From: Mesostigma viride
Lineage: Eukaryota > Streptophyta > Mesostigmatophyceae > Mesostigmatales > Mesostigmataceae
Assembly (NCBI GenBank): GCA_009746045.1
Contig: RPFO01000076.1
Location: 868,114 to 932,113 of the forward strand
Direction: 5' to 3'
DNA: 64,000 bases
Numbering within the stretch: position 1 is the stretch's first letter; every line of letters starts with the position of its first letter. Position numbers and translations under genes: made by a program. Positions 1-64,000 of this stretch are shown piece after piece. Below the pieces are notes generated by a model that did not search any database, had not been told where the DNA came from, and saw only the letters and a list, made by a program, of their open reading frames with translations.

Positions 1-454
1 AGTTTGTGGTGCCGCCCTGGAGGCGATAGGACTTTGAGCCTATCAGACCACACACACAATGTACCATGATGTGGACAATAGATTACAGGCTGCAAAGTCG
101 TTATTATCTAGTGTTCTTTCCGTGGTTGTAGAGACGCTAAGCTGCAGTGCCGTCAGATGTAAATCAACGGTGCATAATGCATTAGCCGCCACTACTTTGT
201 GTGCCTAGAGTTGTTTTGCTTGCTAGCCGTGTGTGGCCCCGACCCAGTGTTGGTCGTGTGACCCTGCCCAGTGTTGGCATTGTCATTTGCCCTGGCCCAG
301 TGTTGGCTATGGTAGACTGCGCCCAGTGTTGGCCGCACCGTGTTTTCCACTCTCAGTAAACGTATTTTAATACAAGAAGTCTTTTCCATACACTTGTGCA
401 ATATCTGGGTCATAACAGGCAAAAGATCTTTCCTCCGAGCCCCGGTTTCTGACA
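1..454 (+). repeat. left LTR of TR-GAG element (partial)
   Basis: Direct match by eye to 2022-2475. It ends CTGACA at 449-454 and is followed at once by a TGG-starting primer site. An AATAAA-like and polyadenylation context is not obvious. The start of this LTR is beyond the window edge. Confidence 0.85.
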
Positions 455-474
455 TGGTATCGAGTAGCGAGTGA
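455..474 (+). other. primer binding site, TGGTATC type
   Basis: TGGTATCGAGTAGCGAGTGA directly follows the LTR. It begins with TGG, complementary to a tRNA CCA end. It resembles initiator-Met sites for the first seven bases and then diverges, so the primer tRNA is not assigned. This contrasts with the three Copia elements here, which have no TGG at the same place. Confidence 0.6.
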
Positions 475-872
475 TGCCTATGAACCCATATTTTCCAATT
501 CCCAACGACCGCAACCTGAGATCTGGAATTGAGCTTTTTCAATTTCCCGAAGAATCTTGCCCAGACTACCTCGCAAGAGCAAATCTGCTTTTTGCCCAAG
601 TTGAAGACATCTTCCCGGGCGTGTTTCCTGAATCTGCCTACTGCCGCTGGCTCCTGCGTGGCATTCGACAAGAATTTTTCAACTGTGTGTGTTTCAGCGA
701 ACTTCCAGACTTTTCAATCAGAAATCTACAGGATCTGCTCGACAACAACGCAGTATCTCTGGAGAGATTAAATCACACTTTACTTCACATTACAAATCTC
801 CAACGCAATCAAGAACATGTCGGGAGGTGCGCCAGCTGTGGCACGAGAAGTCAAGGAGAGCAGCGTTCTTAG
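474..872 (+). CDS. small ORF upstream of gag in TR-GAG element
   Basis: A 132-residue ORF starts 20 nt after the LTR and overlaps the start of gag by 56 nt in another frame. It is rich in aromatic and acidic residues (for example ELFQFPEES and FPGVFPES). I do not recognise a family. Its position between primer site and gag recalls the accessory ORFs of Copia-1 and Copia-2, but I see no sequence similarity to them. It could be a leader protein, the N-terminal part of a split gag, or chance. Confidence 0.4.
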   Translation: MPMNPYFPIPNDRNLRSGIELFQFPEESCPDYLARANLLFAQVEDIFPGVFPESAYCRWLLRGIRQEFFNCVCFSELPDFSIRNLQDLLDNNAVSLERLNHTLLHITNLQRNQEHVGRCASCGTRSQGEQRS

Positions 873-1701
873 TGCTCTCAAGAATCTCAACTTCGATGGG
901 AGCGACCCCAAGAAATTCACCGGATTCCGAATCAAGGCGGAAGGGCAATTCGACGCCCTTGGATATTCAGATGTACTAGCTGGAAAGGATCCGATCGTGG
1001 TAAAGCAGCAAAAAATTGGCTACGCTGCCCTGATTGGTGGCCTCGACGGCAACGCGCTACTGCATGCCGCTACGGCCCCCAACAAGTATATGCACGAGGC
1101 GTGGACCGTCCTGGTTGACGTCTATGGACATGACGAAACGACATCCACCCATCAGGCCGCGACACTTGAGGAACTGCTGTCAGCTGAGCAGATTCCCATG
1201 GATTCTGTTCCTGCAAATATCAATCTCACCGAACGAAAGTACCTGGAATATAATAAATTAAGCAACAATAAACTCCATGATTCTATCCTGGTGACATCAC
1301 ACCGCCGCAGACTTCCTGCCCAGTATGGCCCCGTCCTGGCGGCGTACAACCTTCCCCCCGACTTGACGTGGAAAGACTACAAGACCGCCGTCCTGAAAGT
1401 GGACGACCATCTGCGTGTGCACCGCGCGGCCCAAGCTGGCAGCTCAGATTCCAGTGCACCAGTGTATCATACTGCTGCCTGCCCCCACTGTGCGGGTACT
1501 ATCGACGAATCAGTCTTCCTCACCAAGGGTGGGAAAGTGCTGACCTGCAAGCACTGCCACCGTACCGGCCACACTGAGGATCGCTGCTGGTCCAAGAAGG
1601 CGGAGAACAAGTCCAAGAAACCTGAGGCGCACTTCACCATGGACGGCGAGCCACTGGCTGACGACGTGGCAGATGTTCCTGCTGGTTTTTTCATTGAGTA
1701 G
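817..1701 (+). CDS. Gag polyprotein with zinc knuckle (TR-GAG element)
   Basis: A 294-residue ORF. Residues 1-195 look like a Copia-type gag helical region (for example ALKNLNFDGSDPKKFTGF and LRVHRAAQ). A CCHC knuckle, CKHCHRTGHTEDRC, lies near residue 245, preceded by a CPHC pair near residue 221. The C-terminus is acidic. Gag packages element RNA into particles and binds nucleic acid through the knuckle; with no pol here, the element would depend on enzymes of another element. The frame is intact and the LTRs match, which points to fairly recent activity in trans. Confidence 0.8.
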   Translation: MSGGAPAVAREVKESSVLSALKNLNFDGSDPKKFTGFRIKAEGQFDALGYSDVLAGKDPIVVKQQKIGYAALIGGLDGNALLHAATAPNKYMHEAWTVLVDVYGHDETTSTHQAATLEELLSAEQIPMDSVPANINLTERKYLEYNKLSNNKLHDSILVTSHRRRLPAQYGPVLAAYNLPPDLTWKDYKTAVLKVDDHLRVHRAAQAGSSDSSAPVYHTAACPHCAGTIDESVFLTKGGKVLTCKHCHRTGHTEDRCWSKKAENKSKKPEAHFTMDGEPLADDVADVPAGFFIE

Positions 1702-1959
1702 CCGGAATACGTGACATGCAGTATGGGGGTGTGTCAAATATCTAGCGATGTTTCTCTACTTTTGTCACGCATTATGGTATCACGCATTATATGCGGGGAA
1801 AATTGACGCCGTCAGCTAGGTGTTTATTTACACGACTTGTTGTTGGGTTTGCATCCCTATTAATTGCACCCACAGGTCGTTGACTAACTTAATATCATAT
1901 ACAATGTTTGAGTGTACTAAAATCCGAATGATGTTGCTCGGAATACAGCAAGCGTTACC

Positions 1960-2475
1960 TGTCAGCACCGTTACAGGTGCCGTAATTTACATCGGCTCTC
2001 TCCGGATCAGATCAGGTCCGCAGTTTGTGGTGCCGCCCTGGAGGCGATAGGACTTTGAGCCTATCAGACCACACACACAATGTACCATGATGTGGACAAT
2101 AGATTACAGGCTGCAAAGTCGTTATTATCTAGTGTTCTTTCCGTGGTTGTAGAGACGCTAAGCTGCAGTGCCGTCAGATGTAAATCAACGGTGCATAATG
2201 CATTAGCCGCCACTACTTTGTGTGCCTAGAGTTGTTTTGCTTGCTAGCCGTGTGTGGCCCCGACCCAGTGTTGGTCGTGTGACCCTGCCCAGTGTTGGCA
2301 TTGTCATTTGCCCTGGCCCAGTGTTGGCTATGGTAGACTGCGCCCAGTGTTGGCCGCACCGTGTTTTCCACTCTCAGTAAACGTATTTTAATACAAGAAG
2401 TCTTTTCCATACACTTGTGCAATATCTGGGTCATAACAGGCAAAAGATCTTTCCTCCGAGCCCCGGTTTCTGACA
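1960..2475 (+). repeat. right LTR of TR-GAG element
   Basis: 516 bp, TGTCAG...CTGACA. The overlap with the left LTR shows no difference by eye. The left boundary was set from the inverted terminal hexamer because the left LTR's own start is off the window. No clear polypurine tract precedes it. Confidence 0.75.
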
Positions 2476-2771
2476 ACATGTCTACCAGATGGCAACACGG
2501 CCATCTGTATGCTAGGGTGAGCACACTATGTGAATGTGCAGGGCCAGCCCACAGCAGCTGTGCCCCTGCTCTACCCACATCTCCTTACATGGCTAACAGC
2601 CGAAAATACGTAGGACATGCAAAAAAGAAAACTTAAACTACCTAGCTATGGGGGTACTTTGTCCCAACCCAGGTTCACCCTCGGGTTAGTTAAACCATTT
2701 CCCCCCTGACCTCCCACACAAGGGTGAGGTCAGTTGATAGCTAAAAGACGAGAGATAAAAACAGGAGGACG

Positions 2772-5700
2772 TCAAAACTCGACGCCACCGAAGTGGCGCC
2801 GGAAAGCCGCTGGGTCAAAACCCAGGGCCTGAGCCCAGAGGGCGGGTGGGATGTCGCGCCCCAGGAGGCTGCGGTGGAGGCCAATGTAGCGCGTGACCGA
2901 GAGGGCCGAAGCCCACCGGCCGCGCAGCTGGATGGCCTCCGGCGACTCGCCAGCGATGGCGTCGTGCGTCGCCCCCCCATGCCGGAGGCTGTGAAAAGAA
3001 AACATCCCTGGGATGCCATGCGGGCCTGCACAGCCTCCCACTGCTGCCTAGCCTGGCTGTACGTTAAGCCCGAAAGAGGAGTGCATCCGGGGGCTGGCCA
3101 GCCGTCAGACGTCGCAGGAGCCACAAAGAAAGTGGATCCCGGACGAGGACGTGCTGGGCCGCCCCCTGCGCAGTTTTGGGGTTGCGCAGCACAAGGGCAC
3201 CGACCATGGGCCCTGGCTCGAGAAGGGGGTGGCCGGGATGAGCCACATCCCGAACCCGCAGCCCTAGCGCCTCGCTAATGCGTAAATACTGCTGGAAAGC
3301 AATAATAATCAACGCACTCAAATGCACCTGTCGACGTGAAACTAGCAACAGGGCAGTGAAATAGCAAAGGCGCCAGGGCATAGGCGGAGGGCTGACAGCC
3401 GGAACAAGCCGCTGCCAACCTGCTAGCAGGCGGTCCGCCAGTACCCAATTCCGAACAATGTCGGGGTAGTACAGGTGCAGACAGGCCTTGGCATGCTGGC
3501 ATAAGGTACGCCCCCGCCCGCCTCTGGCATGGTAGACAGCAGAAATCCACTCACAGAAAATGGCTTCCGCGTCAGCTGGGTCGACAGGGCCAGGTGGCGC
3601 CCACGCCACGTAGACAGCCGCCGCACGCCGGTACGCTGGCAAGGTAGACACAGGGTTGACTGTGCCCTCCAAAAGTGCCAAGTCCCGAGGGCGTCGCGCC
3701 CCCTCAGGCCCAGGGTTGGGATGCACGTCACCACACCGGGTCAAGTCAGGAACCCAAGCGCCACGCCGACTGGCCTTGTCAGCTGGGTTGTGGTCGGTAG
3801 CCACCCAGACCCAGTGGCTCTGCATGTCGCCAGCCAGTGACAGAGCGCAGTAGCGCCGAACCAGCTGGTTGAGCGGTAGGAAGACGACCGCCCTCTGACA
3901 AACGCCCCCACCACAGCACTGGAGTCTACGAGCCGGACGACTCGCTTACCCGACACGCCTTGGTCCGGCACGACCACTCGACCCCCTGTGTCGCAGCAAT
4001 CGCCTCCTTGACGTTGATGTGGTTAGGCTGCCCCCGCCACCGGTAGGACAGTGCCGTACGCCAGTGGCCACTATCCAGCAGGCTGTAGTCCCCCTCCTCC
4101 ATGCGCTCCAGGTCCCAGTCCTCCCCAGACGTTAAAGCTGTCGTCCGCCACCCCCGCGCTTCGCGCCGGGTCGCCAGCCGGGCACAATCGGCCCCAGGCA
4201 GGTCCCTGTAGACCACCCCACCGCCGGAGCCGCTCGCATCACTTGCGACGACCCGGTCAGAAAGGGGCCGGGCCCTGGCCGCCCTCAAAAAGGGGGCCAG
4301 GTCGATCGCCGCCTGAAGCTCCTGGCGGGCCCCCGCAGGGAGGCGCCAGCGGCGCCCAGGCAGGGAGGCATTCATGGCTGCTAGCAGCCGGTACGTCTCA
4401 GACCACACCGAAAGCATGGGGCGGCACAGCAGATGCATCCACACCCACTTCCCAAGCACAGAACTAAGTTCGCGGTAGTATGTAAACCCGCGATCTAAGA
4501 TTCTATGAGTAGCGGCGATAACTGCCACCACACGCTCAGGAACAGGCACCACGTCACCATCCTTTGGTGAATGACCCCACCGCCTGCACACCAGTCTGCT
4601 CTGCTGTCGCCCGTACCACCTTGTCAGACTTCTGCACCAGCCCAACAGCGGCGTAGGCAGCCTGAACACGATCTAGCTGCTGATTCACCCCATCCACCGA
4701 CGCACAGTGGGTGAAATGGAGGTCATCGATCGTCACAGCATGCATACCTTCCAGATCCTGCCGAGATTCGAAGCACGGCGAGGGCGCCAAGGGCGCAGCA
4801 GGGTCCTCCTCCAGCCTCAGCCGGACGGTCTCCCCCGCCTCGTTGGCCTCCGCCACCAGGATCAGCGCGGACATGTTGATGCTCAGCCCACGACTAGCCT
4901 CCAACGGCGGCTTGGGGCCACAGCGGTACAACACAGACTGATGCACACACTGGGCCACGCGACGGCCAGCTTGTTGCCCATTGGCCAGCACAACATCCAC
5001 GGCCACACCTTCCGACGAGCCCCACTCAGGCCCACCAGATCCGACCACACCGGCATCCACGCACAGTACCGCCGCATCCAAACTGGCAGGCGGAGTCTGT
5101 TGTAGTACGAATCCAAATCTGATACGCCCCCAAAAACATCCTCCCCAGCGCGCGTGGGCAAATCGCAAATCACGCCAAGGTGTGGTAAAAAAGCGGGCAT
5201 AGGATCTGGTAGTGGCATGTTGCCACGCCGGTTGTCCACAATCAGCCGTATACGGCCGTCGGGCTTTCCGACCCCAAAAGTACCGTTCACCATAGGCGGC
5301 TCCTCCTCAAAAAATCCACCCAAAATCCCCCTCTCCACACACACCGTGCAAACCCGCGCGAACTCCTCCATGCTACACCCCCGCGAGATCCGCATCGACT
5401 TCTGCAAGATCCGCTCTGCTGGGCTCAGCGTCCGTACCATCCTACTCTCATCATTCAAAATTGCTCCCCAAGAGGGGGGTAGTAAGTTCAGCACATCCAC
5501 TTGGCCACCTTCCCCCGGACCAGGCAAAGCCAAGCGTGCGGCCACTAACGGTTCGTAAGGGGCTCCTTCAGCATATTCACCCCCATCCACTACAGATCCT
5601 GCCATTGCCGCTACGGAACCACCGTTCCGGCGGACAAAGGACCTGCAAGCATCATCGATCCCATCTAGGGCCGCCTGCTGCAGAGGCCCGGGCACACGGG

Positions 5701-5880
5701 CTGAATCTACAGCAGGCGGGTCTCGCCCCCCCCCCCCATCCAGTTTAACGCCCTAACCGTCTGACAGGCTAGTGTGCGAGCATTAAAAGCCCGACTCATC
5801 CTATCGCGCCTACGGCCTGAGCGTACCTGCTGCCACCAGTCACGAGGTGGCAGGGGTGCTGGAAGAGGTAGTGGAAGAAG
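2772..5880 (-). pseudogene. PAT-A copy 1 pol: reverse transcriptase - RNase H - tyrosine recombinase, frameshifted
   Basis: Conserved pieces appear in order but in several frames. The RT has VGKPDGRIRLIVDN, then SDLDSYYNRLRLP (motif A) near 5100 and TIDDLHF (motif C, IDD) near 4715. RNase H has VVASDASGSGGG near 4240, a HINVKEA glutamate box near 4010 and RLVDSSAVVGA near 3910. The recombinase has YLRISEAL (first Arg), HSLRHGGATH (H-x-x-R), GRW and TRYIGLHR (nucleophile Tyr). At least four indels relative to copy 2 split it, so no full-length protein can be made. The start is uncertain: the pol frame is open through the end of ORF1 with no ATG, so it was probably expressed by a -1 shift. Confidence 0.85.
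3706..3729 (-). other. 2A-like motif DVHPNPGP between RNase H and recombinase (PAT-A copy 1)
   Basis: The minus strand encodes CGDVHPNPGP. This fits the 2A ribosome-skipping consensus D-V/I-E-x-N-P-G-P except for His at the Glu position. It sits exactly between the last RNase H motif (PADKASR) and the start of the recombinase domain. By analogy with 2A-like motifs described in other retrotransposons, skipping would release the recombinase from RT-RNase H. Function is inferred. Confidence 0.6.
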
Positions 5881-5891
5881 GCACCGCTCCC

Positions 5892-6991
5892 TCACTTGTT
5901 GTTGTTGGACGGGCCGCCCTGCCCCTTCTTGCCGGGACCCTGCTCCAGCTTGTGCTGCAGCTTCCCCATGCTCATCGCCGCCCGCACCGCCGGAGACGCC
6001 AGCATTGCTCCACCCTCCTGGAATGGCAGCATTGCCGACGGCGTCCCCTTCCACCCGTCGACCCCACATCCACCAGCTGGCATGCCGTGATCAGCTTTGC
6101 CAGGTACTCGGCTGCTGCCAGCTCCAGAATTACTTCGGAGCGTGGCGTGGCCCAGTAGCCAAATTCTGTCACCATCGTGTCCAGAATTCCTGCCATCTGC
6201 AGGAGCAGCATCCGCCTCTCCCCGCTGGCTGAGCTGCCGTGCATCGTCAGCATTAACGATGCACGGATGGACTTCCCCCCCACGCTCTCCGCGTAGTCCA
6301 GCATTCCCGGCAGCACCGCCTCCAGCATGTTGCTCACCAGCACCGGCACTGCATGCCCACTCAGCGCCACCCCCTTCGTGCGCGCCAGCCTGCCAGCAGT
6401 CGTCGCTGCGGCTGGGCTTGCAGCTGCTGGAGTCTTTGCCTGGTCCAGCAGCTTCGACATGGCCGATATCAGGTCGCCAATATCTCCGCCAGTGCGGGCG
6501 TTGCCCGGCCGGGATGGAAGCCCTCCAGCTGGCGTTGCATAGCCCGTCTCGGTCCCCAGCAGCCGACCTAGGTTTCGGTCCAGGTCCGCCACAGCCTGGT
6601 CGATCGCCCCAGGAGCGCCATCGTCCTCCCCAGCGCCCGCTCCACCATGCCCCGCCCCTCCGCTTCCACCTGCCGAAGGGGGAACACCCCCGTTCCCACC
6701 GCACCTGCTGACACTGGTGGTCCGGCTCTGCAATAGCCTCCCCCAGTTGCGCTGCTAGCACATCGGCCAGGGCCTCCTCCCCATCCCAGTCGCTGACAAA
6801 CCCCCTTTCCTCCAGACGTCCATGACGTTCTTGGCACGCCCCGGAGTGAGCTTCTGGATCCGCTCTAGCCAGTTCCCCTCCCCTAGGATCTTCTGGACCG
6901 CAGTGGCGGCCTCCTTTGGGGTGCATCCCTCCTTGGCTGCTTGCTTGAGTTTCGCTAGGAAATTCCGGTCTGGGGCTGTCACTGTGGTCAT
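5892..6991 (-). pseudogene. PAT-A copy 1 ORF1 (gag-like), frameshifted
   Basis: Starts MTTVTAPDRNFLAKLKQ at 6991 and ends near KLQHKLEQ...PSNNNK with a TGA at 5892. The protein is Gly/Ala/Pro-rich in the middle and has no CCHC knuckle that I can see. A 2-bp deletion near 6815 relative to copy 2 (27525) and further indels break the frame. Gag-like ORF1 is usual at this position in PAT-type elements. The C-terminal block ASPAVRAAMSM..KLQHKL is also recognisable in PAT-C ORF1 (TPAVKAALQTA..LDKL), which supports a real, conserved protein. Confidence 0.7.
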
Positions 6992-7059
6992 GGTGGGTTA
7001 TACTGCTTGATGTGTTATCTTGCGTTTTGTTTTTTGTGATGTGGTCACGTGAGGTTCTC

Positions 7060-8067
7060 AGGCAAAAGAAACAACCTGCTTCCCTAGAATGGAAGCCCAC
7101 CCTTTATAGCAACCACCTCTCCAGCCAACCCCTACCTGGGTGGCTGGGGTACGGGTGCCAGCACAAAAAATATTTTTTCTAAAATTATTTTTTCTTTTGG
7201 TGCTATACGGCGTTGCATTCTCCGCTCAGCAGGTTAGTCATAGATAAAATGAGCATAGCTCACCAAATCCATCCATCCATCCATCCATCCATCCATCCAT
7301 CCATCCATCCATCCATCCATCCATCCATCCATCCATCCATCCATCCATCCATCCATCCATCCATCCATCCATCCATCCATCCATCCATCCATCCATCCAT
7401 CCATCCATCCATCCATCCATCCATCCATCCATCCATCCATCCATCCATCATCCATCCATCCATCCATCATCCATCCATCCATCCATCCATCCATCCATCC
7501 ATCCATCCATCCATCCATCCATCCATCCATCCATCCATCCATCCATCCATCCATCCATCCATCCGTCCCATCCATCCATCCATCCATCCATCCATCCATC
7601 CATCCATCCATCCATCCATCCATCCATCCATCCATCCATCCATCCATCCATCCATCCATCCATCCATCCATCCATCCATCCATCCATCCATCCATCCATC
7701 CATCCATCCATCCATCCATCCATCCATCCATCCATCCATCCATCCATCCATCCATCCATCCATCCATCCATCCATCCATCCATCCATCCATCCATCCATC
7801 CATCCATCCATCCATCCATCCATCCATCCATCCATCCATCCATCCATCCATCTATCCATCCTACCATCCATCCATCCATCCATCCATCCATCCATCCATC
7901 CATCCATCCATCCATCCATCCATCCATCCATCCATCCATCCATCCATCCATCCATCCATCCATCCATCCATCCATCCATCCATCCATCCATCCATCCATC
8001 CATCCATCCAATCCATTTCTGGCCTTGCCTTGCTTTGCATGCATCACCACAAAACATCAAATTTATT
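7060..8067. repeat. PAT-A split-repeat arm (b1) with microsatellite expansion
   Basis: Begins AGGCAAAAGAAACAACC, as in 8232 and 27773, and ends AAATTTATT, as in 8499. Compared with the 268-bp arm at 8232-8499, this arm is enlarged by a long (ATCC)n run. In coding orientation it is the 5' arm (A1) of copy 1. Confidence 0.85.
7264..8010. repeat. (ATCC)n microsatellite, about 750 bp
   Basis: Near-perfect ATCC tetranucleotide repeat with a few interruptions (7449, 7468, 7564, 7851, 7861). Long frames through it encode only Ile-His-Pro-Ser or Met-Asp-Gly-Trp repeats and are not genes. The arm at 8232-8499 has a single ATCC at the same place, while the arm at 27773-28029 has a short run, so the expansion grew from one unit inside the PAT-A arm. 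Confidence 0.97.
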
Positions 8068-8499
8068 ACAATATGTGTGCTAGCTCTATACGGTGGAATA
8101 ACACAGACATGTCTACCAGATGGCAACACGGCCATCTGTATGCTAGGGTGAGCACACTATGTGAATGTGCAGGGCCAGCCCACAGCAGCTGTGCCCCTGC
8201 TCTACCCCTTTTGCCAGGGTGGGTGGGTGGGAGGCAAAAGAAACAACCTGCTTCCCTAGAATGGAAGCCCACCCTTTATAGCAACCACCTCTCCAGCCAA
8301 CCCCTACCTGGGTGGCTGAGGTACGGGTGCCAGCACAAAAAATATTTTTTCTAAAATTATTTTTTCTTTTGGTGCTATACGGCGTTGCATTCTCCGCTCA
8401 GCAGGTTAGTCATAGATAAAATTAGCATTATTAGCTCACCAAATCCATTTCTGGCCTTGCCTTGCTTTGCATGCATTACCACAAAACATCAAATTTATT
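8068..8499. repeat. PAT-A joined repeat (A2-B2) with quadruplex motif at the join
   Basis: Segment 8068-8207 matches 13947-14086 (140 bp each) and segment 8232-8499 matches the arms at 7060 and 27773. Between them lies a 24-nt spacer, 8208-8231, found only in this joined copy. The spacer holds a G-quadruplex motif framed by the inverted repeat CTTTTGCC / GGCAAAAG (8208-8215 and 8233-8240). Confidence 0.85.
8217..8231 (+). other. G-quadruplex motif GGGTGGGTGGGTGGG (PAT-A)
   Basis: Four G3 tracts with single-T loops on the plus strand, opposite to the coding strand, so element RNA would be C-rich here and first-strand cDNA G-rich. Motifs with equivalent position and polarity occur at 8647-8661 (PAT-C) and, C-rich on the plus strand, at 44747-44761 and 47311-47325. 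Structure formation is inferred from the motif only. Confidence 0.8.
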
Positions 8500-9093
8500 T
8501 CTATTAACCGTGGAACTCCAGGGTAACCAGACTCTTTATTAAAACAATGAGTGGAGCACATACAAAAGGCAGGCCACATCCCGGCCGCCGATGCTCATGG
8601 GAACACTTATTGCTTGGCAAAGGCTAGCCTTACCCCCAAACACGCAGGGAGGGTGGGCGGGAAAAGAAAAGAGGCCGACCTTAGCTAGGTGGGTTTGTTT
8701 TTGTCCTTTTTTGCGTGTCATGCGGCCTTGGCCCGGACGGCATTTTTTCGCCACGCAAATGTTGCGTCTGAACAAATGACGCAATGTGGCGTTCTAATTG
8801 CCGGCAGCTTACGTAAGGCTGCCGGGGCTATTAGGTCACATATTGCGTGAGAGAAAGAATCTAGATCTAGTTAATCACTACGCCATGAGCCAAGAAACCT
8901 AGACAGTGGCAGGTTTATATCTCAACGTAGCTCCTGCCACCTGGCCAAGAAAAACTGGCCAAAGCTTTGGCCACGACTGATCCGGATCAGGCCGCACCGG
9001 CCTCAAAAGGTTTGTCACGTGAACCCAATAACCTAGCTATAGCGGCTACCCTTCCATCTCACTATAAAGAAACTATGTTCAGAGAACCACGAT
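8500..9093. repeat. PAT-C joined repeat (A2-B2)
   Basis: Arm 8500-8635, a 25-nt spacer containing four G3 tracts, and arm 8661-9093. The arm starting TCTATTAACC contains a plus-strand TTTATTAA (AATAAA on the coding strand), suitable for 3'-end formation of the element RNA. Outer arm copies are at 9094-9231 and 13514-13946. Confidence 0.88.
8647..8661 (+). other. G-quadruplex motif GGGAGGGTGGGCGGG (PAT-C)
   Basis: Four G3 tracts with one-nucleotide loops at the join of the two arms, on the non-coding strand. Neither split arm copy (around 9231 or 13514) has it: those read TACCCTTATATCCC and CCCTCGTGAAAAG. Confidence 0.8.
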
Positions 9094-9231
9094 TCTATTA
9101 ACCGTGGAACTCCAGGGTAACCAGACTCTTTATTAAAACAATGAGTGGAGCACATACAAAAGGCAGGCCACATCCCGGCCGCCGATGCTCATGGGAACAC
9201 TTATTGCTTGGCAAAGGCTATAGCCTTACCC
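9094..9231. repeat. PAT-C split arm, downstream of pol (B1 in coding sense)
   Basis: Repeat of 8500-8635. It starts TCTATTAACCGTGG directly after CCACGAT at 9093 and diverges from the first copy after GCCTTACCC. Confidence 0.88.
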
Positions 9232-9301
9232 TTATATCCCTCCCTGGCATAATGACAGGGGCAAAGAACCTAGCATAATGACAGAGAAATGAACAACCAA
9301 A

Positions 9302-12300
9302 TTAGGTGGAGGGCAATTTCAAAATAGCCCGCCAGGCCCGAGGGGGGCAGGCGGCCATGGCCCGAAGAATAACCTCAGGCAGCTGCACCTCCAAACTGCG
9401 GTGCAAGCCCACATAATGGGCAACCGTGGAGCTGCTAAGCCAGCGCCCCCGGCCCTGGATGTCCCCCATGCTGCGACCCGCAAGGAAATCGTGAGTGGCA
9501 CCTCCATGCCGCAGCCCGTGAATGGTGAAAATCTGGGCGACCCCCAAGGCCTGACTCGCAGCCTGCCAAATGCGCCGGAATTGCGGGTAGGTGAAAGGGA
9601 ACACGGCCTCCCAAGCGTGCTTACCCGCGATGCAGTGACGGAGGATGGTTTCAGACATCACATCTTCTACCACCACTGACTGAGTCTTGCCCTTAGAGGT
9701 CTTGGTAGACCTCAGCAGTAGGGCGCCCCGTTGAGCCGGCCCAAGCCGAACGTCAGGCTGGAGGCGCACATGGCCAACACGGAGGTTCAGCGCCTCCGAG
9801 ATTCGCAGGTAATGGCGGAACACGATGACAACCAGCAGGCCCGCAAGGCGCTGACCTTGCATGACCATCGTGCTGGCAAGTGCAAACGCCGCCTCCCATG
9901 GAATGGGAGGAGGGGCACGGGGGGGCACAAGTGTTTTCCACCCAGCGAGGACGCCACGGGCCAAGTCCCACCGCTTCACCATACCGGGATAATAAAGTTG
10001 CAACCCCATCAAGGCATTGACACACACTTGGCGGCTGTACCCCCGAAAATGAGCCCAGGCGACATACGCACAAAATGTCTCCTCAAGGGTGTCAGCTCGT
10101 GACGATGACCCGTCCGCCCGCCCACCAGCCTCCCACCAAGTCAAGAGGGAATCAAGACCACGACGGTAGGCCAGCAAAGTAGCCGGCTTTACTTTCCCCT
10201 CTAGCAATGGAAGGTAGCTAACAGGTGCAGGGGGCCCCGGGTTAGGATGGATGCCTTCCGCGGTCAGGTCGCGCACCCAGCCTGCCAAGAAAGTCGCCAT
10301 GGATTGGCCGCGAGAAACGCCATCGGCTGGTTGAAGTGCACTCGGCGTCCACACCCACTGGGAACGACTCACCGTGGCGAGGGTCAGCGCGCACAAGCGG
10401 CGGCACTGCTTGTTGAGCTTGTGGGATGAGGACCGCCCCTTAGCCAAGCAGCCCAACGCCGCGGTGGAGTCCACCAACCTCACCACCCGCTTGCCTCGGT
10501 TTGCCAAGCTGCGCGCACTCCTCTCCACGCCCTTCACTGCAGCCCGCACCTCCTTCTCGTTGATGTGCATCCCCGGATCCCGCCAACGACTCCGGACCCC
10601 AACCCGCCATTGCTGGCTAGTGATTGCTTGTTGCGCCCGCGCGCTCAGTGGCCTAGGGCCAGCGTAGGCCACCTCACTTGGTATGAGCAAAGTCGGGTAC
10701 CCCCGCACCTCTCGTGCCCTCGCCAGCTCCGTCACATCGCCCGGCTCCATGGTTGCGTACACGACACCTTGCCCGTAGGTGGACGCGTCAGATGCAACCA
10801 CCTCACGGGCCAAAGGTGCGCTTCGGTCAACCCTTAGCATGGGAGCCAAGGCCAGGGCACACTCTAACTCCTCCCGCACCCCGGCCCACAGCACCCAGGA
10901 TCGCTGCCCCCACCCTTGCAGGCTGATGAATTTGAAACATTGCTGCCAAATGGACAAGCAGCTGCGGCTTAACATCTGCAGCCACAACCACCGCCCCAAG
11001 ACGGCAGCCAGCCCCTCGGCCGTAGCTCGGCCTCGAGTGAGTATAGCCTGCGTGTGGGCGATCACAAGGTTGAGCTGCTTGACCGTTGGTTCCAGCACGC
11101 CGTTCCGTCGGTGCACCACCCCTAGGGCTTCTAGCTCGTCCCCTTCCAGGCTCGCCATCTTAGTCTTCTCCTTAGACGGCACAAGGTTGTTAGGGAGGTA
11201 GCCTTCCTCAATAGCGCGCGTGATGAGCTGGTTCACCGCCTCGCAGGTCCGCCCGTTGCTGGCCACCAAGTCATCAATGGTGATGGACAGCATGGGGGCA
11301 GGGGGGTTTTCCAGGTCAATCTGAAGCTCCCCGGCGCGCTCCTCCTTGTACTCGATGGCCAAGCGCAGTGGCTGGCCACACTCGTCGCGCACCAAGGTGA
11401 GCTCACCTGCGCTTGAGAGGTAGTTGACCTGGCGCCTCGGATCCAGGGCACCGGTCATGTAGAGCACCATCTCATGGATGGCCTCCCCCAGCGCCACCGC
11501 ATGGGAATGTCCCATGGCCAGCACCTTGAGCACGGGCCACACCTTCCGCCTGAGCCCTGCCAGACCTACGCTAGTCGACCACACACTAGGAAGCCCTTGG
11601 TAGTCCCACCACCACTCGGGCACCTCGATGGAATAGTAGTATGACACGAGGTCGCTCTTGGCGCAGTAGCACCAGCCTTTGATGTAGACCTCCACGAGGA
11701 TGCCCAGGTGGGGTAGCAGGATCTTGGGGGGTCCACCCACAGCAGGTTGCCCAGCTTCCTGTTGACGATGAACCGAAGCTCACCCACCCCCTTGGCCACT
11801 CCAAAGCAGCCATCCACCCACTTGGGCCGCCTCTCCCGGAACGCCACCATGCCCACGCCCGCTGCCCGGCTCATGAGCTTGCCCCATTCAGCCATGGAGC
11901 ATCCCCGGCTGGGCTTGGGCACATTCCAATACTTTGCGCTCGCCACGACCGCTGGCTTGATGCAGTTCTCTTCGCTGGCATATATCTCCCGCCAGCTCGG
12001 CCGCATAGCCAACAGGTCGAGCAGCCGTGCCTTCCCCGCCACCTCCGCCTTTGGTAGACTCACCGCGTCCGCGCGCAGTTGTTCATACTTATTCTGCTTC
12101 CCATATATTGCATCAGCACCTTCTTGCTCCTGGCCTGTCGCAACGCCCCCTACGCGGCGACTGTGCCAGGTGCAGTGCCTCTTGACCCTCGCAAGGGCCT
12201 CCTCCCTCCCCTTAGAGCACGCCCCTCTAGGGTTAGGAGGAGGGTCTTGCCCCCCTCCCCACAGCCAATTAAGCCAACGCACTACCTTGCATTGCAGTGT

Positions 12301-12440
12301 GTACTCGCGGTGGCGGCGCGTGGCACGCTGTCGCCGGCGTGCCGATCTCACCCTGCCCCACGCGGTGTACGCTGGCCTAAGTGGGTATGGCAGCGGGAAA
12401 AGGGAGCGGTCCCGCTGGGATTCTATTTCCCTACTTGTTG
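9302..12440 (-). pseudogene. PAT-C pol: RT - RNase H - 2A-like - tyrosine recombinase (one frameshift)
   Basis: The N-terminal part (12440 to about 11738) holds CFGVAKGVGELRFIVNRKLGN. After a frame change in a G/C run near 11735 an open frame of about 810 codons continues to 9302. It contains KSDLVSYYYSIEVP (RT motif A), SITIDDLVAS (motif C), VVASDASTYGQG, HINEKE, RLVDSTAALG and QPADGVSR (RNase H), a HPNPGP motif, then YLRISEALNLR, HGLRHGGATH, GRGRW and VAHYVGLHR of the recombinase with all R, H-x-x-R and Y residues present. RT copies element RNA; the recombinase integrates the circular DNA. The start is unclear: the frame overlaps the end of ORF1 in the -1 phase without an ATG. Except for the single indel it is intact. 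Confidence 0.88.
10232..10258 (-). other. 2A-like motif variant EGIHPNPGP (PAT-C)
   Basis: Same position as in PAT-A, after VRDLTA and before the recombinase. HPNPGP is kept but the Asp before Val/Ile is missing. In characterised 2A peptides that Asp matters, so skipping activity here is doubtful. Confidence 0.5.
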
Positions 12441-13426
12441 AGCCTTGCTGAGCTTGTCCAAGAGGATGGCAGTTTGGAGAGCTGCCTTGACAGCCGGGGT
12501 GGCTGACAGTGCAGCCTCCTCCCCCAATGGCAGGAGGTGGCTGGCCACCTTCCACCCCCCCCTCCTTGCCCTTCCACCTGCAGCAAGGCCGCCACCACCC
12601 TCATTAGGTACTCCATGCCCACAAGCTCCCCGGCTGCTGAGCCCAGCTCCTTGAGAAGGGTGTCCATGGCCAATGCAATGTTCATGACAATTTTCCTGTT
12701 CTCCATGTTCCGCCAATTTCCAGGCTTTACCGTCATGACCCACGACCGGATTCCCATCCCATCGTCGCTGGCGTCCTCCAACACCCCCGGCAGCACCCGC
12801 TCCGAAACCCGATATTTCACGCTCTTGGCTCGGCTTGGCAGCGCCACCCCTTTCGAGGCCTTGAAGTGGCTTCCCGCCCCCTCCATTCCTCCCAGCGCTG
12901 CCTTCCAACCTTGCATGAATTTCTCGGCTGCGACCTCCCCCTCCTCGTCCTCCTCGTCGTCCTGATTTTCGGTTTCCGGAGGTGCCCCAACGAATGTCGC
13001 CAACCTCGCCCTCGGCTTGGCCATTTTTCGCTGCGCAGGTGTCGTTGGTGGCAGCGCCTGATCCTCCTCCTCGTCCGCCGCGAGATCTGCCACGGCCAGC
13101 AGTTTTGCCACCAACGTTCCGTTTGGGTCACGTGCGTCCAACACGTCGCCAACATCAACGTGATCGGCCAGCAACTGCACGACAGACTTCAGCTGGCTCG
13201 AGCTCCACGAGCTGGCGTCCGTCACCCAGTCCTCGGCACCGAAGACCTGCTCGACTGCCCCCACCGCCTCTGCGGGGCTGATACACTTGGCGAGCAGAGT
13301 GGCGAGCTGCTTCTTTTTGGCGCTGAAGGCGACTGGCGCGTGACTGGCGGCAGCAGCCCGCGGTGTGGGCGTCCCGTCCTTCCCGCGCGCTGCCTGCCCT
13401 CCTGTAGCTTTGCGCCCCTTCGGCAT
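12423..13426 (-). pseudogene. PAT-C ORF1 (gag-like), frameshift in a G run
   Basis: Starts MPKGRKATGGQAARGKDG at 13426. It has a basic N-terminus, an acidic stretch (NQDDEEDEEGE) near residue 155 and a helical C-terminal half. At a run of eight G on the coding strand (about 12562) the conserved frame changes; the downstream end TPAVKAALQTAILLDKLSKAQQ matches the ORF1 end of PAT-A and stops at 12423. The change is most simply a 1-bp indel, although a shift at the G run cannot be excluded. No knuckle or enzyme motif is seen. Probable nucleocapsid role by position. Confidence 0.65.
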
Positions 13427-13513
13427 TGCTGCTCAGGGCCAAAAATGGCTCCGACAGTACAGGTTCGTCAAACCAGAGGTTCGTTTCCCCTGGCTTGCTG
13501 TCGCCGCCCTCGT

Positions 13514-13946
13514 GAAAAGAAAAGAGGCCGACCTTAGCTAGGTGGGTTTGTTTTTGTCCTTTTTTGCGTGTCATGCGGCCTTGGCCCGGACGGCATTTTT
13601 TCGCCACGCAAATGTTGCGTCTGAACAAATGACGCAATGTGGCGTTCTAATTGCCGGCAGCTTACGTAAGGCTGCCGGGGCTATTAGGTCACATATTGCG
13701 TGAGAGAAAGAATCTAGATCTAGTTAATCACTACGCCATGAGCCAAGAAACCTAGACAGTGGCAGGTTTATATCTCAACGTAGCTCCTGCCACCTGGCCA
13801 AGAAAAACTGGCCAAAGCTTTGGCCACGACTGATCCGGATCAGGCCGCACCGGCCTCAAAAGGTTTGTCACGTGAACCCAATAACCTAGCTATAGCGGCT
13901 ACCCTTCCATCTCACTATAAAGAAACTATGTTCAGAGAACCACGAT
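13514..13946. repeat. PAT-C split arm, upstream of ORF1 (A1 in coding sense)
   Basis: 433-bp repeat of 8661-9093, from GAAAAGAAAAGAGGCC to CCACGAT. In coding orientation this is the 5' end of the element and should hold the promoter. A CTCACTATAAAG stretch lies near 13912 on the plus strand, but no promoter is proven. Confidence 0.88.
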
Positions 13947-14086
13947 ACAATATGTGTGCTAGCTCTATACGGTGGAATAACACAGACATGTCTACCAGAT
14001 GGCAACACGGCCATCTGTATGCTAGGGTGAGCACACTATGTGAATGTGCAGGGCCAGCCCACAGCAGCTGTGCCCCTGCTCTACCC
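13947..14086. repeat. PAT-A split arm (B1 of copy 2)
   Basis: 140-bp match to 8068-8207, from ACAATATGTGTG to GCTCTACCC. The segment 14087-14281 that follows is the non-coding 3' part of PAT-A pol and is nearly identical to 2577-2771. Confidence 0.88.
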
Positions 14087-14281
14087 ACATCTCCTTACAT
14101 GGCTAACAGCCGAAAATACGTAGGACATGCAAAAAAGAAAACTTAAACTACCTAGCTATGGGGGTACTTTGTCCCAACCCAGGTTCACCCTCGGGTTAGT
14201 TAAACCATTTTCCCCCTGACCTCCCACACAAGGGTGAGGTCAGTTGATAGCTAAAAGACGAGAGATAAAAACAGGAGGACG

Positions 14282-16135
14282 TCAAAGCTCGACGCCACCA
14301 AAGTGGCGCCGGAAAGCCGCTGGGTCAAAACCCAGGGCCTGAGCCCAGAGGGCGGGTGGGATGTCGCGCCCCAGGAGGCTGCGGTGGAGGCCAATGTAGC
14401 GTGTGACCGAGAGGGCCGAAGCCCACCGGCCGCGCAGCTGGATGGCCTCCGGCGACTCGCCAGCGATGGCGTCGTGCGTCGCCCCCCATGCCGGAGGCTG
14501 TGAAAAGAAAACATCCCTGGGATGCCCATGCGGGCCTGCACAGCCTCCCACTGCTGCCTAGCCTGGCTGTACGTTAAGCCCCGAAAGAGGAGTGCATCCG
14601 GGGGCTGGCCAGCCGTCAGACGTCGCAGGAGCCACAAAGAAAGTGGATCCCGGACGAGGACGTGCTGGGCCGCCCCCTGCGCAGTTTTGGGGTTGCGCAG
14701 CACAAGGGCACCGACCATGGGCCCTGGCTCGAGAAGGGGGTGGCCGGGATGAGCCACATCCCGAACCCGCAGCCCTAGCGCCTCGCTAATGCGTAAATAC
14801 TGCTGGAAAGCAATAATAATCAACGCACTCAAATGCACCTGTCGACGTGAAACTAGCAACAGGGCAGTGAAATAGCAAAGGCGCCAGGGCATAGGCGGAG
14901 GGCTGACAGCCGGAACAAGCCGCTGCCAACCTGCTATGCAGCAGGCGGTCCGCCAGTACCCAATTCCAAACAATGTCGGGGTAGTACAGGTGCAGACAGG
15001 CCTTGGCATGCTGGCATAAGGTACGCCCCCGCCCGCCTCTGGCATGGTAGACAGCAGAAATCCACTCACAGAAAATGGCTTCCGCGTCAGCTGGGTCGAC
15101 AGGGCCAGGTGGCGCCCACGCCACGTAGACAGCCGCCGCACGCCGGTACGCTGGCAAGGTAGACACAGGGTTGACTGTGCCCTCCAAAAGTGCCAAGTCC
15201 CGAGGGCGTCGCGCCCCCTCAGGCCCAGGGTTGGGATGCACGTCACCACACCGGGTCAAGTCAGGAATCCAAGCGCCACGCCGACTGGCCTTGTCAGCTG
15301 GGTTGTGGTCGGTAGCCACCCAGACCCAGTGGCTCTGCATGTCGCCAGCCAGTGACAGAGCGCAGTAGCGTCGAACCAGCTGGTTGAGGCGGTAGGAAGA
15401 CGACTGCCCTCTGACAAACGCCCCCACCACAGCACTGGAGTCTACGAGCCGGACGACTCGCTTACCCCGACACGCCTTGGTCCGGCACGACCACTCGACC
15501 CCCTGTGTCGCAGCAATCGCCTCCTTGACGTTGATGTGGTTAGGCTGCCCCCGCCACCGGTAGGACAGTGCCGTAAGCCAGTGGCCACTATCCAGCAGGC
15601 TGTAGTCCCCCTCCTCCATGCGCTCCAGGTCCCAGTCCTCCCCAGACGTTAAAGCTGTCTTCCGCCACCCCGCGCTTCGCGCCGGGTCGCCAGCCGGGCA
15701 CAATCGGCCCCAGGCAGGTCCCTGTAGACCACCCCACCGCCGGAGCCGCTCGCATCACTTGCGACGACCCGGTCAGAAAGGGGCCGGGCCCTGGCCGCCC
15801 TCAAAAAGGGGGCCAGGTCGATCGCCGCCTGAAGCTCCTGGCGGGCCCCCGCAGGGAGGCGCCAGCGGCGCCCAGGCAGGGAGGCATTCATGGCTGCTAG
15901 CAGCCGGTACGTCTCAGACCACACCGAAAGCATGGGGCGGCACAGCAGATGCATCCACACCCACTTCCCAAGCACAGAACTAAGTTCGCGGTAGTATGTA
16001 AACCCGCGATCTAAGATTTTATGAGTAGCGGCGATAACTGCCACCACACGCTCAGGAACAGGCACCACGTCACCATCCCTTTGGTGAATGACCCCCACCG
16101 CCTGCACACCAGTCTGCTCTGCTGTCGCCCGTACC
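14282..16135 (-). pseudogene. PAT-A copy 2 pol, 3' part: RNase H, 2A-like, tyrosine recombinase
   Basis: Continues from 24533 across the Copia-1 insertion. It carries VVASDASGSGGG, HINVKEA, RLVDSSAVV, CGDVHPNPGP (15221-15244), YLRISEALGLR, the H-x-x-R box SFHSLRHGG and TRYIGLHR. Indels near 14525, 14940 and 15670 split the reading frame. Compared with copy 1 the sequence is nearly identical but the indels differ, so the copies decayed independently. Confidence 0.85.
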
Positions 16136-16788
16136 AGTTAGCATATTGGGGCACCAATGTGCTAGATGGATGCAGGTTGAGGAGACCTTTCCAACGCCGT
16201 GTCAACCGCCTAGAACAGACAAGGGACCAGAAAGATATCAGGTCCCGAAGTACTGCCGACTGGTGGGCGAGGGCGGGGCACACTCAGGGCATAGTGGACA
16301 GGACACGTGGCAGGCCGTGCCTGCACAGGCTTAGCCTGGACTCTCACGTGACTGCCAGGGACACAGTGTACTGAGGGCGGTACTGTGGCTAGTAGAAGCC
16401 AGTAACCAGCCAGCAGGTCTGGAAGGATGTACGTCCTTGCAGGACTGTGGCAGGTCCTGTGCTGTCCTAGACACAGGATAGCCAGAGATTCCTGTATGCT
16501 GCCTGCAACGAGGATGCAAGGCAGCGATACGAGGCTCTGGCAATGTAGCGTTGCCCAGCGTTGCTCATGACCAAGGAACAAGGATGGAACGAGGTTGCAT
16601 ATAGCTCGAGGCTCAACGAGGCAACGAGCGTCTTCACACACGAACCTTGGTCGTCACGACGAGTGGCGAGCCTATCGAGGGTCGTAGGCCTGGTGTGAGG
16701 ATAAAGGTTGCTAGCCAGCAGCCTAGGGTCATTCCAGCCGGCAAGGACCAGGAGCTCACAAGCTCTGCTGACGAGTTGCTGCGCAAAT
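16136..16788 (+). repeat. Copia-1 5' LTR
   Basis: Starts AGTTAGCATATTGG, ends GCGCAAAT. It lacks the usual TG...CA termini. Right after AGTTAG is a short stem-loop (ATTGG ggca CCAAT). Confidence 0.9.
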
Positions 16789-16806
16789 CGTACTATTGCT
16801 TCCACG
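16789..16806 (+). other. putative primer site of Copia-1, CGTACT type
   Basis: CGTACTATTGCTTCCACG follows the LTR directly. There is no TGG. Copia-2 (CGTATTACAAG) and Copia-3 (CGTACTCAAAA) have a related hexamer at the identical position, so the site is probably functional and may pair with an internal tRNA region, as the half-tRNA primer of Drosophila copia does. Confidence 0.45.
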
Positions 16807-16811
16807 CTTTC

Positions 16812-17792
16812 ATGTCTGGTTCATCGTCAAGCAGCCACGGTGCTGGTGAGGCGAACGAGCAGAGAGACGCGCAAGCGTTTTTCCCCTACCGTAACCAAGC
16901 AAACGCTCCAACATTCGTGCAAGCGGCCTACGTAGCGAGGCACTTGGCAGAAGAGGGGTGGGTGGCGGTGAGTGGGGGAGGCAGCAGGCCAGCGGCGGCG
17001 GACCCGATTATACAACGGGCTCGCGTCGTGATTTCTCCAGGTGAGACGGGGCGAGTGGCGGTGGAAGAGTTGGTGCGCATTCGGGACGCGCTAGCTGAAA
17101 CTGCTAATCGTGTGGAGGTCGCTTATCAGGGCGCCCATATCACGCTTGCCGGTCTCGACCTAGCCAGGGAGGCGCTTAGCCAGATCGTGGCAACAGCGCT
17201 CGGCAGCACCAGACTGTTTAACCACTGGGTGGCGACAGCAGTGCTAGGAGAGGGGGTACCAGACGCCGACATCATCCGGAACGCGCGTGCTCGGGAGACG
17301 GTAAATCCTTGGAGCACGGCGGAGGTATTTGCCCAAACCATTGAGAATCTTGTTGCTGTCCTTTTGCAAGAGTCGAGAGGGTACGCAGACAGGTTCTATA
17401 TTACCACGCAGCCTTTCGGGGTCTACTCAAGGCTTGATACACCGAGGCCGGAAACCACCACTGCGTGGGGTCCGGAGGTGGAGATTGTCACAGGGGTCGA
17501 GAAGACGCCTGAAGACGTCCATTTTGAGTGGACTGACAAGCCAGAGGGCTCCGTCAAGCGCTCAGCCCAGCAGATAAACGAGGGCGACGGCACTACCGAG
17601 ACCTACGAGGCAAGGCAGAGAGCTGATCTGCATATCCCTCGTGAGGTGACTCACGAGTACGACCGTTACGGCCGAGGCGAGCAGAACGAGCTTGTCGGCG
17701 GCGGTAAGCGGTGGTTGCGCATCTTGCTTGGCATCGCAACCCAGGTGAGACACAACATCCAGTCGAACGCAAGGAAGACGGGCGACCTGTGA
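16812..17792 (+). CDS. accessory protein upstream of gag (Copia-1)
   Basis: 326 residues, from the first ATG after the LTR. I recognise no known domain. A Ser-rich start is followed by a helical region (residues about 80-230; VEELVRIRDALAETANRVEV) and a segment ENLVAVLL...FYITTQPFG near residues 190-215. An acidic stretch, PEDVHFEWTD, follows, and then a basic tail. A 238-residue ORF in the same place in Copia-2 has a comparable pattern (INLVAFL...LSIFTHP..., then MEDPEFTYEY), suggesting a shared family. Role unknown; packaging, leader or envelope-like functions are not supported by any visible signal peptide or membrane segment. Confidence 0.6.
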   Translation: MSGSSSSSHGAGEANEQRDAQAFFPYRNQANAPTFVQAAYVARHLAEEGWVAVSGGGSRPAAADPIIQRARVVISPGETGRVAVEELVRIRDALAETANRVEVAYQGAHITLAGLDLAREALSQIVATALGSTRLFNHWVATAVLGEGVPDADIIRNARARETVNPWSTAEVFAQTIENLVAVLLQESRGYADRFYITTQPFGVYSRLDTPRPETTTAWGPEVEIVTGVEKTPEDVHFEWTDKPEGSVKRSAQQINEGDGTTETYEARQRADLHIPREVTHEYDRYGRGEQNELVGGGKRWLRILLGIATQVRHNIQSNARKTGDL

Positions 17793-18273
17793 CCTGCGTG
17801 CTGGGAGAGTTTAACCCAGACCTCCAGATTGTCGCAGAGGCAGCAGCAGCCACACGGTTGCTGAGGGTGTTGAGCAGCGTCCAGACCGTGAGGAGGGGCA
17901 GGCGAGTGCAAGCCAGGAGGCGGCCTCGTCTGGAGTAAGTGCGTGAGCCTGAGTGGGTTCCAGCAGCCATATCTGCGTGTGTTTTCTGTGGTATTCTATA
18001 ATGCTTCGTAACACGCGCGGGGCGGCAGCGGGAGCGGGGCGGGAGCGGGGGATGGCGGGGGTGAGGCAAGGGCAGACACGGGAGGCCCCGCCAACGTCGT
18101 GCCAGAGGGACAGGCAATCCCAACGGCAGAGGGCGTCAATGGCAGGAGGGCTCCAACCGGAAGAGGAAAGAGGTGGCACAAGGGGAGGAGCGTGCAGGGT
18201 GGCCAACCGACGGCGTGGTGCTGACGGGGGAGGGCCAGAATGATGCTGAACGTCAAGCACCTGGTAAGAGACC
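17793..18273 (+). other. spacer between accessory ORF and gag of Copia-1
   Basis: 480 nt with no convincing gene. Short open stretches (17953-18243) are G-rich and unlike known proteins. It probably serves as untranslated leader for gag. Confidence 0.5.
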
Positions 18274-19347
18274 ATGTGTGCCTCCGTCTGGTGTTCCTGC
18301 AGCTATGTTCCTGCGCCATTAGCACCAGTAGGAGCTGCTGTCATTGGCAGTGACCCTCGTGCTTTGCCTGGGACTAGACCTCATATGAGTGCTGTGGCTG
18401 TGATGAATGGCCAGAAGCCTCTCAAGCCTCCTGTGGGACAGGAAGAGCTAGACAAGTGGTTGGAGGATATGGAGCTAGTTTCATGCTCTGTAGATCCCAC
18501 TGTCAACCTTGTGCAGGTATTCCACACATCCACGACTAATAGGGATTCAAGTGAGCGGGTGAGGGACAAGGCTAGGCAGGCTGTCAAGGACAAGCTGACT
18601 TGGTCTCAGTTCCTAGAGGGCCTACGTCAGGAGTTTTCTGATAAGGTACTCAACCTCACTAATCACTATAAGCTCAGCTATGATACCTTTGAGATCAAGG
18701 GCACAATAGCTGAGGAGCTGCAGCGGCTCACACGCATCAGGGAGAAGGGGGCCAAGCATGGCTTCAATCTGACTGATAGAGCAGTGGCAGATTACTTCCT
18801 GGATCGCATGGGGCTGAGTGTGGATGGGAGAAATGCAGCTAGGATGTTTGCTGATCAGACAGATGGGACGTGGCCAGCCTTGCAAAAGGTTATTTTCAAT
18901 ATCCGTCCATCTGACAATGCTGCTTGCAAGGCAATCCAGGTGACTGGTGCCCCTTCAGCCTCCGCTCATCAGGTCCATGGTGACGCCCCTGGGCAGGGTG
19001 CTCAGGGAGAAACCAGACCTAGTAGGCGTCAGAGGGCTAACAGGCGCAGGCAGAATGGTAACCAGGGTGGCAAGGGCCAGCAGCAGGGATCCAAAGGCAA
19101 GGGTCAGCAGCAGGCTGGTGGTCACCAGGGTGGTCAGCAGAACAAGGGTGGCCAAGGGCAAGGCAAGAGCCAGGGCCAGGGCACCCAGGCCAGTCAGAGC
19201 AGCCAGAACCAGGGTGGCCTGAAGAAGGCTGCTGCTGGGAAGGATGACAAATGCTTTGGATGTGGCAGGACGGGTCATTGGCGACGTGACTGCCCAGACC
19301 AGGCCAAGTCTGCTGGAGCAGGCTCTGGCCAGGTGGGTAAGCCATGA
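18274..19347 (+). CDS. Copia-1 Gag
   Basis: 357 residues from 18274; an inner start at 18385 (MSAVAVMNGQ) would drop 37 residues and looks equally good. Residues about 40-200 are a Copia gag region (WSQFLEGLRQEF..., FNLTDRAVADYFLDRMGL). A long Gln/Gly/Lys-rich RNA-binding stretch follows, then one CCHC knuckle, CFGCGRTGHWRRDC, near residue 330. The ORF ends in TGA in the same frame as pol, two codons before the pol ATG, so Gag-Pol may be made by read-through. Confidence 0.88.
   Translation: MCASVWCSCSYVPAPLAPVGAAVIGSDPRALPGTRPHMSAVAVMNGQKPLKPPVGQEELDKWLEDMELVSCSVDPTVNLVQVFHTSTTNRDSSERVRDKARQAVKDKLTWSQFLEGLRQEFSDKVLNLTNHYKLSYDTFEIKGTIAEELQRLTRIREKGAKHGFNLTDRAVADYFLDRMGLSVDGRNAARMFADQTDGTWPALQKVIFNIRPSDNAACKAIQVTGAPSASAHQVHGDAPGQGAQGETRPSRRQRANRRRQNGNQGGKGQQQGSKGKGQQQAGGHQGGQQNKGGQGQGKSQGQGTQASQSSQNQGGLKKAAAGKDDKCFGCGRTGHWRRDCPDQAKSAGAGSGQVGKP
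19345..19347 (+). other. in-frame TGA between gag and pol (candidate read-through stop)
   Basis: AAG CCA TGA CTT GAG ATG: gag and pol share a reading frame and are separated by this one stop codon. Translation of pol could also start at the ATG two codons later, so read-through is inference. Confidence 0.5.
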
Positions 19348-19353
19348 CTTGAG

Positions 19354-22300
19354 ATGTTGTCCCCTGTAAATAGTCAATCACCCCTAGTGGGACGAACAGT
19401 TGTACATAGTAATGGGGGTGTCCCTCTTGTGCAGCAGCAAGGGGTTGGGAATGATGAGGTGCTTCCACTCAATGATTGCAATAACGCTGCTGCAGCAGTG
19501 GAATTCCCTGTGCCTGTGGCAGGTGCAGGGTCTCCAGTTGTTGGGGTTGACTCTGGGAGTCAAGCCGCCAGACTGGAAGGACCTGCAGCTTCTGTGGGAA
19601 CCGGGGCTGGCTCTGGGAGCCGAGCTACCTTGGAGGAGGTCCCTGGAGCAAGAGAACAGCAGGTGGGTCGTGCTATCCCAAGCACACAGTCTTTGTCACG
19701 TTCCTCTCTGTGCAGCCAGGCTGACAGGGGGTTGAGCTATGCTCAGGCTGGAAACACTCTACACCATATCTTTGGCCACTCTAAGCAGGCAGAGATGTTT
19801 GCTTGGAAGATTGGCAAGGAGCCTTTGCTAGAGGCCTGCAGTGCAGCTGCTCAGAATTGTGTCTGTCAGGAGAATGCTGTTCGCCTCCCACAGTCCCATG
19901 CCAGAGAACCTGCTAGAGAGCGGGGGGATATCCAGGTGGACATCCAACACATCAGGGGCATGTATCTGTTGGTGGGGGTGGATAGGTTTAGCAGATATAG
20001 GTTGCTGACCATTCTTCCTGGAATGCAGGAGCATCAGCTGTTGATGGGTCTCCAGTCTTTGTTGCCAGGCTTTGGGGTGTACACCAAGGTGCAAGCTGAC
20101 TTGCAGTTTGACTGCTTGATCAAGCTGGCTGACCAGCTTCCTTGTAAGTTGGTAGTGGTCCCTAGGGAATGCCATGGGCAGCAGGGAGCTGTAGAGAGAT
20201 CTATACGTGAAGTAAAAACAGTGGTGCTAGCAGCTAGGAGTGTGCCTGTTGTGGCATCAGCTCTAGAGAAAGCAGCTTGGTGTAAGGGGATTGAGGAGCA
20301 GCTTAACCACAGGGTAACCTATTACTATGATGGTGTGGCAGTCTCTCCCCTGGCATTGCAGTTTGGTATGCTATCACAGGACGTGGTGGCAGCCTGCCTG
20401 AAGAAGGCAGACAGGGTGTTTTCCAGATTGAGGCGTAAGGACAAGGGTTGGAAAATGCTGAGGCCCCAGGTGGGACTGAGGGTCAGGATGTGGAAGGAAC
20501 CGTCATTACCAGGCAAGCGTGGCAAGTGGCAAGATGGGCAGGTAACCCATGTTGAGGAAGCTAACCATTCTTGTCTGGTGGCTTTGGAGAGTAATCCCAA
20601 GCACGTGTACAGGCTATCCTGGGCTCACGTCAAGGAGAGAAGGCCAACTGCAATCTGGCCTGAAGACGGCCCTGATCCTCCCTTGGAGGGAGATGAGCAG
20701 GATGAGAGCCAGGCAGCAGATGCTAACCCACCATGCTTGGATTATGGTCTGTCCTGGATGGATGAGGGTGAGCAGGAGTCTGCTGAGACGTCTGTCACAA
20801 GGCCAGAGGTGGCCAGGGCTGCACCACAGTCCAGGGGGCTGCTTATGGCGGACATCATTCGAGCTCTGCAGAACAGCAAGCGTGATCCCAAGGTATCTAA
20901 GCTCACGGGATGGGGGTCATGTGGGGCACCAGCACTAGAAGTGGATACCAACTCACAGGTGTCCATTCTAAGGGTAGAGGATGCTGCAGGCTTGCAGTGG
21001 TCATCCCCTAGCTGCCTAGCTGTGTCTGATTTCTCTGGGAATGTGTCCATGAAGATCTTGGGAGAAGTGAGTGTGCCTATCCTGGGGGTGCCCACCACGT
21101 TCAGTGTGGTTGAAGGGTATCAGGGGCCTGCCATTCTAGGTCAGAACTTCTTGTGCTTACCAGGGGTGAGGATATCCTCTGAGGAGCTAGCATTAGAAGG
21201 GCAGGGCCGCCTTCCCTTGCAGAGATATCGCTACTCCCAGGGTCTTAGTGTGGCTGTAAGGGCTGTGAGGGGTCTAGAGGCAGAGGGTCCTGATACAAAG
21301 GAGCCCATTGCTGGGGACCTGCTGATCCTCCCTACTACGTTTGACCCACGTGAGTTGGGTGTGCAGAGGTACCAGATCCCAGGAACGAGTCCTGTACCTT
21401 GGCGCAAGCTAGTGGAGATGATGCAAAGCCCCAAGATGGCTAAGGCATGGACTCTTGGCTTTGTTGCTTCTGGGCATGAGTGGATAGTTGCCAACTGTGC
21501 AGAGCCTGTGGATGTCCTCCCTGAGGATCACCAGCTGCTCAGATTGATGTTTGTCCTCAAGCTCAAGGAGGTAGATGGCGTGCAGGTGCCACATGTTAGA
21601 CCAGTTGTGACTGAGTACCATGGCACTGGACAGTTAGCAGATGAGGAGCTTTACACACCAGGGATGCTGCATGATACATGGAGGATTTTGTTGTGCATTT
21701 ATTTGTCTTTTCTGCAGAAGGGGATACCCTATAGCTCTGTGTTGGTAGATTTCAAGAGGGCTTTTCTTAAGGGTGATCAGCAGGAAGCACAGGATACTTG
21801 GCGCACAATACCCCCTTTCTTTGTTAAGGTGCCTGCAGTGTGGAGGGCAGAGCTGAAGACGAGGTATTTGAGGATTCTCAAAGGCGTGGAAGGCCTTAGA
21901 TCGAGTCCCATCATCTGGAGGAAGAGCTTGGAGAAGTACCTCAGGTCTGTCTGTGGTCTCTCAGTCTCTCCAGTTGATCCTTGTCTGTTTCAGGGTAGCT
22001 ATGAGGGGCTGCCAGCGTTTGCCTCCCTGCATGGTGATGATCTGCATCTCCTGGGCCATCCCACTTGGCAAGAGTTGACTCTGGCCAGGATCCAGAAACG
22101 GTTTGAACTGGGTAAGATCCAGTACATGGTTGAGAATGAGCCCATGGTGTTTTGTGGAATGCAGGCGACCTTGGTCCATCAGCAGGGTACATGGTCCATC
22201 CAGCTGGAGGGTGGTAAGGATTATCCTCAGCAGATCATAGATGCCTTGCAGGAGCCCATCACCCAGGCCAGATGTGCAACAATACGAGGTATGTTGGCAT

Positions 22301-22941
22301 GGCTGGCCAGCATTTGTGCTCCTGACCTGTTGGTACTGAGTCGGTTGACCGATTCCCAACTGGTTGAGGTGGGTGCTGAGAGAGTGGTAGAGGCTGTTCG
22401 CATGTCTCCCCCTCTCATGCTGGGTCCTTTGGATTTGTACAGGCCTTTTGACATGATGCTCTATGTGGACAGTTCTATGGATAGTAGGAAGGTCACAGAG
22501 GTCAGGGGCCGTGCAGCAGCATTAATATCCCTGGTGCAGGAACAGTCCTCTCTGGTCTGCTGGTACAGTCGGTTGCAGAACAGGGTAACTCCCAGCAGTG
22601 ACATTGCTGAGTGCAGGGCAATCTGTGAAGGGCTTCATACTGCTCTTTACTTGAGGGAGCTATTTTACCAGCTATGTCAAGTGGCTTCCTGTCGGTTGCA
22701 GATGCACACACTGGTAAGAACTGACAGCATGGGCATGGTGCAGTTTGTGCACAGGCAGCTGGCCAGGAGCAGGGACCTTGATTATTTGTTGCTCAAGGAA
22801 ATGTCTTGCTTAGCTAACATTGAACATGTGGCTGGCGTGGACAACCCTGCAGATGCTCTCACCAAGCTGGAGGAGAAGGCTGAGCTGCAATACCCTTTGC
22901 TTCGTGGGCTCATGGCCTCCAAGGGGGGAGGGCCAGAGTAG
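19354..22941 (+). CDS. Copia-1 Pol: integrase - protease-like - reverse transcriptase - RNase H
   Basis: 1195 residues, intact. The integrase has a HIFGH...CVC zinc finger (about residues 128-160), catalytic D196, D249 and E281 (QGAVERSI), and a C-terminal SH3-like part with LSWAHVKERR. A retropepsin-like domain follows, with EVDTNSQVSIL (D531) and PAILGQNFL, and lies between integrase and RT instead of before integrase. The RT has VDFKRAFLKGD (motif A) and LHGDDLHLL with H893-G-D-D in place of YVDD. RNase H has LYVDSSMDS (D1039), SDIAECRAICEG, RTDSMG and the Copia hallmark ADALTK. The enzyme copies and integrates element DNA. Confidence 0.93.
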   Translation: MLSPVNSQSPLVGRTVVHSNGGVPLVQQQGVGNDEVLPLNDCNNAAAAVEFPVPVAGAGSPVVGVDSGSQAARLEGPAASVGTGAGSGSRATLEEVPGAREQQVGRAIPSTQSLSRSSLCSQADRGLSYAQAGNTLHHIFGHSKQAEMFAWKIGKEPLLEACSAAAQNCVCQENAVRLPQSHAREPARERGDIQVDIQHIRGMYLLVGVDRFSRYRLLTILPGMQEHQLLMGLQSLLPGFGVYTKVQADLQFDCLIKLADQLPCKLVVVPRECHGQQGAVERSIREVKTVVLAARSVPVVASALEKAAWCKGIEEQLNHRVTYYYDGVAVSPLALQFGMLSQDVVAACLKKADRVFSRLRRKDKGWKMLRPQVGLRVRMWKEPSLPGKRGKWQDGQVTHVEEANHSCLVALESNPKHVYRLSWAHVKERRPTAIWPEDGPDPPLEGDEQDESQAADANPPCLDYGLSWMDEGEQESAETSVTRPEVARAAPQSRGLLMADIIRALQNSKRDPKVSKLTGWGSCGAPALEVDTNSQVSILRVEDAAGLQWSSPSCLAVSDFSGNVSMKILGEVSVPILGVPTTFSVVEGYQGPAILGQNFLCLPGVRISSEELALEGQGRLPLQRYRYSQGLSVAVRAVRGLEAEGPDTKEPIAGDLLILPTTFDPRELGVQRYQIPGTSPVPWRKLVEMMQSPKMAKAWTLGFVASGHEWIVANCAEPVDVLPEDHQLLRLMFVLKLKEVDGVQVPHVRPVVTEYHGTGQLADEELYTPGMLHDTWRILLCIYLSFLQKGIPYSSVLVDFKRAFLKGDQQEAQDTWRTIPPFFVKVPAVWRAELKTRYLRILKGVEGLRSSPIIWRKSLEKYLRSVCGLSVSPVDPCLFQGSYEGLPAFASLHGDDLHLLGHPTWQELTLARIQKRFELGKIQYMVENEPMVFCGMQATLVHQQGTWSIQLEGGKDYPQQIIDALQEPITQARCATIRGMLAWLASICAPDLLVLSRLTDSQLVEVGAERVVEAVRMSPPLMLGPLDLYRPFDMMLYVDSSMDSRKVTEVRGRAAALISLVQEQSSLVCWYSRLQNRVTPSSDIAECRAICEGLHTALYLRELFYQLCQVASCRLQMHTLVRTDSMGMVQFVHRQLARSRDLDYLLLKEMSCLANIEHVAGVDNPADALTKLEEKAELQYPLLRGLMASKGGGPE

Positions 22942-23878
22942 ACCAAACAGCCTTGCTCTAGGTGGGAGGCATCCCAGTGGGCTGGGCAGCCACGTGGTGG
23001 CTGACAGCAGGTCCTTCAGAGTTCAGACACACTCTGCTGGACAGGGGTCAGGGTGGAGTCACTCCCCTGGCTGAGAATTTCGCCTGGCTCTGTCATGGAG
23101 CTGCAGAAGAGTCTTAAGGACTTTGTAATGGGCCTTGGGTCTTCATGGAATGGACCCTGCAAGGGCAGCCCAAGTGTTGGCTCTAACAGGTTGCTGTACA
23201 TTTGTATATATTCTCTGTAACCAACCTGTTGCATGCTAATAAAATCCCTGGTTGTGTGACCATGTTGGACGTGGTTGCCAGGGGCCTCACTATGGGTTAT
23301 ACTCCTTTATAATAAAACATAATCTTGTTATTGTCATGTCTTGTTGTTTGTGATGCTCAGTTCCAGGAGCTGATCCAAACCTGGAGGATATGGGGTGGGG
23401 TTCGATTCCCCAGCTGACCTCAGCCTGGCATGTATGAATCCTGAGTTTATCCCTCAGTGAGGACATGGGCTCCCCATGTGTTGGCTAACATTTGTCAGGG
23501 CTCTCTCAGTCTTTGGAAGGATTTAAAAGATAAAGGAGGCTCCGTGGCGGGCGCCATATGAACGGGCGCCTGTGATAACTGGATGACCAGGAACTCACAA
23601 TAGTACGTTCATGGACTCCTCTATCCAAACTCCTCTGACTAAGTGAAGACCTAACTTTAATCTACACCAGGTTCCCAAAGAAAGGGTTGGGATGTCATGT
23701 GGGTCAGAGGGCAACCTTTGAACCAATGAGCAGGCCTAGCTAATATTTGGAGGCACCTCAGGTTCCAAAAGAAAAGGCAGGTCTGGTCTCTGGGAGGGAT
23801 CAGATGTCTGAAGGCTTGTGGGGACAGTGGCTGATAGGTTCTCAGGCTGGTCCAAGCTCCAAAACAAGAAAGGGTTGG
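22942..23878 (+). other. long 3' non-coding region of Copia-1 with tRNA T-arm-like hairpin and polypurine tract
   Basis: No gene. Holds GGGGTTCGATTCCCC (23397-23411), which matches the T-arm/B-box pattern, a pair of GGGCGCC motifs 8 nt apart (23549-23570), two PPT-like A/G runs (about 23669 and 23766) and the PPT proper AAAACAAGAAAGGGTTGG (23861-23878) next to the 3' LTR. Copia-2 has the same set of signals. Confidence 0.6.
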
Positions 23879-24532
23879 AGTTAGCATATTGGGGCACCAA
23901 TGTGCTAGATGGATGCAGGTTGAGGAGACCTTTCCAACGCCGTGTCAACCGCCTAGAACAGACAAGGGACTAGAAAGTTATCAAGTCCCGAAGTACTGCC
24001 GACTGGTGGGCGAGGGCGGGGCACACTCAGGGCATAGTGGACAGGACACGTGGCAGGCCGTGCCTGCACAGGCTTAGCCTGGACTCTCACGTGACTGGGA
24101 CACAGTGTACTGAGGGCTCAACGGTACTGTGGCTAGTAGAAGCCAGTAACCAGCCAGCAGGTCTGCAAGGATGTACGTCCTTGCAGGACTGTGGCAGGTC
24201 CTGTGCTGTCCTAGACACAGGATAGCCAGAGATTCCTGTATGCTGCCTGCAACGAGGATGCAAGGCAGCGATACGAGGCTCTGGCAAGGTAGCGTTGCCC
24301 AGCGTTGCTCATGACCAAGGAACAAGGATGGAACGAGGTTGCATATAGCTCGAGGCTCAACGAGGCAACGAGCGTCTTCACACACGAACCTTGGTCGTCA
24401 CGACGAGTGGCGAGCCTATCGAGGGTCGTAGGCCTGGTGTGAGGATAAAGGTTGCTAGCCAGCAGCCTAGGGTCATTCCAGCCGGCAAGGACCAGGAGCT
24501 CACAAGCTCTGCTGACGAGTTGCTGCGCAAAT
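23879..24532 (+). repeat. Copia-1 3' LTR
   Basis: Nearly identical to 16136-16788, with a few differences (for example around 24095-24123). Preceded by a polypurine tract and followed by the GTACC duplication. Confidence 0.92.
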
Positions 24533-25820
24533 GTACCACCTTGTCAGACTTCTGCACCAGCCCAACAGCGGCGTAGGCAGCCTGAACACGATCTAGCTGC
24601 TGATTCACCCCATCCACCGATGCACAGTGCGTGAAATGGAGGTCATCGATCGTCACAGCATGCATACCTTCCAGATCCTGCCGAGATTTGAAGCACGGCG
24701 AGGGCTCCAAGGGCGCAGCAGGGTCCTCCTCCAGCCTCAGCCGGACGGTCTCCCCCGCCTCGTTGGCCTCCACCACCAGGATCAGCGCGGACATGTTGAT
24801 GCTCAGCCCACGACTAGCCTCCAACGGTGGCTTGGGGCCACAGCGGTACAACACAGACTGATGCACACACTGGGCCACGGCGACGGCCAGCTTGTTTCCC
24901 ATTGGCCAGCACAACATCCACGGCCACACCTTCCGACGAGCCCCACTCAGGCCCACCAGATCCGACCACACCGGCATGTCCACGCACAGTACCGCCGCAT
25001 CCAAACTGGCAGGCGGAGTCTGTTGTAGTACGAATCCAAATCTGATACGCCCCCAAAAACATCCTCCCCAGCGCGCGTGGGCAAATCGCAAATCACGCCA
25101 AGGTGTGGTAAAAAAGCGGGCATAGGATCTGGTAGTGGCATGTTGCCACGCCGGTTGTCCACAATCAGCCGTATACGGCCGTCGGGCTTTCCGACCCCAA
25201 AAGTACCGTTCACCATAGGCGGCTCCTCCTCAAAAAATCCACCCAAAATCCCCCTCTCCACACACACCGTGCAAACCCGCGCGAACTCCTCCATGCTACA
25301 CCCCCGCGAGATCCGCATCGACTTCTGCAAGATCCGCTCGATCTGCTGGGCTCAGCGTCCGTACCATCCTACTCTCATCATTCAAAATTGCTCCCCAAGA
25401 GGGGGGTAGTAAGTTCAGCACATCCACTTGGCCACCTTCCCCCGGACCAGGCAAAGCCAAGCGTGCGGCCACTAACGGTTCGTAAGGGGCTCCTTCAGCA
25501 TATTCACCCCCATCCACTACAGATCCTGCCATTGCCGCTACGGAACCACCGTTCCGGCGGACAAAGGACCTGCAAGCATCATCGATCCCATCTAGGGCCG
25601 CCTGCTGCAGAGGCCCGGGCACACGGGCTGAATCTACAGCAGGCGGGTCTCGCCCCCCCCCCATCCAGTTTAACGCCCTAACCGTCTGACAGGCTAGTGT
25701 GCGAGCATTAAAAGCCCGACTCATCCTATCGCGCCTACGGCCTGAGCGTACCTGCTGCCACCAGTCACGAGGTGGCAGGGGTGCTGGAAGCGGTAGTGGA
25801 AGAAGGCACCGCTCCCTCAC
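24533..25820 (-). pseudogene. PAT-A copy 2 pol, 5' part: reverse transcriptase
   Basis: Upstream half of the pol interrupted by Copia-1. It carries VGKPDGRIRLIVDN, SDLDSYYNRLRLP and TIDDLHF. A 3-4-nt insertion near 25340 and indels near 24890 and 24976 shift the frame. It begins within the overlap with ORF1 (RERCLLPLPLP), again without ATG. Confidence 0.82.
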
Positions 25821-27704
25821 TTGTTGTTGTTGGACGGGCCGCCCTGCCCCTTCTTGCCGGGACCCTGCTCCAGCTTGTGCTGCAGCTTCCCATTACAATT
25901 CGTTCAAGTGGCCCGCCGGAGCGGCTGTACAATTTTTCCCAGTGAGCGCGCTGCCAAGTGTACTTGTGGGCAAATTTTTAGGTGCCCCGTCACTTCGAGG
26001 TACTAAAAATTAGGCTACGGTACGAATTCTGCGAATTTCAGCGAATTTTCAGTCGAGCCAAAGGAAGTGACGGCAACTACCAAAAAGTTTCCGTTACGAA
26101 TTTTCAGCCCAACACTCGCGCAAAATGAAGTGACGGCAACTACCAAAAAGTTTCCGTTACGAATTTTCACTCCCACACGTTTGCACAAGAGGAAGTGACG
26201 GCAACTACCAAAAAGTGTCCGTTACGAATTTTCAGTCCCACACTTTGCGCAAATTTTAGTAGGGCTGCACGCAAGCTACCTTTCAAAATTTTGCGCTAGT
26301 ATGGAACGCATTTCATTCGTCTGGAGGAACGCTGCCCGCCAACTACCCCCGTTCAGAATGTTCCGCCGAAATTTACTTGAGATTTGGAAATCTGAACGTG
26401 CGCGCAAATTTTAGTAGGGCTGCACGCAAGCTACCTTTCAAAATTTTGCGCAAGTATGGAACGCAATTCATTCGTCCGGAGGAATGCTGCTCGTCAACTG
26501 CCCCCGTTCAGAAAGTTGCGCCGAACTTTACTTGAGATTTGGAAATCTGAACGTGCGGTTGGAGTTTCGCGGGGAAACCCAAGTTCCCGAGTAATTCACC
26601 AATGACGCGCTTCGAACACTTGCCCGCTAAAACCTAAGCAGCCGCTCCGGCTGGCCACTTAAACGAAACGGGATGCCATGCTCATCGCCGCCCGCACCGC
26701 CGGAGACGCCAGCATTGCTCCACCCTCCTGGAATGGCAGCATTGCCGACGGCGTCCCCTTCCACCCCGTCGACCCCGCATCCACCAGCTGGCATGCCGTG
26801 ATCAGCTTTGCCAGGTACTCGGCTGCTGCCAGCTCCAGAATTACTTCGGAGCGTGGCGTGGCCCAGTAGCCAAATTCTGTCACCATCGTGTCCAGAATTC
26901 CTGCCATCTGCAGGAGCAGCATCCGCCTCTCCCCGCTGGCTGAGCTGCCGTGCATCGTCAGCATTAACGATGCACGGATGGACTTCCCCCCACGCTCTCC
27001 GCGTAGTCCAGCATCCCAGGCAGCACCGCCTCCAGCATGTTGCTCACCAGCACCGGCACTGCATGCCCACTCAGCGCCACCCCCTTCGTGCGCGCCAGCC
27101 TGCCAGCAGTCGTCGCTGCGGCTGGGCCTGCAGCTGCTGGAGTCTTTGCCTGGTCCAGCAGCTTCGACATGGCCGATATCAGGTCGCCAATATCTCCGCC
27201 AGTGCGGCCGTTGCCCGGCCGGGATGGAAGCCCTCCAGCTGGCGTTGCATAGCCCGTCTCGGTCCCCAGCAGCCGACCTATGTTTCGGTCCAGGTCCGCC
27301 ACAGCCTGGTCGATCGCCCCAGGAGCGCCATCGTCCTCCCCAGCGCCCGCTCCACCATGCCCCGCCCCTCCGCTTCCACCTGCCGAAGGGGGAACACCCC
27401 CAGTTCCCACCCCACCTGCTGACACTGGTGGATCCAGCTCCGCAATAGCCTCCCCCAGTTGCGCTGCTAGCACATCGGCCAGGGCCTCCTCCCCATCCCA
27501 GTCGCTGACAAACCCCCTTTCCTCCAGTACGTCCATGACGTTCTTGGCACGCCCCGGAGTGAGCTTCTGGATCCGCTCTAGCCAACCCCCCTCCCCTAGG
27601 ATCTTCTGGACCGCAGTGGCGGCCTCCTTTGGGGTGCATCCCTCCTTGGCTGCCTGCTTGAGTTTCGCTAGGAAATTCCGGTCTGGGGCTGTCACTGTGG
27701 TCAT
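25818..27704 (-). pseudogene. PAT-A copy 2 ORF1, interrupted by a 782-bp TIR element
   Basis: Starts MTTVTAPDRNFLAKL at 27704; the first 246 codons are open and better preserved than in copy 1. A C-run of six instead of seven (about 26987) shifts the frame, and the TIR element at 25894-26675 separates the conserved AVRAAMSM block from the C-terminal GKLQHKLEQ segment. Confidence 0.75.
25894..26675. mobile_element. TIR element (MITE-like) in PAT-A copy 2
   Basis: Absent from the same site in PAT-A copy 1 (5970). Its ends form an imperfect 29-bp inverted repeat (25899-25927 and 26639-26667; core AAGTGGCC.GCCGGAGCGG, three mismatches). CCAT on both sides (25890-25893 and 26676-26679) is a possible 4-bp duplication. 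The interior is made of tandem repeats: three units of about 63 bp (26050-26245; core GTGACGGCAACTACC) and two of about 154 bp (26246-26555; core TTAGTAGGGCTGCACGC). No ORF. Superfamily not assigned. Confidence 0.75.
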
Positions 27705-27772
27705 GGTGGGTTATACTGCTTGATGTGTTATCTTGCGTTTTGTTTTTTGTGATGTGGTCACGTGAGGTTCTC

Positions 27773-28029
27773 AGGCAAAAGAAACAACCTGCTTCCCTAG
27801 AATGGAAGCCCACCCTTTATAGCAACCACCTCTCCAGCCAACCCCTACCCGGGTGGCTGAGGTACGGGTGCCAGCACAAAAAATATTTTTTCTAAAATTA
27901 TTTTTTCTTTTGGTGCTATATGGCGTTGCATTCTCCGCTCAGCAGGTTAGTCATAGATAAAATGAGCATAGCTCACCAATTCATCCATCCATCCATCCAT
28001 CCATCCATCCATCAATCCATCCATCCATT
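27773..28029. repeat. PAT-A split arm (A1 of copy 2), outer end missing
   Basis: Matches 8232-8499 from AGGCAAAAG to the CACCAA..CATCC stretch, then a short ATCC run and an abrupt change to unrelated sequence at about 28029. The terminal AAATTTATT end is missing. Confidence 0.8.
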
Positions 28030-29221
28030 AAAGGCCTTTAAAGGATTATATTTTGCAAGCATAAGGGTGAGGTTCTTCCTAAAATTGACTCCGCCGTAGA
28101 GTTTCAACGGGCAAGTTGCAAACACGCACGTTACTTGATTCGTACCTCGCTGCCAGATTCTACAGGATTCCATGCGCTGACCCGCGAACAAGCTTTCTTC
28201 TTTGGGTTTGGGGTCTCCCAACTTTCTGTGTAGAGCGGGCCTGAAGCCCTTAAATGCAGAAGGGCTAAGGCACGACTCACATGAGGCGGTGAACCCTTTG
28301 TGAACTCTTTTGTGAACTGGGCCGACCGGGGCCGAGCTAATTTTGGGTCCCGACGAGTTCACGAGTTCACAGGACGAGTTCACAATCTCCCCAAAGTCCG
28401 AGGTTGGTGAACTGTCCGTGAACTCCTGGTGAACTCTTTGTGAACTTGTGGGGAACAGCGTGCGTTGGGGCGAAGCAAGCCCATGAAAATGCCAGACGTG
28501 CAACATTCGCGGGAAGGTGGCAGGTGCTCGGGAGTCGCCAGCCATGAGGGACACCGACTAGCTTTTTCAGGAATGGCTACAACGGGTTACCCTCGCGAAA
28601 GGTGACCCGAAGCCTGCTAATAGCGACGACATTAACCCAAATGCTCCGAGCCCCACGGCTGTAGAAGAGCAGAGCATCGCACGCGAAGGGCACAGCGCCG
28701 CACCACTCGATCTGGTTGCGGCTTTGGTGATCTTTGGAGATGCTGGCAATCTTGAGGACGATAGTTGGCGCAGTAATAAATGTCGGTCTTCTTGTGCGGC
28801 ATTGCATACTCTTTGGAGATGACAAGGCGAGCTCGCCTAAGCCGAAGGCAAAGCGAAATATGAGCGACAAAGCAAACGTTAAACTCACAACGCCCTGATG
28901 ACAATATGGATGGCGGCAATTGGTGGGCGGTCCCACGCGGAATGGGGTCATTTTTGGTGCATTTTGCAAAAAAAAAACGCTAGTTTCAATTGTTCGATCG
29001 CGTTTTTTCGCGCGAATTTGGCGTCCGATCGCGTATTTTCGAGCTAATTTGGTGTCATAATGCTTAATTCATGTCAATTTGAGCGTACATTCCACATCGA
29101 GAGGCTTGAAAGTTAGTAATTCATGTCAATTTTACGTGGAGAGGCTCGACATCATCCTAGTTACCTTTGTATTAACCATAGGACGAGCATTGCCAGCGCA
29201 TGTCCAAGTGCTAACTTCCCC
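28030..29221. other. no supported gene; cluster of GTGAAC repeats
   Basis: Between the PAT-A end and the unknown gene. 28285-28460 has about seven GTGAAC and three GTTCAC hexamers arranged as two arms in inverted and direct order. A minus frame over it (28012-28554) reads through the repeats and has no recognisable domain. 28970-29150 is AT-rich with CGATCGCG motifs and a repeated AATTCATGTCAATTT. Confidence 0.4.
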
Positions 29222-29818
29222 TCAAGCTTTCGAGGGCCTCTTCCGTAATTTCGCTTCCGCGATCTGCTGTTCCGTTTTCAAGTTCCTCCTCGTCTTATCG
29301 ATCTCCTTTGCAGGCGCCCAGACTTCCACATCCTTCCAGCTCTTGCCATCCGTCAGCTTTACCACCTTCATCGCGTAGTCTAGCGGCATCCACCACAACT
29401 TGTTCTTCAACTTCCCTCCCTTCTCCCCCTCAGCGAAAAACTTAAATGCGACGTCCCTCCACTTGGTGTCGTATCCAGACACCTGCTCATAAAGCATGAC
29501 GTCTTCTAGCTTGGCATACATTGGCGTAGCCGTATCCTTGTTCCCTGCTTGCATAATGGCTGAAGTCCACCCATCACACCAAAAGGCCTCTGGTGCTCCG
29601 AACCCCATTTCCCCGTCCATAAGTCTCATTTCCAACGTGGGCTTCTCATCATCCTCATCGCCCGCGTGACTGTCTTCCGCCCCCTTAGGCTCCTCCCGTC
29701 CGGAAGTGTCAGCATGTACAGCCGCTGGTCCGAAGCCCACCGCCACATTTGCCAAGCGAAGTAACTGCTCCACATCCTCCTTACCTGCGAGCAAACCGAT
29801 CATGTCATCAACGCATGA
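29222..29818 (-). CDS. unknown gene, last exon (C-terminus)
   Basis: About 198 codons from acceptor TTTTAG at 29819, ending RKRPSKA and TGA. Globular and charged (GYDTKWRDVAFKFFAEGEK, KLWWMPLDYAMKVVKLTDG). The preceding intron (29819-29907) has branch-like TACTAAC. The phase from the best donor (AAGG/GTAAGA) does not fit this frame, so either that donor is wrong or the copy is mutated. Confidence 0.5.
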   Translation of the reverse strand, partial: SCVDDMIGLLAGKEDVEQLLRLANVAVGFGPAAVHADTSGREEPKGAEDSHAGDEDDEKPTLEMRLMDGEMGFGAPEAFWCDGWTSAIMQAGNKDTATPMYAKLEDVMLYEQVSGYDTKWRDVAFKFFAEGEKGGKLKNKLWWMPLDYAMKVVKLTDGKSWKDVEVWAPAKEIDKTRRNLKTEQQIAEAKLRKRPSKA

Positions 29819-29907
29819 CTAAAATCGAGTTAGTAGAAATCGGACTGCCAACCGTAAAAAATCAAAACACTCGACATACCAGAATTCACTCGCAGATTTT
29901 TTCTTAC

Positions 29908-32498
29908 CCTTTTTGGCCTTTTCCTTCGACCTCTGCTCGCAGGTAGACCCCGTCTGGGGGTGGGGGGCAGGCGCCGGGGCGGGTTTGGCGGGCTCGGCAA
30001 CCTTGGCAGTCTTCGCGGTCTTGGGTAACTTCTTGGAAGCAACGCGCTCCTTTCCCCTGTCCTCCTCCTCTCCGCCGCCATCCTCCTCCTCCTTCTCCTC
30101 CTCATCGTCCGAATCTGAAAGCACAACTGCTTTTCGACGCCGTTTCTGAGGCAGGGCAGGTTTGGCAGCCTTCCCCACCTTGGCCGATTTCTTGGAAGCA
30201 ACGTGCTCCGCAGCCTTCCCACCCTTGGCGGATTTCTTGGTAGCAACGTGCTGCTCCTCCTCCTCCTCCTCCTCCTCCTCCTCCTCCTCCTCCTCCTCGA
30301 TCCTCCTCCTCCCCCTCCTCCTCCTCCTCCTCCTCCTCCTCCTCCGCCTCATCATCTGCGTCATCGTCCGAATCAGCCAGTGCCACAGGTGGCTTACGAA
30401 GCTGCTTCTTCGGTACCTGAGAAATGGGCTGAGTCGGCGGGGGAACCCGAAGCTGCTTCTTCGGTACCTGAGAAATGGGCTGAGTCGGCGGGGGAACCCG
30501 AAGCGGCTTCGTCGGTACCTGAGAACTGGGCAGAGGCGCCGGGGTGGGCAGAGTCGGCGGGGGAACCCGAAGCTGCTTCTTCGGAGCCTGAAAAACGGGC
30601 TGCGGCGCGGCAGGCTTGGAAGGCCCACCTCCATCATCCTCAGCAAGTGACACGACTGCCCGGCGTTGAGTCACTTGAGAAGCGGGCTTCTTCGCCGCAG
30701 GCGGATCCGCATCACCTTCAGGCCCCGTCATCTGTTCGGCCTGCTGCGTTCTCACCTCGACGGGGGTCTCTCCGCGAGTAGACCCTCCTGCCGGACCTCC
30801 ATCCCCTCCATCCCCTCCCTCCAACAACTGTTGGTCATCCCTCTCCACCACGGCCGACGAAGGACCCCCGGCTTCGTGGGAAGCTTTTCGCTTCTTCGCC
30901 CTTCCGAGCCTAGTCCCCCCATCACCTTCCCCCTGTTCAAGCCGCTCCCACAATTCACTCCCATTCCCGATCCTTTCCACTATCTCTTGAAAACCCTTAA
31001 TCTCCGGCCCGGTACCAAACACGATCACCATCGGTTCGAACCTGGAGAAAAACTCTTGGGCGCAAGCCTTCAGCACATTATCGTAGATCCCGCCCGGTTC
31101 GGGAATGTACGAGGCTGGCGGGCAAGGACCGTACGACCACCACCCTCTCTGAAAGTTACTCCACTTATCACCCCAAATGTTCGCCAAGTTCAGCAGGCTC
31201 AGGCACGGAAGGGACCTGCCCAAGGGAAAGGGGTGGGCTGAAGCTGAGGCAACCTCGCCTGCCACCTGCTTGACGAGCGACTTGTCATCATCATCACCGT
31301 CTAGTTCCTGACAGCAAAACCAGACCCGGCGACGGCCCCAGTCGATACTCTGCCACTTATACACAACGTCCCACTCCTCCTCCTCCTTCTTCTCCTCCTC
31401 CTTCTTCTCCTCCGTCTCCTTCCCCTTCCCCTTCCCCTTCCCCTTCTCCAGCCCCTTCACCGGCCCCTTCATCGCCGCCTCCTTCACCCCCCCTTCGAGT
31501 AATCCAACTTTTTTAGCGTACTTCCTGAACGCTTCCGGAGCCAAAAGTGCCAAACCCACCGTCTTGTCCTCGCTCTCTTTTAGCAGAATCTCCTGAAAGT
31601 CGATCTTGCCACTCATGAGATCCTTTCTCGGCATCCTCAGATGTGCGGCGTGTTTTTTGGCTTTAAGAAGGTAGGCGATGTTCCTCGTTATGATGACGGC
31701 CACATCCCGAAATTCCCGGTATCTGGCCACAATCTCCTGCCTGCCGACCGGCCGAGGGAGAGGATGGAGATTGAAGACGAGTTCGAAAATATGAGACGCC
31801 ACAAACTCCTTGCCCTTTGCGTCCTTGCATTGCGCTTCCAGCGTCACATCCTCCTTGAATCTGGCGCAAATGGTCAGCCGCAGGCACTCCAGCACATCCT
31901 TGGCGAACTCCACCAACTTGGTGAGCTTTTCCGGTCCAACCTGGCAGCTCATGATGCAATCGATCACGGCGTCCATCATAGGAAGGCTGGCCAAGTTCCT
32001 GAAAGCGGTCCAAGAGACCTTCTGGCCTTTCTTCTCCCCCTTTGCATTCGCGAATTTGCACCTTTGCATCATCACCTCCTCAGGCGCGGGTTTCGTTGAG
32101 GCAGGATCATCAGTCTGCTCCTGTGTCAGACGGAGAAACGTGTTGGCCAGCGTGCGACTGTAAGCGGAATGCACTGAAGCAATGCTGTGGGCCGGTTTTT
32201 TCTTTCCTTCTGCTTCCTCCTCGTGTACATCCACCGCTGCCGGCTCCACATTCCCTTCCCTTCCCCCCGCTTGCCGCATAGCCGGGAGGATGTACGTGAG
32301 CAGATTGGTATAGTGGCCATCCGCAACATAGTGGCCCTTCCCACGCGTGACTTTGCCGTATAGTAGATATAGCTTGTTGTAGTTCCACACGTCAAACAAC
32401 GCCTGGCCCAGCGTACGATCCGCCACGGCTAAGTCCTCCGAATGCGCCCCCTTCTTGGCGATGTCGAACAGCTTCTCCAGCTTGCCGGTCAGCACCGC
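29908..32498 (-). CDS. unknown gene, large exon with low-complexity linkers
   Basis: From acceptor CAG at 32499-32501, AVLTGKLEKLFDIAKK opens about 480 codons of globular sequence (LFDVWNYNKLYLLYG, VSWTAFRNLASLPMMDAVID, FCCQELDGDDDD, NFQRGWWSYGPCPP). Then come Pro-rich 17-residue repeats (QVPKKQLRVPPPTQPIS) and an acidic run. The frame changes inside the GAG/GGA run at 30255-30350, after which Lys/Ala repeats (HVATKKSAKGGKAA) continue in another frame. A GKGKGKGKETEEKKEEE linker lies near 31420. No enzyme motif is recognised. Confidence 0.5.
30255..30350. repeat. (TCC)n trinucleotide repeat in coding sequence
   Basis: About 95 bp of TCC/CCT, read as poly-Glu or poly-Gly depending on frame. 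An interruption at 30300 (GATCC) coincides with the frame change of the surrounding exon. Confidence 0.85.
30404..30600. repeat. 51-bp coding minisatellite
   Basis: Three to four tandem copies encoding 17-residue units of the form SQVPKKQLRVPPPTQPI. The unit is in frame, so copy-number change would not break the exon. Confidence 0.75.
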
Positions 32499-32753
32499 CT
32501 GCGACATCAATTAACATCGAGCAGGCAACGACAAAACTCAGCCATAAAAGGCGAGGGGTATAGCTGCGGATAGACCCTAACAAAATTCGAAAAAGAAACG
32601 GCCGACAATACGCAACGAAAATTCCAACAAAAAAAAGGAGAGGGTCTAGCTGCAGCGAGACCCTCGCAAAAAACTTGAAGCGCACACAAAAAATCACCAC
32701 GAAAATTCCGAGGGTCTACCCGCAGCTAGACCCTGCCAAAATAGATAGCTTAC
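32499..32753 (-). other. intron carrying three palindromic repeats
   Basis: Donor GTAAGC (32748-32753), acceptor TCGCAG (32499-32504). Copies of the 22-nt palindrome family lie at about 32555-32576 (degenerate), 32642-32663 and 32712-32733. Copia-3 starts ten bases upstream of the donor. Confidence 0.6.
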
Positions 32754-32763
32754 ATCTTCTTTA

Positions 32764-33266
32764 AGTTGAGATTGAGAATGATGTTTGCAAGAATGCGGCC
32801 CTAGATGCCTGGGTTTATTATCAATTTATATGTTTACAAGTCATGTGTGCAACCCCAAGATTGCGATAGGCCTTATCGACATTGCACCAATCACATCTCA
32901 TGTGCATTTGCGATTTCCAAGAGGCACACTGAACTAGCGTTATGCCAGCGTTGCACAATGCTTCTAGACGCTTCTAGAACCATTTACAAATATCCATTAG
33001 CAGGGAATATTGCCGTATTTTTCTGCCCGCTGAAGGGGTGTTTTATCTCATCAATCCTTGGCACGACTTCAACAGCCTGACCGACAGTCAGTGCTCGACA
33101 GTCAGCGTGACCACTAATTATAATGCATCAACGTGGCTATACTGCCACCATGGTCATGCACACAAGCTGTGTGCAGCAATTGTGAGTATTGTTTCACAGA
33201 TTTACATTCCATTATGCATACACCAGTTTATACACGCATTTCGGTCATGCAACAGATTGCAACTCC
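32764..33266 (-). repeat. Copia-3 3' LTR
   Basis: On the coding strand starts AGTTGCAATCTGTTGCATG (short TGCAA..TTGCA hairpin) and ends CAATCTCAACT, so the termini AGTTG/CAACT are inverted. PPT (33267-33284, coding GAAAAAAGAAAGGGCTGG) is adjacent. A plus-strand TTTATT near 32813 gives AATAAA on the coding strand. Confidence 0.9.
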
Positions 33267-33284
33267 AGCCCTTTCTTTTTTCAT

Positions 33285-33484
33285 GTGGCAATCGGACTGC
33301 GTACTCAAATCTGTAAGAACTACGGCCGCGCAGGCCTTGCCATCATGAACGCACCTTAGGCCCCACATGGTTTTTTTGGAGGGTAATCCCCAGCCAAACA
33401 AATTACACCATAGCATCGCTACCGGGAAAACCTACCAAGGTAAAACCCGAGTCAAGGGGCCATTCACACTCCACGACATCTCAA
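33285..33484 (-). other. short 3' non-coding region of Copia-3
   Basis: 200 nt between the pol stop and the polypurine tract. Much shorter than the more than 900 nt in Copia-1 and Copia-2; the T-arm-like hairpin of those elements is not seen here. Confidence 0.6.
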
Positions 33485-35874
33485 CTAGTGCCGTGGCTGA
33501 CCCAGCGACATATTGTCCATTTGGTGCCTAAGAAGAGTATACTGTGCCTTGGCGGAGCTATAGAGCTTGGTAAGAGCATCCGAGCAATTCTGGTCGCCTG
33601 CCACGTGCTCGGTATGGAGCGCATCAGAAAATTCCTTCACCCGGAGGAAGTCAAGGTCTCTCGTGCGAGCGTAGGGGTTCTCAATGAAGTCCACCAGCGC
33701 TTGGGTGTCGGTGCGCATGACGCGATCGATGCGTGTGGTGAGACCGCCCAGCTTGAGGATCCAGCAGAGTAGCGCGTGGAAATACGCGAGCTCACTTGCA
33801 GCCTCGCAGTACGCACGCGCCTCGGCGGTGTCCGACCCCACATATACACACGGCGGTGCATGGAGACGTGAGAACCACGCAAAGATGGAGGATGGCGCAG
33901 ATTGTTCAGCGTTTGAGATATAGCTAACAGCCGCACACCTACCACGCATCTTGGTGAGCACCCGCGCATCCAAAGAAGTGTCACAATAAGCCCCTAGCTC
34001 GATGGGCTTGTCCCAGTCAACACCCTGCAGGACCAACCCCGGTGAGGCCTGCACATACTCAGCTACAACCGGGCGGGCCAACAAGCAGAGAACATCGTCT
34101 GTCAACCGACTAAGGACAGCCAAGTCAGGGCTCGTGGTACACGCAAGCCAATTGAGTTTGCCACGCAGCGCACCACACTCAGAGGGAAGAATAGGCCCAG
34201 TGCGGGCCATGACCTCCTTGACCAGGTCGGGGACATAGCTACCCTTAGGATGCAGCAACATGACCCACTGCCCTTGCTCATCGTGATCGAGAATAGTGTC
34301 CATGCCCATGAAGGGCACGATCTTGCCCGGCTCCCTAAAGACGAGCTTGCCCACAGGGTACACTGAGTGCACGAGCGAATGGAACCACACAATCCACTCC
34401 CGTGGCCCCAGGCAGTCACAGTCATCGGCATGCACGAAAACAAACACGAGCTCCCCCTTCCAGACACCAACAAACAAGGAGGGGTCCAGGTCGCTGTACA
34501 TCATGCGTGCGCGGTTAAGTAGAAGGCGCTCTAAACTCTTGCGCCACGCCCGCGGCCCGGCCACGGTCCCATCCACAGCCTTCACCAACCTCATGAACTT
34601 CTTGCCCACAATAGGTTCCCACATCTTGGGTGTCCTAACATACAGCGGTGTGGTGCCCTCCCACAATTTAGCCGTCTCATCTGAATCCCCGTTAAGGAAG
34701 GCCTTAGAAAAATCCAACACCGCGGAGCCATGCGGCAAGCCTTTGTTGAGGCGCCCGAGATGAAAGCACACTAACAATCGCCAAGTGTCTTTATTTAAGC
34801 CCGGGGCAGTCAGGGCTGAGGAGGGCAGGTCAGAAGATCCAGAAAATTCTAGCACCACAGGTCTAGCAAACTCTACTTTCCTGTCAGTGCCGGGAACCGG
34901 CTTCATCTGGAAGGTCCATTTGAAACGAAGCAACCGGCCATCCCTTGGGACTAGGTCCACTGGCTCTACACAACCCAGTCCTAACCATCGTTCCCCTGCA
35001 GCCAGCATAGCCCCTTGGGTATTGTCTAGCCCTTCCTCGGTTGAGACGTGCCTGGCAACATCATGGAAGGACATGGGGCTTTCAGTGGCAACATCGTGGA
35101 AGCTAATCCCCAAACTGTCAGGGGTGAGGGCTTTAGGGGTGAGAAGATCGCGTGCAGGAGGCAATTCAGAATCCTTGTACTCTACCCCTTTCATGGCAGC
35201 CACCATAGGCAATGAGAGCCCCCGAGCAGCGACATCGAGGGAAAAATTATGCAATCGCATGCAGCCAAACCCCGCTCGGGACAGCTGTGTGCTGCTCACT
35301 GTAACCCCGGGTAGCGTCAAGAACGGCTGCCCTAATAAGGCGGGCCCATCATACCCCTCTACCACACACATGGGCGTGTCTGCGCCGAGTATGGTTAAGG
35401 GAAATTCCCCCAGGACCTTGTAGGACCCTGACCTAGCAAAATCAGTGACCTGCTGAGTCCAATGAGAGGGCAGCAAAGGAAAGTCTACACAATTGGCCCC
35501 GATAATAGAGACCTGGGCCTGGGGATCAATGAGGAGCCCACAATTCAGCGCCCTAGCGGTTAACAAGGAAGAGATGACTGCAGTGCTCGGGCCCAGCTGA
35601 GGGGGGGCGCCTGCAGTCTGTGGTGGGCGGCGAAGGGAGCCTAACCCCATGTTATTGTCCCGGCGCAGCCCTAGAACAATCTTGCTGAGCAACCCACCAC
35701 CCCGGCGAGGCTGACTAACGGCAGCCGGACCCTGGCTAACGGCAGGGGTAATGCCCTCCCTACTACCCTCGCGCAGGTCAGCAGGGGGCTCGCGAGCTAA
35801 GCTCTGCACATCTGCAGCAAGTGCCACCAGATCACCGTCCTCCTCAACATGCTCATCGTCCTCTACCTCCCGAG
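33485..35874 (-). CDS. Copia-3 Pol, second part: protease-like - RT - RNase H
   Basis: About 795 codons of element sequence, open to the hAT boundary; the frame's first 50 codons upstream are hAT DNA. The protease-like domain has LLIDPQAQVSIIG and PALLGQPFL. The RT has VLDFSKAFLNGD (motif A) and VFVHADDCDCLG (HADD where YVDD is usual). RNase H has YCDTSLDAR, SDTAEARAYCEA, RTDTQALVDF and SDALTK. Intact to the stop. The first part of the same polyprotein (integrase) lies beyond the hAT insert, and both frames are in phase across the 8-bp duplication. Confidence 0.88.
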
Positions 35875-37172
35875 CAGTGTACAGCCATACGCAATACGCA
35901 ACCATACGGGGCCCATGGGTATGGTGTATAATACGCCATACGGGGTATAATACGCAAATCATACGGGGACTCTTGAAAATGCTGTTTTTTGCATGGTTCA
36001 GGGGGTTCTTCAACATTTCCATCATCACATAATATTGCCGTGGTGCACATCATCACATAATATTGCCGTTGCCGTCGCTGCATGCCTACAAATACAAACA
36101 TTGTACATCTGTTGTTATTAATAATGTCTGTAAATAGCACACGGTCAGTCGGCCAACTTGCCAAAAGTAATAAGACATTGTGCCAGAAACAGACATCTTG
36201 CCTACTCGTGGAAGGCCACCATGCAATATTGATCACGAAGCAAGAATCCATACGGGCTGCCAACAATGTGGCTAGCGTGCAGGATACCATGCATGCCAGC
36301 AACCCGACCCAGCTTCCCTAAACCATTAACACATATGGTACGGTGGCTGGCTAGCAGCAGCCTGCATGGCTAAATAAGGCATTTATGTGCATCGCGAGCC
36401 ACACCAAATACCCCGCAGCCTGCGACGTAATGCCTCCGGCGGCCTCTTGCACTCGCTCACTCTTGCCTCCTTCGCGTACGTAGCGCCCATGATATGGCGG
36501 GTGCTAGCCTTGCTCGGGTGGTAGAACCCGAGAATTCTGCATCCAAAAGTGTGCACGTCACTTAGCTTGTAGTTACCTGTCGGCTGCCCTTTCTTGTTGA
36601 GAGTCTGTTCTTTCACGATGTGTGTCCAGACAGTCTTGAATACGGCCTGCATCTCGTCGGCCCAGTCATCATCGTGTTCCATAGACCCACACCATCACCG
36701 TCGCTAGCCATGGTGCCTGGATGTCAATTGTGCTACGATTAAATGTTAGGTGCCAGATGCGCGCCCTTGTTGGCAGACAACATAACTTCGTCACCTAATT
36801 TCCTCGTCCTTCGTCTCCTAGACCCTAGTCCGACACGCAGCAATCTGCAGCAATGCACGTACAGTCGTACATGCACGGCCAGCTTGGCACCTGCGTGTCG
36901 TTTATTGGTCGCGGAGTTCCAGGTCGCCTAGATACAGTCTAGTTCCGGCTCCACGTGCCGTCCAAAATGATGCCAGAAGCTACTTCGAACGCGGTTCATA
37001 CGCAAAAAATACGCAAAAAATACGCAAAAAATACGCAAAAAATACGCAATACGCTAAAAATACGCGAAAAATACGCAGTGCGTATTTTTTTTCCCATTTT
37101 CATACGGAAATCTTGCGTATGGCGTATAATACGCGCCATACGGCGTATTATACGCCGTATGGCTGTTCACTG
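35875..37172. mobile_element. hAT-type non-autonomous DNA transposon inside Copia-3
   Basis: 8-bp target duplication CTCCCGAG (35867-35874 and 37173-37180) and inverted ends CAGTG(T/A)ACAGCCATACG. Both are hallmarks of the hAT superfamily. Subterminal regions are dense in ATACGC/CATACGG motifs. An ATACGCAAAAA minisatellite lies at about 37000-37065. A 99-codon minus frame (36383-36682, starts MEHDDDWADEMQAVFKTVW) is the only sizeable ORF and is not recognised. No transposase core is present. Confidence 0.85.
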
Positions 37173-38369
37173 CTCCCGAGCTTCGGCAGACATTTGCATA
37201 GGGTCAGAGGCAGGCATGGGTAAAAGAGGGGCAATCACGTCACCTGGTGGAGGCCGCAAGAAGTTGTCCGCGTCCTCGTAGTAGTGCAGAAGGCGCTCCC
37301 ACGCACTTGTGTTCGGTTGATAGTGCTTGAGCTTGCTCCACGGGATGTGGTGTTGCTTGTCCTGCAAGGAAACAACGGCCTTGCGCACACTCCCATCCAC
37401 GGACACTACCGTGGCTGGACCATTCCACTGTCCCCTCTTTCCAAAGGGGCCCTCTTTATGCACCCAAACCAGGTCTCCTACACTAAAGGCGGTAACCGGC
37501 CTACGTGTATCCCTTCGTACCAGGTTGGCAAATCTACCCTGCAAATGGCGTGCCCACTCCTCTTCTATCTCTGGTGGGTAGTGGCCGTGCTGCAATCCCT
37601 CAGCTGTTATCACCACATTGCGAGAAGGAATGGACAACAACACACGCCGATTAAGGCATGCACAAATCCGCAACGCCCACATGAGGCGGGCTGCGTATGC
37701 TGAAAGGGATGCATCACCTTGTCTCCGTGCAGCTTGCTTGAATTCTTGCACGGCACGCTCCACTATACCCTGACCAGTGTGGTCCTCACGCCCAACTGTC
37801 TTGAGGCATTCAAATCCAGGCTGGCCCTCTAGACACGCGAACTGCCTGTCCATCTGTATTGACTCGAGTGGTGAGAAAAAGGACGAAGAGACATCAATGG
37901 CTTCTGCCAGGTCGGCGGCTTCCATATGACGCAAAGGAACTACAGCTACGTTGTGAGCATATCTATCTATTGCAATAAAGTATGGCATGTGTGCCCAGAA
38001 CAGCACATCACCTACGATTTCCCCCTTTCTCGCAGGTGGATGCTTTACATGGTGGCGAGGAGGCTTGGGGCCCGACGATTGACATTGTAGACAATTTTCG
38101 TAACACTCACGACATGCTTCCAGCATTGGCGCCCCACCAAAAGCCCTAGCAAACTTGTAAGCGTTTGTTCCATGGCGAAAGAAGATGTGAAACCGAGACG
38201 CACAAGCATACTTGAAAATTGGATCTGTAATGATCAAGTTTGATATTGCCTTAACATCCGCAGCATCGGCCATAAAACTGCCTACATCGTCTACTGCCAG
38301 GAGCCTCCTATGCTCCATAGCGCTGTCCTGCCCTGGGGCCTTCAGTTTTCCTGAGCATTGCGCACCCAC
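37167..38369 (-). CDS. Copia-3 Pol, first part: integrase
   Basis: About 400 codons, cut at the 3' end by the hAT insert (stop within the TIR). Zinc finger FHIFFRH...CLQC near residues 60-97; catalytic core with EIVGDVLFW, SIQMDRQFAC and TGQGIVERAVQEF (D, D, E with the last spacing about 29); C-terminal SH3-like FSVGDLVWVHKEGPFGKRGQW and IPWSKLKHYQP. It inserts element DNA. The frame starts around 38369, in a different frame from the second gag knuckle. Confidence 0.85.
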   Translation of the reverse strand: MGAQCSGKLKAPGQDSAMEHRRLLAVDDVGSFMADAADVKAISNLIITDPIFKYACASRFHIFFRHGTNAYKFARAFGGAPMLEACRECYENCLQCQSSGPKPPRHHVKHPPARKGEIVGDVLFWAHMPYFIAIDRYAHNVAVVPLRHMEAADLAEAIDVSSSFFSPLESIQMDRQFACLEGQPGFECLKTVGREDHTGQGIVERAVQEFKQAARRQGDASLSAYAARLMWALRICACLNRRVLLSIPSRNVVITAEGLQHGHYPPEIEEEWARHLQGRFANLVRRDTRRPVTAFSVGDLVWVHKEGPFGKRGQWNGPATVVSVDGSVRKAVVSLQDKQHHIPWSKLKHYQPNTSAWERLLHYYEDADNFLRPPPGDVIAPLLPMPASDPMQMSAEAREQ

Positions 38370-38384
38370 GTGAACCGCTGGCGC

Positions 38385-39302
38385 CTAATAGGCCCAGCCT
38401 TGCCAACATTGTCCGCCTGGTTGGCAGCAGTCCGCGACTTGCAAAACCGGGCCTTGTGCCCTGGCTTGTGGCACTTGCCACACAGGTTCGTCCCCAACGG
38501 GAAACTTAGCCTTGTTGGCCTTGCAGGTCTCGCGGGTGTGACCAGTCCCCTGGCAGCGAGGACACTTCAGGCGCCCGTCACCGGCGCCAAAAACGGCCCT
38601 GATGGCAGGGCCATCGGCATTGACTGCTGGCGTCGGCTTCACGGCACCCTTGCCGGCCAGCTCCTGAGCAGCGCCACGGAGCGCCATGATCTCGCGGATG
38701 CAGGCGAAAGCAGCAGCCTTGCTCGCCAGCTTCTCCTTGGTCAGGACGGACGCCAGACTCTGCACGGTGCTTTCTGACATAGCACCGCTGCCAAGGGCCT
38801 TGCCCAAGAACAGGACCACCGAAAAATCATCAGCAAATTTTAGATTGGTTTCTTCTAGCATCCGCTCGAAGGCCAGCGTGGCCTTGGCAGTGTCACCGGA
38901 CACTTCGAACGTCAGAATCTGCATGACGTCCTTGATGGACTTCACCAGCCCTGTCGGCGCGAGAAGCTCAGTGAGCCGCTCAAGGAACTGATTCCAGTCC
39001 CATGCCTTCTCCTGGGCGATCCGAATCAGGTCCCGCACCGCCTGCGGCCCTTTGCTGGCCAGTGGAGCCCCCCGCAAGATCCGAAAAATCTGCACGGGAG
39101 TCTTCACTACCGTGCGGACTTTCTCCTCCCAGGCCTTGATTGCCCAGACAAAGTCACGGTTTTCCTTGTCCGTAGCCTTGTCGGCCAACGGCTCTGGCAG
39201 CATGCGAACCACCAGTTCGTGCTGTCGCAGCTCCTTGTAAGCATCGGCACCATCGCCAGTCAACTGAATGGCGTCCGTGTCGGAACGGGAGCCGCGAGCC
39301 AT
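38385..39302 (-). CDS. Copia-3 Gag, frame change before second zinc knuckle
   Basis: Starts MARGSRSDTDAIQLTG at 39302, 25 nt after the LTR. Copia-like gag helices are followed by knuckle CPRCQGTGHTRETC near residue 245. A second knuckle, CGKCHKPGHKARFC (about 38440-38485), is encoded in another frame; the change falls in the GTTGGGGAC stretch near 38498. This may be a 1-nt indel or a programmed shift toward pol. Confidence 0.8.
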   Translation of the reverse strand: MARGSRSDTDAIQLTGDGADAYKELRQHELVVRMLPEPLADKATDKENRDFVWAIKAWEEKVRTVVKTPVQIFRILRGAPLASKGPQAVRDLIRIAQEKAWDWNQFLERLTELLAPTGLVKSIKDVMQILTFEVSGDTAKATLAFERMLEETNLKFADDFSVVLFLGKALGSGAMSESTVQSLASVLTKEKLASKAAAFACIREIMALRGAAQELAGKGAVKPTPAVNADGPAIRAVFGAGDGRLKCPRCQGTGHTRETCKANKAKFPVGDEPVWQVPQARAQGPVLQVADCCQPGGQCWQGWAY

Positions 39303-39326
39303 TGTAAATAGCAGCTTTTGAGTACG

Positions 39327-39827
39327 AGTTGAGATTGAGAATGATGTTTGCAAGAATGCGGCCCTAGATGCCTGGGTTTATTATCAATTTATATGTTTAC
39401 AAGTCATGTGTGCAACCCCAAGATTGCGATAGGCCTTATCGACATTGCACCAATCACATCTCATGTGCATTTGCGATTTCCAAGAGGCACACTGAACTAG
39501 CGTTACGCCAGCGTTGCACAATGCTTCTAGACGCTTCTAGAACCATTTACAAATATCCATTAGCAGGGAATATTGCCGTATTTTTCTGCCCGCTGAAGGG
39601 GTGTTGTATCTCATCAATCCTTGGCACGACTTCAACAGCCTGACCGACAGTCAGTGCTCGACAGTCAGCGTGACCACTAATTATAATGCATCAACGTGGC
39701 TATACTGCCACCATGGTCATGCACACAAGCTGTGTGCAGCAATTGTGAGTATTGTTTCACAGATTTACATTCCATTATGCATACACCAGTTTATACACGC
39801 ATTTCGGTCATGCAACAGATTGCAACT
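39327..39827 (-). repeat. Copia-3 5' LTR
   Basis: Nearly identical to 32764-33266; only a few substitutions are visible (for example GTTACGCC for GTTATGCC). It is followed on the coding strand by CGTACTCAAAA, the putative primer region. Confidence 0.9.
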
Positions 39828-40996
39828 CTTCAGGCTTAGGTAGATTTCGCTGCTCACTCCACGACGGGAGGAGGTCGCCACCCTTCAGAAGAATGACATT
39901 CGTACCCATGTAACCACCACGGAATTTCCACAACAGGTCCTGGAATGCGTGCTCCGCCTCCTTAGTTAGGAGTCTTTGCGAAATTGGACTCCGCCCCACC
40001 CTCGCACATCAGTGCCCGAACCTCTCCCCACCCGCCATCCTGGCCCCTGAGAAACGCCTTCAACCCCTTGAAGTAGTGGTTCCCATCCACCACCACGTAC
40101 CGGAGAACCAGATACGGTACCGGTACCCGTTCCTCAAAAAATTTCGGATCGTAGTGCTTCATCGCAGTAGTGCACAGCAGGTTGAAAACATCCCGAGTGC
40201 TGTGGATGTCCTGAGGCAAAACTGCTTCCACTTCGTCCACCTTGGCGTAGGTACGCCACTCAAGTCCTCTCGCGAGGAAAGAGGAGGTGGACTCCGTGTT
40301 AAGCCACACGTCGACTTCGATATCCGAAAGGGGCCGGAAGTACCTGGAGCCCACATCCTCCGGGTCAATGTTGGCGCCGTGGTGAATCTTCAACCACTTG
40401 ACGAAATCCGGCATGCACAAGATTTGCTTCTCGAACAGGTCAGGTTGAGATTCGGCAAGCGCCTGAAAAGGGAACTGCCAGACCGGGACCACAACCTTGA
40501 AGTGCAAGCTGTTGTTGTCCCGCGCATTTAGGAGAATGCGGCCGTTCTCCTTAATGGTTTCAAGGTTCAAACGCCGCTGCCTCAAAGCCTCTGGCAAAAT
40601 AAGCGCGTTGACCGTGTTGATCCGCATACTGAAACATCCGGTCTGCTTAAAATTGGCCGGCCGAATCCAACGCGTTTCCCTGAGAGCATTGGCCTTCCGG
40701 ATATTCTGGTCCCTGACCTCCTTGTTCGAGTCGACCTTTTTCGAAGGCTTCCATCTGTCAATGATAGGGTCGGTGTCCGGGTTCTCACTGCTCGTGAGCA
40801 CCCCCTCCTTAAACAGCTTGTTGAGTGACCGGAGCAGCTCAAGAAAGGGGGAGAACTCGGGCCAGTTTGGCAGGTCATCGACGTCCGCCATCCGCCTACC
40901 CGAGCAGTACTTGAGCATATCCTTCACCAGCGCGAACACGGCGTCATGACCAGGTAACTTCTTCTCCACCGTGGCGTCTTCGTCCCCCCCGTCATC
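39828..40996 (-). CDS. unknown gene, exon split by Copia-3
   Basis: From acceptor CAG at 40997-40999: acidic start DDGGDEDATVEKKLPGHD, then about 335 codons of globular sequence (MADVDDLPNWPEFSPFLELL, RWIRPANFKQTGCFSMRIN, VPVPYLVLRYVVVDGNHYF). Near 39970 the likely frame changes to RLLTKEAEHAFQDLLWKF...NLPKPEE, which runs into Copia-3. The last few bases and the donor GTAAGC lie on the other side at 32754-32763. Confidence 0.5.
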
Positions 40997-41185
40997 CTGA
41001 AGTAAAAAATTGAAAAGGACCGCAGGATTCGCTCAAGTCAGTAATATTTAGGCCGACCACGACATCCTGTTCAGGGACGAACAAAGCTCTGTTGGAATAA
41101 TACCTTACTGACACTGAACACCAAGTCTCGCAGCCAGTAAGCGTCTACCCGCAGCGAGAGGTCTAAATTTTCACAACAATCGTAC

Positions 41186-41727
41186 CTGTCCAGTTTTCTG
41201 CTGCTTCTTGGCCTCCTTAGCCTTCTCCTTCTCCGCCTTCTTCGCCTCCTTCTCCGCCTTCTTCGCCTCCGCGTTCTTCTTATTGTTAGCCTTTGCCTCC
41301 GCATTCAGCGCCCTTTTTTCCTCAGCGTCCCGACGACGAAAATCAGACTTCATGAATTTCTCGATCTTGTCAACCTTTGCCTCTGAGTACTCCTTAGGCT
41401 GCCACTTGTAATTCTTGGTGGCTTTCGCCTTCACCAGATTTACAAATTCATATGCCAATTGATGTTTAAAGGTAGCGGCACCCAACACCGCAGTATCGAA
41501 ATCGGCATCGACTTCCGCCTCAAGTCGTGTCAGGTACTTGCGAAACTCGGCCCCCGCAGGTCCCTCCGAATCGACGCCATCGGGCGGAGACTCTAGCATG
41601 ATCTTGCCAACAGCGATAATATGATCGTTCGCAATCTTCTTGCGGGAATCCAGCTTTTCCCTTTCATACTCAGTCAATTCGGGCTTCGCCCCTTCCCCCC
41701 CGCAGTACCCCCAGCGACAGCCCCCCC
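41186..41727 (-). CDS. unknown gene, Lys/Ala/Glu-rich coiled-coil exon
   Basis: Acceptor CATGCAG at 41728, donor GTACGA at 41181-41185. Encodes PELTEYEREKLDSRKKIAND, then KFMKSDFRRRDAEEKRALNAEA and AKKAEKEAKKAEKEKAKEAK, a strong predicted coiled coil. A palindrome of the intronic family lies in the next intron at 41141-41162. Confidence 0.5.
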
Positions 41728-41853
41728 CTGCATGAAAAAAAAAATCCAACAAGAAGGGACTTGACCTCAGTTCGATTGTTGCACCATCGTCTCTGTGCGG
41801 AGATACCCCTCAGCACGAAAAAAATCACCAGAAATCGCGGGGGATGAACGTAC

Positions 41854-42379
41854 CTGCGCAGCCACTTCTCCCTCAGCGTCTCCCCCATCCTCATCTCCTC
41901 CAGCGTTTTCATCCCCCCCATCCTCATCTCCTCCAGCGTTTTCTTCCTCTCCGCCAGCGCCTGCTGAGTCTGATGCCAACCCCCCCACCTGTCAACACCG
42001 AATACGACAGCTCATTGGAAATCAAAATTAGTCGACATTTGAATATTTCGCATAATGCGCTCACTAAAACTTCAGGCGAAATGCAGACATCCGGATATCG
42101 TTCAATGCTTACCATTTCCGCGGCGAGTCCAGACCAAATACCAGCACTGTCAACAGCCATCGCCGCAGCCGCCCCCTGAAAAAAGACAACAGATTGGTGG
42201 GGGGCACCGTTGAAATTAGCCGAAGATGTCAGTCTCAATAAAAGGGTGAGGGTCTATGTACCCGCAGCTAGACCCCAAGTAAGATGCTCGTGGAAACTCG
42301 ACGGACAAGCACCCACCTTATCAACCAAGTCTGACAAATTCGTTACATCCTCCGATACGTCCCCTGGCATGGAGCCCCC
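41854..42379 (-). CDS. unknown gene, three short exons (42317-42379, 42114-42175, 41854-41988)
   Basis: Exons with clear GT-AG borders: GGSMPGDVSEDVTNLSDLVDK / GTGGGT; GAAAAMAVDSAGIWSGLAAEM / GTAAGC; VGGLASDSAGAGGEEENAGG with a duplicated ENAGGDEDGGD unit / GTACGT. The intron 42176-42316 contains a palindrome copy at 42250-42274. All three are acidic or Gly-rich. Confidence 0.5.
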
Positions 42380-42486
42380 CTGCATGATATGACAGGACAA
42401 ACCATGAAGCTTGGTCAGCATATAGAGCCCTATTCAGGGAATGGAAACAAACCAAATCGATAAACGATATCGGCAAGTTAACGTAC

Positions 42487-42944
42487 CGAAACGTAGAACT
42501 TCCACCTCCTCAAAATCTTCCCCAAAGGCCATATCGGCACTTCATGGGCTCTCTCCTTTTCCAGATGCCGCCTCAATTCCGCCTCGAAGAACAACTCGAG
42601 GGACTGCAAATGGGTTGCAGCCTCTACATCAGACCACTCCGTGTCTAACTTCTTTCGGATACTCTGGAGACAATTAACCAACGAGATTTGATCCAACCAT
42701 TCCCGGACGATTTCCCGGTGGGGCCTATATGTCTGAATAACATTGAAGTCGGCACGGTGCCGGAAACTTTGGATCACCTGTCCAGCCCATTCCAAAAAGA
42801 AAGCGACCGCTTCCCGCGAAAGGCTGGCGTCCGGGCTGACAAGATAGTCGGTCCGCCACTTAACAAAAGATTGCAGTAAGTGGTCTCTTGTCATGTCCAA
42901 ATGCGCGATCACTTCATTTGCGCGCTCCTCCCATCCTCCTGCGT
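42487..42944 (-). CDS. unknown gene, exon part downstream of PAT-like insertion I
   Basis: AGGWEERANEVIAHLDMTRD through GKILRRWKFYVS to donor GTACGT at 42481-42486. Continuous with 44907-45495 when the inserted element is removed. Helical and charged; not recognised. Confidence 0.5.
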
Positions 42945-43363
42945 TCGGGGTTCTTTGAACGGAGTTTCTTCTATACGTGAATGCGGGAACAAGAGGCCGC
43001 TGGATGAGCGGCTTTATAGGTCGTAGTGTTTTCTCGTAGCTGTTTGGCTAGAGCTTTTGTGATTAGTAGATGCAGTATAGTGCATGGTTGAAAAATGAAT
43101 TAAATAAAATGTGCGTTCCGCGCTTGGGTTGATTATACCCGGGCGGAACGGGGCGTGAGGTGCAGTGCCCCTGAAAAGAACAACCTACGCATTATTTAAT
43201 ACTAGCCGTGCAGATTCGGGATATTCTACCCCCGGTCTGTACGGTTAGCATCTTACTAGCATCACTGAACATAAGGGTTTAATGACGTCAGTTAGCTAGG
43301 GATAAGGGAGGTTTTGCGACTAAAAGCCGCTCTGGCTGGTTTTGTCGGCCTCTTTCTTTGCTC

Positions 43364-44200
43364 GTTGTCGTTGCGGCGGCAGCCGCAGCTATGGGTGCTG
43401 CGGAGCAAAATCCCAAAAGCACTGGTTGCACCGGCCACTTGGCCAGTGGTGAGACTTCCAGTTGTTAACCGGCCAGGCGTAGTTCCTCGCCCGGTTAACT
43501 AAAAGAAAAGAAAATGATTACCTCCGGTCCGCACCTTTTCCCCAGCTTGGGGTCTTTGGTGGGCCGGGTGCCGTGACAGGTGCTCAACTGTCGCTTGGTC
43601 GGCCCAGTGCGCGAGCTGGTGCTCCGTACCTGGGGATGCTTGCACCCCGGGTTGGAGCCGGATGGCTGGCACTGGCGACCCGTGTCTCGGTCCGCGGCCT
43701 GAGGCTTTTTCTTCGGAAATTGCTGCTGGCCAGCAAACTTTGCAAATGCCTTCCGCCGAGGGGGGGGTGGTTGGGGCTGGGGACGGCGATGGGAAAAGCG
43801 CCTAAGCTAGAAATTTTTTCCCCACGCATAGAAACCTCGGGGGGGAATGCGGTCTTGGCTGAACGGACTCTCGTTCAGCCAGGTGCCTGGGGCTGTGGCC
43901 TCGGGCATCCGGGCTGGCGGGGCCTGGGCTAGGTCCACGTTTTTTCTCGAAGCACCCCGGGTCTATGGGGAGACGGCCATAGCGGTACCGACTCGGGGCC
44001 CCGAGAGGGGTCATGATGGGCTGGCCGTGCGCAATCGCAGTGCAAATGCGCTGGGCCTTTTTGGGCCTGGCCATGCATCCACAGCCGCCGGGCACACGCC
44101 TCCCGATGTGGGGGGGCTCCCGTTTTGCGGCAGGGCGGTCACTTGTGACAACGAGCAAGGTGGAGTGCGGCTTCAAGGGAAAGCCAGGGCGGGGGTGATT
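43364..44200 (+). other. interior of PAT-like element I, no convincing gene
   Basis: 837 bp, GC-rich. The longest frames (43573-43932 plus; 43802-44206 minus) have no known motif and no shared reading-frame conservation that I can judge. Locus II (45928-46763) has the same interior, with about one to two differences per hundred bases. Confidence 0.5.
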
Positions 44201-44746
44201 GGGCAACGTACTTCATGAAGGGCCTTGAACGGCGTGCCTCCGGGCATGTCAATAGTGTCACATGTATGCTTCCACTTATTGTTTTAATGAAGATGCTGGT
44301 TTTTGTGGGAGCTACGTGGGACATGAATCGGGGTTCTTTGAACGGAGTTTCTTCTATACGTGAATGCGGGAACAAGAGGCCGCTGGATGAGCGGCTTTAT
44401 AGGTCGTAGTGTTTTCTCGTAGCTGTTTGGCTAGAGCTTTTGTGATTAGTAGATGCAGTATAGTGCATGGTTGAAAAATGAATTAAATAAAATGTGCGTT
44501 CCGCGCTTGGGTTGATTATACCCGGGCGGAACGGGGCGTGAGGTGCAGTGCCCCTGAAAAGAACAACCTACGCATTATTTAATACTAGCCGTGCAGATTC
44601 GGGATATTCTACCCCCGGTCTGTACGGTTAGCATCTTACTAGCATCACTGAACATAAGGGTTTAATGACGTCAGTTAGCTAGGGATAAGGGAGGTTTTGC
44701 GACTAAAAGCCGCTCTGGCTGGTTTTGTCGGCCTCTTTCTTTGCTC

Positions 44747-44761
44747 CCCACCCACCCACCC
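44747..44761 (-). other. G-quadruplex motif (minus strand) in PAT-like element I
   Basis: CCCACCCACCCACCC on the plus strand gives GGGTGGGTGGGTGGG on the minus strand, identical to the PAT-A motif and again in the spacer of the joined repeat. The spacer also holds a GTTGCC/GGCAAC hairpin. Confidence 0.8.
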
Positions 44762-44906
44762 TTGTCTTGGTTGCCTCTAGGGCAACGTACTTCATGAAGG
44801 GCCTTGAACGGCGTGCCTCCGGGCATGTCAATAGTGTCACATGTATGCTTCCACTTATTGTTTTAATGAAGATGCTGGTTTTTGTGGGAGCTACGTGGGA
44901 CATGAA

Positions 44907-45495
44907 GATTCATTCTTCCCGGCACAATTACGATAAAGTCACTGTTGGACATCTCAACAAATCCTTTCCTGACAATATCAAACACTTCATCTTCCGACAG
45001 TGAAGCCCTCGAATCCGCTTTCATATCTCCAGTCATGAGCTTAAAGAGCTGATGCAACGCAGTGAATTTCAAGGTTTCCAAATAGGAAACCTCGTAAAAT
45101 GTGACGCCCGTGAAGACCTCGAACTTTTCAACCTCATCAAAGAGCATCGACCATATTAAAGCACGACGAGGAAAGTAACGTCCGACATCATCCTTCAGAT
45201 TAAGGATGCACGAGTGCGCGATCTTCAAAACCTCATAAACGTCGTCACCAACGACCCTCTTTCCATTAATGGCTCGCTGTGTGGCTTCGAACAATGCAAG
45301 ATGGCCCAGTCGGTCGTTCTTCCAAATTACGTTCTGAAACTGGAGGACAGTCGGGTTGGCGACGACACCAGACTTCTCTGCAAACGCTATCTCGGCCGAA
45401 AGAAAGCGGATCAAGGCCTTTTCGACTTTACCGCCCGCCGCAGCCTCAGACTCAGACTGAGCCTTGTACTGTTTCAGAATGGCCACCGTGTCGGG
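44907..45495 (-). CDS. unknown gene, exon part upstream of PAT-like insertion I
   Basis: Acceptor TCTGCAG at 45496-45502, then PDTVAILKQYKAQSESEAAA, GRYFPRRALIWSMLFDEVEK and MSNSDFIVIVPGRM. Open for 196 codons to the element boundary. A helical, globular-looking region of unknown function. Confidence 0.5.
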
Positions 45496-45508
45496 CTGCA
45501 GACAACAA

Positions 45509-47471
45509 TCGGGGTTCTTTGAACGGAGTTTCTTCTATACGTGAATGCGGGAACAAGAGGCCGCTGGATGAGCGGCTTATAGGTCGTAGTGTTTACTCGT
45601 AGCTGTTTGGCTAGAGCTTTTGTGATTAGTAGATGCAATATAGTGCATGGTTGAAAAATGAATTAAATAAAATGTGCGTTCCGCGCTTGGGTTGATTATA
45701 CCCGGGCGGAACGGGGCGTGAGGTGCAGTGCCCCTGAAAAGAACAACCTACGCATTATTTAATACTAGCCGTGCAGATTCGGGATATTCTACCCCCGGTC
45801 TGTACGGTTAGCGTCTTACTAGCATCCACTAAACATAAGGGTTTAATGACGTCAGTTAGCTAGGGATAAGGGAGGTTTTGCGACTAAAAGCCGCTCTGGC
45901 TGGTTTTGTCGGCCTCTTTCTTTGCTCGTTGTCGTTGCGGCGGCAGCCGCAGCTATGGGTGCTGCGGAGCAAAATCCCAAAAGCACTGGTTGCACTGGCC
46001 ACTTGGCCAGTGGTGAGACTTCCAGTTGTTAACCGGCCAGGCGTAGTTCCTCGCTCGGTTAACTAAAAGAAAAGAAAATGATTACCTCCGGTCCGCACCT
46101 TTTCCCCAGCTTGGGGTCTTTGGTGGGCCGGATGCCGTGACAGGTGCTCAACTGTCGCTTGGTCGGCCCAGTGCGCGAGCTGGTGCTCCGTACCTGGGGA
46201 TGCTTGCACCCCGGGTTGGAGCCGGATGGCTGGCACTGGCGACCCGTGTCTCGGTCCGCGGCCTGCGGCTTTTTCTTCGGAAATTGCTGCTGGCCAGCAA
46301 ACTTTGCAATTGCCTTCCGCCGAGGGGGGGGTGGTTGGGGCTGGGGACGGCGATGGGAAAAGCGCCTAAGCTAGAAATTTTTTCCCCACGCATAGAAACC
46401 TCGGGGGGGAATGCGGTCTTGGCTGAACGGACTCTCGTTCAGCCAGGTGCCTGGGGCTGTGGCCTCGGGCATCCGGGCTGGCGGGGCCTGGGCTAGGTCC
46501 ACGTTTTTTCTCGAAGCACCCCGGGTCTATGGGGAGACGGCCATAGCGGTACCGACTCGGGGCCCCGAGAGGGGTCATGATAGGCTGGCCGTGCGCAATC
46601 GCAGTGCAAATGCGCTGGGCCTTTTTGGGCCTGGCCATGCATCCACAGCCGCCGGGCACACGCCTCCCGATGTGGGGGGCTCCCGTTTTGCGGCAGGGCG
46701 GTCACTTGTGACAACGAGCAAGGTGGAGTGCGGCTTCAAGGGAAAGCCAGGGCGGGGGTGATTGGGCAACGTACTTCATGAAGGGCCTTGAACGGCGTGC
46801 CTCCGGGCATGTCAATTAGTGTCACATGTATGCTTCCACTTATTGTTTTAATGAAGATGCTGGTTTTTGTGGGAGCTACGTGGGACATGAATCGGGGTTC
46901 TTGGAACGGAGTTTCTTCTATACGTGAATGCGGGAACAAGAGGCCGCTGGATGAGCGGCTTATAGGTCGTAGTGTTTACTCGTAGCTGTTTGGCTAGAGC
47001 TTTTGTGATTAGTAGATGCAATATAGTGCATGGTTGAAAAATGAATTAAATAAAATGTGCGTTCCGCGCTTGGGTTGATTATACCCGGGCGGAACGGGGC
47101 GTGAGGTGCAGTGCCCCTGAAAAGAACAACCTACGCATTATTTAATACTAGCCGTGCAGATTCGGGATATTCTACCCCCGGTCTGTACGGTTAGCGTCTT
47201 ACTAGCATCCACTAAACATAAGGGTTTAATGACGTCAGTTAGCTAGGGATAAGGGAGGTTTTGCGACTAAAAGCCGCTCTGGCTGGTTTTGTCGGCCTCT
47301 TTCTTTGCTCCCCACCCACCCACCCTTGTCTTGGTTGCCTCTAGGGCAACGTACTTCATGAAGGGCCTTGAACGGCGTGCCTCCGGGCATGTCAATTAGT
47401 GTCACATGTATGCTTCCACTTATTGTTTTAATGAAGATGCTGGTTTTTGTGGGAGCTACGTGGGACATGAA
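45509..47471 (+). mobile_element. PAT-like split-repeat element without recognisable protein, locus II (intronic)
   Basis: Same architecture as locus I: L 45509-45927, interior 45928-46763, R 46764-46891, L 46892-47310, spacer with quadruplex motif 47311-47325, R to 47471. It sits in the first intron of the unknown gene, 13 nt from the acceptor. Nearly identical to locus I, so both transposed recently from one source. Confidence 0.75.
47311..47325 (-). other. G-quadruplex motif (minus strand) in PAT-like element II
   Basis: Same CCCACCCACCCACCC on the plus strand and same position in the joined repeat as in locus I. Confidence 0.8.
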
Positions 47472-47646
47472 GAGTAAAAAAAAGGCCACACATCGTCGTC
47501 GTTGTCGTCAACACCCTCCTAGGTCAACGTCTCTCCGCAGCTATACCCTTACAATCACTGTATGACATAAAATCCCATCCTTTATACGATACACGCGCCG
47601 TTCAAAAGCCATCTGAAAAATGTACGTTTCATATCAATAAACATAC

Positions 47647-48888
47647 CCGATAATCGATTGAACATCCTTCGGGAGCCCACCCGTTCTTCTCGGTCTCGTC
47701 CTTCTCCCCCTCAACCGCCTTCGCAGCCTCCTCCTCCTTCTTCCTCGCAGCCTCCTCCTCCATCTTCCTCGCGGCCTCGTCATCCTCTCCTGTCGAATCC
47801 GAATAAAAACAGCAGCCTCCTCCGCAAGAAGTTCCTTCGCTGCCGCCTCCGTCTTCTTCTTCGCCTCCTCCTTCTGCTTCGCCACCAGGATCCTGTGCTC
47901 CCTCTCCTGGGCAGCCTTTTTCTCCTTGTACTCCCTCTCCTCCTCCTCCCTCTCCGCCTTCTCCAGCCTCTCCTTCTCCTCCCTCTCCACCCTCTCCCTC
48001 TCCGCCTTCTCGATGGCCTCCCCCTTCTCCTTTTCCTTCTCCTCGTCCTTCTTGTCGAGAGCCGCGTAGTCGTCAGAAAATGTTGCGGCCTTTGCTAACA
48101 ATTCGGACAACAGCTCCCGACGCGACTCCCGAACCGGCGAGTCCGGGTCTTCAGGCCTCCCGTTAATCTTATCGCGCTCGTCCTCCTGAAGAAGAAGATT
48201 GATAGACTTCCTCAGCTTCCTGAGCTCTTTGGTGTGGTCGTCTTCCTCTACCCACTCGAGCGCAGGCTTACGCTTATAACTGGAATGCTTGGGGGACGGC
48301 GATCGAGCGGGACGCAGAAGCGGGGGACTTGGGTGGCGGCGAGCGGGACTTGGGGGAAGGAGAGCGGGACGGCGAGCGGGACGCAGGAGCTACGGACTTG
48401 GGGGGCGGCGATGGAGACTTACGGGGCGGAGAGCGGGACGCAGTTGCGGGGGACTTGGGGGACTTGGGGGCGGAGCGGGACGCAGTAGCTACGGACTTGG
48501 GGGGCGGCGATGGAGACTTACAGGGCGGAGAGCGGGACGCAGTTGCGGGGGACTTGGGGGACTTCCGGGACGGCGAGTGGGACGCAGTAGCTACGGCCGA
48601 CTTGGGGGGCGGCGATGGAGACTTACGGGGCGGAGAGCGGGACGGAGCGCGAGACGCAGCAGCGAGGGAGTTGGGGGGTAAAATTCTGTCTATAACTCGC
48701 TGGGGGGCAAGCTAGGGGGACTTGGAGGGCAAGGGGGACTCGGGGGGGGGGGGGACCTCGCCAGAGCATTTACGGGACCGACCGGCAACGGAGGAAACCT
48801 CCGTTGCCGTTCGGTCCGGCGAGGTGTTCGACGTCATCTTGGGTGAAACAGGAGTGGCCTTGACAGAATCGGAATAGGAGGACGACAT
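47647..48888 (-). CDS. unknown gene, first exon: SP/RS-rich repeats and coiled coil
   Basis: ATG at 48888 (MSSSYSDSVKATPVSPKM). After an in-frame TAG (48712-48714) the same frame continues with SPPRKSPSPPPKSVATASRS-type repeats. A 1-2-nt frameshift near 48310 leads into KRKPALEWVEEDDHTKELRK, then a long charged coiled coil (KAERERVEREEKERLEKAER). Another shift near 47800 leads to NGWAPEGCSIDYR and donor GTATGT (47641-47646). The two shifts and the stop suggest a pseudogene or poor sequence accuracy. Confidence 0.45.
48290..48660. repeat. tandem repeat encoding Ser/Pro/Lys/Arg-rich units
   Basis: About three and a half units of roughly 100 bp with the core GGGGGGCGGCGATGGAGACT. Read on the minus strand they give RSPPRKSPSPPPKSVATAS-like blocks. 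Confidence 0.7.
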
Positions 48889-48965
48889 GTGCAGAACAAT
48901 ATTCAAAAAAGCAAGTTTCACAAATGTCATTCAGAATCTGAATTGCCGGCAGAAAAACGATGGGG

Positions 48966-49431
48966 AGGGGTCTCGCTGCAGCTAGACCCTTTCGTGGATT
49001 CTAAAAGGGACATTTACTTTAATGCAAAACTTTGGCATCTCGCTGCAGCGAGACCCTCACGTCAAACAAAAAAAAATCATTTTTAGGGTGAGCGAAGAAA
49101 GCAACCTCCCATCAGGCAAACATAAAAAGTATACATTCCTTGGGGTCTCGCTGCAGCGAGACCCTAACGTCAAACAAAAACAAATCATTTTTAGGGTGAG
49201 CGAAGAAAGCCCCCTCCCATCTTGCAAACATTAAGAGTCGACATTCGTAGGGGTCTCGCTGCAGCGAGACCCTAACGTCGATACAAAAACAAATCATTTA
49301 AAGGGTGAGAAAAGAAAGACCCCCCCATAATGAAAACATGAAAAATTGACATTCCTTGGGGTCTCGCTGCAACGAGACCCTTACGTCAATACAAAAACAA
49401 AATTCCGAGGGTCTACCCGCAGCGAGACCCT
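48966..49431. repeat. minisatellite with a 22-nt palindromic core, upstream of the unknown gene
   Basis: Six palindrome copies (about 48967, 49036, 49143, 49252, 49359, 49409), most spaced about 108 bp, each a GGGTCTCGCTG arm followed by its reverse complement. The spacers are also repeated (for example ACAAAAACAAATCATTT and TAGGGTGAGCGAAGAAAG). Lies 80-540 bp upstream of the ATG at 48888. Confidence 0.85.
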
Positions 49432-50217
49432 TACGTCCATGCGTGAATTCTATCACAACAATGAAAAACAGTGCACAACAAATATTTATTCATGCCAGCA
49501 CAGTTAACGTTTTTATGAACGCAATATGTAAGGATATGGTTGCAATGCAGCAATGTGTGAATATGGTTGGAAACGGAGCTTTGTTAAATTGTATAGGCTT
49601 ACAGCACTCGGGCACGTGAGTGCTTGTACACGAGTTTGCCAAGTCAAGGCAACACACGTGAGGCGGGCTCGCAAGAGATCTGCCCAAATGGCACTGGTCT
49701 ATTCTTTATATACTTGTGCACTGTGCTTGCTAGTCCTGAGCAGCCCAGAAGGCCTGCTCAGTAATAACACTCCCGGTACAGTATTCACTACCTGTACAGC
49801 GCCCAGTTCCTATACAATAGGTCTGCCATACAAGCACAGTGACCACAGAGCACAGTCCACAGTGACTATTGCATCTGCACCTAGAAGTCCAGGACTAAGC
49901 CTGCGGTACCAACAGACCACAGGTTAAGGTTCCTATTTCCTGCGTACGACGTATTAATCCAATACCGTCGTAGGTTCAGCACCTAATTCCTGTCAGCCCA
50001 GGAATTACTGTCGACCCCATATGTCGTCGGCAAATATTCACGTCCGACTTAGACGAACAGCCGGCTCGCGCTCGCGCGCGACCGGGAAGTCGGAACGCCA
50101 TAACTTTCTTGATACTTGTCGGAATGAACTCGTTCCGGTGCCGCTGGAATTGCAGAGATATGCCGAATCAGGTACACGCCAATGCGCTTGGCGTTAACTC
50201 CAATCCTTTCTTTTCTT
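49431..50217 (-). mobile_element. Copia-type 3' LTR fragment with polypurine tract
   Basis: On the coding (minus) strand a tract AAGAAAAGAAAGGATTGG (50200-50217) is followed by AGTTAACGCC...GGCGTG, the same border as in Copia-1 to -3, with an AACGCCAA..TTGGCGT hairpin. A plus-strand TTTATT at 49485 gives AATAAA near the other end. The outer end (about 49431) is not sharply defined. 49432-49930 has no supported gene. Confidence 0.6.
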
Positions 50218-50264
50218 GAGCTGTAGCAGCTCACATAAGTCTACATACAAACACACACAATGGG

Positions 50265-52602
50265 AGTTGTATGAGAGTGAATGCCACGAATTCCGCCATG
50301 GTTCTTGCAGGAAGTTGCCTTTATTAATAACAAGGAACACAGACGTAAGTCACGTCACTTCCAAGACTGCACGCAGCACAGACGACTGGGTCACAGTGCC
50401 AAGAGAACGTGCACGCAAGAACTAGCGTCCCGGTGCGACCAAGTCACACATATAGGTTGTTAGGGACGCGTCCAAGTATTCAGCTGCACTGTCACAGCTG
50501 AACTGTCAATCAATTGATTACACAGACTCTGGCACGCCTTTGGCGCGCAGATCTATCAATTGTCCATACGGCTAGTCCTGTGGACCTATCCGTACACTGC
50601 TCAGCATCAATTGTCTCATAGGTCCTGGCGCGCTACAGCGCGCCTACCTATCAATTGACCATCAAGTCCTGTACAAGTCCTGTCAACGTCCTGCGGACTA
50701 TCAAAGTGACACTTGTACATCCTGTGTCCGTACGCGCCCACAGTGGCGCGCCGGGTACTGTCGGCACAGCCTAGGAAACGTCATAACTTTTACGTTCCTT
50801 AACTCGTCGTCTGTCCCAACTCAGTCCTCACAGGAGGACTGAGTTGACAATTTTCAACCGCGTGTAGCGACTAGGTGGGGGGTCCATCCCAAATGTTTTG
50901 ATGTGGATCTGGGGTGTACTAGATATCATTTTGTTGGCAAAAATACTGCATATGTGAAAACTTGACCCGAACACCTGAAAATTACACGGACGTTGGGCGC
51001 CCCTCGCGAATTTGCATTTTTCGGGATAAGAACGAGTGGGAAAAATTCAATCAAATCCTGGTGCATGAAGAAAAAATATAGGCATGTAAACAACATAGTT
51101 CTTGAAGCGTGGCAAAAAACTGGGCTCCATTTGGCCACTGCAACTGCCTGAAACAATTAAAAAACTCTCAGTCCTCAGGAGAGGAATGGGGCTTTTGCTA
51201 ACTTTGCTAGCATGTAAGTGCGGTCATACTACATCACCGTGGCCACCAACCATCCCAATCAACTCATTTCCCTTCAAGCATTACAGGACAACACACTTGC
51301 ATCATCATACTTCAGGTATATCATGCCTTATCATGTAGTGAGAGCCTATGCATGCATGTAGGGAATGGGCTTGGATACCTACCAACAAAGGGTTATGTTA
51401 TAAGTGTCAACCACCAATATAATGGGTAGGTTAAGCATATTTCCATTGTTTCAAACAACAATAGATATGGCTATAACTGTTTTGCCTTGCCATGATGTGG
51501 CCAACATAGTTGCTGGCACATGATGGCAGTGGTTTGTCACCAAGACTTTTCACTCACCCGTAAAAGCTTGAATGCACCCTTGACGCAGCCCGTGGCCACA
51601 CAATCATGCAGTATGAACGTAGCAAAAGAATAACTAACATCTATGAAGGTGTTTAAACCTGCACAGCTCCTAAAACCCTGCACAACTACACTGGGTTAAG
51701 GCAAATGCCTGCTAACATCATCTGAAAAGGGGGTTTTAGAGAGGGGCAGGCAACGGTCAAGAAAGAGCATCAAGACTTGAACCTGACAACGCCTCGCAAG
51801 CTTAAACTCATGTACGAACATCAAGGAACGAAGAGGCAACGATTATCCGGCTTTACCTGGCACGGCTGGCGTTACCTTGGCCCAGGCGGTGCCCGCAAAA
51901 GTGGCACTTTGCGGCACATAGACCATGACGTGACAGAATGGTCGAGATCATCAAATCTATACTGTCACTCAATATATTCTAATGCAACTCATGTTAACAT
52001 GTAGAAAGAAACCTATCAGCCATTGAAATTGCGCCGGAAAGCAAGCGCAGTAATCAATTCCGTCGACCTGCCTTATCGCAGTTTTTTCCAGCAAGAACAG
52101 TGCCGACACCGGGTAAATCGCATCCCCGCGAGCTAAAAATTGATTTATATCATCTTTAGGGCATGTTAAATCTATTTACTGAGTTTGGACGGCTAACTCG
52201 TCCGCAAACGTAAACTGCATGCATGGGCGCGAGCCGCCATGGCTAGGTCGTGCATTTCCGGAACTCGCGTTTCACGTGGAAAAGTACCCTTACCACCTGT
52301 ACTTTGACCGTACAGTTAGCCGCGCATACCAAATCCAAAAAAATCCCAAAAATATGTCCAAGAAAGATCTTTTCACGTAGTATTTGAATAAATTTTGAGA
52401 GAATTTTTTTGTCAAACATTCTGACCGGGGCGAATTTTCTACGAAACCCAAAAACTCGGTCCTCTAGAGAGGACTGAGTTCAACTCAGTCCTCCGTAGAG
52501 GACCAGGGACAGACGACGAGTTAACCAAATGAGGCGTTCAAGGTGCCGTTGGAAAGAGCGTAACAATCTCTATCCATCTAACGTAAATCCTTTACGTTAA
52601 CT
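50265..52602 (-). repeat. Copia-2 3' LTR, interrupted by a TTAA element
   Basis: About 610 bp without the insert. Coding-strand start AGTTAACGTAAAGGATTTACG (perfect hairpin) after PPT at 52603-52621; end CTCATACAACT. Nearly identical to 62062-62671 except at the very start. Confidence 0.88.
50803..52520. mobile_element. TTAA-flanked TIR element (piggyBac-like MITE) in Copia-2 LTR
   Basis: TTAA at 50799-50802 and 52521-52524; inverted ends CTCGTCGTCTGTCCC. Subterminal hairpins are built from CAACTCAGTCCTC / GAGGACTGAGTTG at both ends. The other LTR has an empty site at 62595 (TAAA, one base different from TTAA). 1.7 kb with no transposase motif; interior frames (for example 51102-51338) are not recognisable. 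TTAA duplication points to the piggyBac superfamily. Confidence 0.85.
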
Positions 52603-52621
52603 CCAATCCCTTCTTTTCTTT

Positions 52622-53550
52622 AGGGATCACATCCCCTGCCAGGGACCCTTGAGGTAGCTTGAAATGTCCTTCACTCCAGCTTGAAGCTTGAACAGATGTC
52701 TTTAATGGCCATTGCCATTCCCCCAGCCCTTTCTTTTAAGGAACTGGAAAAGAAACAGATCTGCCACAGGGAAAACCATTCCATGAGAAATGGATAAAAA
52801 CCTATGGAAGTGGCATTACAGAGTACCACCAGATATTAGAAGCACACAAAATTAAATATATACAGGTTAATTCTATGAGGTCTTCTCCAGGAATTAATCC
52901 CATCACCTCGGTAGAGCCTCCAGTACAATGACCTTCTGGCGGTGAGTTACATTAATCCCAGATACTAATCCCATAAAACCCAGTACATATTCAATATAAG
53001 TACAATAAATCCATGACAATTAAAATACCACTTGACAAAGTAAGGCGTATTACAATAGTTTGCCTGTCATTCTCTCAACAGGGGTCTATTGGCGCCCGTC
53101 TTACGGCGCCCGTCTACTTGCCAGATGGTAAACTGCCACAGCAAACAAATGACAAAATGAAACACATAGGCAACAATCCTGCCCTGGGGAACTAGGGAAG
53201 TCTGAACAGGCAAACACCTGAACAGGCCAGCTTGTAGAAACATAATACCAGGGAATCGAACCCCGCCCTATAAACCCCAGAATAAAGGTTCCCAGACCAT
53301 TGTGAGAAGTATGTACAAATATACATTTCTTTTAAAATAGAATACATGGTCTGTAATGGACCTGTCAACCTTGTGTAGTCAACAGCATGAACCCCAGCCA
53401 AAGCCTGGCTGTATCCTGATCAAATTCAGAGTGAGTGTACCATGGTCCATGAGCCTTAGTACAGAGTAAAATACAGGTATTATTATGCCAGTCACAATGC
53501 TGACACTACCACACAACCTGCTCTCCAATGCCCTATAACCAGGCACCAGC
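52622..53550 (-). other. 3' non-coding region of Copia-2 with T-arm-like hairpin
   Basis: About 930 nt without a gene. Contains GGGAATCGAACCCC (53251-53264; GGGGTTCGATTCCC on the coding strand), two GGCGCCC motifs 7 nt apart (53091-53111) and an extra PPT-like run near 52720. These match the signals in Copia-1. Confidence 0.6.
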
Positions 53551-54397
53551 TTAGACAGCTTGCTGAGATGGGTCCATCAGTGACTGAAGAACCTTGTATT
53601 GCACTGCTGCCTTCTGCACTAGCTTGGTCAAAGCATCAGCAGGATTGTCAACCCCAGGGATATGCTCAATATTGGCCAAGGAGGACAATTCCTTAAGAAG
53701 GAGATAATCCAAGTCCCTACTTCTGGCCATCTGCCTGTGCACAAACTGCACCATCCCCATGGAGTCTGTTTTGAGAAGAGTGGTAACCTGAAGTGGCCAA
53801 GGAGTGTTAGAAGTCATCTGATGAAGCAACTCCTTCAGATAAAGGCTTGTGTGAATGCCTTCACAAATAGCCCTGCATTCTGCCACATCACTGCTGACAG
53901 CCACCCGTTTGTGCAGGCGACTAAACCAGCTCACCAAACTCCCCAGGCCTTCCTGTCTGAGCACAAAGAGCCCTGCAGCCCTGCCCCTGACCTTGGAGAC
54001 CTGCCTGCTGTCCATTGAGCTATCCACATACAGCTCCATGCAAATGGGTTGTGATAAATCCACTGCAGACAACAGAATGCCAGATGAAGCCCTGACCTGA
54101 TCAGCCACCTTGGCAGACCCTAGCTCCACCAGCATGTCATCAGGCAACCTGGCTATGACCATAAGGTCTGGCCTGGAAATGCCTGCAACCCAAGCAACCA
54201 TGCCTCTGACCATAGGACACAGTGCCTGTGTGATGGTTGGAGGAAGCTTGCTAATGAGGGTCTCTTGATAATCATTGCCCCCCACCAGCAGCATACGCCA
54301 CTCTCCCCCCTTCTTCACCAATGTGGCCTCCATGCCCACAAACAGGAGAGGCTCATTCTCCACCTGCCATTGCTCCCTACCCAGAGGAAACTTGGAC
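53551..54397 (-). CDS. Copia-2 Pol, C-terminal part: end of RT and RNase H
   Basis: Begins at the piggyBac boundary (KSKFPLGREQWQVENEPLLF) and runs to the stop at 53551. Contains LYVDSSMDSRQVSKVRGRAA, SDVAECRAICEG, LKTDSMGMVQF and the ADALTK hallmark. Intact, and very similar to Copia-1. Confidence 0.88.
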
Positions 54398-54401
54398 TTA
54401 A

Positions 54402-57259
54402 CCCCTAAACCGTCCTCGTGCCGATTTTCGACTGCGAGTTTTTCTCATGCCTCACATTCGGCATGAGTTTGTGCGCCCTGTAGGGATTTGGCGGGAGGGT
54501 TTTGGCGGGAACCAACTAGACCACCGAAAAGATCTAGATTCACTCTATCCGTAGGACACTTGTCTGACCGTATTTGACCACCGTATCAGGGTGGAAACCC
54601 TGGTCAAAGTCAACAGGGTACCCTGGTGCATGCAGGTTTGGGCGGTAAAAAAAATTGACAAAAACGTACGAAAACGAAGGATGCGAAAAAAGGGGGGAGC
54701 GCGGACGTAGACATGGCGGACGAAATGCAGGCAGATATACGGACTTTCAAGGTAAAGAAGGGCATTTTCATGGCAGTGCCTGTGGAAAAATTCGGACGAG
54801 ACTGGGCGATAGAGCAGTATGGGGAAAAACAAAGCGAGGTACGTTTGCCGGGCAAGGTAGTGACAGTGAACAGGTCCGGAGATGGTGCACGGTGCTATTT
54901 CCCGGACGACAAGCTCACGTACCCATTCACCCGTGAGCAGATTTTCATATATTCGTGCAGCTCAGATGAGTACGAAGCTCTAGTGAAAGAATGCGCCGCC
55001 AGGAAGGTCCCAACGGCAGGTAGCAGTGACGATGATAGCGAGCAGGGCCAGGATAGCGATTCTGACGCCGGCGAGGACGACGACGACAAATCCGAGGATA
55101 TCGAGCTGCCCACACCGGTCAAGCGACGCGAGCCGGGGAAGCGCGCTGTCGGCAACCCGAAGAAGAACCCAGCCATCAGCCACGCCCCGAAAAGGCGCCG
55201 TCAGACCAAGGCGGCGGCCAGCGAGAGCGTTGTCTCGGACGCTTCCGATGACGACTTTGTTTACCAGAAGGGTGCGGAGGGTCCGGTGCCGAGCGGTGAG
55301 GCTGAGCTCGATGATTCGTTTTTCCTAACGACACTCCTGCCACTGAGGAGCCAGCCGAGACTGTCTGGAAATCTGGTTTCGGCAAGCCAGGTGTGTTTCC
55401 TTTTCCCGATACTCCGGTGCTGTCGCCGATGACGGGTACCGCCTGCTATCAAAACCTTTCCCCTGCCCAGCTCGAGTTTGGGCCCCTCGGGCTGTTCTCC
55501 CTTTTCTGGTCCCAACGTGATGTCGTGGCCAAGATTGTCAAGGAGACCAACGACTATGCTGAGCTCAAGGGGGCGGGCAAGCCAGGTGAGCGTGAGTGGC
55601 ACCCCTTAACAATGCATGAGATGGGCAAATTTCTGGGTGGAGCAGGTGCTGTGCCAACTGTGCTGCGCGCAAGGCAGGAAGCACAAGACCTCGGTCATGT
55701 GCGAGCACTGTGACATGGCGTTCTGCAGCAACAGCGAGCGGAACTGCTTCGGCCTCTTCCACTCCGGGCAGGTGGAGGGGCTGGACTTCAACGTGACGAA
55801 GCAGCGGGTATGGCAGCGCCTCTCCCAGCGTGGCGAATGCGCCAAGAATTTCAAGGGCGCCACTACCACGAGGGGTCAGCAGCCACCACCCGGAAGCTCA
55901 AGGGGGTGGCGCGGCGCCGCCATCTCAGGGCGGAGCATGTCCGCCTGGGATATAGTCCTACGGAGGCTGACTAAGAATGCTAGCATTTGTTGCCTACGTG
56001 GCATGGCGTTTGGCCTTTCCTGCCCGCGCTCATGCGCGCCGTGTATCACCATGGGCCGGCATGGTTTGAAGTGTGTGTTATTGTTTCATGGACCCACCTG
56101 TGCATGTGTTATTTGGTTTCATGTTGTTAGCCTGCATGGGTTATTGTTTCATGGTCATGTCTTATTAGCTTTCATGTTTATGCATAACTTGTGCAGTTTG
56201 AAAATCTGCTCCGTGATGGTCACAGTGCCACCTATTTCTAGTTGGCAATTTTCAGTGTTACTGCATGCATGGTCCCTTGGTCACTAATTTATCTAGGAGT
56301 GCTGGGATGTTTTGACTTTGTGTGCAAGGTCCATCATGCATGTAAAAATAAGTACCACAGTATCAGCGGGTCTGCAAGCATTTACGCTTATTGTGGCATA
56401 TATTTGTGCCACATAGGAGCTGGAATAAACATAATCATGCATGTTTCATGCTTACCTATCATTTCCATGTTCAAAACTGCACTAGGATGTTTATTCTAGC
56501 CCCCCCCAAACTGGTCACTCAGAATAGTCACCAGCTATTTTTAGCATTATCTTGTGGGTCCCTGGGTGAAACAAGACATGTAAGTGTTTGGATGTAGTGC
56601 TTGGGTACAGTTGCAGTCCCCCCTGAAATACTAGGGTGAAATCCAAGGTATACGTGCTCCATCATGTATGATAAGGTTGTGAACCCCGTACTCGCGGCCC
56701 GCGCGTAGTCGTCTCCAATCATATCCGGCAGGGACCTGTAGTGGTTATGGCAGGTATTGGTGGCACACAGGTTGGAATAAGTGTTAGCATGCATGTTTGC
56801 CCATACTCCATGCTTGCATATCGTTTCCATGTTCAAAACTGCACTAGGATGCCTATTTTAGCCCCCCAAAAACTCGCGACTCGAAATAGTCACCAGTTAT
56901 TTTTAGCACCAGCTGATGGGTCCCCGGGGGAGTTACAATTTTTAGTGTTTGTATCCCATCCTAACTAAAAAATCTATCTACAAAACCAACCCCAGGGTCA
57001 ACTCATTGAGGAAAGGGGTCTATCATCCATTATAAGGGTGTCACCGCGCACACTCACCGTACCCCCTGAGGGGGGGCTATTTATAGAGCAGGGGGGGCTA
57101 GCACTGGGACCACCCACTATACCCCCAGGTGGGCCCTAATATGGTTATGCTTGGTTCCTAGTATGGTCTAGAAAAAATAATTAGGCTGAATGGGGGCACC
57201 TGTGGCATACTGTGCAACTCGTGACTCATTTTAGTCACGAGTCAAAGACGGTTGAGGGG
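54402..57259 (+). mobile_element. piggyBac element, internally deleted, inside Copia-2 pol
   Basis: TTAA at 54398-54401 and 57260-57263 and inverted ends CCCCT(A/C)AACCGTC. Contains the N-terminal and C-terminal parts of a piggyBac transposase but not the catalytic DDD core. 55930-57200 is non-coding and includes a direct repeat of about 165 bp (56430-56590 and 56790-56950). Confidence 0.88.
54713..55870 (+). pseudogene. piggyBac transposase remnant: N-terminal region fused to C-terminal Cys-rich domain
   Basis: From MADEMQADIRTFKVKKG, a Tudor/SH3-like looking region, then acidic and basic linkers (SDDDSEQGQDSDSDAGEDDD, PKRRRQTK). A frame change near 55330 leads to GPLGLFSLFWSQRDVVAKIV, KETNDYAELKG and W-x-PLTMHEMGKFLG, the piggyBac N-terminal signature. 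Directly after this, near 55640, the frame changes again to the C-terminal zinc-binding CQLC...CEHCDMAFC...RNCFGLFH. The roughly 300-residue RNase-H-like DDD core that should lie between is deleted. Confidence 0.8.
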
Positions 57260-57263
57260 TTAA

Positions 57264-59897
57264 TGATGGAGATCAGCTCCTTAAGCCACGACGTGGGAGC
57301 TATCAGATGTAGGTCATCCCCGTGCAGCGAAGCATACACTGGCAGGCCTTCCCATTGCCCCAGAAACAGACAGGGGTCTACAGGAGAGACCTTCAAGTTG
57401 CAATGCTCCTTCAGGAAACGGTTGAGAGTCTCCCTCCAGATTATTGGACTTGACCTCAGGCCCTCCAGGCCCTTGAGGATTTTAAGGAACTCAGTGTGAA
57501 TGTCCCTTTCCATACAGCAGGCACCCTGACATAGAAAGGCGTCTTGCCCTCCCACTTTTCCTGTGCCACATCTGCATCCCCCTCCAGAAATGCCCTCTTG
57601 AAGTCTACCACCACTGAGCCATAGTCCAAGCCCTTGTTGAGAAGGCCTAGAAATACACACAGCAGCAGCCTCCAAGTGTCATGCAGCATGCCAGGGGTAT
57701 ACAACTCCTCAGCAGTGCACTCACCAGTACCCTTGAACTCATTCAGCACTGGCCTGACATGTGGTACCTTGACCCCGTCCACCTCCTTCATCTTGATGAC
57801 AAACTTGAGCTTGAGTAGACGTCGTGCAGGAGGCAGGTCATTGACAGGTTCCACGCATTTCTTGGAGATCCAGTCCTCCCCAGATTTAATCAGACCCAGT
57901 GTGACCTGGGGACACATAATGGGAGAGGACATGAGCTTCACCAGGCCTTGGTAGTTGATAGGGCTGTGTCCAGCAAGTGAGTGAGGACCAATGCCCAAAC
58001 TGCTTGGATGACTAGCAGCTGGCAATATGAGGTCATCAACCAAGGGCTCCTGCCCCTGGCACACTTGCACACGCTTAACCGTCCTGGTTACTGCACGTGA
58101 TAGGTGAGTGGTCCTGAAATTAATCAGTGGGACCTGACCAGCCCCTTCCTTAGTCAGGAGAGAGGACGTGATCACTACCCCATCCTGGCATAGGAAATTC
58201 TGCCCCAGAAGAGCAGGTCCCTGATAGCCCTCCAAGACACAAAATGCAGTGTCCTGTCCAAGGATAGGAATAGATACCTCACCCAGTACCTTCACGTGTA
58301 CCCCGCCACTGAAGTCAGACACAAACTGATAGCTGGGTTCAGTCATGCTGTACCCTGCTGCAGCCCTGGTCCCAATGATGGAAACCTGAGAATTAGTGTC
58401 TACCTCTAAGGCAGTGTCCAGCCCCAGATTGCCATGCCACCTGAGCTTGGCTACCTTGGGCTGCTTCTTGGCTCTTTGTAGAGCCCCAATCAATCCAGCC
58501 AAACTTGTCCCCCTGGGCTTGGTTAGTGCCTTGGGCTTGACAGTTGACTCCCCAGCTGTTGACCTTGCAGCCTGTTCAACAAGTACCTCTGCAACCTGGC
58601 CAGGGCTGACAGATTCCCCTGCAACAGATGTGGTCGTTGCGTCAGTGATGTCACCTGGGACCTGAAAATCCTGCAGATCCTGTGAGCCTTGTGCCTGACT
58701 GCCCTCATTCATCAGGTTAGGCTTGACATATGACCAACTCAGCCGGTGTACATGCTTTGGTTCGTCCTCCATGCTGACCAAGCATGCGTGGCTAGCTTCA
58801 TCAACCTGGGTAACCACCCCAGGACTCCAGCTACCACGTTTGCCATAAAGGCTAGGTTCCTTCCAAGCTAGGACCTTCTGACCCACTTGTGGCTCCAGCA
58901 TCTTCCAACCCCGGTCCTTCTCCCTCAGCTTGGCAAAGGTGACATGTGCAGCATGTTTCCAGCCCTCCAGCACATGTGGTGGGCACAGGCCATGATATAG
59001 ACCCATTGGGCTGACAGCAACTCCATCATAGTAGAAGTTAACCCTGCTGTTCAGCTGCTGCTCCACGTTCCTCAGCCATGCACTCCTGACAAGTGCAGGT
59101 GCAGACAAGGGTACCCAGTCTTCAGAGATGATCAATTTCTTGACCTCCTGGATTGCCCTCTCGATAGCACCCTGCTGCCCATGAGCCTCCCTAGGTGTAA
59201 CCAGCAACTCAGGAAGGGTAGGATCACCCTTGAGATGCTGAAACTGCATGTCCACCTGGATCCTTGTGGTAGGAAACTTGGCTCTTACATTCTGCAGGGC
59301 AGCCAGCAAGTACCTGTTCTTCATAGAAGGTAAATGCTCCAGCACCTTGTATTTTGTGTACCTGTCCACGCACACCAACAGTTGCATGCCCCTGATGTGT
59401 TGGATATCACACTGCAGATCACCAATGCTCTGAGGTAGAGCTTTGGCATGTGATTTCCTGGGCTTGTTGGAGGACAACTGGCACTTACACCGTGAGGCAG
59501 CTTGCTGACACGCCTTGAGAAGGGGTGCCCTGCCCATACGGAAGGCAAAGTTGTTTGACAGAGAAGTGGCATGCCCAAACATGTTGTGGATTCGGGCACC
59601 CAACTCCTGGTACACAGAGGAAGCAGTCCCTGGCACAGTCAGGACTGTGCTGTCAGGTTGTCCAGCATCACCATGCTGACTTCCATCCTGTTCTGACTCA
59701 GAGCCTGAGTCACCCTGCTCATGCCCAACACCTGGACCGCCAGCAGGGACCACATGCATACCACCAGAGGCCTTCACACCCCTCTGTGGTTGTACATTGG
59801 TTTCTCTCAAAATGAGAGGTCCACCCTCGTGCCCAGCACGAGGATGCATGGGGTCAGACATTCTTACAGCTGCATCAGCTGTCAAGGACGTCTTCAT
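57264..59897 (-). pseudogene. Copia-2 Pol, main part: integrase - protease-like - RT (one frameshift, then piggyBac insertion)
   Basis: Starts MKTSLTADAAVRMSD at 59897, although the frame is open 93 nt further upstream (CSNADFISGQQEG...). The integrase has HNMFGH, DLQCDIQHIRGM, QVDMQFQHL and QGAIERAIQEV. The protease-like domain has LEVDTNSQVSIIG (about 58373-58408) and PALLGQNFL. RT motif A is VDFKRAFLEGD. A 1-nt change near 57510 shifts the frame before SPIIWRETLNRFL and LHGDDLHLI. The frame ends at the TTAA and resumes at 54397. Confidence 0.88.
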
Positions 59898-60037
59898 AGG
59901 AACCTGTACCTCTCCAGGTGACCTGGGGCCACCCTGAACCTGGAGATCACCCTCTTGTTGCCCAGATATAAAATCTGCATTGGAGCACCTGGCCTCCCCC
60001 TGGGTGAATTAAGGTGTGTAGGGGTTGCCTCAGACAG

Positions 60038-61152
60038 TCACTGCTCCTTGTTGTCTTCTTGCTGACTGCCCTTTGAAGGCTGGCCTGCCTGGGACTTGTT
60101 GTTGTTCTTCTTCTTGTTGTTGTTGTTATTCTTGTTGCTGCCCTGGCCCTGGGACTTCTTGAAGCTGGGACACTCCTTCTTGATGTGCCCCCACCCCTTG
60201 CACAGGTAGCATTGTATCTTTGACTTGCCCTGGCCACTGCCCCCGTTGTCAGACGCGTTGCCCTGCTTGGGCTGACCACCCACCCGCCTGAACACCGACT
60301 TGGAGTGTGACCTCCCGTCAGGGTCGGGTGAATGATTGGCCTTCGCTTGTTGTGGTTGCCCCTACGCCCTCCTTGGCTTCGGTCAGCCTCGGACGATTTG
60401 GAGCCACCCTGGGTACGCCCACCTGCCTGGGTAGCCTTCACTGCTGGCACTCCACCCTCAAACAGCTCCTCTGCCTCGAGTGCTTGTTTGATTATGACCT
60501 TGTAGGCCTTGAGGGTTGAGTGTGGGGCACACATGACCTTTAAGGAGCCACGTGTAGCCTTGTCCAGCCCAGAAACCTTGAGCCAGTTTGTCAGGGCTAT
60601 GTTGTCAGCAACATTAAAGCCATGAGCCCTGCCCTCCTCAACCATTTTACAATAGTTAAGGAAGTTCTGGATCAGGTCTCCCTTGACCTCCCACCCCTGG
60701 TATTTATCCTGCCAATGGATCCCCACTTTCTTCCTCTGATCCTCTAGCAGCTCCTTTAACTCTGCCACGTAGCTGGACCAGGCCTTGTTGGCCTTCTTAC
60801 ACTCTCTAGTGAGGTCCTTTATCTGATCTGTACACTTGCCAAAAGTCTGGCTACCTATCCAGATCTGGTAATAGTTTGTACCACCGTACAAACTTGGAAA
60901 CCCCTCTAGCCCCTCCACAAACTCCTCAGCCTGCTTGGGCTTTGTGTCTGACGTGACAGGTTGCAGTTGATTCACAATAAGCAAACCCTGGGTAGTGAGA
61001 TCATAACCAAGAACAGCTTGTGTATTATTATTGTGATGAACATTGGTAATTTCCCCGGTGACACCCACGTCATCTACGTGAGCTGTCCCGCTACCAGCAC
61101 CACCATTATTCCCACTGGCTGGGGCACCTTTGCTACGGCGCCCGTCTGCCAT
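60038..61152 (-). pseudogene. Copia-2 Gag, frameshift before the zinc knuckle
   Basis: MADGRRSKGAPASGNN at 61152; Copia gag body (FPSLYGGTNYYQIWIGSQTF, AHGFNVADNIALTNWLKVSG). Near 60300 the frame changes, and the knuckle CYLCKGWGHIKKEC plus a Lys/Asn/Gln-rich tail follow in another frame to a stop at 60038. pol is in yet another frame relative to this stop, so no simple read-through is possible, unlike Copia-1. Confidence 0.8.
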
Positions 61153-61320
61153 TCTGCACTACAAGCTATTCAAAACACCTTGACAGCAAAGCAGCAGAAT
61201 AAAGTATGTACAAAAGATTGTCGCAACTGCCGCCTGCGCCGGTGTCGCCGCCGCCCCCGCGAATCGCCGCTGAAAATTCGACAAAATGTCGACGAGCACT
61301 GGATAAAAAAAATGGCCGAC

Positions 61321-62037
61321 TCAGTAGTCGAGGCCCCGGAAATCGCAGTACTCATAGGTAAACTCAGGATCCTCCATATCCGGCGTGTGTGCCGGACCTG
61401 CACCGGTATGTATCAAAACCGGTGTGCTCCCCGTCGCGAAAGTTGCGCGCTGCCGACGTGCGACAAGGCGCAGAGGATGAGTAAAAATGGACAACAATTC
61501 CCAACCTGCGGGAATCCACTCTCGCAAAGATGCGAGAAAAGCCACCAGGTTAATGAGAACCTGGCGTTCGCGACTGCGTACGCCGCGTGTGAGCAGCGAC
61601 AGCAACGCGAGGTCTTGAAATAAATTTGTCGACACCGCCGGCGCGCCCCCCGTGCGTAGCGATGCCCAGTTTTGTAAGTTTCTCTGGTAGCCGGTGAGCG
61701 AAGAGATGGCGTTGTCCAGCTCCTCGATGGCAGTGGTGACCTCGTTCACCGACCGCAAACCTCCCCGCACCTGGACCGTAAATTGCGATAAAATGTTGCG
61801 AATCTGGTCCAACGGCGCGCGTATAGCCGGCACCAGCTGTGGCAATTGGGGGTCCTCGGGAAAATCCCCGAGCAATGGAAGAACTGCGCGCTGCCGACGA
61901 TGAAGTTCGTCGAGCGATATCGTGACCTCGTCAAGCAATTGCTGCCACGATGGCGCAGCCGGTCTTGGTAAAGGATCAGCCGGCGGTGCGGCTATCTCCT
62001 CATCGCCGGGAATTCGGAATTCTTTAGAATTTGGCAT
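61321..62037 (-). CDS. accessory protein upstream of gag (Copia-2)
   Basis: 238 residues, ATG 24 nt after the 5' LTR. Mostly helical (SWQQLLDEVTISLDELHRRQ, VNEVTTAIEELDNAISSLTG), then LINLVAFLASLREWIPAGWE, LSIFTHPLRL and an acidic, aromatic end MEDPEFTYEYCDF. Position and the NLVA...T.P...ED..F pattern match the accessory ORF of Copia-1, although overall identity is low. No signal peptide or transmembrane segment is obvious. Function unknown. Confidence 0.6.
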   Translation of the reverse strand: MPNSKEFRIPGDEEIAAPPADPLPRPAAPSWQQLLDEVTISLDELHRRQRAVLPLLGDFPEDPQLPQLVPAIRAPLDQIRNILSQFTVQVRGGLRSVNEVTTAIEELDNAISSLTGYQRNLQNWASLRTGGAPAVSTNLFQDLALLSLLTRGVRSRERQVLINLVAFLASLREWIPAGWELLSIFTHPLRLVARRQRATFATGSTPVLIHTGAGPAHTPDMEDPEFTYEYCDFRGLDY

Positions 62038-62061
62038 CTTTGGAACGAGGCTTGTAATACG

Positions 62062-62671
62062 AGTTGTATGAGAGTGAATGCCACGAATTCCGCCATGGTT
62101 CTTGCAGGAAGTTGCCTTTATTAATAACAAGGAACACAGACGTAAGTCACGTCACTTCCAAGACTGCACGCAGCACAGACGACAGGGTCACAGTGCCAAG
62201 AGAACGTGCACGCAAGAACTAGCGTCCCGGTGCGACCAAGTCACACATATAGGTTGTTAGGGACGCGTCCAAGTATTCAGCTGCACTGTCACAGCTGAAC
62301 TGTCAATCAATTGATTACACAGACTCTGGCACGCCTTTGGCGCGCAGATCTATCAATTGTCCATACGGCTAGTCCTGTGGACCTATCCGTACACTAGTCA
62401 GCATCAATTGTCTCATAGGTCCTGGCGCGCTACAGCGCGCCTACCTATCAATTGACCATCAAGTCCTGTACAAGTCCTGTCAACGTCCTGCGGACTATCA
62501 AAGTGACACTTGTACATCCTGTGTCCGTACGCGCCCACAGTGGCGCGCCGGGTACTGTCGGCACAGCCTAGGAAACGTCATAACTTTTACGTTCCTAAAC
62601 CAAATGAGGCGTTCAAGGTGCCGTTGGAAAGAGCGTAACAATCTCTATCCATCTAACGTGTTGAAAGAACT
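62062..62671 (-). repeat. Copia-2 5' LTR
   Basis: 610 bp; coding-strand start AGTTCTTTCAACACGTTAG, end CTCATACAACT, followed by CGTATTACAAG. It differs from the 3' LTR mainly in the first dozen bases. It contains the empty site for the TTAA element. Confidence 0.88.
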
Positions 62672-62677
62672 AATGGG

Positions 62678-64000
62678 TTTGCCTTCTACAATGCTTGTGA
62701 TTGAAACCCAAATGTGCCTGTCCTTGCAGGTACAGGCTATGGAGGATGGGAGCAAAGAGACAGAGACTCAGTTTGAGGCAGAATGATAGTGAGGAGTACC
62801 TTAGGCAAGGCTCCTCAGTTGTTTTATTAACTCGAGGAAAAACACAGGCAGAAAACTGGAATGACCTGATTGGCTGGCTAGGAATGTGCCTAGGAATATT
62901 CTCATGTAATACTCAGGCCACCAATCAGGTTAGGTCAGTGTACAGGCTACCAATCAGATCTAGACAAGAATAAATCTTATCTTGTAACTGCTGTACAGTC
63001 TTATCTTGTAACTGATGTACAGCCTTAACTTGTAACTGCTGCACAGTAATCTAACTATTTAATAAAAGATCTCTCTATGTGTGATCTGATGATGATGAAG
63101 TAAATCTGGCGTGAACATATCAGCGCCACATCTGACATGCACAGTGTACATGTCAATCAGTCAGCTGTCCTGTCATAGATTCTCATCTGACATGTCATAG
63201 GTCAGCTGACATAGACAGATTTGTCAGCTGCCTATAAGGATCCACTTGGCATAGGTACTAATCCCTGATTACTAAAACTGGCCACAACTTTCTCATTTGT
63301 GGGCCAAATCCAACGGGATAAAGAACAGTGGCTCCTGTACAAGAGCCTCTATCTATCTAGCCAGGTCAGGTGGGTACAAATACAAGGACCATGTCCTTGA
63401 CACCCCCCTTACAACACATGACCTTGCTCTAGTGCTATCCTGTCAAGTATAACACTTAGAGGAAAAGCTCTCAGCCATAGCTAAGTCAAGCCTTGACCAA
63501 ACATAGGACTCTAGAATTAAATTCAGTACTCACTATCAAGGTGACATTTGGGTACAACCTTGACACCCCCCTTACCCACATGGCACCAAACCAAAAATGG
63601 GATGCAACCCAGGCCAGTGGTAAGGATCAAACACTAACTGATCACGGGTAAGTGGGCGAAAAACATCCACCCCCCTCGCTAGCAAACACCGTGGTCAAAG
63701 TAGTCAAAAGACGATCTCCACGGAAACTGGAAACTGGAACTCCGGACCGGTGACGCGCCGAGTGTCCAACGAAAGCAGCAGGAAAGATTGCCGCATCGCC
63801 CAGCAACTAGCATGTGTTGCCAAGTCAAAAACTTCGTTGGGAAGATGCGCTTTGGATCACACCCCCCTCACTCTAGCGTCGCCTGAAAACATGAAGAAGC
63901 ACACAAAATGCTCTAACACAGGCAAACTCTTAGACAATGCAGGGGACATGATGTATGATTGACGCATAAAACATGTGATTAACGACATAAAGCATCCGAC
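62678..64000. other. LTR-like debris, no supported gene
   Basis: 62770-63400 resembles a minus-strand Copia LTR: TTTATTAA about 50 bp from one end, CACAACTTTCTCATTTGTGG and CTATCTATCTAGCC blocks comparable to the Copia-2 LTR, and a CAAGGAC.GTCCTTG hairpin at the other end next to CACCCCCCTTAC. A similar TTGACACCCCCCTTAC border recurs at 63560. 63600-64000 shows only short frames. Confidence 0.4.

Follow-up and report, generated by a model that had tools for sequence, protein, structure and literature searches.

An antisense G-quadruplex motif at the joined repeat of PAT-like retrotransposons in Mesostigma viride: a candidate cis-acting element

A quadruplex motif made of four G3 tracts with one-base loops (loop-1 G4) is found at the joined repeat of several families of PAT-like retrotransposons of Mesostigma viride. 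The order seen in the joints read is A1-interior-[G/purine tract]-B1-A2-[antisense G4]-B2, with the same position and polarity in several families. The G4 may be a conserved cis-acting element of these retrotransposons, working within a start-stop model based on strong-stop DNA; the probability given to this reading, which is drawn from sequence, is about 0.36. A role of the motif in replication, suggested by the initial annotation, is plausible. The window means the whole stretch of DNA analysed (64 kb).

Loop-1 motifs in the window

The initial annotation placed loop-1 motifs at 8217-8231 (+), 8647-8661 (+), 44747-44761 (-) and 47311-47325 (-), and all four are found exactly there. They are the sole loop-1 G4s of the 64-kb window when the one-base loops are other than G; 100 dinucleotide shuffles of the window give a mean of 0.01 per shuffle, versus 4 observed, and further G-rich and C-rich matches have longer loops. 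As judged from the letters only, all four have the four G3 tracts and one-base loops of this class, and loop-1 G3 quadruplexes are very stable. RNAfold with quadruplexes places a G4 in the best structure of 5/5 G-rich strands tried, its RNA parameters being only a guide for DNA. The loops vary by family (TTT, ATC, TTC, ACT, TAA) and the G tracts are kept, these having been required by the search itself.

Each motif sits in the short spacer between arms A2 and B2, according to self-comparison and to a split-repeat detector that is blind to the G4. Polarity is the same in all four: the sense strand is C-rich, the antisense strand is G-rich and the G-rich strand comes directly after A2, which confirms that the motif lies opposite the coding or coding-equivalent strand. 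The loop-1 motif is absent from the split copies (A1/interior and interior/B1) of the window elements. The description of a motif confined to the joined spacer holds for the loop-1 form; a looser G4 (44177-44203, loops up to 7) is found in the sense strand of an ORF-less element, at a split copy, where B1 has its left edge. Rfam gives no known RNA family in the window at gathering scores, and nothing up to E 1 in the stretch 42900-47600.

Anatomy of the elements

The features are sorted by family. Coordinates are those of the window, followed by the strand. SC, self-comparison; SC/D, self-comparison and detector.

PAT-A
2476..8067, minus: additional tandem A-ORFs-B unit; its arm A (7060-8067) contains a CCAT array and its arm B is a remnant (2476-2576)
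8067..8207, minus: arm B2, identical to 13946-14086
8208..8231, plus: spacer between A2 and B2; loop-1 G4 GGGTGGGTGGGTGGG at 8217-8231, on the element's antisense strand
8208..8240, no strand: CTTTTGCC / GGCAAAAG, an inverted repeat enclosing the G4; one half belongs to the spacer, the other to arm A
8232..8499, minus: arm A2 (SC)
13946..14086, minus: arm B1, split copy; the PAT-C insertion lies between it and A2
14087..14103, minus: B1 left-edge tract GCCATGTAAGGAGATGT, preceding the GGG of B1
27773..28028, minus: arm A1, shortened at a CCAT array

PAT-C
8499..8635, minus: arm B2 (SC/D)
8636..8661, plus: spacer; loop-1 G4 GGGAGGGTGGGCGGG at 8647-8661, its final bases overlapping the end of arm A
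8658..9093, minus: arm A2 (SC/D)
9093..9231, minus: arm B1 (SC/D)
9232..9248, minus: B1 left-edge tract GCCAGGGAGGGATATAA, adjoining B1
9302..13426, minus: ORFs, including an 812-aa ORF at 9302-11740 (Pfam Phage_integrase PF00589, E 3.6e-7)
13511..13946, minus: arm A1 (SC/D)

ORF-less elements 1 and 2
42945..43363, plus: element 1, arm A1 (SC/D)
44183..44200, plus: element 1, B1 left-edge tract GCCAGGGCGGGGGTGATT
44201..44327, plus: element 1, arm B1 (SC/D)
44328..44746, plus: element 1, arm A2 (SC/D)
44747..44779, minus: element 1, spacer; G4 on the minus strand at 44747-44761
44780..44906, plus: element 1, arm B2 (SC/D)
45501..47471 (left end approximate), plus: element 2; A1 to 45927, B1 46764-46891, A2 46892-47310, B2 47344-47471
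47311..47343, minus: element 2, spacer; G4 on the minus strand at 47311-47325

The sense order of PAT-C and of both ORF-less elements is A1-interior-B1-A2-spacer-B2. Split direct repeats of the form A1-internal-B1A2-B2 are found for PAT-C, for both ORF-less elements and for a further family, L024; those of another, L019, were read by eye and its A1 was not seen. The PAT-A locus is a tandem (sense order A-ORFs-B-[PAT-C insertion]-A-spacer-B-A-ORFs-B, plus other insertions), within which the split repeats were read by eye. The PAT-A copies run in tandem through the B/A junction.

PAT-C sits in the PAT-A B/A junction, with the left flank ending ...AAATTTATT and the right flank beginning ACAATATG..., the two joined near 8067/8068. 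The place of this insertion (8499 and 13946) is the kind of point where the circle is thought to open. Other features of the locus are a CCAT array of ~750 bp (7260-8010) in one PAT-A arm A, missing from the arm of the joint; 454-bp direct repeats (1-454 and 2022-2475) flanking the insertion that cuts PAT-A arm B at 2476; and an LTR-element-like insertion in the second PAT-A unit (16136-24536), with 658-bp direct repeats at both ends. Outside these elements, 48970-49431 holds the near-palindrome GGTCTCGCTGCAGCGAGACC and its variants, as several repeats among imperfect direct repeats.

The 8-bp inverted repeat said to frame the PAT-A motif is present, and a hairpin around the G4 was drawn from it with RNA parameters. 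As a general part of the joint such a repeat is rejected: by eye it has 8 bp in PAT-A, 11 bp in the PAT-G family and 5 bp in L019, and none was noticed in PAT-C, the ORF-less elements or L024.

The evidence for a tyrosine recombinase (YR) comes from PAT-C and PAT-A. The PF00589 match of PAT-C is above the cut-off; that of PAT-A (14251-15249, E 3.6e-4) is below the curated cut-off and its region aligns to the PAT-C ORF. The RT-YR regions of the two families are 29-65% identical by segment, mostly about 40%. The Pfam scan of eight ORFs returned no RT match and no methyltransferase domain; an RT-like motif is visible by eye, and PAT-A matches the N-terminal part of the PAT-C 812-aa ORF. Among predicted proteins, a Mesvir1-labelled match to the PAT-C ORF is 100% identical over 84% of the part searched, and a second is 77% identical over 41%; the best of these matches makes Mesostigma viride, a streptophyte, the most likely host, rather than a volvocine alga. 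No relative of the 812-aa ORF was confirmed in viral contigs.

PAT-C and the ORF-less element have both ends of arm A, and part of arm B, in common. The view that the families share little arm sequence needs qualifying for this pair, and the RT-YR regions of PAT-A and PAT-C align as well. Families related by their arm ends are not independent cases.

Occurrence of the motif in the genome

The genome sample comprises 18 stretches totalling 158,939 bases, some 10,000 being N, and six more (60,000 bases), in all 218,939 bases. These were picked by position and not at random: two border the window, four more of the first set and two of the second are on its contig, and several are on small contigs. 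The sample contains two isolated loop-1 motifs (L019:5548 and L024:3579), each in the B2-spacer-A2-B1 joint of another PAT-like family (L019 and L024, first noticed through the motif); its other loop-1 matches are microsatellite arrays (L018 and the contig 1 stretch at 1.0 Mb). The A2-B2 spacer carries the motif in 6/6 joints inspected with repeats (PAT-A, PAT-C, two ORF-less, L024, L019). The G4-blind detector, run on the window and 21 blocks (L019 only after 5300), gives four complete joints (PAT-C, two ORF-less, L024), and the motif is present in every one; besides these, it paired arms across the two ORF-less elements and, in one case, wrongly paired arms of PAT-A.

When arrays are counted, GGGNGGGNGGGNGGG occurs genome-wide at 228,157 forward and 226,178 reverse overlapping places; GGGT, GGGA and CCAT arrays are abundant in this genome. 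The isolated-motif pattern occurs at 1,388 forward and 1,457 reverse places (2,845). Read backward, the same pattern occurs at 763 and 831 places, which is no estimate of chance, since the four GGG tracts remain in the reversed pattern and its flank conditions are mirrored. Among 100 isolated sites listed of the 2,845, all on contig 1, 58 have the signature of a PAT joint (ORF-less 16, PAT-F 15, PAT-C2 8, PAT-A 8, PAT-C 7, L019 family 3, PAT-G 1); the other 42 are five possible joints, 21 sites of one tandem repeat and 16 microsatellite edges or others. Flanks were read at 20 places that represent most of the signatures: 10 are PAT joints by their arm ends, two are possible and eight are not recognisable. 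Repeats were seen for PAT-A, PAT-C, ORF-less, L024 and L019; PAT-C2 is assigned by similarity to PAT-C, and PAT-F and PAT-G by the arm-end motif alone.

The tandem repeat, mostly ~4.2 kb per unit, has its own isolated loop-1 G4 and lies at C1:8421402-8718018 and 12083139-12087251. A stretch of it (L067, 150 bases) matches no PAT arm compared.

Most isolated motifs seen sit at joints. The expectation that motif, position and polarity are conserved across families is supported, by two further families with visible repeats and by others known from short flanks only. The contrary expectation, that the motif is equally common elsewhere, does not hold for the isolated form, which is found chiefly at joints (2/2 sampled, 58 among the 100 listed); with arrays included, the motif is very common.

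Joint copies found with patterns blind to the motif

A G4-blind pattern for the PAT-A joint matches 101 + 82 = 183 places, and its backward control none. By hand count, 84 of 100 listed (of 183) keep four GGG tracts with one-base gaps of any letter; the same 100 comprise 52 with the consensus, 10 with one extra C and 38 others. The intact loop-1 motif is lacking in 16 of the 100, mostly through a change in a G tract; one of these keeps a longer-loop G4 and two are G14 runs. A broken variant (third tract GGA) is found at three places, and two of these resemble a single duplicated pair. Most damaged PAT-A motifs could result from decay after insertion.

The G4-blind pattern for the ORF-less joint matches 281 + 315 = 596 places (control 0), and the motif is kept in 31/31 among the matches listed. 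A pattern that demands the G4 and uses shorter arm words matches 374 + 432 places (control 0); this exceeds 596 because its arm words are shorter. Two listings compared over the part of the genome common to both give the G4 at 72/73 ORF-less joints. Near PAT-C protein matches (20 of 56 places) the motif is intact at 17/20; of the remaining three, L041 is altered in two loops, which have become C, L036 ceases to be similar within the spacer, and L054 is unrelated. The PAT-C copies are too alike to show constraint. Copies without the motif, named in the initial annotation as contrary evidence, do exist, and most copies keep it. In PAT-A and ORF-less elements there are also single copies that carry a unit or two more than usual, or one unit less.

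Some neighbouring joints are 429-437 bp apart (PAT-A: C479, C1324, C1502, C1549) or 583 bp apart (ORF-less: C2:4749280, 4749863). Such spacing is about one A-spacer-B unit, and these are perhaps tandem or free-standing units, solo-LTR-like. Places of ~49 bases with ORF-less arm words and a G4 (C1:489974, 2865187 and others) are ~7 bases shorter than the known joint and perhaps belong to a related family. The joint pattern in viral contigs was rejected: of seven stretches, six are poly-C or CCCA runs or lack repeats resembling arms, and the seventh (L076) has, by eye, dispersed repeats and phage-like genes and no split repeat.

Signals at B1 and at the arm ends

On the sense strand, the left edge of B1 is preceded by a tract followed by GGG: GCCAGGGCGGGGGTGATT (ORF-less), GCCAGGGAGGGATATAA (PAT-C), GCCAGGGGAGGGGTGAT (L024), GCCAGGTAGTGGGTGC (L019) and GCCATGTAAGGAGATGT (PAT-A). 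The pattern GCCA-N12..14-GGG is found there in 5/5 families, with GCCA 16-18 nt before GGG. It was noticed post hoc, and the five families include three that are related. The GGG of L019 and L024 is at, or just before, the first bases where both B copies match exactly. The left edge of B2 is the spacer, and no GCCA precedes B2 at the same spacing; L019 contains two more GCCA, one close by and one ahead of B2 at a different spacing. The pattern occurs seven times in 8,664 bases of interior sense sequence, and at least one of the two L019 cases overlaps the tract. The position would suit a polypurine tract, directly upstream of the supposedly copied unit in 5/5 families, with modest purine/G enrichment: 0.3% to 16.5% of interior windows equal or exceed the tract. 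This GCCA tract at B1 is new here. With the tract on the left edge of B1 and the G4 after A2, the unit B1-A2 is bounded like an LTR.

Arm A is closed beside the G4 by TTTCTTT or CTCTTT in 10/11 arm ends. A conserved TATA box as a general feature is rejected: TATAAA is exact in PAT-A only and one mismatch off in L058, and 9/11 arm ends have none.

Proposed mechanism and alternatives

LTR retrotransposons have a polypurine tract and a primer-binding site that bound the LTR and set the start and stop of the plus strand. In the present elements the unit B1-A2 might, as a tentative proposal, be a hidden LTR, with the G/purine tract as primer and the G4 as terminator, and a DNA quadruplex in the cDNA would be a programmed stop of the plus strand that replaces the tRNA primer-binding site. 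The tract at the left edge of B1 would prime plus-strand DNA synthesis, which would copy B1 and A2 and halt at the G4 folded in the G-rich first-strand cDNA, this G4 acting in place of the tRNA-bound primer site at which plus-strand DNA ends in LTR elements. The resulting strong-stop DNA would end in the pyrimidine tract closing arm A, and could anneal to the 3' end of the cDNA, a copy of the 5' end of the RNA, in the same arm-A end; a transcription start near the end of arm A is an assumption of the model. The transfer would rebuild a complete promoter arm A ahead of the ORFs. Recombination of the terminal B copies would next give a circle, [A-ORFs-B][A-G4-B], to be integrated by the tyrosine recombinase at a B/A junction. 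Such a model would account for the antisense strand of the G4, for its place after A2 rather than A1 and for the points at which the arms end: the G-rich strand is the template of the plus strand, and the G4 is absent after A1, where synthesis must pass.

The same polarity and position can be read as a transcriptional signal, a somewhat unlikely explanation that has some weight. Lying in the template strand immediately past the A2 copy of the promoter, and not after A1, a G4 could block or weaken transcription from A2 so that only A1 drives the ORFs, and plant quadruplex motifs near predicted LTR promoters (PMC3902901, in the part cited) point the same way. However, genomic RNA running through to B2 would cross the same site, and most arms have weak promoter features.

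The joints are short (GGGT)n-like runs in a genome rich in GGGT, GGGA and CCAT arrays, and single copies have gained or lost units; the motif could be a functionless tetranucleotide microsatellite tract inherited from the common ancestor of the families. This is unlikely, as the number of tracts is four in most copies shown, the loops differ between families whose arms have diverged, and most isolated motifs seen are at joints.

A role in first-strand synthesis, which fits polarity and position equally well, is a shade more doubtful. The G-rich cDNA could fold behind the RT, free the C-rich RNA and shield it from RNase H, so that the end of A2 stays open for transfer; alone, this would leave the G-rich tract at B1 unexplained.

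In PAT-C the G4 is followed by AAAAGAAAAGAGG, a long purine-rich antisense run, and such a run (G4 + AAAGAAA) might be a polypurine primer for an antisense genomic RNA; this is very improbable, since it requires an antisense RNA genome whereas the mutually matched ORFs are read from the other strand. Least probable of all is the G4 as the site where the circle recombines or integrates: one PAT-C place (L036) does lose similarity within the G-rich spacer, but the PAT-C insertion into PAT-A is at the B/A junction, and the spacing of some neighbouring PAT-A joints (429-437 bp) is about one A-spacer-B unit, both of which indicate B/A, and not the spacer, as the site.

Relation to known elements

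Three matters are known already from the cited parts of the literature: PAT elements have split repeats, LTRs of plants contain quadruplex motifs, and DIRS-1 prefers copies of itself as insertion sites (PMC5006619). PAT-like elements (PAT/TOC/Kangaroo) are described with split direct repeats A1, A2, B1 and B2 and a tyrosine recombinase (PMC4157794, PMC6681497), both common to the known and the present elements; the cited parts of these papers make no mention of a G4 in the A2-B2 spacer or of a G/purine tract at B1, which are features of the Mesostigma elements. The arm order is similar in Ngaro, A1-[ORFs]-B1A2B2 (PMC8547959), and in VIPER, with A1 at the 5' end and B1, A2 and B2 at the 3' end (PMC6681497); both are held separate from PAT in the literature cited and are set apart here by description. 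Plant LTR retrotransposons have strand-biased quadruplex motifs at discrete places near predicted promoters (PMC3902901); as far as the cited part goes, these are inside the LTRs at varied distances from the promoter, whereas the loop-1 motif of Mesostigma abuts one arm end.

The repeats of the present elements are direct, unlike the inverted terminal repeats and internal complementary region of DIRS1-like elements, and a repeat search of positions 1-16000 of the window lists no inverted pair of 30 bases or more. Compared with the polypurine tract and primer-binding site of LTR elements, the two bounding sites are alike; the stop proposed here, on positional evidence, would be folded DNA and not a tRNA. 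Among the open-licence papers listed, titles and abstract openings hold no report of a quadruplex at the PAT joint, or of a quadruplex or polypurine tract with DIRS or YR elements.

Significance

Current views on how the RNA of YR retrotransposons becomes a circle, and on the reason for their split repeats, are based on models. A quadruplex on one strand at one boundary, with a G/purine tract at the other, offers a concrete and testable start-stop model. If true, it would be a case of a DNA quadruplex as a replication signal. In practice, the motif may be used as a quick marker for PAT-like elements.
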